From Mesaphorura yosii (Eukaryota; Arthropoda; Collembola; Poduromorpha; Tullbergiidae): a DNA stretch of 64,000 nucleotides. The first letter of the stretch is position 1, and every line of letters starts with the position of its first letter. The stretch spans positions 1 to 64,000 of the forward strand of contig WIXG01000055.1 in assembly GCA_009869945.1 (NCBI GenBank), read 5' to 3'. The notes under the pieces were generated by a model. The model worked only from the letters and a program-made list of their open reading frames with translations, ran no database searches and was not told the origin of the DNA. Positions 1-64,000 of the stretch are shown here, in pieces. A program made the position numbers and the translations under genes.

Positions 1-1017
1 ATCACTAAAGCTAGATTTAAGCGGATACAGATGGACGCAACAATATATTTCCCATTGAGCCCTAGTCCCGAGTAAAGCCGGGCGCTAAACGCTGTAGTAA
101 TGGAGACATTCTAATTATGTTCATATACATTGAACGTGAGGGTTGATCCTGCCGCTGCATATTGTATGTAAGTTTATGGAGAGTTTTGTTGGCCAGACAT
201 GCTTTCGATTCGATACGTTTTCATAGAAAGGACTTCGCTGGAAGACTATTCCAACGTCAGGGTTGACCGTGCCGTGTTGCCGTTACCTTCTCATGTTTCA
301 TGCATTAAAACCTGTTACTTTTGCATGTCTACGTTAGTTTACTTCAATGACTGTCCCGAAAAAATGGCTTCCAAGATTTAAGATGTGCTTATTGGGTTCA
401 TGACTATCATGATTATTATTCTGTGGGCTCAAGTGTCTCATTGCCCACATTTGTATTCCTCATTCCTCAGCGTCAATTTTGAGGCACGATAGCGCTCTAG
501 TTTTACGGCTCGTTCCATTTGTGGCCAATTGAAGGCTTTTGTTAACGGCTTCTCGTTGTGTTCGCTTGCACAATAATCGGCCGTTATTACTTGACGCGGT
601 AGAGCGAAGCGTGAGCGAGCACATGGAAACTTTCCCTGAGCACAGGCACACGCGAGTTAATTAAATGTGGACATTTTAGCAAACTCTTCAGCGGTTTAAT
701 TTCTTAACAACTCTACTTATCAACAGTCAACAACAGACACGGTACTCCGAAATCAATGGCCTAGATTCTCTCATTGGAATTAGTATCAGTCTTCAAACTT
801 GCTTGAAGTTGTTTTACGTACTTCAGCAGTTGCCCAACCAGGTTCCCGCAATTAAACGCGTTACCTTACTGTGTTAAGTTTTTATGTAATACCCCACTGA
901 TTAGGATTTTAGTTGTCATTATTTTACTTGTTAATTTCTAATCTAATTAAACAAAAACGTAGTTTCTCATTGAACACATTTACTTCAATAGCGAAACTCA
1001 AATTAAGAACTGATAAG
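1..1017. other. Upstream intergenic sequence
   Basis: Sequence ahead of the first gene. I see no ORF with recognisable protein features, no repeat array and no RNA gene here. It presumably holds the promoter and 5' UTR of the Spaetzle-like gene, but I could not pick out a TATA box or initiator with confidence. Confidence 0.5.
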
Positions 1018-3186
1018 ATGTTGCGCCAAGTCCTTCTCTTCAGCCTTCTCATCATTTACTTATCTGGATTCGAACGTGTGCAGGCAAGTCAGCTCATTAG
1101 TTTCATTTCCTGTTTGTCAATTCGATTCAACCCATTCTTTTGTTACCGTTAAAACGCCACGCCTATCGCCACTTGCAATTAGCCATGATTGACTGCGTTT
1201 AGATTCGATTATCCCTGAGAAGTTATCCCTTGTGGTTAGGCTGGCCCGATGAAGTCATACGAAGCAGAGGAAACCCTTGACCCGGAAAATGGTCAGTCCT
1301 GGAGCATGTGCCCAACCTATGGTTCGTTTTACGGGGATGTCGGAAAGGATGCCGGTTGCTGCCTGGATGAAAACACCTGCTCCGCTAGTGACAAGTTTGC
1401 TTTAGAAGACAACCATCTTCCAACCCTTCTGCGAAATAAACGGTTCAAACGATCAATTCGTTCTCCTGGTAAGACCACAACTACAATAGAATCTCATAGT
1501 GGTCGGAGGCCACTCCTGCAAATGATTACCGATTTTGTTATTTGAAACTTACAGGTGATGTTTCTCGAGATAAGTACCACTACACCTTCGGCAACTTATT
1601 TACCGCACGCAGTTCCGGCGATGCTTCCCCGGAATTGATGGAAATCAGCTTGTGCGAATCAAAAACCGACGTGATAAAACCTGCATTTGGCACTGCTTAT
1701 GGAACAAGTGAGTACTTACTTAAGGCCCGCGCATTCACTCACATGAATTAATAACTGATAAAGCTTGGAATCTTTAGAAAAGCCTGTGCAGATTTATCAG
1801 TTTGAGCCCTTCCTCGTCCAGTGGGTAAGAATCGACACATGTGAGGAGAAGCCAACCGCGTTTCTTCATGGCGAATGCCGTCAGGTACACGGACTATCTG
1901 GAATATTTCATACCTCTGTTTCTATTTCCCATTAATTCCGAACACTTTTCACAGAGATACGAACCACAGGAGATGTTCATCGTCTCCAGAAATGCTACTG
2001 ATTCGGAAGGCATTGGCATTGACCGGGTGTTTGTGGCTGTTCCGATGGGATGCTCCACATTCATTGACCCGACTCAAATTCTGAATATTTTCGAACGTCA
2101 AAAGCAAGCCAATTCTAACCGAGACAGAGCAGTTATAAAGGGAAGTCCTGGAACCTCAGTGAACTACCAGTCTTACTCTCTGAACAATAAGCCAGTCCCG
2201 ACAGACTTAAGCGACATGACAATCAGCGACCAGCCAGCACAGCAGTCAGGGCTTGAATTTGAAGATGGCGAAGACGTCCAACAAACCGATCAATCACGCC
2301 CGCAAGGTCAAGAGAATCAAGTCCCTAAAGGGCCGAAGTTGACACCAGGAAAGTTATTAGGCGAAAGTGGAAATGAGCCTGCCAACAGTGAAAATGAAAA
2401 TACTGCACAAGGTGTCGAAGACGTCGATGAATCGCAGGAGAAATTAGAAGATAAGGTGAAGCTATTTCCACTTGAATTTTAACTAACTCACTTTCGCTTA
2501 GAAGAATGACGTGCTTCTTTTATTCTCGCAGAAACAAGTAACACATAGATACTATTTATTTTAGACAAGGAATCAACCTAATAAACGTTTCTTCTCCACA
2601 ATTATCAACCTTGATTGCTTGCACGTGTTAACCTTTAAATCTTGAGGCCACCTTCCCTAATGCATGCGGTATTCATTTTGCATCGTTTCCAGTAATTTGT
2701 CATTTGCTCTGATTTCTACCCACCAATCATCCATAACTGTCGATTGCATTGAATAGTGAACCTTTCTATTTTACGGCCCACATTTTGTCCGACAGCCCGC
2801 AGATGTTCAGCAACGGTTTCTACAAATAATTCTTTTGATTTTTTCCAAAGAAAGGAAGGGATGCTCTTGAGCTTGACGGCAGCGAACGCGAACGATCCGA
2901 CGCCCACTCTTCAGCAAAGCAGCCTGCGCTCGGATCCCAGCAACAGCTACGGCCAGGAGGAAACGGAACTGATTCAGGGAAGGGTAGCAATGAGGATGGG
3001 AGAAGAGCAGACAAAGTCCCTGAAAATGGCACAGACAGCTCAATCAACGAGCCGAGCCAAGCTGGAGGAGTCGTGCAGGCTGCATCCAACGAAATTAAGA
3101 TGCCGGTATATTTTGGGTCCGACTCACTTCTGGACCCAGTTCAGCAGTTCCTCAATTCGAGAAAAGTAGCAAAAAACAATGAATAA
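1018..3186 (+). CDS. Spaetzle-like secreted cystine-knot protein
   Basis: Six-exon model (1018-1083, 1240-1468, 1555-1707, 1778-1884, 1955-2455, 2851-3186), 463 aa. The start opens a clear signal peptide (Met1 to about Ala23, ending VQA). A basic RFKRSIRS stretch late in exon 2 looks like a prohormone-convertase site. The cystine-knot-like segment follows, with Cys in ISLCESK, VRIDTC, GECRQRY and VPMGCS, the same order as the Spaetzle/neurotrophin fold that activates Toll receptors. The PSCCxC ending of classic Spaetzle is reduced to a single Cys. An acidic, Gln/Asn/Ser-rich tail of about 250 aa follows, which is unusual for the family. The first intron appears to use a GC donor (CAG|gcaagt). 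The frames join only if the ORF is left at 2455 and resumed at 2851. The family call is by pattern and moderate; Trunk-like or another cystine-knot ligand is possible. Confidence 0.6.
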
Positions 3187-3233
3187 GTTGTAAACCTAAT
3201 TTATTGTACCTCGTGCCTGTTAAGTTAGCCGTG

Positions 3234-3239
3234 AATAAA
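3234..3239 (+). terminator. Poly(A) signal AATAAA of the Spaetzle-like gene
   Basis: A canonical AATAAA lies 48 nt after the stop codon at 3184-3186, the expected place for the cleavage signal of the upstream gene. Confidence 0.6.
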
Positions 3240-3836
3240 ATGTTATGTACGTTACATTAAAAAGTCAACTCCTTAGATCTTGGAATCGTGTCATTCTTTC
3301 CCAGATTTAGTAATGCATCAACTATGGTTCCAAGTTTATTTACCGGCGGGAGCGGCAGGCTGTTTGGGGAACATGAGAAAAATAATTCACAGCCCACATG
3401 AATTGCATCAGCTGGAACAGCCTGCACAGTAGAGTTGTTACTTGAGAGGAAACTTGAAGCAGTCAACGTCGTCGCTCATCGCTGCTTCTCACAATTTTGT
3501 ATCATTTCTCCTTGGTACCAATTAATAAATTGTAAAGTGGAAGTCGAATGGAGGTTACAAACTTTAACATCCGTTCTTGACTACCGTGATTACTATTGCC
3601 GCTGCTACTATTTTAATTAACTTTACATCAACACTAGATCAAAATAGTTAACTTTGCTCTAGCTAATTCAAACTGCAAGTTTAAAATCAGTTTAAATTCA
3701 AAATTCTTAAATTAACCTGAAATAAGAGTTAACTTACGGATTCTTTCCTCAAATTAATACCTTTGCTAATATCACAATTAAATTAAACTAGTCAAAATCG
3801 CCTTCAGGAAGTCAGGAAGACACGAAGTCTGCTATT
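3240..3836. other. Intergenic, Spaetzle-like to YME1L
   Basis: About 600 bp of AT-rich sequence between two genes in the same direction. It should contain the YME1L promoter. I see no TATA box, repeat or RNA gene. Confidence 0.5.
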
Positions 3837-7164
<3,328 letters not shown>

Positions 7165-8141
7165 TTAAAGACTCCGGTGATGAATTGTTGTAATGGACTG
7201 TAGCCTAAACGAAATGATTTAAACTCTGTCGGTCCGTCTCTTCGATGCAACGCAATTAAAACCACAAATCTGGCTAAATGCTCTCCAAACATTTGTTTGA
7301 AGTTGACCCATTTGTTTAATCTTGAAATTATTGTAAAAAAATGTCAAATATTTTAGATATAGTATATAAGTCGACGACTTGTTAAAATTGCTGTCGTCGT
7401 CTTTAAAAAGTGAAATAATTGTGCGTTTATAGTGCCTTTAAATTTAGTACAACGCAATTCCTGGGCAGTAAACAGAAATAACGCAGTAGAGTCAAGTAGT
7501 AAAATATATTCGAAAATTGCTGTGAAAGTCTATTTTATTGCTCGAATAAATTCGCCAACTTTGAAAACGGATGCAATTTTGTATGTCGTTCACTGGCTCG
7601 AGAATATTGGCCAAAGAATGCTATCGTCTAAAGAAATCAGGAATACAAGCAAAGTTTAATATTCAGTTTTTATTAAAAGTTTAATGGTATTACACTTTTT
7701 ATTAATTTTAACGCATTTTCTTTTTAACTTGATAATTTTCTGCTATTTTCTAGATTTTGTATTTTGACCTACGCTAAATTATTGAGTACAGCTAATTAAA
7801 AACAGAACAACATACTTTTAGCATTTGTAATTGGTAGAGAAAAAGTCTTACAATTTGCTAGTCGCAAATTCATGCTTAAACTATTAACAGGTAGAGCTAT
7901 GCATAAATACACACTGCTTATTTCTTCTGCCAGATAAATGATAAATGCAATTAATGTAATTTATTGTATTCTTACCGTAGAAAATGCAACGCGTAGGCAA
8001 TTCTTACTTGAAATGTTTATGGATAGGATGGGAAATTGTATGTGCAACCAACCTGTTTAATTTTTATTTGCCAACTTACTTATTAATTAGTGTCCTCATT
8101 TCAGTTTTCAGTGTGTCGCCTGCATTTTCAGCTTGCAGAAT
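7165..8141. other. Convergent 3' intergenic region between YME1L and eIF4B
   Basis: AT-rich 3' UTR and spacer between two tail-to-tail genes. A minus-strand AATAAA (TTTATT on the plus strand, 8063-8068) lies about 75 nt past the eIF4B stop. No other gene is visible. Confidence 0.6.
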
Positions 8142-11100
8142 TCATTTTGCTTGTGCAGCCGCAACTTTGTTGTGGTTGCTCCGACGTTTCTGAACTACGA
8201 TGAAGGCGTCGTCGCTTTCCCTGCGAATATTTTGCTGTCTGCGTAGATCACGTTCGTCCTCCGGCTCTGAGTTGGTGTCTTTCTCGTACTCCTCGTGGCC
8301 CGGGTGCGCTTGTTGGAGCGACGATCGCTGGGAGGACTCTGAGGAAGTTCTGTCCCTGGAAGACAAGTGAGAATTGCTGCATTTGTGACCGAGAGCGTCT
8401 GCATGCTGGACAAGGCAGACTGTCTGCGGTGCAGGCAGGTTAATGCGTACATTTTCTGTGAATGCGTTTTGCGACTGCGGGCGGTGGGTGGACGGGCGGA
8501 GGAGGTTTGTGACTTTGAGGAGAGAGACTGAGGAGACAGTTTACCTTCCATGACTAAACCCCCTTTGCTGCTGTCGCTTATTAGTGTTATTCGTAATTAG
8601 TGGAGGCATAGCATTAGAATTTAAAGCTGAAGCACCTTCGTGTCTCTTCAAAATTCTGAAACACAAAAAAGCATACCCCCAATGCTTTAGTCGGTCTTCC
8701 ACAATCACACAAGACGAGACGAGACAAGTACAGCAACCACGAAACAGGGATCCTCACATATATCGCGTGCTTATCGTTTTACGATGGAAAATGAAACCCA
8801 AAACCGTCCAGAGTCCCAATCCGATCTTAAATAGTAAATAGCAAGCAAGCACGGACGTTTTACGAGAAGCCCATATTCTTACTTAACGTTAATTCTCTGA
8901 CTCCATGCTTGCTTTCCTCTTCATTAAAGGTTGAACTAAACTAATTTCCCGTTGTTGATGGAAAACATCGCACCGTATAGTATAACTCCGCACTGAAGGA
9001 AATCAATTACACCCAAAAGCTAAAAGAAGGAAGCGAACTCACCTTATTGGTCCTTTGAGCCCAGCACCACCCTTTCCGTTTGTGTCTGTTCCTTTGGTGT
9101 CGATCGTCATGCGTTCCATCTCCCGCAGCTTCTCCTCAATTTCTCGCTCTCGTGCTGCCGTGTCCACCGGCCTGGCTCCTCCGAAAATGCTTGCAGACGA
9201 CTCAGGCGCTGGTTCGTTGACAACTGGCTTCGTGCGTGGGACAAGAACGAGTTTCTTCCTTTCTCGAGGTGGCTGTTGTGATTGAGTTGCGGCGTGGCTC
9301 GAAGTTTCGCTCGTCTCGCTGCGCCCACTTCCGCTTCCTCGTCTCTCAGTTCTCTCGTGATTGCTGCTTCTGTCGTCGTGCAGACTCCTTCGTTCGCTCG
9401 ACCCTCGCTCAAAGACTTCATCACTGGCTTCTCGTGGTGGAGCACGACGCACCGGCGGCTGCATTTCGTGTCGCCCACCAAATTCGGCTGGTCTTCCGTA
9501 CCCTCCTCCTCTCCTATCACCTCCGTGTGGGCGTATGCTGTCAACGACTTGACCCCCGCCAGATCTCCAAGCATCGGGCGTTTCATCCTCCTCATATCTT
9601 CCTCGTGGTGGTCCTTCATCGTTGTAAGGTCCTCGTGGGGGCCGACCCCGTGGTGGTGGCATCATGTCGCTTCTTGAGAAGTCTTGCGCCCTGCCGTAAC
9701 CGCCGCCACCTCGTCGGTCGTCGCCGTACGAGCTTCCTCGGTCACTGTATGAACTGCCTCTGACGCTGTCGACGACCTGCCCACCACCAAGCCTCCAAGC
9801 GTCCGGTGTCTCGTCTCTGTCAGATTCGTAGCGACCTCCTCCCCGCTGCTGGAATCCCTCGTCACGGGGCGGTCTCCCTCTTCCCATGTCGCTGCGGCCT
9901 CCGAAGTCGCTTCTTCCGCCGAATTCACCTCTTCCACCAAAGTCTCCTCGACCTCCTCCAAACTCGTTTCGCCCACCAAAGTCGTTGCGTCCTCCGAAGT
10001 CACTTCGACCACCGAAATCGCTGCGTCCACCAAATTCATTTCGTCCGCCAAAATCAGACCGCCCATAACCGCCTCTTCGGTCTTCTGTGTACGCGTCAGG
10101 TCTTAAACTGTCGATCACTTGTCCGCCACCAGCTCTCCAGTCATCGGGCGTTTCGTCCGCCTCGAAGCGACCGCCGCCTCGTCTCTCTTCTCCTCCTGGA
10201 CCACCTCTTGCGTTGCTTCCAGGAGCTCCCAGGGAAATGCGAAGTGGCCTTCCTCGCAAAACTTGTCCACTTAGGCCGAGAGCTTCGATGAGCTCGTCTC
10301 GCGTTCCAAATTCAACGTAGCCAAAGCCTCGGAGACGACCGCCGTCGCGAGGAAGTCGCAAGTCAACTATGTTTAAGTCTTGAAAAAATTCGTGGATGTC
10401 TTCTTCTTCCACGCCATAGGAAATGTTCCCAAGATGAGCCGTGAACGGAGCAACGTTCGGAATTTGATCCACTTGCTGCGCAATTCGAGATGCACGCGGC
10501 GCCGAAGGAAGGACAATTCTCTCCTTCTCGTAGACTTCTGCAAATGAAAGACCGAATAATTAAAAAAAACAGCAATAGAATTCTTGGACTGATCATATGG
10601 CCTTATGATTCCTTATGTGAACAGCAGTGCATATGCTGAATTTGTCAAACCGGTTTGGTAATATCGATTCTCGCTACGTTTAATTGGCCACTCAACAGCA
10701 ACGTTTCATAGAAGTCATAAGTCAACGCAAGTAGCGAATGAGTAGCCGTATGGCACCAGAAGGATTACATTATTACATCAACAAAGTTTAATAGAGAACT
10801 CACCCTCATCCTCCATTTCTTGCGCCCATGAGCTAGCAGATCCAGATGGTACCTTCGGGGCATAAATAACATTTTGTCCATTCGCAGGGGAATTTGGTTC
10901 GAGTCTAGAGGTGAATTCTTGCAGTGAAATTGTAGTTCCCTTGACCTTCTTTCCTTTCTCTGTAAATGGAATAGAATATTCAGTGTCAACGTGGGACTCA
11001 TTTAACTGCTAGATCAAAGGAGTTTCTTAGCATGGCAGTCCAGTTGAGTGAATCATGAATAAATGCGCGTTAGTACCAAGGCATGGTTCTTGAGCCTCAT

Positions 11101-11194
11101 GCTGGATCTGGGTGACCTCCACCCACTCCCACCGGCTGCATGATAATTGTCACCTTTTGCAGCAATAGCAATTAGTTAACTTACTGGATGCCAT
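8142..11194 (-). CDS. eIF4B: Eukaryotic translation initiation factor 4B
   Basis: Four coding exons on the minus strand (11194-11185, 10959-10804, 10537-9043, 8355-8142), 624 aa; human eIF4B is 611 aa. The factor stimulates the helicase eIF4A and helps recruit ribosomes to mRNA. Diagnostic features are the N-terminal MASKKGKKVKG and TISLQEF, the SWAQEMEDE patch, the LPSAPRA linker and one RRM at about residues 86-160 (RNP motifs HLGNISYG and RGFGYVEF). The middle region has no DRYG repeats of the mammalian type. It has an FGGR(S/N)(D/E) array at about 215-270 and three copies of an ETPDxWRxGGGQVxDSxR motif at about 184, 297 and 374. The C-terminal part is Arg/Ser/Glu-rich. The last exon joins at AG|G (Arg) and gives a charged end, AAAQAK. 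An ORF running past 9043 stops immediately, which supports the splice. Confidence 0.9.
8356..9042 (-). other. Last intron of eIF4B
   Basis: A 687-bp intron with donor AAG|gtgagt and acceptor cttccag on the minus strand. I saw no conserved coding segment. Open frames inside it look fortuitous. Confidence 0.6.
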
Positions 11195-11835
11195 GTTGAT
11201 TCGTTCCTTGTTTTGCTACGCGTAAATTTTTTTCGGTCGAATCGTAAGATTTGCGTGATGCACTGATAGCACTAGCACACTGCGAATTTACTTGAACCGG
11301 TTAATTCTTTTAGAGATATCAGTTAATTATCGTAAGTTGTAACTTTCCTTGCCGTCTGTTTTATGGTTTGATCCTTCCTCTTTTCATGAAAGGCAAAGGC
11401 GAGTCGTGGAGCGCGAGCGCTTCTTATCGGTTTTTGCAGGCAGGCAGGCGTGTGTGTGTTGTGAAGTACTGTGGGCTCTGAGCACACGCGATGCGGTGCG
11501 GTTTCTAATGCAAATTCATACGGGGAGTCGAAGCGAGCACGCACAGCCAGCCAACTCGCAAAACTCTGCGAGGGAAGACTTACATCTGGTGGCCCGCTCG
11601 CGAAACAACCGCCACACACTCCGTTCGAAAAGATTCTCTTTATTCAACAAAGGAAATCTACCTCTACAGAATCTTAATGATGCTGATGGTCTCCGGCCGG
11701 TCCAGTCCGAAAGTTATCAATCCTCCGCTTTTTGGAAACCAATTTCGGCAACTGTTGACAGATTTGAAAGAACCTCAGTTTTAGACAATTCTCCCATTTA
11801 CATTAACAAGAGCTAGTACAAAAGAGGCCCAGTAG
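11195..11835. other. Intergenic, eIF4B 5' side and P4HA-like 3' side
   Basis: Should contain the eIF4B promoter and the 3' UTR of the P4HA-like gene (minus-strand AATAAA at about 11638-11643). A 155-codon plus-strand ORF here has no protein-like features. A Cys/Gly-rich GC pocket near 11400-11480 could be promoter-proximal sequence. Confidence 0.5.
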
Positions 11836-13859
11836 TTAAGTACCATTACCCCATTTAAATCCGAAGGGTGGACAATCCAGCTGCTCGATGCGAGGGTCCA
11901 AGGACCCCTTCATCATTTTATTCAGCCACATTAACGCTGCCCCCTTCTGTGGCTGCACTGCTCTGTTTATCCCTGGAAAAACTGTGCTGCCACCGACGTC
12001 GACATCGTTCAACTACGTAATTAAAATAGAATGCAAAAGATAACGAGATTTTTAATATTTCAAGGCCCTAAGAGCAGTCAACTTACGAAAATCATCAATG
12101 TCCCATCCCTGTTCTTGTCCCCTCCCTAAAATTTAGGAGCATTGTTAATCTTAGAAGTAACAGCAGTTAAAGGAGTGCTCAGCCCTTGAGTTTACCTTTG
12201 CTGGAATCCCGAAATTGGTCGTGTAAGACAAGGCGTGAATGACAGGCGACTCGTGAATAATTTCAATTCCGGTGACTTGAAACAGCTTAGTCATGAGTGA
12301 ATTGACGTGGTGGTTATGGTCTTCGAGCGCTGAGGCTGACCACACCTTGTCTTGTGCTTTCCTACCCTGCCCCGTCAGAACGGGCTTCAGGGGTACAGTT
12401 TTTGTCGACTGCCGAGGAATGGCGTTCATCAACAACTGCAGGACCAAATTGTCGCCAGCGAAGTCATGAATCAGGAGGAGGTACGGGTTGGACGACAGAA
12501 GCTCCGCTTTCAAAGGAGCGATGAATAGAAACGGATGAGTCTCGAAGTAATACCAACAGTCAAAAACCATTTCCTCTTCCGACGGTGGCTTCGGAGGAGG
12601 AAACTACTCAAATTGGCAGCAATGACTACCTGATTAAATGGCACTAGAGAATTAGAACTCACGTGATCGTGGAAGGTACTCTTGCGACAAAGTTCAGCCG
12701 CACTCCGATACTCATTCCTCACGTTCTGATCCAAATGACGCAGTTTCATCCCGGAAAACTGATTCAGCCTCGCGATGGGACTTTGAAATAAATCAACGTG
12801 CCAGAGATTTCTTAGATCCTCCCTGGTTCGTTTCTTCTCCTCCAACAAACGATCGTGCTGGGCAAAACGGAATCATTCACAGGCAAACCTTTGGGCCGGG
12901 CTGACAATTTTAATGCCCAGTTCGTGAAGCTTACAGATTGGGCGTCTCCGTGAAGCATTCGCAAGAGTTCAAACGGGTCAGAGTCGTAAGTTTCGCTTCC
13001 CCTGAAACCAGCAGCAATCGCTGAACTCAGCCACTCTACTCCAGTCGCGTACTTTCCATCGGCAATCGCCATGCTTCTCAGATACACTTGCTGCTGGGAG
13101 GTCAGAGTTGCTTGGAAGGGCAAATGAGGAAAGATTCCAGTCGAGAACTGCGAATGGATGAAGAGACATGGCTTTATCCATCGACTTTCTTCCATTTCTT
13201 AGCAGAATACACAGAGAAACTTACTTCGTGCGCCTGCAGATCGTAAATGAATTGAAGTTGAAGCAGACTGGCAAGAAAAGGTCCAACTTCGACGGTGGTT
13301 GGCAGCACGAGTTCGCCCTTTGCATGCAGAATCTCCTCAACTAAGCCTGCGTGACGCGACAATTAAAGAGGTTGGCTAAATTCGCAAAACAAAGCTCTAA
13401 TGATTGTCTCAACCGAATTCCTGTTCATTCTCGAGCTGATTAATCGCGTCCAGTAGTTTGCTCGACAGTCTGTGCATCATTCTGAAGGAGGTGATAGGAT
13501 TAGAGACCGCCAGCGTGCACCAAGTCCAGTCGTCCAGCTTGTAGTTCAGCTGAGACGACGGCTGAATCACGCCGTCATCAAAGTCCTTCAAGTAACTGGA
13601 GTAATGGAGACAAATTACCACCACTTCCTTCTCTGGTGAATGAATGCCTTGCGTACCTCTCCACGTAATCGAGTCTGCTGTCCAAGCCCATGGTGTCAAC
13701 ATGATTTCTCAGGTAGAGATAAACGCTCCTCTCGAAATGCATGAGACTGACCAAATCAGTTGGCGAATAATGGTAGGGGCCTGTAGAATTGGAACCAGCA
13801 TCCTCAGAAGATACGAGGACGAAAACGCCAAGAACTGCCAGGGGCCATGCACGCCACAT
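11836..13859 (-). CDS. Prolyl 4-hydroxylase alpha-like protein, probably catalytically dead
   Basis: Eight exons (13859-13657, 13595-13414, 13340-13225, 13147-12935, 12857-12663, 12603-12196, 12125-12087, 12012-11836), 510 aa. It has a signal peptide (WPLAVLGVFVLVSS), the P4Ha N-terminal domain (SPTDLVSLMHFE; SNPITSFRMMHRL), the peptide-binding TPR-like domain (LQLQFIYDLQAHE; YATGVEWLSSAI), the ELCRKS and DCWYYF cysteines, and the dioxygenase fold (HPFLFIAPLK; NPYLLLIHDF; DVGGSTVFPG; PQKGAAL; FKWGNG). Active enzymes bind Fe(II) through HxD and a distal His. Here the stretch holding HxD is missing: the sequence jumps from TTNFGIPAK to GGDKNRDGTL across a 70-bp intron with no room for another exon. 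The distal His position reads Gln (IEQLDC). The 2-oxoglutarate Lys is kept (FKW). The frame is intact throughout, so this is a pseudoenzyme, not a pseudogene. The family acts in the ER on procollagen. Confidence 0.9.
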
Positions 13860-14079
13860 TGCTTCCTGCTTCCTGCTTTACTCCACGGTTCCAACAAAAT
13901 GAATGCAATCACGTAGACGCGCAGGATAGGATTTTATTGACGTGAATCACAACTCACAATGTATAGAAACTTCTAGAATGTTAAACCAACCGAGCGAACC
14001 GACACTTAAAGTATGTCATTTAATTAATGTCAGTATTGTGTTTTATAAACAATAGAACAAGCGCTTGGCGGTCTGCTAC

Positions 14080-17000
14080 TCACTCGGAGTCCGAGTCGGA
14101 ATAAATGATGCGTGTTTTTCGTTTGCCGCTCTTGGTCGTTTCTTCCTCCTGCAATGTTCAATGAAGAATTCATTACAATACTTACGACAAGCAAATACAA
14201 TGCGCGTCGCCAAATCGCTATCGTCTTACCATGTCCACATCCTTCGTAGGAGAAGGACTTCCAATTCCAGGACGAACAGTACCGCCGTTGCCATTTGATA
14301 TCGGATCGGCCAGCTCCTCGCTTGCAACGGCAACAGCCGCCTCAGTCTGCATTTCATTGTCAATGTCATCCAACATCTGGACCACATCGTTTGGCATGAG
14401 ATTTCTGCTCTCCGTGCTCTGCCCCTCCGTCTCCTCCTCCTGAGGGACAATTACGCTTTCAACGCCCGATTCTGTTGGTCCCTGTGCTCGATCTTCGTCG
14501 TCCGAGCTGTCCACTGGTCTAATGAGACGGTGCCTGAGTACTTTGTGTTTGTTGAGACTAGTTTCAGTCTGCTTTTCCCAGTTGGAGTTGCCTGTGTTTG
14601 GTTCCGGAGAACCAGTGGAGCTTAAGGCTTGAACTCCCCGCTCCTTATTCTTTCGAAGTTCAGCAAAGAGTTCCTCGACCAGTGCGTCGTCATCTGAACT
14701 GTCTTCACGTCGTCCATTTCTGGATCTGGAGGCGGCGGACGCAGAGCTGCGACTACGACTGTCACCGTCGTCGGATTCTGAATCCGTGTGGCCCCTCCTT
14801 GACTTTTCTTCTCGGTCCGATGAGCCGTTCGCAGATGGAGCGTAAGGCTTGAGCTTCACAACGACTTTCTTCCTGTTTCCACCGGCTTTGTGGGAAAGTC
14901 TGCCCTGAAACTATTGCACAAGTACACGGATTAGACTAACAGCGGAGACAGCATTGTTCTGTGAAGAAAGAATGTCTTACCAGCAGCCCTCTTTCAGCCA
15001 AGAAGCTCGTAAGCACTTTCTTCACCTTCGGGCCATTGATAAGGCGCTCATTAATCCAAGAGATTTGTTTCATTTCCTTGTCTGCAAAGGAAAACGAAGT
15101 CATATATCATGGCACTAGCAAAGTGAGATCAACAATTCACTTTAGAGCAACAAAGAAGCGTGTCGGTGTCGATTCAATTGCAGGAGTCTGTGTTCCAATG
15201 GACAAATGTGGGTAAGACGAGAAAACAAAGGAGGGCAACACGAAAAGTTAATTTAAAATAAAGCCAAAACTAATGCGGATTGCGCATTAATTACCAGCCA
15301 GCGCGTTGTATTCTCTGGCCAACACTTCAATCTCGTTTTCCTCCTCAAGAGTCAGTATTTTGCGTGAGTTCTTCGCCTTCTTCGCCCTCGCGCCCGTCGT
15401 AGTCTCGTTGTTTTCACCATACTGAGCGTAACCCTCCTGAATCTCCTGCGCCTCGCGGGAACTCTTCCAGAAGAGGATTTCTATAAAAATCTTGGGGTTT
15501 GACTCCGCCAGCTTCACAAACTTCCTCCAAAAGTGGTAAATGAACTTTTCCGCGTCCTGAAAATATAAGAAACAAGAATAATCATTACTGTACATATGCT
15601 TGCTGTACTGTAAATTATAATGGCGAAATGACTCACACTCAATTGCGGTTGGAATTTGGCCACCTTCAGAATGCACTGAAACGTATGAAAAAGTGACGCC
15701 TGGCAGAGGAGTGCCGGGTAGCCCATCTCAAACGCGTAGCGGTGAAACATTTTCAGGATCGCGTGGAGAGTTAATGGGGACAACGCGTCAAAATACTTGA
15801 ACAAATTGGCGAGGTTAGACACGATTTTGACGACGGCGTACCTGCAGGAGCAAAGATTCATGGTAATCAAACTCACATCACTTGGTTACATGTTTTAATG
15901 TTACGACTCCACGCTTACTTTTCCAGAAATCCACGAAAATCAAACTCTGATTCACTCGAGTACGTTCTTGCTTCCGGCTCTGAAATGCACAAACAATGAA
16001 CGTGGTGGTTATCTGGAGAATCTGGACGCGATGACAAAATGGGCGCCATGCCTAAATTCACGACGCAATGCACGAAACACGACCACCGACGGTCTTTTAA
16101 ATTAGATTTCTTTAAGCCGCGTCGCGGGTGCCCGTGCCGTAATTACATTGCTGCTCTTTCAAAAGGCCGACAAATTGAATTTTGCAATACTTTTCAACTC
16201 AATTTTGGTCGTTCGTCGTGGACGGGCAAGATAAGTGGAAGGTTTAATACGTGAGACAAGAATGTAACTTTATGGCCATCACATCACCGTCGCCAATTAC
16301 AACGCATGTGGCTTTCACCAGTGAGAGCACTTTCTCTCTTTTCTCCCGCATTCAGCCCGGACGGGCAAGGCGGGTCTCGGACATATGGCGAGACGCGAGA
16401 GCGAGAGTTAATGGACCAGCATCCGCGCAGAATAATGGCAAAGTGCACGCGGGCCGAAGAAGAGGTCAAACGCTAACGCTTTACTCTGGAAATCTAATCA
16501 TATGAAAAATTATATCAATAAAAATGTCAGGAAGGGAGAAAAGATGTCTTGATTTCAGCTCGGAGTGAGCATTATTAAATTGTAAAGGAAAACGGTGGCA
16601 GAGGACCAGAATCCGGGCTGGCTGGCAAAATGTGAGCAAATGGGGATGAAGTACAAATTCGGAGGGGAGGCCAGCCGAATGCACTCTGGATTGATGAATA
16701 AATCGTGGAGAAATCTAACACCGCACGGGGAAAGCAATAAGTAAAAGCCAACTACCAAATACATGAGCGGGTAGACTCAGCAAGGGTCGAGTGAAAGTGA
16801 AAAATAATTCTGTCATGTCGCGCATCAGAAAGTTAACGCAACTGCAACACACGAAACGAAAACAAGATTCGAATTCGATTTCGCCAAGCTGCTTCATGTT
16901 AATTAGGAAGAAGGCAGAGGCCTTCTAACTGAAAACACTTGCATGGAAGTGCGAGCCTGAGTTTTAGGGTTTTCCTGCCAATTAATTCCGAGAGGCAGGG

Positions 17001-20000
17001 AAGATGAAGAGGCTCTTGAAAAATGCTTGCACAAGTAATTAATTTTCATTTCATAAACTGCATTTTCATAAATGCAGCGAATCCAACAACAAGTGCAAAG
17101 AATCCGGGAATGCTTTTGTTTCTGTGTGCAGTATGCCTTTGGCGCAGGACACGGAAGGAAATCCATTAAGGAAATGCCTTGTTTACTCGAGAGCACTTGT
17201 GCGGGCAAAACACTCAAGTCAGCGAGGATTTTCAAATGATGGCAGTTTTGCACTGAAAACGCCGCGGCGGCTGGCGAAAGGCTCAATTAAGTTTAAGTTT
17301 AGAATGATGCGATGCAAGAAGCCAGCGACGAGCAAACACGGGTGATGACAGGAAATGAGCAAAATCATCCTCACGAAGTGGTAGGCCAAAGTTTGTAGCA
17401 AAAGCAACGTTATTCACATTTTGGCTGAAGACGCCTGCCCGACAGCCTGTCCATCTAAAAATATGAATAAGCCAAAGTGAGTGAATGGAAAATTGAGTGA
17501 TGATGGAATCGGATTCAAATGCTCTTGGCATTATTGATGCGTTCGGGAGGGGAAGTCCCGAAAGAGAAAGTTGGTAGTCGGTCCTGGTATTCAAATTCCG
17601 TAGCATAGCCTCATGTCGTGTCGTGAACTGTGAACCAACCAAGCCAAGCCGGAGTACAAGAAACAAGTTTAAAAGTTGAACGAGAGGAAATTGCGTAAAG
17701 AACTTCGACTCGCATTCAACCGAATCGAATCCACCGACGTTTGAATGGAAGGTGATTAATCTAATAAATGGAAAACGAGATCGCGTTATGCAAACCTAAA
17801 AAGGAAAAAAGTGAGCATGAATCCTCATTTCGGGTAACGCACGAAAGAAATGAATAAAAATGAACCGAGTTTATCGCTGCTCGCTAAAGACTCCATTAAA
17901 AACCATTTTTCATTGATTTCATGAACGCAAAGGCAAAAGTTTCCTCTCAGAATTTCGTAACTTTGCCTTGCTAATCCGTACCGGCAGATTTCATTGCTAA
18001 TATCGGCTTCATCGCATCGCGCAAGATCTCGTTTGCATTTGCATGAAAAAGTGTGTCTCACCGTCGTCTTCGTCGTCGATCTCTTCATCATCCTCGTCGT
18101 CGCTGGGCTCCGCGGGTGGCTCGGCGCCTGAAAGTAAGTCGAAGAACTCGATTATGAATGCAGTCAAGTCAAAGTGAATGAGATCATAAAAGATTCACGA
18201 CATGCAAAGATTAATGAGAAAGATAAACGAGAAGCTTCAGAATCTTTCTCATCTCGGCATTCTTAATCAGAAGATCATAACAACTTTGCACAAGATGGAA
18301 GGCTCCGATCAATTTTCGGCCTCGGCATCTTTTGACTGGCTTCTCGTGGGCCAGTTTCCAGCTTCCGCGAAGTAACAATGAAGTATAGACATAAAATGAT
18401 GAATGGCATTTAATTACTTTTATTAGCACATCTTCGTGTGCTTATGCGTTCGAATTTCTCTGTCTCTGTGTGTTAGAATGTGACGGAATATTTTTTAAAG
18501 GCTCAACAAGACTGCTGCACAAATTCAGATGAAAATGTATTGAATGTCGAGCTGGCTGCTTCTCAACATTAGCGAACGGTGACATCGGCCTTGAAGCTTT
18601 TACACCACACCACGCTGACTTTATTCAATTCGCAATGACCGTGAAGCTTCGTACTCTATGTGTTTAGATGTCGGACAATACTGGCTCGCACAGGGGAGAA
18701 TATTACAAATTTTCATCAGACTGATTTTTTCAAATCCAATTGCAAGATTGACGCTGGCCGTGCAGCTTCGCACTCTACGTGTTTAGATGGCGGACATTGC
18801 TGTCTCGCCAGAGTGAAATGTTACAAGCTTTCATCGGGTCATTTTTTAAAATTTGACAGACAACGTCATTGAGCTTGAAGCTAGACAAATTGCCCAATCG
18901 AGTCAATCTCTACAGGTGTGCGGTAATCAATGGTGTTGCCTTTGAGAGTACAATGTTGGTTATTAATCGTAGCATGGGCGCTATGAACAGCATTACGTTT
19001 CAATGAAAATGCAAATGTTCGCCCATAGAATTAAATCGTCCAAAATTGAATTAGTCAGCGATGCTTCTGAAGATGTGCTTAGGTGGTTCATTACTTGTAA
19101 TGACGTATTAGACTCACAAACTCGCAGGGCGATAATAAAAAAAAGAGGGCCAATTCTGGTCGTGGTGCTGACGTACGGCAAAATATTGTGGGGATTTCTC
19201 ATTTCTTGACAGTTTGATTGCACTTTCTTAACAGCCGCGCTGGATTCTTTCCAAATTATTAGGAATTATTACATTAATACCAGTCAGCTCCTTGAAATCA
19301 CCAACTGCTTAATACCTCGTGCGCCTCGAGGCGGGATGCTCAAGTTGTCGGTCCCAAAATGAGCGCTCTCGCCCAAATCCACGTTAAATTGCAATTTGCA
19401 GTAAAACGCAAAGGCAACAAAGAAAGATCGTAACTTCCAATGAAATCATGAAAAGCGAAGGAAGAGCTTTAGAATATGTTGCTAAATTTAATATCGCGAG
19501 ACTTATCAGATGAACAATGCTGCACAGCAGGTTCAGCCTGTGGGCTATTAAAAACTTAAAATTTTGATGGTTCTTTCGTTTAAATCCTCATAAGAAAATT
19601 CCCTCTGCGTCGCGCACGCTGGAAACCAGAATTTATGGCTCGTAAATGGAAGGCAAGCGCGGTAGTAAAAAGCACGACCCAGAAGCAAGATGCAAGATTT
19701 GTTGTTCTGAAACGCGAGACTCATTTGTTCCCATTACGGGCCACGACAAATCATAATACGGAGAAATTTTATGAGTGAAATTTATGTCCTTTTGTATTCC
19801 GCTCCATTTTAGAGTAAGCAACAGCAACAAAACAAAAGTCTAAGCAGTTTAAGCCGGCACGAACCATAAATGTGGAGCATGCAGGATTTTCCAGTTTGCG
19901 AAACGCGAAACAGGATAGAAATGAGGTCAGGGAACTCGGACGATTGCACGAACTGGAATGCAAGAGTCCTACAAACAACTAATAAAACTACAAACGCAAT

Positions 20001-23000
20001 TCCTCTCGAGTCCAAGTTCATTACAGATAGAAGGCACCTCACGAAACTGTAAACAGGAAATGGAAAGAAGCGGCGAGTCAAGTCATGAATCGTTTCCAGT
20101 CAAGTCCAGTGTGATATGAGAAGGCCGTCCAGAGGACGCGACACGAGCAAGGTCAAGGCAACGACAGATTCGATTCCCGTTAAAAACCAAGCATTCGGCA
20201 TTGGGCTTTTCGCATTTTCGACTCAATCGCTATCGTTGACTCTGCAAAATGCGAAAGTAGCAAAAGTATGCAGCCTCCACTTGTTTTGAAGCCAGTCGAG
20301 TCAAGTCAGCAATGTCAATGTCACTGCTACTGCTGAGGCTGACTTGACTATGCGAATCCAGGACAAATTATATCACATAAAAATTGTAATAATACAAATT
20401 CCTGCTGCCAGGCTGCTGCGATGCTTCCCGACGCGGACGTCAGGAAGGACGCCAAGAAGAGAAGTTCTCGCTCGCGTCTGCGATCAGGTTTTGTTTGCTG
20501 TCGGATAAGAAAAGCGACTACGGCAACTTTTGCAGAATTTGAGTACATATGTATGAATTTTTTCAACGCGTCGTAACATTTCGCGTGCGATTGCTCCGCT
20601 GGGCTGCCTAATAAAGTCGGATATTCACCATTCACACTTCTTTCTGCAGATATTCCAACGCAAATGCGGAAGATACGCATCGGAAAGCGACTTTGGAGTC
20701 TGTCACAGTCGCATTTCTGGCTGGTTAAGTAAACAGAGGACGCATTATTCAAATGGCGACAACAATGCTCCACTCAAAGCACAATCGGATTCTCAAGAAA
20801 TGGAATGGAAGCGTCTTGGAATAATAAACCCGTATGCACTTTGAGAACTCGGGGTTCTTGATTTATTATTAAGCGTCAAAATGTATACAAATATTTCTCA
20901 CTCTTGAACTCACTCCAGAAGAGCGAAGGCGAAAGCAGAGCATCAATACCGACTGAAAACAGCTTCCAAATCCTTTCTCCTCGACAAAGCGCTCTCGCCT
21001 CGCATTGCCTCGACAAGACGTCCCGAAACGAAACACCGCTCCCACGCCGAAACGTCTGTTTCGAATCTGAATCCATCTGCTTGTTCCTCAGAGTGGAAGA
21101 TCTCGCATTTTCGGTCTTCTTCTGTTCTGTGCCTAAGTCAATTATGGAGCTATTGATTTTTCTTTGTTCTCTTCCGTCTCACACGCTCAAAGCAGGCCAG
21201 CCACTTCTCAAGCTTCTCGATGGGTGTGTATTATTCAATTCTCCGGAGAAAGCGAAGACCAGCAGGCCAGCCCGACTCAACGCGAGAGATAAGCGAGTGT
21301 TTCTCTTTTTATTCCGCTTGAACTCTCACGCCTCATTCACGCAAAGCCAAACCAAACAGCCAAACACGCGTACACTAATTCATTGTTGCCGTCGCCGGAC
21401 ACAACTCGAACGCCACGCCAAGACGGATGGACGGACGGACGCTGTGTTGTGGGAAACGCGATGCGAGATTCAATTGGACTCATAACAATAATGATGTTTG
21501 CTCAGCCGGCTGGCTGTTCAAAATCGCCGGCACATGGCACATTCGAGACGAGAGGGTTATGGACTGTAACTACTAACTGGGTTACACACTCGCCCACCGT
21601 GCCTCTTAACAAAGACTTTGAAGGAGTGGATGGAACTGCTTTCTTCTCTCTCACAAATCTCTATTATTAATACAGGCATCAAGGAGGAAACGCGTACGTG
21701 TGCTTGGCAGCAGGCGAAGGGAAGAAGAGGAGAAAGATTTCTCCTCTGAAGAGTTATAAATTATATACGCTTGCTTATGAACTTTTCCTGCTCCACTTCC
21801 ACTCCACGAGATGAGGAATATAAACATTAATCAGTAACTCGATATTGAAAGATAAATAAACCAAGCCAGTGCACCACACATGCAGGCAGCCAGCGAATCG
21901 AGTAGTCAAGTCGAGTTAAAGCAAACACAAAAATTCTTCATTTACGTTGCGGCCTAATGAGAAAGTCTCGCTCGAACGTGCACGTGCACGCGTGTGCATA
22001 CGGATTCCAGCACAGAATGCAGTAATAATTACGCATTGTTTGCTTGTTTGGACTCCAGGACATTGAATCAAATCTAAACGAACGCAGCAATTCACAAAGG
22101 GCATACGCGCCAACGTTAGACTTGATTGAATGAAAGCCGCTGCCGCAAAAACTGCTGTCAAGTCGAAGGAACAAAGTGACATTCGCCTTTTAAATTGAAA
22201 TTCTAATCCGACGAGTCTGTCGTGCCAAAACATGCCACCCGATCTTTTGTTATCACAACGGCCAGGCCAGGCCAAAACATCGCTAGGATCCGCGTGAGCG
22301 TCGACGGAAGTGGGCTTTAATAAAATTAAGGCTCCGACAGGGAAAGTGTCAATCCACGTCGAATGAAAAAGCAGACGAGTGAATGGAAGCAAAGTAAATC
22401 TAATAATCCTCGAAAATTTTAAAGTAATTTAAATTCGGCTTAATAATACGGGAGAATTAACGTCGACAGCGGGGCAGAGCATCCTGGGAAAACAGATTTG
22501 GCAGATAGGACAAAGTGAAAAAGGGTGGCCAACAAGGTAGAAAGAAAAAGTGGATGTGATACATTGCGCTCGTACTCGGCAGACAGGCACAGACTTAAGC
22601 TTCACAGGCATGGGCTGGCTCATAATCCAAATAATATACATTGCACTACATTTCATTGCCTTTTATTCTCCAGTTGGATCTCCACGCTCACAGCGGAACT
22701 CTGCCGATGAAGTGCACGCGGCAGAGGAAAGGAAGGAAAGACGACTCATGGCTCTACGGCACGGCTCGCTCAGTTTAGACTCTGAAAAGGAGACGCAGAG
22801 ATCAGTTCGACTTCAGTCCGAATGTCGGTGTCGATCAGTCACCACACACCAACTGCCACTTGTTTTATGACGCTAACGCTCGAATCATGTAATTTCGATA
22901 CTCACTGAAGAAGTTCTCGCAGAGTGTTTCGTCGTGTTTTCGAAATTGAGATTAAGTCATCACGGTTAAACAAGTGAAGTGCACAAGTCTCTTAGTCAAG

Positions 23001-26000
23001 CCAGAAGGCCAGCGCATTATGGAAATTGTTCAGAGACACACACTACGGCCACGCGGTTTCACCAGCATTACGCCAGCCAGCTCTGGTCCATTACGTAATT
23101 GAATTTATACGGACTGGCACTGCGTTCTGCGTCTGACTTGGAACAATACGAAATAGCTTCATTTCCTCCGCCCGCCCTGCAAACTTGTGCGTGCAGCGTT
23201 CATGGGCTCCCGCCACGCATGTGGTTTGTCCGAACGTTTGTACACGTGTGTGGCCTGTTGAATGCATAATGTAATTTAACTCTGTGGGATGAGTGAAAAA
23301 TAGTCAAGATGAATAGGCTTCTGGTGGTTGTTGGCCTCATCGGGCTGGCGTTGCCCACCTTTTCCAAAGGTGGACTCGGCGAATTTTTGCAGAAAGCACC
23401 ACAAGAAGACTGCCCGACCGAATGTTTTTGCGACAGAGTCGCCTTGTTTGCGACGTGCACCGGTGATGCCATGAAATCCTCTCTTCCCAGCCTGTCCTGG
23501 CTGAGTCCCGAGAGAATGCATCGGATAGAAGTTCACGACTTCCTGCTTGGCGATTTGATCCTCGACCAGCCGACTCATTACAAACTGTTTCACTTCCTGG
23601 AAGAGCTGCACCTGTCGCACAACCAAATTACGGTGATCCATTTCCTGCTGCTGCAGGAGCCAATCACGACGAATGCGCAGCCGAGCCTGCAGCTGCTTGA
23701 CCTGAGCTTTAACAACCTCACCTTCTTCGAGAGCGTGTCCGAGTACTCAGCGCTAAAAGTGCTCGACTTGTCACACAACAAAATTCATAGGCTTCAGCTC
23801 AACGGGCTGGAAAGGCTCGAAAGCCTAAATCTGAAAAGTAACGCCATCGAGGAATTGAGCGAACACATTTTTCAGGTACGCAAAACTTTCGTCTGCTTAG
23901 TCGTAGCCGTCCTTTGTCAATAAAGAAATCACGAAATGCAAATTAGGAGAAATGTTGGCTATTCATAACTCAGAATGCGTGGAAAGTTTATCTTTCCAGT
24001 TAAAAATTCAAAGCAGTTCACGTGTTCGGGCCACTTGTTTATGCAAGCACCGCCTAAACTTTGCAAATTATCATAAACTAATCGCAGTGCTTCTTTCTTG
24101 GAAGCAAGAAGCAAAGAGAAAGATAGAGTCGAGTCCAAGTATGCAAATAAATTCGCTTGAAAATTCTGCTGATAAACAATGCGTTGAGATGAGCCGTACA
24201 TTAAAAATCACGACAGGAGAAAAGCGAAAGCTGACGCTGACTGGCTCTTCTGATTAGTAGATGGGAACTTCTTCACTGCGACCCAAAGTTTCAACATGAA
24301 AAGTTCAAACTTTTCCGCGTTTTCTTCTGCGTCCTCGTCGAAAAAGAAAATTCATGTTTAATTCAGTGAGAAATGGAATTTTCAAATTAAAATCTCAATT
24401 CTCACTGGTTCTAAATTCTAAATATGAAATGGCCTAATTAATAAAGTACTTTATAGCCGAAGCATACAACGCAAATTCAGTTAAGTGTATGGATTCGGTC
24501 GCGATAATCATTTCAAAAAATGGCGTCAGCATAAATCCGAGCTCTGAAATATTTTACCTCAGCAGACAGGCAAGCGCTTTTGCTCAAATCCGAAATGATG
24601 ATCCCATTTCTTTCGGTTTAGTTGGTCGGCGAATTAGGCAAATGCAAAACTTATCTTGCAAAACTTTGCTTTTAAAAACTTGTAGCATAACTTTCTAATA
24701 TGATGATGATGACTACGCGCTCAAACCACGTAAGAAGAAAACATGGAATAGTAAAGTGAGCGGGTGCATCGAGAAAATTTGAAATTTGCTTGCCCTGCCC
24801 TGCCCGCCTGTACTGCGTTTACATGCAAGGATTATTAACTCGAGCTGCATTACAAGCAGACTCATTTTATGAGTCGTTCCGCCATATTTAGCCTGGGATG
24901 AATGAGAAAGCGAGGAGGAAGCAGCACGGCAGAAAGTTTCGCCTGTCAAAAGTCTGGCTGAGCATTTTTCCAACGTGCTCCGAATGCAAGCGAGACAGCT
25001 GCATGACTTATGACGTGCCATTACACAACTTTTCCAATATATTCTCGATCCTATCGCTTCCTGAACACGAACACAAGCGCATTCGCGTCTCTGCCGTTCC
25101 TTCGTTTCAAGGTTAAAAGTGCAACCAAGCACTTAACGCTAGTTATTAAGACGATTAGAAAACGCAAACTCTTGCCTGGCTGCTTTTTAATGCTGTCCTT
25201 TCTTAATACTCTGCAGTCATTGAACTCAATTCAGTACATCAATCTGGATGGAAACCGGCTGAAGCGGCTTCATCCGAACCTCTTCTCGAACCTGCCCTCG
25301 CTCGTACACTTGATTCTCTCGTCGAATCCCTTCCAGCTGGACCGGACGAGGCTGATACTGAGTGCGAGGACGCAGTTCATCGACATTTCCAGCGTGGGCC
25401 TGGACCACATCCCGCCTGCCATGTTCGGGTATGCAAATTAGAAAACTGCACCACAACTGCGACTCATGCATAAAGCATAATGAAAGCCCAACAAAACACA
25501 TAGTAAATGTGCTTGTTTCTTTCTGTTCTGTTTGCAGGACCGTGCGCGATCTGCGCCTAAACAACAACAAACTGAAGAGGATCCTCTCCAGTGACTTTGA
25601 GAGCTACCCAAACGTCGGGCTGTTGGTCCTCGATGAGAATCAAATTGAAATCATTGAAAATGATGCATTTGGTCGAATGGACTTTCTAACGAGTCTCTGG
25701 CTGAATGGAAACAGGTTTGAACAGTTTTTCTCTCCTCCCAATAAATACGTCTCAACGAAAGCACTTCCTGCCATCCACGCTCTTCTGCTCGGATGAATGA
25801 GAAAGTTCAATTGCTCCTTCTCACGCGCTCACGGAGGCATGCACCAAAAGCCTAGCCTTTACTTTTACTTTATTGCACTGAATTCGAGTTTGTCGTCCAT
25901 CATTTCGACTTCAGTGTTTATTCAACAGCACAGGCCAACTCAAAATAAAATGCCCCACCGAATTCGTGTTCATGCATCCATGGGTCAGCCGAGTGCGTTG

Positions 26001-29000
26001 GCATCTGACCGACTACTGACTGCTCTTTCCTTTCTCCGACACATACGCACAGCGCATTACACATCTTTTATATTCATATCTCAACCCGCTTTTATTTGCG
26101 CTGAAAAAATATTTTTCTTGGCCCAAGATGTCTTCATTCATTTCATTGCTACTTACTTTTTGCATGCTTTTTGTAGTAACGCCATGACCATCTCATTACT
26201 GAAAATCTTCGTCCTGGGCGAGGGTGAGTGTCAAACGCTGTGCTGCTGCTTTTAGTTTGCTAGTGGATGGGTTGGGATTACAATCGTGATAAAATTCGCC
26301 CCAAGTTTCTCATAAAATTGAGTTTTATGAGAAAGCAGTGACAACACTACTGCCCTTCCGCCCTGCGCTTTAGCCTGTACGACTGCGATTCGATTACGTT
26401 CTTTACTATCTTACTAAATAAATATAAAGATAATGCCGGAGGAAGTGCGCGATGCAGCTCCACTTTAATAGCCTCGGCAGCGCAACGAGACAATTTCCTG
26501 CGTAGTGAAACATACGACTCGACAGTCGACCCTGTCCAGCAGTCGCAGTTTGCAGTTTCCATCCTTTTATAATAATACAATGAATAGGACAAGTGTGGCC
26601 ATTACATTTCTTGTAACTGCATTTTAACAATATAAAATACGAGCACGACAATTGGATCACATTCCAATAAACGGAGACAGGCCTGGCGAATTTGTAACGA
26701 TACTCGGACAATAGCAATGAGCAATCAAATCTACGAGCATGGCCGTGTAATACGGCGCAATGAAGAGGAAGGGTCATCGGGGCCAAATAAACTACAATGC
26801 CTCTTTTACTTGAGACAGGACGAAGAAAGACTTTCTCTTCCCTGCAGTCTGCAGAAGAGGATTAGTTGGCTCCGTTCAATTAAGATGCTGTATACAAGCA
26901 GCAGCAATACAAATTTCTCGAACGCCCGAATCTTGTATGATGCTGGATTCTAATGCATCATTAATTGAAAAAGTTTTCGTGTCTTTCGCTTTCACAGCGA
27001 AAAGCAACAACAAGCAATAATGTCTTGTTAGGGCTTGGAACAAAAGAAAGACTCGTGGCTCGTAATGCAATGTAATCTAAGAACAGAAACACGGTGGCAT
27101 TGTAGTAATTTGTGAACGTGAATGGAATCCTCCGACTTGAGACCAAGACCAAGGCCCTTTGAATGCGGAATCCAATGATAATTATGCACTGCCAGTTGCT
27201 TTCTGCAGAAGAGGAGAGAGAGCACGGACCGATACAAGAGAAATAAAAACTTTCTCGTTTTCCGTTTCTTTCTCTGAGCAGAAACTTTACAAAAGGTGGC
27301 CGTGGCCGTAACCGCTCTCGCGTTCTTCCGCGTGCTTTCTTCTGCCTCAACGCATCCGTGCGGCGCGCGTGTTGCCTTATTTTTATGGTCTCAAACATGC
27401 ACACATGCAACAACCCAGCATTTACGCATTACATTACACTTTAAACTGCATGTTCATGAAATCGCATCGCATGGCGCAGGCCGAGGATCCCCTCGCAAGA
27501 AATGTTAAGTATAAACTAAAAGTAAAAAACTACATTAACATTATTATTACGGGCACCAGAGAAAGATCATCATCATCATGCCACGCCAGACGCCACTCCC
27601 GGCTGCTTTCCCTCTCCTCATCCGTTAAATGTAAAGTTTCCGTGGTCGTACATTCTCGCAACTTTTGCAGCAAGTCCAAGTCGAGTCGTGGCCTGAATGA
27701 GAACAGAACAAAGCCCAAACACGAAACACGAAAAATGGTATGGCACAAAATGTAGAAAGTTTTCCGCATTAAATATGCTACTTCCTGGCAATTGGCAGCA
27801 CAGAGCACAATAACAAGATACGAAAATTTAGCCTACGTTAAGAAGCAGTAGACAAAATTCGAGGGCCACCCAAAATTTATAAAGTTATCATCGGACTTTA
27901 TGGCCATTGCCATTGCACAGCAAATACAACAGGAAAAAAGGGCACACAACTCGAATACTCGAATTGATGATTATTGCAGGCTGGCAAGCTAAATATTCGA
28001 CTTTCTCTGCATTTCAGACTCGCGAGCATCCCACAGAACCTTCCTTCGTCGCTCACGTCGCTGCAGCTGGAAGAAAATCGCATCAGCGCTCTGAACGCGA
28101 GTTCGTTTGCTCCGCTGCACAAATTGGAGCATCTCAATTTGCATCTGAATCAAATTACAGTGCTCGAACCCGACGTGTTCGCCCCGCTGTACAACCTCGT
28201 CACGCTGAATCTGGGCACGAATCTCATCGACACGATTGCCCTCGACAGTTTTCGGAATCTGTCCAAATTGACCGTGCTGGACCTCAGCGGAAACCCCTTG
28301 CGGGTGCTCGTGCACGGAGCCTTCGACCACACGCCACTCCTACAGGCGCTTCACCTCGCACGCATCAAAGAGCAGGAAATCGCGTTTGAGGCAGGCGTGT
28401 TCGACGCTCTCGGCAGCCTGCAGCTGCTCGACCTGAGCAACTCGAAGAACCTCAGCCGCCAAATCTTGGCCGCGCAGTGCCTGAGTCGTGGGTGGCTCAA
28501 GTCGCTGCGAGAACTGAACATTGAACGCTGTGATTTGCGAATCGAACTCTCGTCGCTCTGCGCTGAGCTGCTGGCGCTGGATAGCCTCGTGACGGTGAGG
28601 GCGAGGGGCAATTCGTTCAACAGCACGAGTACAAGTGTAATGTCAGGGAAAGTTGTTACTGCTGCGGACAATTCTGTTAATGAGAATGATAACCTCGATT
28701 CCTACTCTCCCATTCAAAAACTTTGTCCAGCGACGAGGAGAGAGCAAGACGGTCCGACCAACTCGAGTGCGAGTGAGGGAGAAGGTGACGAAATGAGTTT
28801 AGTCGGTTCGGACGAAGAAAGAAAAGTGTCCTTAACCTTAACTACAATCGCAAACACAAAGAGTTCCAGCTCGTCCTCAATAAATGTAACCGCTTCGACC
28901 AACTCCAGTGCAGACCCACGCACAAGATTCTACACGACAAACAAGGCGCCAACGTCACGTTCCCCAAATACGAAGACGATGACGACGACGCTGGTAAGCG

Positions 29001-32000
29001 AATAACACACGAACCCGAATTTCTTTCCATTCCTCTCAAGTTTCTTTCTGCTTTCCTTCTTCACTTTTACTTTATCCCATCAACTTTATTGTACTGAAAG
29101 AGAAACATGACAAGAATACGCGTATTAACTGACAACACGATGGCGAAAGAAAGTTTCGTGCTGCTTTCAACATCAGCAGCTCGACGCTATAAAAATGTTG
29201 CGGCTATAAAACAAATGAAGAGTGGTAATTTCACCGCAATCGCCGATTGCCAACGTATTTGTGGATGGATAATGCGACAAGTGACAATTTATCACGAAGG
29301 AGCACAATCTTGTCAACATGTCGTATTAAAAGTCTCCCTCGTAATCTAATTAGACACCTGTTCCTTCTCAAGTTAATGCTAATGGCTCAACACACAGCAC
29401 AGCGCAAAGCGTGCGGCGTGTGATTGACGACAGATTCACAAAATGTCTTCTTCCTGCCGACTTCACTTGACTTTTATTACGAGTGTTTCGACACTTTTCT
29501 CAACACGGAGAAAATCGTACGTGCTTAAAGGCAAAGAAAAGGAGAGAAGAGAAAAATGTCAAATGCGAGAAGCGAAAGTCAAAGTGCTTTTTCTTGTGAA
29601 ATCACGACTCGACTTGAAGTTTACCTGCTTGGTAGTCGCTCCGCTCAATCTGTCTAATGGTGGCTTTATGGGCCGGCATGCGGAGAAGACCAAAGTGGCA
29701 GTTGGCAGTGTGAGAAAGTCGCAGCATGCTTGAATTCAGATAACGAATCGGCGAAATACATTTACAAGATTATAATTTCATGAAGTTGGCAGGCAAAAAG
29801 ACGTGCTGACAATTTTTGATGTCGTTAGACACTTTTAAGCCAGTCGTTTCATGTTTCATCGTTTTTCTTACCGCGTCCCGGCCCAATTAACGAACGCCGT
29901 CTCTCGCATTCATCGTCAAATCAAAGGAGGCTATAAAAACACAAGTTGCAAAGCTGCAAAGTTGCAAAATTCAGTTCGCACAATTCGCATTGGGGTTCGT
30001 AACCTCTTCAACCGGGAGCAGCGATAAAGTGACCGAGTGCAAAAATTTGGCAGAGTCTCAAGTCTCGGCTCGTTGCCTTGAGCCTGAAAAGTTTACTTTA
30101 ATTCTATTAAAGAATTTTATATTCGCGTTTCTCTTCTTCTTATGTCAATAAAAACAACTTTCTCCGAGTCGGGAATTCTCACTGTGATTCGCAAGCGTGA
30201 GCGTGAGGACGAAAGTGCAAAATCCAGATTTGAGATTCCTTTTCGCATGAGTGACTTTTGCTGCCTCGCCCTGCCTATCAACTTGACACCATCGCGGACA
30301 CTTTTGCCATATCGCCTCAGTGCAGAATGCATGGCGAGGCCAGTGAAGTACAATTTGAACTGAATCCACAAGACAAGAAAGTCTTCTCGGCCTTTCCTGC
30401 ACTTGCAGTGCACGGGAGTCGAGTCGGAATAATGCGCGATATACGGTCACATAAAGAAAGATAAAACTTATTTTCAGCAGGTTTCTCATTCATTTTCTCT
30501 CCAGCTCGCGTCTCGTCGAGTTTCTAATGCAATTTCCTTCCCGTCTGTTGTGCAGGCGGCCGAGGGGCCAACAGCGACCTCGACCTCTTCCTACTTTGAT
30601 CCGACGTGGTCCAAGACAAATGAGAACGAGGCTGCGCTGGGACCGAGATCGATTGATGGATTTCCGGCCGATCTGTCGGGTCGAACTACACTCAGCAGCA
30701 ATTCTTTTGGAAACACGGCGGGACGAACTTTTGTAGCAGCGCAGGAACATAATGATGATTTCGCCAAGGGGAGTTTCCACGTGAGTCTCGCTTTCTCTCC
30801 TTTCTTCCAACTTTTCCCTTCTTCTTTCTCTCCTGAGCCTCTACTCTGCCTTTCTTGATGAATTCGCATATCTTATTTTTCTGTTCGTGCATGGGCAAAT
30901 GGGCAAGGAAGAATATAAAAAGCACGGCGACGGCGGAGATGAAAATGTTGCCCGTTCTTCCGTCCTACTTTGGGCTTAAGTTCAAGATCCTATGTACTGC
31001 TTGCGTTGCTTTACTGCTGTTGCAAGATGAGAATTATTTGAGCCGCCGTCGAGATGACTTTCTTGTTCAAATACGCACAGCATAAAATTACATCTTTTCT
31101 TATCTCGGATCCAGTTACCATATTCATCCTCATATTCAGGCTCACACCGCCTTCACAATTCCTGTGTCTTGCTGCTGCTTTTACTAGAGAAAAGTCTCTG
31201 AATCATCTCGCAGTTCTCTGCTGCATAATTTCCACGTCTATTCCGCCCATCAACTTCATTACTGCCTGACTGCTAATTTCAGAGAAGAGACCAGACACAT
31301 ATGCGCCACACGCCACAGTCGTCGCATGAATTCTAATCCGCACTCGCGTGCAGGCATGCATTTTGCATTTTAATATCGCGCATCACGTTGCCTCACAGAA
31401 ATTCTTTAATTATTTCGAAATCCTATACAACAAAACCAAGCCCAGTCTAATCTCACTCAATCTTCGGGAATAAACAAATTGAAAATCAATCGCAGCGTAT
31501 CCCGAAGCGTGTACGTGTAAGCCAATGCTTGCATGTTATTGATTCAAACTTTTATTGGAGAGACACCGGGAAAGGAGAGAGAAAGAGGGATTAGATTCCC
31601 AAAGAGAAAGACAGTTACACTGACTACACAAAAATATGGTCTGCCTCATTTTTCTCGTTAAGCCATGAATTTATCTCGTGCGTGTAGTACACAAGATACA
31701 CAGGGAGATTTCTTGCCACCGCCTCCACGTGAGTGCATTGATCAAAGCAAAAGCAAAGTGATCAATCATGAAAAATGCAAGCCCGGTGCAGTTTCGAGTC
31801 TGGATTGGATTTCTTTTGTTTCCTCAGCCGAGATACTCATCTCTGCCGCCAACGCGCTGCAATCGCAATGATTGCACTGACTGCGAATGCACTCAATTTG
31901 TAGAAAGACTGGACACGATTCACAAGACAGACGGCACGAACCGTTTGAATGAACAAAGACACTCAGATTTCTCTCGTCTTTCTTTGTCCTGTCGTGTTTC

Positions 32001-35000
32001 TCCGACTGAGAAAGGATTGAGAAAATCGCATAAAGCATAAAAGACGCACAGAAGAGCGGACAGACTGGCTGGGGCAGACCGACAATAGAATTCAATTCGG
32101 CTTTGGCTCTGCCGAGCAAGAAAATGGTTCTTAATTTAGATTAAATTCCTCTTTCAGAAGGCAATAAAATCTGGCCGTATTATTGCATTATATTTCGCGG
32201 CGGTATGAAAACCAATTCTCGTGAATTGCATCCAGCTTAGCTTTTACAGCAGCGTGTATTTCATTCAATCACGGCTCCAAATTCCTAATTCATGAAAGAT
32301 TGCTTTATTTATAAGCCCTCGACTGCACTGATTTGATTTCTTGTTCCTGTCTCGCCCTTCTCGCAGGGAGTTCTGCCACAGCAAATGTACCTTGCTCAAG
32401 TCTCGGCAACGGAGGAGAAGACGCCGAGCCGAGGTATCATCCTGAAGACGATTCTCATCTCCGCCGGAACCTGCCTCATGTCTGTGTTCCTACTCCTCGG
32501 CTTCGGACTCGTCCTCTTCAGGTGGCACGGAGGCCGATTTGACCGGGGCGCCAGAACAAGAGAGGTAATTTGTAATTTCGTGATTACGAACGTAATAAAA
32601 TGCCAGCAGGACATTTGAAACAAGAACACGCACCACGCACGCACCGATAAATGATTACTCCATGAATTATTGACGACATCGCTCCCTCGGAGTTTCTGTG
32701 CTTTTACTCTACAAAATGAGTCCCTGCTGACGAAGTGTCTTAATTTTCGGTTGCAGACGACCAGCACGACGGACTCCTACAAGCGATTGGAGGACCGACA
32801 AGAGCTCGAGCTTGGAATCAGCAACCGAATGTACTACGACGGCGGACAGGTGTACCACATCAGCTAAAGTCTTAAGTCTTGCAAATACAGCCGTAAAGTG
32901 CGCGACAATAAATGCTTGGTAATCAAACCAGGAACCGGCTTGGCAATAGATTGAGTGAAAGGCAAAGCAATGATTTAAATCTTAAATGTCATGGTCAAGC
33001 TTTAGCGTCTAGCGTATGCATAATTAACTAGGAATTCGAGTTTGTCTAAATTGTCCACTGCAAATTTACGGTTTAAGAACGGTCATTGACTTGACCGAGC
33101 CCTGCCAATGCATACTTGACCCTCGCTGAATGTTACGTCATGTGGATTGCAGACTTGGGAATATATTACGCTAACTGTTAGTAATAAAATATATCAGATT
33201 CTAAGGAGCGAGGGTATCCAGACAACTCGCCAGGCCATGTCTCTATTCTGTACGAAATGCCGAATGCCGTGAGTCGTGAATAAAGGAAAGGAGAAGTTGT
33301 TCCAATAAAAAGAAGCATAAAATTCATCATACCCGGAAGGAGCGTCGCTTGAAGAAAAATCGATTTGAGAGATGAAATTTCAGTCTCCATTGAGAGTTGA
33401 TAATCATCCGGCCAAACTTCTCTGCGAAAATAATTCATCGGGGCAGAGCACGCATTAAATTACGCCAAGGAATAGTTTAAAAGTTCGTTCTAAATATTAT
33501 AATTATGGGGCTAGTGACTGCCTCTGAATTTCTTCTGCGTCGAGTTTCAGAATACTTTTCCTCATTATCATTCAACGGCTCACGCCAACAACTTAATGAA
33601 TTACGAAACTGACACTCTGGGAAATTCGATGCTCAACTCCCCAAGCACATAATTAAACTAATTAGAATTTTCTTCCAGTCTCCTTCCACACACACACTAA
33701 GTCTAAGCCTGTATGAGTACTTACTTTGCTGCTCGGAGCAGTGACACCGCCTTGGCGAACTCCTCCAGCGAGACATGAGTCGCAATTCGATTCAGAGTAG
33801 AAACCCTGAAATGGCAAACATTCATGGGATGTTAATTTATGGCAAACATCAAGCTCAGAGCTTCTGATTTCATACACTCACGTGCGGAAAGCGTAATTGG
33901 ATTAATTAAGCTTTAATTATGCTTCCTCCACAACTGGGGCATGCAAACAGTGAAGCAGGACAAAGATGAAGTGGCTCAAATGAGATTTCTTTTGTTCTGC
34001 GTTCATCTCGCTCGATGGAACTCAATTGGGAAAAGAAGTTATTTATTTCGCTCTAATCCCATAATTTTCGCGTTTCGCCATTGTCTAAGCTAACTTAAGC
34101 AAAGTAAGCGTGCAAAGAACTGACAGTGACAGAACACAGAAAGCATGCAAGTAGCAGCAAATGGTAAATGAGTACGTACTTCTGCTCGTCGATGGGTGTG
34201 TCACTCGCTGCATCAAACGGGAAGGCCTGCTCCAGTTCGGGAGCACTGGAGAGAAACTCCGTCAGCTTTTCCTCAACACGCACCCAGCTTTCTTCGGTGT
34301 TTTTCACTCGCTTGCTTTTCCTGCTGTCGCTCTTCTTGTTCTTCGAAGAACGCCCTGCAACGCAAACGCATTAATGTGAGCAAGCATTTGTAATCCACGG
34401 GTAATTTATTAACTGCGCATTATATTTGGATGTGAGAGCGCTCGTGTTCGTATTCTCAGTCATAACAAAGTGCACGGCAATCAGACGAGCACGAATGGAG
34501 AAGATTTACGAGATATTTATTTCATTGTATTTCCCTCCACTCCTTCTCGCAGAAGGTGAAAGAAGATTTCGCAAAGGAATTCAGTATTTATGAGAATACT
34601 TAAATTGATATTTTTCCTGTGCTTCTTTCTTACTCAGGTTGAAGAATTACTTACTTCTCTTAATTCGCTTTCTGCCTGCCACGAGTATCGGCCGCTCCTT
34701 GGAAAAATTCTCCAGCATTTTGAGAAATAAATGGTTGGTGTCAACCAAATCGCACAGGTAGTTTCTACCTCAGAGAGAAAGACTTCATTTGTAATTGTTT
34801 GAAGAACCGTGACTAAACACATGATAATAAATACCGGGATAACTTTTCGCTTTCGTAGGACGCGAGCAGCCCGACGCAGAGTTCTCTGTACTCTGGTAAG
34901 TAGAAGACGGTGCTCTCAATTATCTGCGCTTGTTCCCTGTTTGCTGGAGTTTGCTCCATTGCATGCAAAGATGACAACAGCTCCTGCGAGTCAGTAAACA

Positions 35001-37998
35001 TGTTAACTCACTTTGTGCAAGTGCCGTATTTCATGACTTGACGAGCTAAAACAGTGACTCACTTGATAGGCACGAAACGCGGTGTGGGCTCGTTTGCCCC
35101 ACAAAATCGCATTATCCTTATCAGTGCGCATCAGCTCGTGGTAACGTTCCACCAAGCCTTGGACATAGTGAAATGTGGGTTTGTCCAGAGTTTCACTGGA
35201 AACGTCAATGCGTCAACGCCAGAGCAAAGTAACGGCAAGATAATGGTTCGGTAACGAAGAGACTATGATCTTTACCTCACTAATTCCAGACGAAACTTGT
35301 AGAATCGATTAAATTCCATGAAGAACCTCATTGCGAGGAGGTAGTACGTCTCCTCGTTGTCTTGACCTCGACTCCGGTCGAGGCGAACCTTCAAATGAAT
35401 TAAAAATAGATGATCTAAACATGGAATACACGACGATGACGCAGAGAGAAAACATGGAGAAAGCAGCACAACGCGGCTCAAGGAGAAAGTGGAAAAATAT
35501 CATGGCCTGGGCGAAACCAATTTGGAGCTCATGGGATCCTGAGTCCACAAGCACACAATGCTGGGTGGGAGATTATTTTCCTTCTACTTACTTTGACAGT
35601 CTTCATGAGATTATTGTACGCATGAAGCAGAAACTCGACGCAGAATTCCTTGAGGAAGAGGCGAACAGTCAGCGTGGATCTTCTCGCATTATGCGGCTCA
35701 ACGATCTGACGACGATTCGCCGGCGTCTTTCGAGTTTTCTAAAGTCAATATTATGATTTAGTTTTACTTTCTTCTCACAGAGAAGGCAAGACTCGGCGTC
35801 CAGCGTCCAGCATGTCGCATTTCAACAGGAAAGTAAAAGTAAAAGTTTGGAGTGGCTTGACTTTTAGCTCCAACTAATCATTCAACTCGAAACGATAGAT
35901 CGATGCTTCTTTAACAAAATACCGAATAACGATAACAAGCCAAAATAGTAAGTAGATATTTACCTTCATATTGTCGAGGGACAGATCAGCAACGGAGCGC
36001 ACTGGTTTATGACAAATCTGCTCACGTCCACTCGGCGCCTGCAAACCTCGAATGACAAACGTCCCACCGAAACTCCTGTGTCCACAACAAAGAGCGAAAT
36101 GTAATTCAAAATTCTCAAAAGCAAACAGAAATTGCAACATGTTGAAAAATTCATTGAAGGGGAGAGACAAACAGGACACTTTATGCATGTCAAGCAGTTT
36201 GCCGCAAATGAAGTGCGGAAATAGCGAAATGGCAACCGCAAAGTCACAGTTTTGTTGAATGAAAGTCTTCCGTAGACGACGTCAACTCGTACTCATTTAC
36301 CTTCCTGCCATTCGTTTCCGACTTTGCATGACTTTCTCGGCGTGAAGCGTTTGCGTGAGCACCTGCACATCCTGGCGCTTCTCCTCCTCACTGCGCACGA
36401 CCTGGGCTTTCGCGAGCTGCTCTCCAGAATGCTCGCGTAAGATTGATGTAATGATCTATAATGAAGCGTGTCATTTAGTCTCCCTTTTTACGTCAATTCA
36501 AATCATTTCCTTAATGCCTCGTGTGCGTCTGCGTACCTGCAGCGCGTACATACAAAACTCCCTCGTAGAGTCGGATGCTGCGACGAAAAGAAGCAAGTCC
36601 ATAACGCCTGATGTATGGAGAGCCCAAAGAACCTTTTGAAGTGACAGAAAGGAAATTCGGTTCAGAAGGCAAGCATCAGGGTTGGTTGGAAAAAATCATG
36701 ATTTTTTCGAAAAAATCAAATAAATCCGATTTTTCCCGAATTTCGTAGAAATGGGGTTCCATGTCAATATTTACTTGTTAAATTGTACCAGGTTTAATTC
36801 TGCACTTAAAGCACGCATTGAACTCAAATCAGGGTCTGGGACACACGATAGGGTGCAAAAAAGTTCGTGAAAAAACGTGCTGTTTCCAAATTAGAAAGTT
36901 TTCGTGGATCGGGAAAAAGCCAAGAGAAGGGGAAAAAACATAAATTATGATCATGCCTATTAAATTTTAGCTAGATTTTAAATTTTGCGTCTTGCATCCG
37001 CGGTTTTTTCGATTTGATATATATCATGATTTTTTCTTAGGATATATATCAACGATTTATATCAATCGATATATATTTGTCAACCCTGGCAAGCATTAAT
37101 GGCAGCTCGGAGGTCGCAAATCGTGACTTTGCAAATTTGAGTGATGCTCATTGCAAAAAGAGAAGTGGAGGAGAATATTGTAACCTGGTCATGAACACTG
37201 GCGTCATCATCGTTTCTCATTTCTTCCTTCGGATCAGCGGGCACTTGAAGAATGTTCTGTATCAGTGCCAAGATTCTCTCGACAGTCATCTTCTGATTTT
37301 CAAGCAGAACGTCCATATCCTGCCCAAATTAAAGGTGAAATATTTAAGGTTAGGGTAAATATTCCCTCGCGTGCACGAATTCTCAACCGCAATTCGCAAT
37401 TTACCGCAATTAATTTCTTCAGCTTGTGAAAAATCGCAGTCCAGAATTTTTCCTGAATAAAAGCCTCCTTGTACGCTTGTAAATGGCGTATGATTGTGGT
37501 GTAGTGATTGCGATCTACTTTACTTTTCGGAATTCCTTGCTCGTATAAATCCAGCGGAGGAGTTGTCAAATTCACCATGAGTCTGCGAATCAGCAACATA
37601 AAGAATTCTTGGTTAGTTGATACTCACATTCACATTGAAAACTGTTCAACGTTTACCTGAGAATCACTTCAGTCAGTTCGTCTCCGCATTTGTCCGACAC
37701 AAAAATTGGGATTAAATCTTTTTGCAAGATCTGAGCTTCTCCCAGTAGTCGCCGTACATCATGCTGCGACGTTTCTGATCTTCGCAAGTGCAAGATCAGG
37801 TCCTTTACACTGTCTGCATTCATAAAAACATCAGATGAGCCCCAACCCGCCTACACTAACTCATGAGATGACCAGTAATCAAGTTAATTCAAGTGATTAC
37901 TCACCGAAACACTGTGGATCAGGGCAGTACCGATCTTCCAGAGTGCAACCCAGCGTGTTGCACGCAGCCAAAATATCTGCAGTCAGGATTTCGTCCAT
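14080..37998 (-). CDS. timeout: Timeout (TIMELESS/Tof1-Swi1 family) fork-protection protein
   Basis: About 22 exons on the minus strand: 37998-37905, 37813-37657, 37582-37405, 37319-37185, 36632-36537, 36455-36301, 36075-35964, 35738-35592, 35388-35276, 35195-35063, 34983-34835, 34764-34655, 34354-34180, 33805-33725, 33247-33231, 18127-18062, 15979-15919, 15841-15637, 15556-15295, 15081-14981, 14910-14230, 14148-14080. They total 1098 aa (human TIMELESS 1208). With Tipin it stabilises replication forks and the S-phase checkpoint; insects also show clock roles. Matches run the whole length: RLMVNLTTPPL, HLQAYKEAF, VPADPKEE then NDDDASVHDQ, VLWALHTSG, FGGTFVIRGLQ, EETYYLLAMRFFMEFNR, YLPEYRELCVGLL, TNHLFLKMLE, FPFDAASDTPIDEQ, SLLRAAKIETWP, EFDFRGFLEKYA, FIEILFWKSSREA, and an acidic tail ending SDSDSE. 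Similarity to mammalian TIM indicates timeout, not circadian timeless. The 17-nt exon 15 and its GC donor are tentative. Exon 21 has two acceptors 6 nt apart. Confidence 0.93.
15980..18061 (-). other. Timeout intron (exons 16-17)
   Basis: A 2.1-kb intron, donor GACG|gtgaga and acceptor atttcag. I see no repeat with terminal structures, no RNA gene and no ORF with protein-like features. Confidence 0.5.
18128..23308 (-). other. 3' half of the large timeout intron, downstream of nested 2mit
   Basis: Non-coding on both strands as far as I can judge. It holds a diverged tandem repeat near 18636-18870 and several copies of short AAGTC/GAGTC words (for example near 20085, 20285 and 21905). The stretch just upstream of 23309 should contain the 2mit promoter. 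I did not find a clear TATA box. Confidence 0.4.
18636..18870. repeat. Diverged tandem duplication, period about 119 bp
   Basis: Two adjacent copies align from TGACCGTGAAGCTTCG (18636) and TGGCCGTGCAGCTTCG (18755). Both continue with a shared ACTCTAYGTGTTTAGATG core, then GCGGACATTGCTG-like sequence, then a TTTCATC block. A weaker third match to the start lies near 18590. There is no conserved reading frame. Confidence 0.6.
23309..32867 (+). CDS. 2mit: 2mit-like leucine-rich repeat transmembrane protein, nested in a timeout intron
   Basis: Seven exons (23309-23875, 25217-25428, 25538-25714, 28018-28993, 30556-30780, 32367-32564, 32757-32867), 821 aa, all phases consistent. It has a signal peptide (NRLLVVVGLIGLALPTFS), an LRRNT-type Cys cluster (CPTECFCDRV), many LRRs of LxxLxLxxNxI form (for example LEELHLSHNQI, LKVLDLSHNKI, LTSLQLEENRI, LTVLDLSGNPL), a Ser/Thr/Asn-rich stalk rich in N-glycosylation sites, one membrane helix (ILISAGTCLMSVFLLLGFGLVLF), and a short cytoplasmic tail ending VYHIS. 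It lies antisense inside a timeout intron. In Drosophila the LRR transmembrane gene 2mit, linked to memory and circadian behaviour, sits in an intron of timeout (timeless2). The orthology call rests on that position plus domain layout, not on alignment. Confidence 0.85.
25715..28017 (+). other. 2mit intron 3 (2.3 kb)
   Basis: Intron within the nested gene, donor AACAG|gtttga and acceptor atttcag. It contains simple CAT/ATC-type runs near 27560 and no supported gene. Confidence 0.5.
28994..30555 (+). other. 2mit intron 4 (1.6 kb)
   Basis: Donor CTG|gtaagc and acceptor tgtgcag. It contains a TATA-plus-initiator arrangement at 29932-29976, listed separately. No coding exon is evident. Confidence 0.5.
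29932..29976 (+). promoter_or_regulatory. Possible core promoter (TATA + TCAGT initiator) inside 2mit intron 4
   Basis: CTATAAAAACAC near 29931 is followed about 38 nt later by ATTCAGTTCG, which contains the arthropod initiator TCAGT. The spacing is slightly long for a strict TATA-Inr pair. No obvious coding exon follows directly. It could drive a short 2mit isoform lacking most LRRs or a non-coding RNA, or be chance. Confidence 0.25.
30781..32366 (+). other. 2mit intron 5 (1.6 kb)
   Basis: Donor CAC|gtgagt and acceptor tctcgcag. It contains no recognisable coding, RNA or repeat feature. Confidence 0.5.
32907..32912 (+). terminator. Poly(A) signal AATAAA of 2mit
   Basis: AATAAA begins 40 nt after the 2mit stop codon, consistent with a very short 3' UTR inside the host intron. 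Confidence 0.6.
36677..37088. mobile_element. hAT-type MITE (412 bp) in a timeout intron
   Basis: The element begins CAGGGTTGG and ends CAACCCTG, giving perfect 8-bp terminal inverted repeats of the CAGGG type seen in hAT elements. It is flanked by a perfect 8-bp target-site duplication, GCAAGCAT, at 36669-36676 and 37089-37096; 8 bp is the hAT length. The interior is AT-rich with runs such as AAAAAATCATGATTTTTTC and ATATATATC and has no transposase ORF, so it is non-autonomous. It lies between timeout exons 4 and 5 and does not touch either splice site. Confidence 0.85.
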
Positions 37999-38065
37999 GT
38001 TTCCTCAATTAAGCCCGGTCCGGATCCCGAATAGACGTTAACACAGGCTAAATCACTGGGCCCGG

Positions 38066-38200
38066 TCACAACTCACAATTCTCCCATTCACACAAAAGAA
38101 CAAGGCGAACTCGTGAACGTGTTGAGCGAGTTCGCGCACACTGCTTGGCTTGCCGCGTTTTTTCCACAACAGACTTTGAATACTTGTCCTGTCCACTCAT
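38066..38200 (-). other. Possible timeout upstream exon with a 44-codon ORF
   Basis: A minus-strand ATG at 38198-38200 opens a short basic reading frame (MSGQDKYSK...) that contains a good donor, AATT|gtgagt. Splicing to a site just ahead of the timeout ATG would end the frame, so it would be a 5' UTR exon with an upstream ORF. There is no protein similarity I can name. Confidence 0.2.
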
Positions 38201-41200
38201 GATTCCTGTCTGTGCAAGAACGGTGACGCATCGTCTCATGCGTGTGGACTCAGCTGCCTTGCCCAATGATAAGCTATAAACTGCTCTCATACTGAATATT
38301 ATTTTAATTAAGTTACACATTAATTAATTCGGTTAACTTGGACTCTGATCCAGCATATTGCTGTTGTCCGTGATCATGGAACCTATTTTGACGAGTATGA
38401 AAGCGGTGAAAAAAGCAAGACAAGAGAAGAGGGCCAATTCCAATTTGGCGAACTTGTGCTTCCGGAAGCTGAATTCAAGTCACATCTTCCTTCTGCTTGG
38501 TTATTTGCGTGTCTTGATCTTGACGTATTTTCTGTTGGGTCCCTTTGGTCCTGGTTGATGTATTTTGTGTACAAATCACGATGACACGACATGTCTCCAC
38601 GCTCTGCTGATGATGGCGATGGTTATTACGAATGAAATGAAAATATTTGCTGCTCATCATCGGGAGCACGGAACCGGCAGTGGCATTTGTAACTTGTAAT
38701 GTAACATCTGTCTCGTTCACATTTCCGCAAATACGACGACTGCGACTGACGAATGACAAGATATTCCAATTTTTAGTTGAGGACAACCAAAACACCCAAA
38801 GGAAATAAATGAGCACTCGTTCGTTCGGCTGCTGCAATGAGACCACAGAAGTTTTTCATGCATGCGGTACGAATCAGCCTACCAACTTCCGCATGGGTTT
38901 GTTTTCATACAATCTGAGCTTATGCGTATTTTGGTTTGGAGTTGAACTCCGGACAGACGTGTTCTATCTTCCAATATGTTTGGCGCAACCGCCCTCACCG
39001 CGTACGCAACTACGCATAGGGGCTTTATCATGCAGAAATGTACAGTCCAGCATCCAGCATTTAAGAGCGAGCGTCCAGATTTGTATTTCTGGTTGACATT
39101 GACGCCTGACGTTTCTCATCTTGCCGGCCGCGCCGTGTAGAATGGGAATTTAATTTCAGATTCCTCCACCCGCATCACATCACGAATTATTAGCACCAGA
39201 TACAAGGTTCTGATAAATCTGTCATCTCGTCTGCCTTTGCAATTTCTTCGTACCGCCCGCCCGCATGAAGAGCAATTGAGCAACCAAAGTGAGGAGAGGA
39301 GATGGTGGTCGCAGATATCAGCGGACTGCCTTCCGCGTTTGATCATTGAGTGATAGCAGAGCTTGTGGGGTTGGAAATAAAATTCATACGCAGTGAACAC
39401 AACATTACCGACTCAGGCTTTTACATTAAGAAGGAAGCAAAGGAAGATTGAAAGACAAAACATGTGCACTCAATCTGGTGGGGAAGCGAGAGAGGAAATT
39501 CGGGAAATCAGGAAGCGGAATGCATTCTGTGACCATTGCAAGTGTCACTCGTCATCCTCCGTCCGTATGAAAAGAAAAGAAACGTGAAGTATTTTTGCTC
39601 TTTCGATTTGGCTCCCTATCTTTTCATATTTTCATCGCCGACTGCATCGCAGCACTGCCTTCACGTTCAATTTGAATCTTATTACGCCACGACGACATCG
39701 ATGACAGAACTCGTCTGCTGCTGGTCCTCACAGCGTGTTCACATCATTTCAAATTAGGATTATTATTCGCCGGATTCTGGATTTGATGGCAACAGAAATC
39801 GAAACTGCATAATGATAATTCCGAGGCAGGCTTAGAAGGAGCAAGGAGAAGTATGTTTCTGTATTTGAAAGATGCTGCGCTTCTTTTCTTGACTGCTGTA
39901 TTCGTATTTTCCGCTTTCTTCTTTCTTGCTCTGTTGCTCTTCCTCATCACAACTTTCATGGGTAACTGCTTTCCTTTTTAAGTTGGATTACAGCTCGAGT
40001 GAAGAGAGGAAAGACTTTACTTCTACGCAATGCAACGCGATGCAGTGGAAAATAAGAGTCAGCAGGAAATTATTAGATTTTTGAATGAATGGCTAAGAAT
40101 ACCGACTTCAACACGCCGCCGTCGCCATTCTCTGTTAATGCATTCTGATTCTAGAAATTAAGAGCTTTTGTTTGAGGTTGGACCCAAATTCGACCATTTC
40201 GTCGTGTGAATGAAACTCATTTCCATTCGGGCAGACAAAAGACGGCTCGTACTTGCACCATGTTTACATTGCGTTCACGACACGCGCGAGCTCGCGACTG
40301 AGATTCCAGCTCATTGTGCCTTAACAAAGCGAGATAATGAAGCCTAATTAAAAATGAAAATTTGTCACATTAATTGGACTCGTAATTAATTTAATTAGGC
40401 ACTGGCACTGAAATTTCATCTCCGCCTCAGCCTCCAATGACAATGCAGTGGCAGGAATGCGATCAAGCACGAAAATAAATTAGTTGAAGTACGAAAATAC
40501 AGAAAGCAGAAAGCAGAAATAACTTTTGGGCTCGGCAAGCAAAGATCAAAGTCATCATCATTCGTACAGCAGAGCAGAGCAGAGCTTTGTTATGCGAATA
40601 CCGGAAAGAATAATGGTATCAAAGCCCAGAACGACCAGGTTAACTGGCAGCGAGAGCAACCGAACTTATTTCCTATTGAAAGTATCGAAAACGGTAAACA
40701 GTTTTCCCGTTTTCGAGTATGCGTTTTTAGGCACGCTCAAAATCACATCAAAATCCACTCGGCCATGCTGCAAAAGTGGAGAAATCTGAATGCGAACTCG
40801 TGGAGGAAAGGCAATCAAGAGTGAATGCTTAAATGTTTCGCATTGAAATTGAGTTATTCTGAATTCCACTAAATTTCAAGCCGCCCACATTTCGACACAC
40901 GCAGCCAGCACTGTGAATATTTTTATTATTCGAAAGTTTGATACTTTTTCATGGGCATAAAAGTCAATGATGAAAACCTTGAGTCGAGTGCCTCCTTCAG
41001 TCGAGTCGAGCACTTTTCCACAGTCGTCGTGTTGGTATTGGGCCCATTCTGGAACGGAATTGATTCCGGCCAAGTGTATTCAGTTTTGAGGAGATTTAGC
41101 TTCTTGTCTGCTGCCCGGACAAGAACTCGACTCGACCCTTTATCATCTTCTGGGCTGCTAAAGTGATTTTCTTTTTCAGTTGGATCTGTTATTTATAGCA

Positions 41201-44200
41201 ATCGCAGTGCTTGAATGACAACTGAATGCAAACACGCACGGAAGCAGTCTCCTTCAGTCAATAGTCAATGGCTTTAAATCGATGTTTGCCTATCGCTTTG
41301 CCTTTTCCAATATTTTTCTGTGGCCGCCACCGTCGCCGTGTTTTTAATATGCCAACTTTCTATTCACGTTCACGGGAACAGCCGAAAAAACATCGCAGCT
41401 CGCGGGAGATCACAACAGAATGCGACTCGTAAGAAATGGAAACTGTATTCACATCTGCACATTTTCGTATTGCGTACGCAGTGGATTGGATTTTCATGAC
41501 TCCGACTAGATATTTTGTATCCATTGCGTATTGCACTCCACTGCGGCGCAGAGAAGAGAGAACAGAAAAGAAAGTTCACTATGACTCTGACTTGTGGAGG
41601 CTGCACATAATCCCCACAAAATTGAAATCAAAAGCCTGCCCAACTCGCATTTTACAATTCGCGTGTCGCGTTCTTCCCTCCGCGAACTCGAGTTCTCGTT
41701 TCATGCTGTATCTTTATAAAAACACATAAAACAGTGGCGAATGCTTCGAGTGCGTAATACGTGCGCTCAGAATGTCGAGTCGCGAATGAACAGCAGACTG
41801 CTTGTCTGTGACTTGGCTTGACTGATCCATCCAATTTTCCAACAGGGATTTAGGAAAGTCACAGCCAGCAACCAGCAACCAGTGCTTCGTTTTTCGCTTT
41901 TTTTGTGCGTTGTGCTTCGCCCCGATAAATGCCACAAGCTTTGCTCAACCTCACGCACTTTTACATTTTACGTGAATTTAAATGACTCAGTCAGTATTAA
42001 ACAGAAACTAGCCGGCAAGCAAGCAAGTTGGTTGAAACTTTCTCCGTCCTTTGTGCTTTGTGCTCTCTGCGTTTTATGTTGGCTTGTCAAGTGGTGGTTG
42101 GAGCGTCCCGCGCGGTAATTTATGCATCTTTTTATAATAACAGTCAGGAACTCGCTACTTCGCTCAGATCCGAGATTATGAAATTGGACGATGAACGGCG
42201 GTGCTCCGACTTAACTGCCAGCTCCATGATTCTTCTGGGCAATTCTATTATAATAAGAAGGGAGAAGGAGAAAAGTGCATGCGTGGAGAAGGCAAGAAAG
42301 TGAAATCCTATTGTAAATTATTCGTGATCCTTTGAGCTTTAAAATATGCGGTATTTGTGCACCCATAAAGACTTAAATTGCCGCGCAGAACCCACGCAGA
42401 AAATTTAAAATAAAAAATATACAAAGTGAAAGCCACGCTATGCTACACAGTTCGGTGGTTGAATAGAAACGGGACGCAATTTTTGCCCACCAACTTTAAA
42501 TGCCACTTTCGCCTCCGCTGGCTTTCATAGCCATAAACTTTCCGTTCTTGCTGACTCTAAATTATTACGCTCCAGAACCTATTTAATGCAATTCCAAAGA
42601 AACGAGAGTCGAAAGCTTTTCGAACATTATAAATTTCGAGGCAGAACGACAAGAAGTCGGAAGAAGTGAAACTTTTCACTATTAACTCCGATATATTATT
42701 ACGCCAAGCCATGCAAGGAGTATCGAACAGCGAGTGTAAATGACTGCATGAATAGAAAACACATACGAGGCACAAGTCAAAAGACTTGAGTCCTGAATCG
42801 GATGAATGGCCCAGCATCAGGCATTGGCTGTGTTGTGGCGTGGCATTGCCTTTCTTCGTTGTTCGTTTAACACATGCACTTGATGGAATAATAAAACAGC
42901 GCGAAATCATGATAAATGAGCCGCTTTTCTTAACTGAAAGACTGAACAGACCAAATCGAGGACTTGGCTTGGCACTTGGCTTGACGCTATCCACACGAAC
43001 TAGCTTTTCATCTCCTAAACGCTGCTGTTCTACTTTTAAATGACTTCATGGACGTCGTGGACGTGAATTCGATAAGAAATACGTGCGTACTCAACAAAGG
43101 GTCAATAATGTAATGCGACTTTGTCAATTCAGGCCCGAGTCATTGAAATGTGGGCTTTGCAACCGTGTGCGCTCTGCATGTTTTGATTGCAAAGTCAATT
43201 AAAAATCATAAAATCCAATGGCTAAGCTTTATTCACATTGACACAAGCCGGCCGACCTAATTGAATTTGAGACAGGACACATTTCAGGTTTCGTCACGTA
43301 TGCAAATGATTGTTAGCTGGCTTCCATTTCCATTTTTGCGCAATTCCAATTTACGCAGTCTCATTTCACAATTCCAGCCCAGTTGAACTGACACTCACGC
43401 TTTCGCTCGGGACTCGTTTTGTAAGTGTTTGCCATCAAAAACATCTGTGGAGCAGAGCAGAGCAGAGGAGCAGAGCTTTCTCTACCGACTTGCTGTCGTG
43501 TCTTCCTTCCGATGCGACTGCAACATGCGACTAATTACAATTTAATTTTATTAAAATTATTTCCCTGAATCTCCTTTTCTTATGAGCTCCTTTCCGCTGC
43601 TCTGCCGTCACCGTCGCCTTGTTGATGTGGTGGAGCTGCGGACTGACTCCACTGCACTAATGAGAATGCTACTCGAATACGCTTCAATTCAAATTCCGCT
43701 AATTACCTTTTGCATTTGTTTGAACGCGCAAGTTGGAGAAATGAGCATCCAGCATCGTGTGATGGCAATCAACAATCTTGACAGTCATCTGGGGAGAAGC
43801 ATCACATTAAACTTAAGCATGGAAGTAATTTTACGGGACAATCAAGATGAACTCGCCTACTGGCTGCCGAATAAAATTGCTTACAGAAATTTTGAAACCG
43901 AGTCGATAGAAAATCAGCTTTCCGGTACTTTTCCAAAGATCTGTTTTTTTTTAGGTCGCCTGGGATTGGGTCAGTGCACTCAATCCGTTATCCGCCCGCT
44001 CAATTAGCTACTGGAAAGAAAAGTGAGGAATGATGGAGCGCGTGCGAATTGTCACTTTCTCCTCTCTGAGGCTGACAACTTTCTTTTTTTTGCTAATCTT
44101 TCTGAAGAAGTGCGCGACTGTTTGAGCAATAACAGTCGATAACTCGCATTGTTATTCCCTCTCGCTCCTTTGTGCCAGTAACCTTCTAACAACAAAGGCT

Positions 44201-47200
44201 CAGCTGCAGCCAACACCAAAGCCAGGCTGCAAGTGAAGGCAGCTCGCATCAGCGCGTACGCGTATTTTATTACGGCGGCTGCAGAAATCGTAATGGCAAT
44301 ATCTTGCAAAGATAAAAAAGTGCGGTGCGGATGCTAAGGAAATCGATTCCGTCCGCCAGTCGCGCCCAAAATAGATTGTCACCGCGTGCAAGCACAATCA
44401 CAATGCGTCGTGTGTGCCCGTTCGTTCGTTTCTTCTTTACAACTTTCCATTTCCTCTCTCTGAGTTCTTATCCACAAGGGTATTCAATTTACATACGTTA
44501 TCATGTACTCCGATGCGATGCGAGTGGCATGCATGCAGATGAAAATTCGCATTACATTCGCGGGCGAAGCGAAGACAGGCGATAATATTTTCTAATGTAC
44601 GAGGCAGCGACAGCGACGATGAGAGCGAACAAACGTAAACCTGTCGCGAGCACGCTCAGACAAGAAAATACAACTTGCTTCACTTTACGCTTCGCTTTCG
44701 TGGTTGTTGGTCGCTTTCTCTTCTGACTGCGAAGAGCCCAAGTCAGTGATCGAGTAGATCGAGTTTATCGGCCCGACTTTCACTCACGATTCAGAAAGAG
44801 CCGCCGCGTTCGGATTTGAAGATCAGTAAAGCGAAATACGTTGCAGGTTCGCTGCGCCGCACATGCAGTCATATTTTGCGAGCTTCTTTATTTGCACAAA
44901 AATCGCTAATTTTGAAATTGGGTACGTAATTATCATCCAAACTGATCGGAAATGATGCACTTTCAAACTAAACTGGAAAAGGCTTTGGCTGGAAAATTGG
45001 AGGGGGCTGAGAAAGACTCGGGCTTCTTTCAAAATCTGCCTGGTTGTTTCGCTTCCCGTTCGGCTTCCAGTAGAAAAGAAGTAGCAGGAACATCGCACAT
45101 GTCATGGGCAAGTTTTCTCTTATTTCATCCTGAAAAGTGCACGAGTACGCGTAAGTTGGGTTGTGATAATAAATTTGATCTTTTCGTCCATAAAGCCGTG
45201 TCTGGATGTCCATCCTCCCAGATTCCGGCGAGTTTTATTGTCGTACTTACACTGCTATTAATGTCATGCAAAACGCATTACGAACCGTATCTTTCTACTC
45301 TTAAATTCAATTCTCGCAACATCTCGCAGTCCGGGCTGGCTGGGCTGGGCGTTGGGGAGAAAGAAGACAAGACGGGCCATGTGAACTCCTTGCATTTACG
45401 CAGAAGTTTTGGTAAATGCTTTTGCCGTTCTCCCCTTCCTTTCGCCTTCCCCATATTTCATTCCTTTGAATGGATTATTGCTTTATGCACATTCATCTCC
45501 AATTTAATTGCAATAACTGCATTGCCATCCGCTTTCGTCACCCTTGAAATTTTCTAATAAGCAAAATTCTCAGATGATGAAAGCATTGAGAAAACATAAC
45601 CTTGACAAATGTCTGCGTTAGCGTTCTGGTCGGTTCTAAATGCACGCAAAGGGGAATGCGGTGCATTTCATTGTTATTGCTCCTTCTTTCCTTCTCGTTG
45701 AAGCTGGCATAAGGTTTGGGTTCGACCTTTTCTTTCATCTGAGACGTTTTTATTCATATCAGCCATAAAGAGATCAAAATTACCAGTTCCGCAACAAAAA
45801 TTCCACTCTTTTCGGTGCATTTTCTCTTTTCACCTTCACAGCAGCATCGCATCAGCGAGCAAATGTTTCGTATGACAAACACACGTAAGCTTTGGCGCAC
45901 ATTTTCACTTTTACGCATTCCTCCCGTCGTCTCTTCTTTCATGTGCCCCTTTACGAAGAGCATATTGAACCTGTTACATCGTTACGAGAGAACAATTCAC
46001 AGATCGCTCGGAAGCATGCCTTTCACGATGTCAGGAGAAAGAAACAAAGTGGAACAAATAAAAATAACCTCGTCTGCGCCCACTGGCAGTCTTTCCTCCT
46101 TTTATTAGCCATAAAAACCGAATGTCGATGACATTAGTTTTGGTCGCCATAAACGAGTCTCCTGCCTGCCTCGCCCGCCACAGTCACAGCCTGAAGAACT
46201 TCGGCCGCGGCGGTGTCAGTTTTCTGGATTAAACGCTAAATCGACTAAGAAGGCATTATTGCATTATCCTGAAATATTCCGAGACGTGCTTTCTTTGACA
46301 AAGTGCATGCTCCTTCGATTGTTGCCAGCGTCGACTTGGAATTTTGGCTGGAGGAAGGTCTTCTCTTTTGAGTATGAGCCGGAGAAAGCCCACATTTCTT
46401 CATTAATTAAGCGAGAAATACAAAATTAAGAGCTGCGCTGAAATAATAATCATATAATGCCATTATTTGGATGGAGCTGCTTATTACAAAAGCACATTTC
46501 TCAACTAAACGAACGAAACTCCAACTCCCAGACCATGGACTCAAGATTTTAATAATACTGCGGAATTTCACCTGAAGCTAAGTTTTCAAAACTCGTGTCG
46601 TAATCTGTAGTGCTTTTGCTTCCCCTTTCTACAGGTTCTGTGTGCCCGAGGAGCGTAGAAGCTTCACATTCCTAGCAAATTATGAGCCGCTTCTCTGTGA
46701 AACCGACCAACTGAGGGCCACGGCAGAGAAATTATTAGGCTGCTCGACAAGTTAGGCATTACCTTGCACTTTACAGTCTGAGCAACAATTTCACTCTCTG
46801 CCAGTGAATCTTCCGCCTGTCTCTCGTCTCTCCTCTGCGCGAAACCACAAAATTGAACTCCGAAGTTATAAAATGCCAATTATTGCAGCCATTCGAATCA
46901 AACAGTGATGTAAAGTTAGCTTTATGTTTATAATTCAGTTCCGAAGCTCTTCTCGATTTCATCCTCATCCAAATCATTAATTCAACTTGTTGCGATTCCA
47001 GCGCACGAGCGCAAACTGTCTCTTCTCTTCACCAATCTCGTTCATTTCTCGTGTCGGTTGCCGAGACCACCTGAGCTAGCAGGAAAATGCTACCAAATTG
47101 AATTGTAGGCCGTACACACGGGCCAAAAGTCAGCGGAGCAAGAAATCTTTGGCCTGTACTGCACGGGCGCTGGTGGCGGCCCAATAAAAAAAGTGCGAGT

Positions 47201-49857
47201 GCTCGGAGTCTAGCAAGCCATGCATATTTAACCATTTTAAACTCTGCTCATTCAATAAAGGAGTCACTCGAGCTGCCAGGCTGTTTAGGGTGTTTGTTTA
47301 TTCGTGGTCTGCTACTTCTCAACATCCCAAAGTTAGTATTCGTATTTGTATTCCGCAAACACGCCACTCGCAAACGTGCTGCTGTTCGGTTTGCCACTCG
47401 CTGCGGAGTTGTTCAGCCAAAATCCTCTGTTTTCGCTCCAGCAGAGTAGAAAGCAGAAATCAAAGGACAAGTCTTGGCTAATCTAATTAAATACAACTGA
47501 ATTATTTATTCAGCCTTTGTATTTATTGCTTGTCTGTACAACAACTTCATATTAGCCACGAAATACTCCTCGACAGTCTCGTAAACCTTCATTCCTGACT
47601 TCACACGCATGAATTCATTGCAGTAGTCTTATAGATATTCGGATTAAACATCCAGATCGAATTGGTTTACGTTTTCTACTCTAGAAACTATTGAATGATT
47701 TATGGGCTTGAGTTTAATAAGTAATTAGTTGCATAAAGAGAATATGGAGAGGAATAAATCTCTCCATTTGAGCATCTTTCACCTACTTTCTCAGCCGAAC
47801 GAATCTCCGCTCCCGAGAAACCAACGACATGGAGAAATGATTTACATTCTTCTAATTAAAACCTTCGTCAAAGCCCGAGCCCACGCAGATGCCGGAGCAG
47901 AGCTTAGAATGGGTTCTTTCAGTGCTAAGATGGCAACGGAAATGGCACAAATGACAATGGCAGAGTGGAGCTGAAATTTATGGCACTGCTGGCTAATAAC
48001 AAGTCGGGCAGGTTTGGTTTTGTGGGCTCTCGGCTCGAACAGCTGATGCCGTGTGCGGATGTGAACAAGGAAAGAAGAAGACTTGGAAAAGAAAATTATC
48101 TTTAAGACTGCGAGAGTGAGAAACCCAATTTTCCGTTGCGCTGGACGGAACCAAGTCAGTAGTCAGTTTCACAGTTTCAGTTTGCTGAAGGCAAGCTAAG
48201 TCAAGGCAAAGGAAGAAGAGCATAAAATGAATGCTATTTTTATGCTAAGCGATGTGTAACAAAATTGCAAAATAAATTAGTTTCTAATTTGAACAGACTC
48301 GGCTCTACTGCAGGATACAACTGGCAAGTATTTTACGGTGTGGAGTCAATAACTGAACGCCAAACAAATGAGTTCCCGTTGCTTCGCAGGCAGTTTGGAG
48401 TAATGGCTCTAGTAATTGGTAATAAGGGATGGCATCTCAATGCTTGGGAGGTCATAACGAGATCATAATACTTCACAGCCTCCGAAATTAGTTTATGATG
48501 ACTATAAACAACCTCTTTCGTGTTCCCTGCCTCCTGGCGGCGCAAGAGCGCAAGTCTTAGGTACTGGAACGATACAGCTCGGGTGACAAATGAAATGCAA
48601 ATTGACTTTTGCCACGTACTTTGAACCCCATCAAATTTTATGAAGACTCCCATCCTCTCTCATTTTGGTTGAGTTCATAACGAAACACGAGACTCAAATT
48701 GCCAAGAGCAATAAATTTATATGCATGAAGCGGCTATCGTGAAAGATGTCCTTCGCTTCCATGAAAACTGCGGGCCGCCATTGCATTCTCAAATCTGACA
48801 TTTCTCTGCTTTCCTCAAACGTGATTAAAAATGACAGCATTGGCATTGATATTTGATAGCCTGTTATTGATAACTTACTAATTATAAATTACAGCAGGGC
48901 CGATTAGTTTCGATTAAACGAAGTGAAGCAAAACATACAAATTCATTTAATTTAGAGTCGGGACCAGGAATTATGACAGAGGATGCCGGCTGGAGTAGAA
49001 AGCAGACTCCGCCTGGCTTGCATACAAATGAATTTGAACAACGACAACTGGGAAATCATCGGAGGGAGAAAAATAAAAACAAAATTCAGTCAAAACTGAA
49101 TAAACGAGTACAATCAGATAGTCAGTGACATGCAGAACCGAACGTTTAATTCAACGAATCTAAGCGTTTGTACTTTGAAGAGAATAAAATGTTTCAGTGG
49201 CTTAATTACTTATTCCGCCCACGTGTGGCTTGACTTCCGCATTAAATTAAATGTTGTGTGCCTGCTGTCTGAAATTACTCCTTGGGTGCAGATGGAGAGT
49301 AGCGGCGGAGGGCGGATGATGCACTTAATAAAGACCCAACGAATAACGGGAAGATGCAGGCAGGAGCAGAGATACTGGGAAATAATAAAATATTTTAACT
49401 TTTAGTTTCTATTTGCTTTTTAAGCCAGAGAATTCAAAATATCCGAAGATCCACAGTATTTGCATTGAAATCACGTACGTCTTGTCCAAAGTTCTCTCTT
49501 CTTCCTTTACCTTAAGTTCCTTAAGCTTTTACGAGCAGGAAACTTTACTTTCAGACTCCGCTTCTACAACATGATAATAATAATCTCAAAAGTGGACGAA
49601 AGTTTGTTCTAAAGTGAATGGAACGGTGAAAGCTTCTTTGGTATTGCAGAATTTATTGTACACTGTCCAAACTCAGCCTTGTCTTGCCAAGATTATTGCA
49701 GAACTTTGCATCAGTTCCCGATTACGGTGATCGATCCATCTTTAATTCATACAGACAAAACCATTTAATCTCTATCTCTGTCCTCGATATGAGAACAATA
49801 ATAAACTTGTCATTCACACGCAGCAGACTGCTCGGAAGTTACTTTTATTGCTCTGCC

Positions 49858-49886
49858 TTCATCTTCATCTTCATTTTCATCTTCGT
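49858..49886. repeat. ATCTTC-type microsatellite
   Basis: Imperfect hexanucleotide run (TTCATCTTCATCTTCATTTTCATC). Simple sequence, no coding meaning seen. Confidence 0.6.
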
Positions 49887-52575
49887 TTGAGACGCTCCTC
49901 CACTTTGTTTTTGCTCAGTTTGTCCTTTCACCGTGTCTCGCAGTCGTACAAACTTGAAAACTATCATCAACTCATCATTCTGAAAAATTTCTTTTCCGGC
50001 CTGCGGTCTCCCCCGAAAGTTGTTTTGTGTTTGTGTCTTTGTATCCTCATTCTCTCGTAAACTTGGAATTTTTGCTCTCAACTCGGATTCCGGATTCAAG
50101 CGCAGCTAAACTTGTCTCTTGTCTCGTCTCCTTCGCTGTCTGCCCTGCTCTGTTCGTCCAAGAAGCTAAATAAAATATCACTTCATCTCATTTCCTGTAA
50201 CCAGCCGGTCGCTGATGAAACTGATGATGATGCCACAAAAGTGATACGGCGAGGAGACAGCAGACCAACCATTAATCTTTTGTCTTCTTCGTCACACTGC
50301 GCTGCAGTGGCAAAGGAAAATAGCAAAAAAAAAGTCTCTTACAAGAGCAATAAAGCTTCGCTGCTTCTGTTACCGATTATATTTAAATTGATTGAGCACC
50401 TCTCTCGGACTCTGCACGAAGCGCAATATGAAATACTGACCGCCAAGGCGTCATGAGGCGCTTTCATCTCTTTCAATTTTTGACCTGGCCACTTTCATCC
50501 ATTTCGTAACAGAGTGCTTGAGTCCGAGTTGATTTCGAATTCGGCTCACGTTCATGGACAAAATATTTCAATTTCATTTTGACAACTGAAGTTGCTCTTT
50601 GTGGTGGTAAGAAACGTAATAAATGAGGCGACCACCATGCTGCATACTGCTTTTGCTGGATATTGCAGGATGATCAATTTTCCAGCCAGAAACATGAAAT
50701 GAACCCACGCGGGTGAGTGGAGAAAGCCATTATTCATCTGCGAGAGTTTGGAGAGTGTAAAGAAGAGCTACTGGAACTCTTAAAGTCGAGAAGATGATCC
50801 GATCGAACCTTGCAATACAATTTAAATGTGTTGAGTGCATGTTTGGTGGCTTGGGTCTCGATGGTCTCCTAAATTCATTAGAGTGCTCAAGAAGAAATGC
50901 AAGGCGGTGACGATGGTGGCGACAGGAGGACAAATGCGCCGTGAGTTCTCCCGACGCGACGAGAAGGAAGTTGCAACTGCAATGCAGCATTGCACTGCTG
51001 CTTTTCACGAAAGAAGATGAGGGCAAGAAAGCGGAAGGCAGCCACTAGCCTTGACTTTTACGGTACGGTTTTGTGTAATAATGAGAGCACATTTGACATT
51101 CTGTCCAACCAAATGGGAAAAGATGGAAATATAAAGCAGACTGAAGGGGGCATTTTTCGGTAAAGAAAGAAACAGCATGAAATATGTTTCACTTTCAACG
51201 AGAAGGCAGCAGAGTGAAAGCAACGGAGTGGAGACAATATTTATCATGCAAGTAATAAAATAAGTTACAGCTTCGAATGCTAAGAAGCGAGTGCACTGCA
51301 TCACAAACACTCGTCATCCTCATCATCGTCTTCGTGTTTGTCGTGTGTATCTGCAGAAGTTTTTACACGAGAGAGACCGAGACCGTATGTGTTTGAGAAA
51401 AATGAGCGTCATTTCGGTGGAGACTTTCGCCAAGCGTTATTAAACAAGACCGTACTGGCGTAATATTCTTAGCCTCTGATGATTGATTCATTATCGCCCA
51501 TCGCTCTCTGGCTTAAGTGACTTAATACTTGATGAAAGTTTTATTTTCCAACGACTAACGAGGACGGGTGACTTTTATGAGGAACGTCTTTCTTAAAATG
51601 TTGACGATGGAGCAGACTTGTAGGAGGCGGATCTCTTGGTTATTATTCTGTGGTGATTTATGCGTGGGGTGACTTGATATGAATGAAGTCAGCTAGTCTA
51701 GCAAAAGCTGATTTTCTAATGCAATTTGTATAATGAATCATCTTCGGATCATTTCGACTCCGCGTGCGTGGTTTGAAAGTAAAAGAACCACATTTTTCAG
51801 CTTCTTCATAATTTTGAGTAGAGGGATTTTTCCCTCATTTGGTTTGATTGATGATCAATTTCGTATAACCAAGGCTATCGGATAGACTGGAAGATAATTT
51901 GATTGAGAAGATTGGGAAGATGAAGTGAACCATCGAGTCGATGTAGGTTTCTTGGGGCAACAGCTACGATAAAACAAGATTATTTTATCGAATTTCGCCG
52001 ACAATTCTTACGACTCGAACTCAGCAGATTACGCATTGCATAGGTATCAGCAACGTGTGTGAGAGCAGAAGCAGAAAATCAGTTAAAGTAAACGAAATGT
52101 TAATTGTCTGTGTCTGCTCGAAACATCAGAAATGACAGAAGAAATACATCATTTTCATCTTCTCAGCCAAATTCGCCACACGCACACGCCACACGCGTGC
52201 CGCCGCCGTCACGCAAATCTTCGTAGATCAGACATGTGAAGCTTGTACACAGGCGAAAAATAAAAATATGAGTGCTTAGATAATTGTGGAAAGCATTAAA
52301 TTACAATTGCAGTATTGTGTCAGAAATGTGGTTTTATCACTCTTGCCCATGTGAGCACATTCTTTTTGTATCTTTGGGCGTAATTTTGAAATGGCGAGGC
52401 GGAATTCCAAATCAGCATATCGCAGATTCACAGAATCAAAGTCGATTATCACTGCAGAAGCAGCAACGCCTTTGAATGTGTTCACAAAAGTACATCTTAC
52501 GACATTCATCTTTCAGTTTTTTAATCATCTGATCTATCTGTCAAAAGTAATTATAATTATCGGTTGCCAGGTCAA

Positions 52576-52585
52576 TTTATTTATT
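52576..52585 (-). terminator. Candidate poly(A) signals of the 983-aa gene
   Basis: Two overlapping TTTATT motifs on the plus strand read AATAAATAAA on the minus strand, about 740 nt past the stop at 53323. This is the nearest strong candidate I noticed, but a closer variant signal could be used. Confidence 0.35.
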
Positions 52586-53322
52586 CACCATCAAAAGTTT
52601 ACAATCACATAGGCCGGCTGGGTTCCGTTGACCAGTGCCCAGCCTCGTCTTACAATTACCACAACGCAGTTAATAGTTAATAACCACTAATTACAGTACA
52701 TAAAAACTACAAAGTACAAATGCAACGAAAGCGAAGCATTTTAACCACGCCACGCCGCGCGAGAAGAACAGGACAATTAAAGACGTGATACAATTACGAA
52801 TTAAGACGTCACAAGAGACTAAACACAAAACATCAGCGAGCAGCGCAGCGCAACAAAAAGTAAGGTAAACGAACCATTGTTGCTATTTTCAAGTGTGTGA
52901 ACTTTACAATTATTAATTGGAGTGTGAAATGCTTTACACTTTTGTAATTTGTAGGAGTAGCAGCAACAATAAAATGTGAGTGTATTGACAAGTCACGGAG
53001 GGTAATGGCCAGCGCCTAATCCAATTCTACGAACGACCGCATTATTGGGCCAACAAAAGATGTGCTAAATTCCTAGGCTCGTAAAGACTCGCTCAGGTGA
53101 AATCTCGTGATTCACGACAAACATAATTTATGAAACGATCGAAAGATGAGGACGAGCAAGAGTCCAAAGCCTGAATGTAGAAATTAAACCTCTCTACTTG
53201 TTTCGATTGATTAATTAGCCGTTTGACATACAAAACGCAAGAGCGCCGAAGATGAGAGTGACAATGACAAGTCGCATTTTAGCTCAACAGTGCGCGGCAA
53301 CGGCAGCTGGGATAAACCACGC

Positions 53323-56274
53323 TTAATTAAACAGCGGAAACGGCGTGTGCGTGGCCTGCTTCGAGTTGGCGAGGAACGTCTTCATCGCAATCAACTCGTT
53401 CTCAGTCTGTCGCTCAAAGTTGCCTACGCTCTTCTCCTTCATCATCTGCTGCAACTGCGGACTCAGACTTCGGCTAGAGAAGACGGATGGAGACGTCGAA
53501 TTCGATGTCGCGGATTTAAAAGGATTGAAAGGTGGAAGGCGGACGGGCGGCACAGTTTGACTCACGGAGCCGCCGCTGCTGCTGCTGTCGTCGCTGGGAT
53601 CGGTTGCATTGAAGCTCGGTCGTCGCTTCACGACGCGCTTGCTGATTGTGCTCGCGTCGTACGTCAATTTAGGGTATTTGACATGGTCGGGATCCGGTGT
53701 GAAGTGCTTGAATGAGTGCGGGAGTGTAGAGTACTTTCCCGGGCTCCCGAGCTCAGATCCTTTCATGGACGTCGATGACTTTTGTGTCTGTTTCTTGTTC
53801 CTCTTGAACCGATACTGCTCATCTTCGTCTTGTCCAGCCACAGTGTTGTCCGTGAAAGGAGCCCAGTCTACTATCTTCGGATCCAAGTACAGCCCCGGGC
53901 TGTTGTAATTCGTGTTGAAGTTCGGCGGAGGTTTGTCGAACTGCGGTTTGGAAGTTTGCTGATTAGAGTAGCCACCACCACCACCACGGTCGTAACTGTA
54001 GTTTTCGGCACTTGCTCCCTGCTGCTGCTGTCGTGGCGGAACGTGCTCGTAGTTGTCTTTGCCTCCGCCATGCTGCACCTGCTTTCGTCGTGGTCTGAAC
54101 GGTTTGTATGGCGGTTCAAATTTCTTCGACAGCTGCTCCTCCACCTTCTCGTAGTACGTGTGGTCGATAGAGTCGCCCTGCTGCGCGGCCGAGTTCCCGC
54201 CCTGCCTGCCTGCCTGAGGCAAGAATGGCCTCCTCGGGCTCGGGCTTCTGGAAGCTGAAGACCCAGAAGACCCACCACCCCCGTTTCTTCTTCTGCCCGT
54301 GCCCGCCTTCTGAATCTGCTTCTGCTCAGGCACCTGATAATTAGAAACTTCGTTCACGTTCCCGTGCTCCGCATTCGAGTAGGAGTACGGAGCGCCTCCG
54401 TCGCGGTAGGTGTACATCTCGTCCTTCGGTGCGTATCTGTCGGGCCGTTGTTCACCCATGATCGGATGGGGCTGCCCGTACGACGACATCGGAGGACCAA
54501 AGTTGCGCATCGGGTGCCCAAAGTCAAAGTCGAACGTCATGGGCGGGTTGGACTTGCCGTTGGGATCTTTTACTGGCGTCCCGTACAGCGAATGTGGGGC
54601 GGCCGGCACGTAGAGCATCGACGGAGCTGGCGCTGCTGGTGCAGAACGCATCGGCGGATCGTACAGTGGCGGCGGCCGAGGCTTGCTCTTGGGACTGGCG
54701 TATGATTTTGGACGGACAGCATCGTACCTCTCTTTTGGATGGTCGTCCGCATCGTAGTCTTCGTAGTCGTGGTCGTCCCAAACGCCACCGCCTTCGTCCT
54801 CGTCCTCGAACTCTGGTGGTCCGTAAACCGGCTTCGGCTTGGGGCGCCTGGGTTTCGGTCTGAATTTGGAGTTCTTCCAGTGATACCGGATTTCCGGCTT
54901 GTACTCAAAGTCCTTGTCTGGCAAATCGTACGCTGACGGCCCGTCAACATGATTGTCATTGGAGTTGGGTGTTTCGTACAGTGCGGGAGCTGGACGAGGA
55001 CTAGAGCCGGGGCGAGGTCTCCTCCGCCCACCGGCGGCCGGTCTTGGCCTCGGCGGGTATGCCCCTCCGCCTTGCACCCCTGCGCCTGGACGACCTGGAG
55101 TCATTGCCACTGCGGGTGCTGGGCCCGGAGGAATGTAGCTGCCTACGACTTTGCCCACGAAGGGAGGCAGCGGAGGAGCGGCTGGCGGGATGACCTGCGG
55201 TGGACCGGAAGCCGGCGGAATGTACCTCGGGCTCTGGATGCTGTGGGAGTACTCGCCGCTGTGCACGCCCGGCATCGGCCCGGGCCCGATTGCGGGCCCA
55301 TGATAGTCGTAGCCTCCACCACCGGCGCCAAAATCCGGGAGGCTGTGCCCATGCCCTCCGTACCCAAACCCATGGCCATGGCCATGACCGTGACCATGAC
55401 CCATGATGGGTCCGTACGACACGAAGGCTGGCGCATAGGCTTTGTGATGCATCGCTGCCTGATGGTGGTGCACGTGCTTCGGCGGCGGCGGTTTGTGGCG
55501 CCTGCCCTTGAACAGTCGCTTCTTCTTCTGCTTGAAGTGCTGGCGCATTCGTTTAGGCGGTGGATAGTGAGCCATATGGGCGGGTATGTGCGTGATGATC
55601 CGTTGCTGCCGGTACAGCGGCGTGTAGACAGGCAGCCGAAGGATGTGCTTCGACCGGTGCGCGTGGTGTATGATCGACCGGTCGTCGGCGGGGTGCTGCT
55701 GCTCCTGCTCCTGCAGGTGTTCACTGTGGTCGTACGCGTACTTCGGGTGCATGTACATCGGCGCGAGAATCGTTTGCGACTGCATCGACGGGACCATTTC
55801 GTCCAGGCCCAAGCCAGCCCCGTCGCTGTTGCCGCCTGACTCCGAGTTGGACAGATTCAGCTTCAGGTCCTTATCGATCTTCCAGAATCGCGTTATTTCA
55901 TCATTCGTGAGAGCGTCCTGTATAATCGTCCGCTGCTTCTGACTCTGCGTGAAGACGCTGGACGAACTGCTGCTCCTGTTTCTGGTCCGACTGGAGTTGG
56001 CCGTCGGAAACGGCAAGTAGTAATTATTCAGACCGGTGGCGGTGGCCCCGCCTGGCCCAGGAACGGCGTCGGTCTCCTCCAGGGAGATTAGAGAAGGAGT
56101 TGTTGGGAGCGTGGAGGTTACGGCCTTGGGCGTCCTTCGCCCACCGAGGTCGGAGGGAACACTTCCACTGGCGTACGTCTGCGCCTCAGTGTTTCTGGCC
56201 AATGTCACTATCACAGTTACCGCCACCGCCACGTAGGCGCACAAAGTACACGGTTTCAGACGGCCCGAAGCCAT
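53323..56274 (-). CDS. Large secreted Pro/His/Gly-rich protein, single exon
   Basis: A 983-codon uninterrupted frame. The start gives a signal peptide (LCAYVAVAVTVIVTLARNTEA). The rest is low complexity in distinct blocks: an N-terminal Ser/Thr region, a short globular-looking segment (TNDEITRFWKIDKDLKLNL), a His-rich basic block with KKKRLFKGRRHK and HVHHHQAAMHH, a (HG)n run, Pro/Gly and PRPRP stretches, Tyr/Pro/Asp blocks (YGPPEFEDEDEGG), Gln-rich parts, and a C-terminal segment with conserved-looking LQQMMKEKSVGNFERQTENEL. There are very few Cys. I do not recognise the family. The composition fits an extracellular-matrix or cuticle-associated protein, with metal binding by the His blocks possible; this is inference. 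Long antisense ORFs over it are by-products of its GC-rich codons. Confidence 0.8.
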   Translation of the reverse strand: MASGRLKPCTLCAYVAVAVTVIVTLARNTEAQTYASGSVPSDLGGRRTPKAVTSTLPTTPSLISLEETDAVPGPGGATATGLNNYYLPFPTANSSRTRNRSSSSSSVFTQSQKQRTIIQDALTNDEITRFWKIDKDLKLNLSNSESGGNSDGAGLGLDEMVPSMQSQTILAPMYMHPKYAYDHSEHLQEQEQQHPADDRSIIHHAHRSKHILRLPVYTPLYRQQRIITHIPAHMAHYPPPKRMRQHFKQKKKRLFKGRRHKPPPPKHVHHHQAAMHHKAYAPAFVSYGPIMGHGHGHGHGHGFGYGGHGHSLPDFGAGGGGYDYHGPAIGPGPMPGVHSGEYSHSIQSPRYIPPASGPPQVIPPAAPPLPPFVGKVVGSYIPPGPAPAVAMTPGRPGAGVQGGGAYPPRPRPAAGGRRRPRPGSSPRPAPALYETPNSNDNHVDGPSAYDLPDKDFEYKPEIRYHWKNSKFRPKPRRPKPKPVYGPPEFEDEDEGGGVWDDHDYEDYDADDHPKERYDAVRPKSYASPKSKPRPPPLYDPPMRSAPAAPAPSMLYVPAAPHSLYGTPVKDPNGKSNPPMTFDFDFGHPMRNFGPPMSSYGQPHPIMGEQRPDRYAPKDEMYTYRDGGAPYSYSNAEHGNVNEVSNYQVPEQKQIQKAGTGRRRNGGGGSSGSSASRSPSPRRPFLPQAGRQGGNSAAQQGDSIDHTYYEKVEEQLSKKFEPPYKPFRPRRKQVQHGGGKDNYEHVPPRQQQQGASAENYSYDRGGGGGYSNQQTSKPQFDKPPPNFNTNYNSPGLYLDPKIVDWAPFTDNTVAGQDEDEQYRFKRNKKQTQKSSTSMKGSELGSPGKYSTLPHSFKHFTPDPDHVKYPKLTYDASTISKRVVKRRPSFNATDPSDDSSSSGGSVSQTVPPVRLPPFNPFKSATSNSTSPSVFSSRSLSPQLQQMMKEKSVGNFERQTENELIAMKTFLANSKQATHTPFPLFN

Positions 56275-58581
56275 CGTGAGTTTAGCTGTTGATTTCCCGC
56301 ACCCGCGCCTGCACGCTCACATTTTCATCACTGATTCACTTACGCACATGAAACATGAGACGTCAAGTCTGCTAAATTTTTATGAGATTAATGAGATCCT
56401 CGCATTGATGCTGAGGCTGTTGTTGGCGTGCCGGATTCGAAACGAGTTCTAAAAGTGAAATTCATCTCTCCGTCGCTATTATGTTGTCTTAAATATGTGT
56501 CTTGACCAAAATGCGTAATACGGTGGAACATAAATATGAAAAAATTAGTACGGCCACGACACGGCTGCATCGCAAGTGTGAAGCGTTGAGCGGAACTCCT
56601 GAGCGCAATAAACCATAAACTCTTAAGCCGCAGTGCATCCTTTCACGTGTGGCAGTGCAACAATGCTGCGCCAAAGAAGCAGCACAACGAGCGAACGGGT
56701 GCTAATGCTGGGCTAATATTGAACTTAAACGAAAGAAGAGACGAAGCAAGAAACGCGTACTCACGCTTAAACAAAGCAGTTAACGCTTAACTCTTTAGTT
56801 GGGAGTTTATTTAACAATCTAATCGCTAATCTCTTTCTCATGTTCATCACCTCGAATCTTCTGACGGACGGACTCTGAAATTCATGATCAAGGCAGACAA
56901 GACAGACGGTTTTAATTCGAAGCAATGCTTTTGTGTAGTTTTGGGTGTGCTCTGCACCCATTTGAAGCCATTTGTACCAGAAAAGTACGCGAAACAATGC
57001 TCTTGTATTCTGTGTACTTGTTAGCGTGGAGGTTGATGTGTGACTGGACGGAATTCAAAGATCACCCCAGCCAAGACCAAAAGGCAAATACAATTTTGCC
57101 TTCTTTTCACAATTGTTCAATGTGCATTGTCAAAATTGAAGCAATTTTACGTATTTTGCACATTTTTGTATTCTTCTTCACCTTCGCCATCATCGACATC
57201 GACATTTTAAGAACGAAGAAACGGACAAAGTTCACTCAAATCAGTGCCTGTGCATTTGCACTTCCTACCAATTGAATTTGACCGTGCCAAATCGCAATCT
57301 TGGGTCATTGTCTCATTGTAGACTTTAATATTTAATTCGCCTTTGTTTTCAGGAGCCAATCTGAAGGCTCCTAGAGATAAAAAGTGAGACCGAACCAAAA
57401 TTTGAATGATAACGAGCAAAAAGAAGCACGATCAGTCTGGGCTTCTGCTTGTGATTCACATCGCTGATTTCTTCTCGCTTCTCCCTCAATTTAATTGTCA
57501 GCAAGACGCTCAACACGAAAGAAGTACAATAACAATTGGTCGAAATTTATTCAACACGCATGTGGCTACGGCGTGGCTTCAAATTCGTCCACCACTCGAG
57601 TCAGAATTAAATTAATCACCATGCATTTTTCATCTTTGGCTTTAGCGGATTGCAGACTGCACATTGCAGACTTGCTGATTTCCGGTGACAGGCGAGGAGA
57701 GAGATCGATCCAAACAAACGCAAAAAGCATCTGTCGCGATTGCAAATGACAATGAAATTCGTAAACAAGAATGACAGTGGCCAAAACAAATTATCCACGG
57801 CCAATTTGAGTGTCGCGTATTTGTGGGCAATTTTTTTGTGACGTGCGAATTGTCAATTGAATTGCAAGCGTTTAATTTCCTCGCGTTCACTTTTCGCATT
57901 TTGCACTTTGCTCACGCCATGGAGGATTTGAAAACAAAGTCATTACGTATTTGATCTCATCTCAGAAAGAAGCATAGTTTGAACTTTCGCCTTATCGAAG
58001 AGAAAACGCTCTGCCTGTCTTGCGCGTTATGTCATCCGTGCATTATGACTTAATTACAAATGAAATCCAACAATGCATATTTGCATATGCGGACAATTCG
58101 CCATTATCAATTTTGCATACTTTCCGCACTTGTCACACTGCAATTTGCATTTGCAATTTGGTTTTGCCTCAGATGCAGTCCATGAAATTATTCCATCTTG
58201 AATCTTGACTTTCGCTTTTCAAGTTGTCTGTTGAGTCGCCTTTATTCAATTTCTAAATCCACTTCGACTTGCGTTGCGTTCTTTCTTCGAGAAGAATGGC
58301 GCATTGATTTTGACCGTGGCAGCAATCTTTCTTTGCAATCTTTTAGCCGTGACGAAACTCGAAACTGAGGTTGCGACTCGAAAGAAGAATGAAATCATCG
58401 ACTTTGGCACACCCGCCCGCGCCTTCGAGACGGGTTCACACGCACAATATGCAATTTAATACGCGCACGAAGAAATTGCTTTTGCTTTGCTGAATTCATT
58501 TGGATTTATTTCCAACCACAATCTTAATTTATGATTTAGTAGTTTGGTCAATTAGAGAGTGGAGAGTCATGCTTTTACATT
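56275..58581. other. Intergenic, 983-aa gene to lipase 1
   Basis: Promoter side of the 983-aa gene and 3' side of lipase 1 (minus-strand AATAAA, plus-strand TTTATT at 58505-58510, 72 nt past the lipase stop). No other gene, repeat or RNA feature is supported. Confidence 0.5.
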
Positions 58582-59877
58582 TCATAGGCTCAGATTCAAT
58601 CTATACGCGCCGCGTGCCCTGCAAATGCAAAATAGTAAGATGTAATTTGGAAAATATACAAATTGACAACAGCATTGCAAAAATTTTTTTGCTTACGAGA
58701 ATGAGCCGAACTCTCCAAAAACTATTTTGTTTCTGCTGGTACAAGGCGTCAGAAGACTTTGTGGGCACGCCTTGATTGTGTTTGTCAGAATCGACTCGGC
58801 GTAGAAGCGTGGGGCCAGATTATGAGCGCAGAAAACTAAACAGAAAAGAGGATCATAAGACAAATTGAAGGCGTTGCGTATGACGGTATGACGAGTTTAC
58901 TTACAGTCAGTCAGGTTCGCCGCGGTGCATAGAGGCTGAGTGGGACCTCCGCCATTCACACGGAAGTCGACGTGGCCCAAATCGCCCAAGTAGCCGAATT
59001 CGCCTTGGTTTGTGTGAACGACGTCCACGAAAGTGGCCGAGGTCGGGTCCAGGCGTTTGCTGGGGAGGGCGGGCTCGAACCCGGGCAGGGCGGGGTCCGT
59101 TCCTGTGATTCGGTTGATGATGTTCTCGGTAGCTTGCTGGTAGAAGTGGCCGGCCATGCCAGACACGTGTGCGCCAAGGCTCTGGCCTACGAGATGAATG
59201 GCTTGGCCTCCCGGCGCCAAGAAGTCGTTTTTCTCCAGGAACACAAGGAACTCTTGCAGGCGTTTTCCAACGACGTACACGTTGGACACTGCCTGCACGT
59301 AGACGGGCAGCATGAGCAGGTCGCTGACCAGCGGGACTTCTACGTTTCCCTTCGCGGAGGACAAATTGCCCCAGTTAACGACGATTAGATTGGCCTTTGA
59401 TTCAAATCCGGCTTGCAGATAAGCTACAGAGAAAATTAGCGAATATGAGCATTACAATTTGCAAATCTTTGATATCTCATTGGCTTACCGTCTCGCACAT
59501 AAACAGGAAACTGTGACGTGTAATTCTGTGTGAATCCATGGCTGAGCACGATGACTGGATTGGCGGGGTTGTACCTCGATCGTGACACGGACGCGGTATC
59601 GTTGAAAATCAACTCGTCAAAGTCGCTGGTGTCACTATACGAAAAGAGCAGAAACAAACGTAAAGGGAAACTTCTGAACTGTCCACAAATGAAATGAACG
59701 AACGAAAATTCAACATCGAAATTGAATGCACGCTTACGCTCGGTTCGGATACAGGAAAAACTGGACTTCGTTTGGATCGGTGGACCCGATTTCGATGGAG
59801 TCGAGGAGCTGACCGTGGCCGCAGCCGCATGAGGCAACGGCCAAGGCGAGGGCGAGACTGACATGAATAAATTTCAT
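58582..59877 (-). CDS. Secreted pancreatic-lipase-family enzyme (lipase 1)
   Basis: Five exons on the minus strand (59877-59738, 59634-59489, 59423-58905, 58835-58697, 58618-58582), 326 aa. It has a signal peptide (KFIHVSLALALAVASCG) and an alpha/beta-hydrolase fold with the usual landmarks: SHGFTQNYTSQFP (oxyanion region), NWGNLS, nucleophile Ser in HLVGQSLGAHVSG, Asp in ITGTDPALPGFE, HTNQGEFGYLG, NGGGPTQPLC, and His in CAHNLAPRFYAESI. All three catalytic residues are present, so triglyceride, phospholipid or galactolipid hydrolysis is likely. There is no PLAT domain, as usual for insect neutral lipases. The final exon is only 37 nt and encodes RGAYRLNLSL and the stop. It is divergent from lipase 2. 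Confidence 0.9.
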
Positions 59878-59961
59878 GGCGATGTGAATCGAGCGAACTT
59901 AGTGCCGTACGCGAGAAAGCGGTTCCGGTTGGAGTGAGTTCATGGAATTTCATTACTCGTG

Positions 59962-59969
59962 TTTTTATA
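59962..59969 (-). promoter_or_regulatory. TATA box of lipase 1
   Basis: CTATAAAAAC on the minus strand lies about 90 nt upstream of the lipase 1 ATG, which places a start site near 59935 and a 5' UTR of roughly 60 nt. TATA promoters are typical of inducible digestive-enzyme genes. Confidence 0.45.
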
Positions 59970-61018
59970 GATGACTTCAACTTAATCGCTGAATTTAATC
60001 AACCATAACATAATTATGTATTTAGGAACGGCCTCCACGTGACATTGACATTGACTTTGCTCTCTACGTGATCCGTGCTAATTTGGAAAAATCTGCACCG
60101 TCTGTCTGCGAATTGAAAGGAGAAAAGGATTTTGCATAACAATTTACTCAGCGTGACTTTTGCAGAGCCACCCGCGCCTGTGCCTGGTCGAATTTTATCA
60201 GTGAGGATCATAAAAGAGCGGCGGCGCATGTGTCCGTTGTTGACGAACTGCAAGTCTCAAAGGTCAGAGAATGAGGTTCAGCGATTTTGTGTGTGTGCTC
60301 TGCTTGGTGAGCAAATTCATGGACGTGACGACGCAACCGACAACAGGTCGCTTTTAATAATAGGAATGTTAATCCTGATAATGCTAATTACTCTAATGCT
60401 CTGATTAATTCGTTATTGGTGATTTTAAACCCAGACTGATTCAATTTGCATTTATTACACCGCGCCGACTGAAGTGAGTTGGAGGCAGTCAGCAAAATTG
60501 AAACTGCGTTAAGTCAAAATGATGCCAATTAATTATGCACCGAGCAGGCCAAGTTCAAGGATGAATTAATCACGGAGCCACACGAAATGCTTTAACATTT
60601 TAACCTTTACAGTTTCATGGATTTCACGCACAGAAGAGTTCAGGGAGTCTAACCAAACCACCGCGATCGAGTCTTACGTGCACTCACTTAACATTTTCTT
60701 AACGTGCCCTTTTGAAACTGTTGATCAACTCCACTGGCACGGTCAAGTTCAAATGCAGTTGTATTGCTTTGAGATTCCCTGTTGGAAGGGACAAACGCGC
60801 ATTTCTTTCCATTTTTTTTTACTAGATCTATTTTTAGATCACTACACTTCAGGCAAAATTAAGATGCTATTCTTGTCGTCGCGTCGTGTCCGTCTCATTC
60901 AAAGCCATTCTCTCTGATAAAAATATGAAATAAGCCAAATCCGGTCCTTTAGTTTGTACTAAACTTTTTTGGCTTCTCAGATCACTGCTTCCCAATTTAC
61001 AATTCAGAGCTAAATCAA
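59970..61018. other. Divergent intergenic region between the two lipases
   Basis: About 1.05 kb separating two head-to-head lipase genes, so probably carrying both promoters. Apart from the lipase 1 TATA box I see no clear element. Confidence 0.5.
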
Positions 61019-62482
61019 ATGATGACAACATCGCTTCATCTTTTCTGGGTCTCGGTCGCCTTCGCCGTGTTGGCGTTGGTTGGCTGTCCACTGGAGCGTC
61101 TCGTCTCGTCGACGATCCTGCAACACCATCAGATGGCGAAGATCCTAGAAAACCATCAGATGGTGAAGATGCTGGAAGACCATCAGATTGTGAAGATCCT
61201 GGAAAACCATCAGATGGTGTACACGGAGGAAATAAAGTTGGTCGAAGTGGCTTCGAAGGACCCAAACGACGTCCACTTCTACTTGTACTCGGATGAGCAG
61301 TAAGTCCACTTCAGGTCAGCTTTAAGTTCATCGAATTGGATCCGTTCCTCGTCTGCTTAACGATTAAATCTTGCAGGTCGCCCACAGTTAACGAGGAGCT
61401 GATTCTCTACGACGCGAGCTCGGTGTTGAACTCCAACTACGACCCAAGCCTACCTCTGATAATTCTCGTGCACGGCTTCACGCAGAGCATGCTCGCCGAC
61501 TTTCCGGCCATCCTCAAGGACGCGTACCTCGAAGCCAACTTTGCCTCGAAGGCGAACCTGATCTGCGTCGACTGGGGCAAACTCGCGTCTCCGGAGACGA
61601 CCATTCCGATCCCCGTCCTCGGCGACGTGGTCACCCTGCTCTCGTACAAGCAGGCAGTGCAAAATGTGCCCGTTGTCGGGAAAAGAATGCAGCAGTTTCT
61701 CCTCTTCCTCCTCTCTCGCGGCCTTCTTCAGGGTGGGGGCAAGTCGGTTCATTTAATCGGTCACAGGTGAGTGCAATTGATTACTTAATTGAATTATTGA
61801 CTACAATTCGAATTCGTGATGATTATCTTTGCGCGCTTCTTGACGTCATTTCTTGTTTTACAATTTTGACAACATTTCCTTTTGTTTAGTCTTGGCGCAC
61901 ATGTGGTTGGCAGCGCTGGCCTGCTGTATCAATCTGCCACGGGCTTCAAGATCGGGCGAATCACAGGCACCGATCCGGCAGGACCTCTTTTCCAACAGAA
62001 TCCGGTCGACGAGAGACTGGACTCGACGGATGCGACACTGGTGGACGCGATCCACACAAATCAGAATGAGCTGGGCTACGCCGGTCCGATTGCAGCCTTC
62101 GACTTCTTCATGAACGGAGGCGGCCCCGCACCGCAGCCCGACTGCCCCTCCCTCACCCCGTACTGCAGCCACAACATGGCCTGGCGGTTGTACGCTCAAT
62201 CCATCTCGACAGACCCAGTTCTCTCGTGTCCCTGCTCCGTGGTCGTGAAGAACGGAACGGCAACTCCGGCCGTGAAGTCTTGCCCGGATGACCAGAAGAT
62301 AATTTTTGGCGCATTCCTGCACGAATCGTAAGGAGGCCTTTAAGCATAGCTGACACTCTAGTGCCAATGCTATTTACAGTGTTGATTGTTGCAGGTCAGT
62401 CCTGAAGAAAGGTATGTACTGCCTCGATTTGCGCCTCCACGAGCAGCTGGGCCTCACGAGTGCATCCACCCACTTTCGCTGA
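61019..62482 (+). CDS. Secreted pancreatic-lipase-family enzyme with N-terminal repeat (lipase 2)
   Basis: Four exons (61019-61299, 61377-61766, 61890-62327, 62395-62482), 398 aa. It has a signal peptide (SLHLFWVSVAFAVLALVGC), then four 9-residue repeats (HQMVKILEN type, about residues 36-71), then the lipase fold: VHGFTQSMLADFP, DWGKLA, nucleophile Ser in HLIGHS|LGAHVVG (the codon is split by an intron), Asp in ITGTDPAGPLF, HTNQNELGY, NGGGPAPQPDC, and His in CSHNMAWRLYAQSI. The triad is complete. Compared with lipase 1 it shares the first and last intron positions and phases, lacks the intron after VRD, and has one through the active-site Ser. The extended N-terminus is not a family feature. 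Confidence 0.9.
61126..61233 (+). repeat. Coding minisatellite, 27-bp unit, four copies
   Basis: CCATCAGAT recurs at 61126, 61153, 61180 and 61207, exactly 27 bp apart, with near-identical spacers (GGTGAAGATGCTGGAAGA type). The repeat is in frame and encodes four copies of HQ(M/I)VK(I/M)LE(N/D). The antisense frame is open too, a side effect of the in-frame unit. Confidence 0.9.
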
Positions 62483-62593
62483 TTGCACGCAATACTTGTT
62501 GCGATACTTTTAGAGAGATTTTACATTCCACATTTACATTTACATTTAAACTCGTACACTTTAGGACAGATGAATGCTCAAGAAAGATTTTGC

Positions 62594-62599
62594 AATAAA
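62594..62599 (+). terminator. Poly(A) signal AATAAA of lipase 2
   Basis: AATAAA lies 112 nt after the lipase 2 stop codon in otherwise AT-rich sequence. Confidence 0.55.
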
Positions 62600-62791
62600 T
62601 TCTTATCTTATAAATATCGATGACCTTGTTGGACGTTGGCTTGGAATTGTACGTAAAGAGAATTTGTTTCATGAGTGCTGAAGACTCTGTCGTTTAATTT
62701 TGCAGGAGGAATAGATTTTACGAGCAAAATCGACCAAAAGCGCCAAAATGTGAACGGCCTCCGTTAATACCCAGAAATTGACCTGCCAAAA
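62600..62791. other. Short intergenic spacer between lipase 2 and the Thr-rich gene
   Basis: Under 200 bp separates the likely lipase 2 cleavage site from the next ATG, so the next promoter must lie very close to or overlap the lipase 3' UTR. No TATA box is seen. Confidence 0.4.
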
Positions 62792-63811
62792 TTGCCAAAT
62801 TCAAGTATGCTTGTGCGTTTTAAATACAAGGCTACAGCTATCGCATTAAACCTTCCAATTTTCATTATGTTTGTCCTTTCGTCGCTTGCATTTGTCGGTG
62901 CTGAGTCAGAGTTTTGTGAAGACGAGGCTGTCGACACACAATTCTGTCCCCTGCGCCCAGGCATTGGCGAATCGTTGAGCAGACCCAATAAGAAGGGCGT
63001 TTATCTCGTCTGCGAGGCGGACATTCTCACTCCGTGCGCCGCGACGCTGCAAGAATCCCAGAGAGCAAAGAGCCAGTCCACGACCACAAAGACGACAGCG
63101 GCGACAACCGCCGTTTTACCGACTACGATAAGAACCACCACAACTACGATGATAATGCCCACAATTCCAATTCCAAGTCTACCTGCAGCTACCCCACCGA
63201 CATTACAATCGCCCTGTCCTTCATTTGAAGCCATTTGCGAGGAGGAAAGGAGCCGCTGTGACATGTCCGTACCGACATTGACATCCTCCATGACGATCCA
63301 TGTGAATCAGATCCGTATAAAGTCCGAACCCGGACACGAGTCAGCTCCCGAAGAAACGCCGACACAGACACCGACACAAACGGCAACGTCCACTCAGAGC
63401 GTGTCGCTGTTCCCTACGCAAGAAATCAGTCTTCGAAAACAGCAAGTCGAAATGGACAACCTCCAACTTCAGAACAAGTACACAGGCAGAGGCAGCAGCC
63501 AAGAAATTCTGACCGGAACCTCGCAGGCTAAAAGGGGAACCTTCAGTTTTGATGAATACGACCACACTTCACCTGCTTGGGCGCAAACTGCAAACAAATT
63601 TGAATTTTCGAGGATCCTCTTCGACACGTTCAAGAAGCAGCCAATCTTCAAGAACGTGAGGACATTTGGGGAGATCCGAGACCAACTTCACGTGCTAAAG
63701 TATGGAAATGGGCAGCACAAAGTTGGAGAAGAACGAGAACGCCTTGGAAGACGGAAAAGAAGGTCAGAATTCACAGTTCACGTACAATGTGTTGCTAAGG
63801 CCCTTCAGTAG
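62792..63811 (+). CDS. Thr-rich secreted protein of unknown function with a C-terminal dibasic site
   Basis: A 339-codon open frame. The Met at 62807 is an equally good start; both leave a signal peptide (LNLPIFIMFVLSSLAFVGA). The mature protein starts with a small Cys-bearing part (FCEDEAVDTQFC; LVCEADILTPC), then Thr-rich mucin-like blocks, a second Cys patch (CPSFEAICEEERSRC), a Thr/Gln/Pro stretch, a charged segment without Cys (FEFSRILFDTFKKQ; VRTFGEIRDQL), and RRKRRS followed by about 17 residues to the stop. The RxKR motif fits a furin-type site. I recognise no family. An exon junction near the RRKRR codons (AGAAG|gtcaga) is possible, so the C-terminus is uncertain. Confidence 0.6.
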   Translation: MPNSSMLVRFKYKATAIALNLPIFIMFVLSSLAFVGAESEFCEDEAVDTQFCPLRPGIGESLSRPNKKGVYLVCEADILTPCAATLQESQRAKSQSTTTKTTAATTAVLPTTIRTTTTTMIMPTIPIPSLPAATPPTLQSPCPSFEAICEEERSRCDMSVPTLTSSMTIHVNQIRIKSEPGHESAPEETPTQTPTQTATSTQSVSLFPTQEISLRKQQVEMDNLQLQNKYTGRGSSQEILTGTSQAKRGTFSFDEYDHTSPAWAQTANKFEFSRILFDTFKKQPIFKNVRTFGEIRDQLHVLKYGNGQHKVGEERERLGRRKRRSEFTVHVQCVAKALQ

Positions 63812-64000
63812 GACAATTTGGCTAGAGCCTACTTAACTACAATCTTAAGCTGAAGTCTGGTAGGTAATTTCCTGATAAACGCACAGCAGGTACTTTTCAA
63901 GGTCTAAGGGCGGCATTACCAATCGATTCTCACCCTCGATAATTTAAGTTCCCTTAGCAAAGTGAGGTCGGAAGTCAGAGTACATATTCACACTCCACTT
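63812..64000. other. Window end, downstream of the Thr-rich gene
   Basis: Short non-coding-looking sequence to the end of the window. Any further exon of the last gene would lie here or beyond. Confidence 0.4.

Follow-up and report, generated by a model that had tools for sequence, protein, structure and literature searches.

The locus analyzed here raises the question whether an LRR-transmembrane gene that lies antisense in an intron of timeout is the gene 2mit, and for how long the two genes have been held together. The window, which is the whole 64-kb stretch of DNA that was analyzed, had a GC content of 45.1% and belongs to an assembly of 93.0 Mb in 1127 contigs.

Antisense nesting of 2mit within timeout has been published for Drosophila and Apis; in four Lepidoptera 2mit is not nested in timeout (PMC3786989, available in part). 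In the literature accessible to us, no data on the pair were found beyond this source. The idea of a long-held nesting is not new, since the Drosophila and Apis cases are already in print. What is new is the lineage: the locus is probably a new member of a known pair, for which a much greater age would follow.

The host gene and the host intron

The host gene was represented by a spliced model of 21 coding exons on the minus strand (14218..37998) that encodes 1101 amino acids. Human TIMELESS aligned with the joined protein as a single stretch over query residues 4-803, which ran unbroken across the host intron and reached 551 bits (E 4.2e-164, protein alignment), compared to only 72 bits with a Drosophila Timeless chain. 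Based on this difference the host was assigned to timeout and not to the clock gene Timeless. The Pfam TIMELESS domain was present (E 1.2e-50), and all TIMELESS matches in the genome fell at this locus, which is the only TIMELESS-domain locus found. TIMELESS_C was found neither in the host protein up to E 1 nor in the genome, where controls gave no match either. The host had been named timeout in the original prediction, in agreement with these results.

The host intron (18128..33332, minus strand) is coding intron 15 of 20. It measures 15,205 bp, whereas the remaining 19 introns range in size from 70 to 2082 bp, with a median of 147 bp over all 20. The intron has phase 1, splits codon 642 and is positioned near residue 657 of the human TIMELESS chain in the alignment. 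It is adjoined by exon 15 (33333..33421, minus strand) on the upstream side and by exon 16 (18062..18127, minus strand), encoding an acidic stretch, on the downstream side. Both exons have a GT donor and an AG acceptor and join in frame, in phase 1, across the intron. The nesting had initially been assigned to the interval 18062..33247, which starts at the low end of exon 16; the bounds of the host intron itself are those given above.

The nested gene and its product

The nested gene is located on the plus strand, wholly between timeout exons 15 and 16 on the minus strand, i.e. in antisense orientation. Its 2mit-like coding span (23309..32867) was resolved into a model of seven exons, with GT-AG at all six introns, which splice to exactly 821 amino acids and a stop codon and encode a type I LRR transmembrane protein. 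Exon 1 (23309..23875) carries a start that resembles a signal peptide as judged by eye, four N-cap cysteines and the first LRRs. Further LRRs are encoded by exon 2 (25217..25428), exon 3 (25538..25714) and exon 4 (28018..28993), the last of which also contains four C-terminal cysteines and the beginning of a Ser/Thr-rich stretch that continues as a stalk in exon 5 (30556..30780). The transmembrane segment is located in exon 6 (32367..32564), and exon 7 (32757..32867) contains the stop codon together with the greater part of the cytoplasmic tail; all exons are on the plus strand.

A single intron of timeout, for which no second locus was found in the genome, holds a complete LRR-transmembrane gene in antisense; this intron is very long, and the exons on either side of it join in frame. 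Such a gene of seven exons on the plus strand between minus-strand timeout exons had been predicted, and the spliced models confirmed it. The arrangement is more than chance, because the two models combine 26 canonical introns (GT-AG at 26 of 26, host and nested gene taken together) with open frames and family matches along their length.

Judging by position, the promoter and the 5' UTR of the nested gene presumably lie in the 5.2 kb of the host intron that precede the nested start codon (18128..23308, plus strand). Bacterial promoter predictions for 18000-23400 carry no meaning in this organism. Tandem repeats were absent at 14000-38500, and at the gathering cut-off no Rfam family matched anywhere in the window.

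Within the protein, LRR_8 was matched with an E value of 3.9e-50, and one strong hydrophobic segment was found at about residues 747-770. The ectodomain contains 15 LRRs by pattern and about 18 when three added by eye are included. Four cysteines occur over 83 residues, at positions 473, 490, 500 and 555, and two or three of these fall among the last repeats. Serine and threonine account for 57 of the 190 residues from 556 to 745, and the cytoplasmic tail is about 50 amino acids long.

Comparison with published 2mit genes

As at the present locus, the pair of Drosophila, tim2 (timeout) and 2mit, has a gene for a transmembrane receptor with LRRs that lies in antisense within an intron of timeout. 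The layout of Drosophila 2mit, with a signal peptide, LRRs, a disordered Thr-rich stretch, a single transmembrane segment and a cytoplasmic C-terminus, matches that of the nested protein. However, 2mit of D. melanogaster has 2 exons and 1141 amino acids, compared to seven exons and 821 amino acids here, and its tail comprises 187 amino acids compared to about 50. The host intron in print is intron 11 of 17 in Drosophila and intron 14 in Apis, compared to coding intron 15 of 20 here, but ordinals alone prove nothing on homology (PMC3786989, available in part).

According to the same partly available source, Drosophila 2mit has 16 LRRs, and Apis and the Lepidoptera have two more, i.e. 18, as seems to be the case here as well. 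The C-cap region is given there as about 70 amino acids with four cysteines. The pair of Apis mellifera is nested in antisense as in our case but differs in its host intron, in the length of the protein (999 amino acids) and in belonging to a holometabolous insect. In the four Lepidoptera the protein is of a length similar to the one found here (710-825 amino acids, with 802 in Bombyx and 825 in Heliconius), but the gene lies outside timeout. The nested gene is thus probably 2mit, an identification for which the rarity of the arrangement, its orientation and the layout of the protein give good support.

Age and maintenance of the nesting

Probably the locus represents the timeout-2mit host-nested pair, here in a hexapod other than an insect and most likely in a springtail. 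The nested gene would be the orthologue of 2mit and encode a neuronal surface receptor of the LRR type, transcribed in antisense from a promoter of its own, and it would have remained in timeout from a time before the split of springtails and insects. Very long retention, as proposed in the original prediction, is supported when the springtail-like genome is taken together with the published nesting in Drosophila and Apis.

The chances appear about even that the nesting goes back at least to the hexapod ancestor and was held by a putative constraint, with the regulatory landscape of 2mit interleaved with an essential replisome gene. Control sequences of 2mit spread through the host intron would be the likely reason. 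The gene timeout is essential in flies. Since almost any breakpoint freeing 2mit would cut timeout, we propose that separation would be costly, yet possible as in Lepidoptera.

To explain the persistence we prefer this cost of separation over shared regulation. That the pair was instead kept for regulation proper, by shared enhancers or by coupling through antisense transcription, is an unlikely reading, albeit the strongest of the alternatives. An intronic regulatory site was proposed as a constraint by the Drosophila authors, in whose fly data the two genes are functionally uncorrelated (PMC3786989, available in part). The host intron is far longer than the neighboring introns. At such a length the Snail site proposed, a motif of 6 bp, gives no information, with five copies here on both strands and 17 in the 64-kb window. 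The Lrba-Mab21l2 pair of Metazoa likewise joins a host and a nested gene that are unrelated in function and have stayed together for very long; those are other genes, and enhancer conservation has been reported for them (PMC3786989, available in part).

Probable membership of the nested gene in the 2mit family

As LRR proteins look alike, and since searches with solved structures and families gave general LRR matches only, the nested gene might be another extracellular LRR receptor which entered the long timeout intron independently and resembles the fly gene by convergence. We consider this improbable. The size and layout of the protein fit 2mit, and LRR_8 genes were found at about 46 loci, a lower bound with 150 of 420 candidates scored. 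With an assumed total of 12,000-20,000 genes, a randomly nested gene would be of the LRR_8 class only a few times per thousand, even before the same host and strand are considered. A recent retrocopy is opposed by the seven exons and by the absence of a close paralogue among the 55 of 91 candidates scored, where seven of eight matches were the gene's own exons.

The tail motifs speak in part for convergence. All 2mit orthologues are described with 14-3-3, PKA, NDR and PCSK convertase motifs, at least one FHA motif and at least one endocytic or ER di-Arg motif (PMC3786989, available in part). In the nested protein PKA, PCSK and endocytic patterns were present, and 14-3-3, NDR-convertase and FHA patterns were absent from the tail. 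All of these patterns carry little information: of the seven published ones tested other than EVH1, six turned up in 44-74% of shuffled tails and 14-3-3 in 18.5%. The missing motifs lower the case for 2mit membership but do not decide it.

Lineage of the genome

If the pair is orthologous, its age depends on the lineage. An arthropod Hox cluster with Antp-, Ubx- and abd-A-type homeodomains, an exact iab-4 and miR-965, a mandibulate marker (PMC4987109, available in part), were present in the genome. With up to 3 mismatches allowed, the loci examined did not contain miR-10, and neither COX1 nor 18S was found in the assembly. A tardigrade affinity, suggested by the size and GC content given above, was ruled out, as (GATGGGTTTT)2 was absent from the genome and the homeodomains and iab-4 named above were present; the GATGGGTTTT repeat is the scaffold-end repeat of H. 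dujardini (PMC5531438, available in part).

The locus could also be a true orthologous pair in a common winged insect, with odorant receptors that the search overlooked, in which case the nesting would not be shown to be older than already published. No insect odorant receptor (7tm_6) was found, with 10 of 10 first-look candidates below threshold, in a search that had no positive control. Four PBP_GOBP (odorant-binding-protein-like) matches were obtained, of which three were read as ORFs and the fourth (C7) has internal stops, and such genes occur in insects. However, two tandem DAOC-synthase-like genes with host-like GC3 were found, the longer one with an E value of 1.3e-99, and in the parts of the literature accessible to us such genes are reported among hexapods from springtails only. 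These copies are intronless and their contig may be contamination. On balance the winged insect is improbable. A crustacean affinity was considered after the odorant-receptor miss, and the OBP-like genes and the DAOC synthases point away from it.

DIOX_N matched 12 times in the genome, and the DNA was read for four of these (one on C759, one on C382 and two on C420). The copy on C759 was set aside as lineage evidence because it looks bacterial, being intronless with best matches seemingly of bacterial kind, and so was the copy on C382, which gave weak general dioxygenase matches only.

Gene content is best read as that of a springtail, and with a springtail lineage the nesting would predate the insects. 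That the nesting is an artefact joining two loci is most improbable, even in an assembly of 1127 contigs with at least one (C759) that looks bacterial, since the window contains no N and hence no assembly gap separates host and nested gene, the phases of exons 15 and 16 agree, the splice sites are canonical and human TIMELESS aligns continuously across the host intron.

Significance

Nested gene relations often turn over, and among Drosophila species 20-34% of them are conserved; the split of Hymenoptera and Diptera is given as roughly 300 million years (PMC3786989, available in part). If our reading is true, the timeout-2mit pair would date beyond that split, and few host-nested pairs of protein-coding genes traced in arthropods would be as old. 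Retained in springtails, flies and bees but no longer in Lepidoptera, it would represent a natural experiment on the persistence of nesting, for which enhancers in the intron, the damage to the host on separation and antisense transcription are candidate causes.

The timeout gene and its surroundings

The host gene timeout (tim2) on the minus strand (14218–37998) contained 21 coding exons and encoded 1101 residues. Its protein aligned with human TIMELESS over residues 4–803 with 551 bits, compared to 262 bits with a chain presumably from its C. elegans homologue and 72 bits with one that is presumably Drosophila Timeless. Since the score to human TIMELESS so far exceeded that to Drosophila Timeless, the host represents timeout and not the clock gene tim1. 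All four TIMELESS-family matches in the genome were located inside this gene, which likewise bears out the host named in the original prediction. No second TIMELESS-family locus was found in the whole genome; if real, this absence would point to a lineage without tim1. A TIMELESS_C domain was matched neither in the timeout protein nor in the genome search, the latter run without a working control.

The host intron (18128–33332) is coding intron 15 of 20, in phase 1, with a size of 15,205 bp, while the remaining 19 introns ranged from 70 to 2082 bp. Directly ahead of an acidic stretch, it splits codon 642; in the alignment to the human chain this codon falls near residue 657. A false join as the origin of the arrangement is unlikely, because the flanking exons are in phase, the alignment crosses the intron unbroken and the window contains no N.

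The neighbours of timeout, in three intervals at 5837–7164 (plus), 9042–10559 (minus) and 12000–13877 (minus), include an AAA/peptidase M41 gene, a gene for an RRM protein and frames resembling by eye the prolyl 4-hydroxylase alpha subunit, of which the two pieces tried had no Pfam match. Additionally, the window carried a secreted-looking, Pro/Gly/His-rich open frame of 997 codons without Pfam match (53326–56316, minus) and two lipase-family genes (PF00151) in opposite orientation (58900–59451, minus; 61297–62331, plus).

The nested gene

Spliced models of both genes confirmed the predicted seven-exon LRR transmembrane gene on the plus strand (23309–32867) between timeout exons on the minus strand. 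Every intron was GT-AG and the product comprised exactly 821 residues. AATAAA was found 40 and 316 bases past the stop codon (32907, 33183) and again at 33279 and 33304, all ahead of timeout exon 15.

The protein has an N terminus that looks by eye like a signal peptide, N-cap cysteines at 35, 39, 41 and 50, and an LRR ectodomain (LRR_8, 3.9e-50) of about 18 repeats, 15 by the strict pattern and three by eye; a 16th strict match lay inside the membrane segment. Four further cysteines at 473–555, a stretch of 190 residues of which 57 are Ser or Thr, a single strong hydrophobic segment at about 747–770 and a tail of ~50 residues were also present.

With 150 of 420 candidates scored, at least 146 LRR_8 matches were found in the genome, representing at least 46–47 loci. 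If the genome is assumed to have 12,000–20,000 genes, a gene nested at random would belong to the LRR_8 class in a few cases per thousand, before host and strand are required to agree. Searched against the genome (E<=1e-10), the nested protein gave at least eight matches among the 55 of 91 candidates scored: seven were its own exons, and one outside the gene matched with 36% over 129 residues.

Other features of the assembly

The assembly comprises 93.0 Mb in 1127 contigs. One of them (C22) carried homeodomains of the abd-A, Ubx, Antp, ftz, Scr and Dfd type in this order (named by eye), with an exact iab-4 past abd-A, which marks the source as an arthropod. The Ubx-type frame (C22:195001–205000) stops soon after the peptide following the homeodomain and lacks an alanine run of the kind present in insects. 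Furthermore, miR-965, called mandibulate-specific (PMC4987109), was found; its sequence differs at one position and folds into a good hairpin.

Four PBP_GOBP matches were above the cut-off. The three read as ORFs matched again singly, and the two of them tried against solved structures gave weak matches. In PMC6275457, five insects have 5–51 OBPs each, and none is listed for Daphnia, a centipede, a tick or five mites. No odorant receptor was found in the genome among ten of ten candidates scored, in a search without positive control; these receptors are described from all insects examined and as absent in Collembola and Diplura (PMC6080948).

Contig C420 carried two adjoining intronless genes (14800–16800) similar to deacetoxycephalosporin C synthase, a beta-lactam pathway enzyme; the longer one matched the solved synthase with 1.3e-99. 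A third family match (DIOX_N profile) was located 8 kb away at 6727–6936. Genes of this kind are reported from a nematode and from several springtails, with none in the other hexapods analysed (PMC10531068). GC3 was 0.66 in the longer gene, similar to the 0.658 of the nested gene, and the spacers had 38.5% and 31.6% GC. Together with the features above, this makes a springtail very probably the source. As the copies read are intronless, the contig may be a contamination. On contig C759 (14869–15240) a bacterial-looking, intronless 2-oxoglutarate oxygenase was present (9ovh, 1.2e-139), a probable contaminant or transfer.

Identity and retention of the nested gene

According to its published description, 2mit codes for an LRR membrane receptor and runs antisense within tim2. 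Twelve Drosophila species have it in intron 11, and in nine more it lies on the tim2 contig in opposite orientation. In Apis it occupies intron 14 on the opposite strand, and in four Lepidoptera it is un-nested. Its authors inferred that the nesting predates the Hymenoptera-Diptera split ~300 million years ago (PMC3786989). We found no other literature on 2mit together with timeout. The original prediction, a 2mit nested antisense in timeout over a very long time, is partly supported; its general point is already in print, since the nesting was described there for flies and Apis.

Layout and size of the nested protein (821 residues) fit the published family, with 802 in Bombyx, 825 in Heliconius, 999 in Apis and 1141 in D. 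melanogaster. The tail motifs fit in part only: 14-3-3, NDR and FHA (at least one) motifs were reported in all orthologues (PMC3786989). Here, by low-information patterns, PKA, PCSK and endocytic patterns, common in shuffled tails, were present, and 14-3-3, NDR and FHA patterns, all but 14-3-3 common in shuffled tails, were absent. Compared with 2mit by its published description, and given how seldom a randomly nested gene would be of the LRR_8 class, the nested gene is very probably an orthologue.

In the fly, short-term memory depends on 2mit, which encodes an LRR receptor of the nervous system, while timeout is an essential gene for chromosome integrity; the authors saw no functional correlation between the two (PMC3786989). 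By analogy, the product found here may be a neuronal surface receptor too. An antisense promoter of its own would lie in the 5.2 kb from timeout exon 16 to its start codon. The gene may have been retained because its regulatory DNA sits in the timeout intron and because most breakpoints freeing it would harm timeout. A 6-bp Snail site was offered as a constraint on the pair (PMC3786989); five copies on both strands of the host intron are uninformative at such length. The locus probably joins the known timeout–2mit arrangement, and is of interest for how old the pair probably is.
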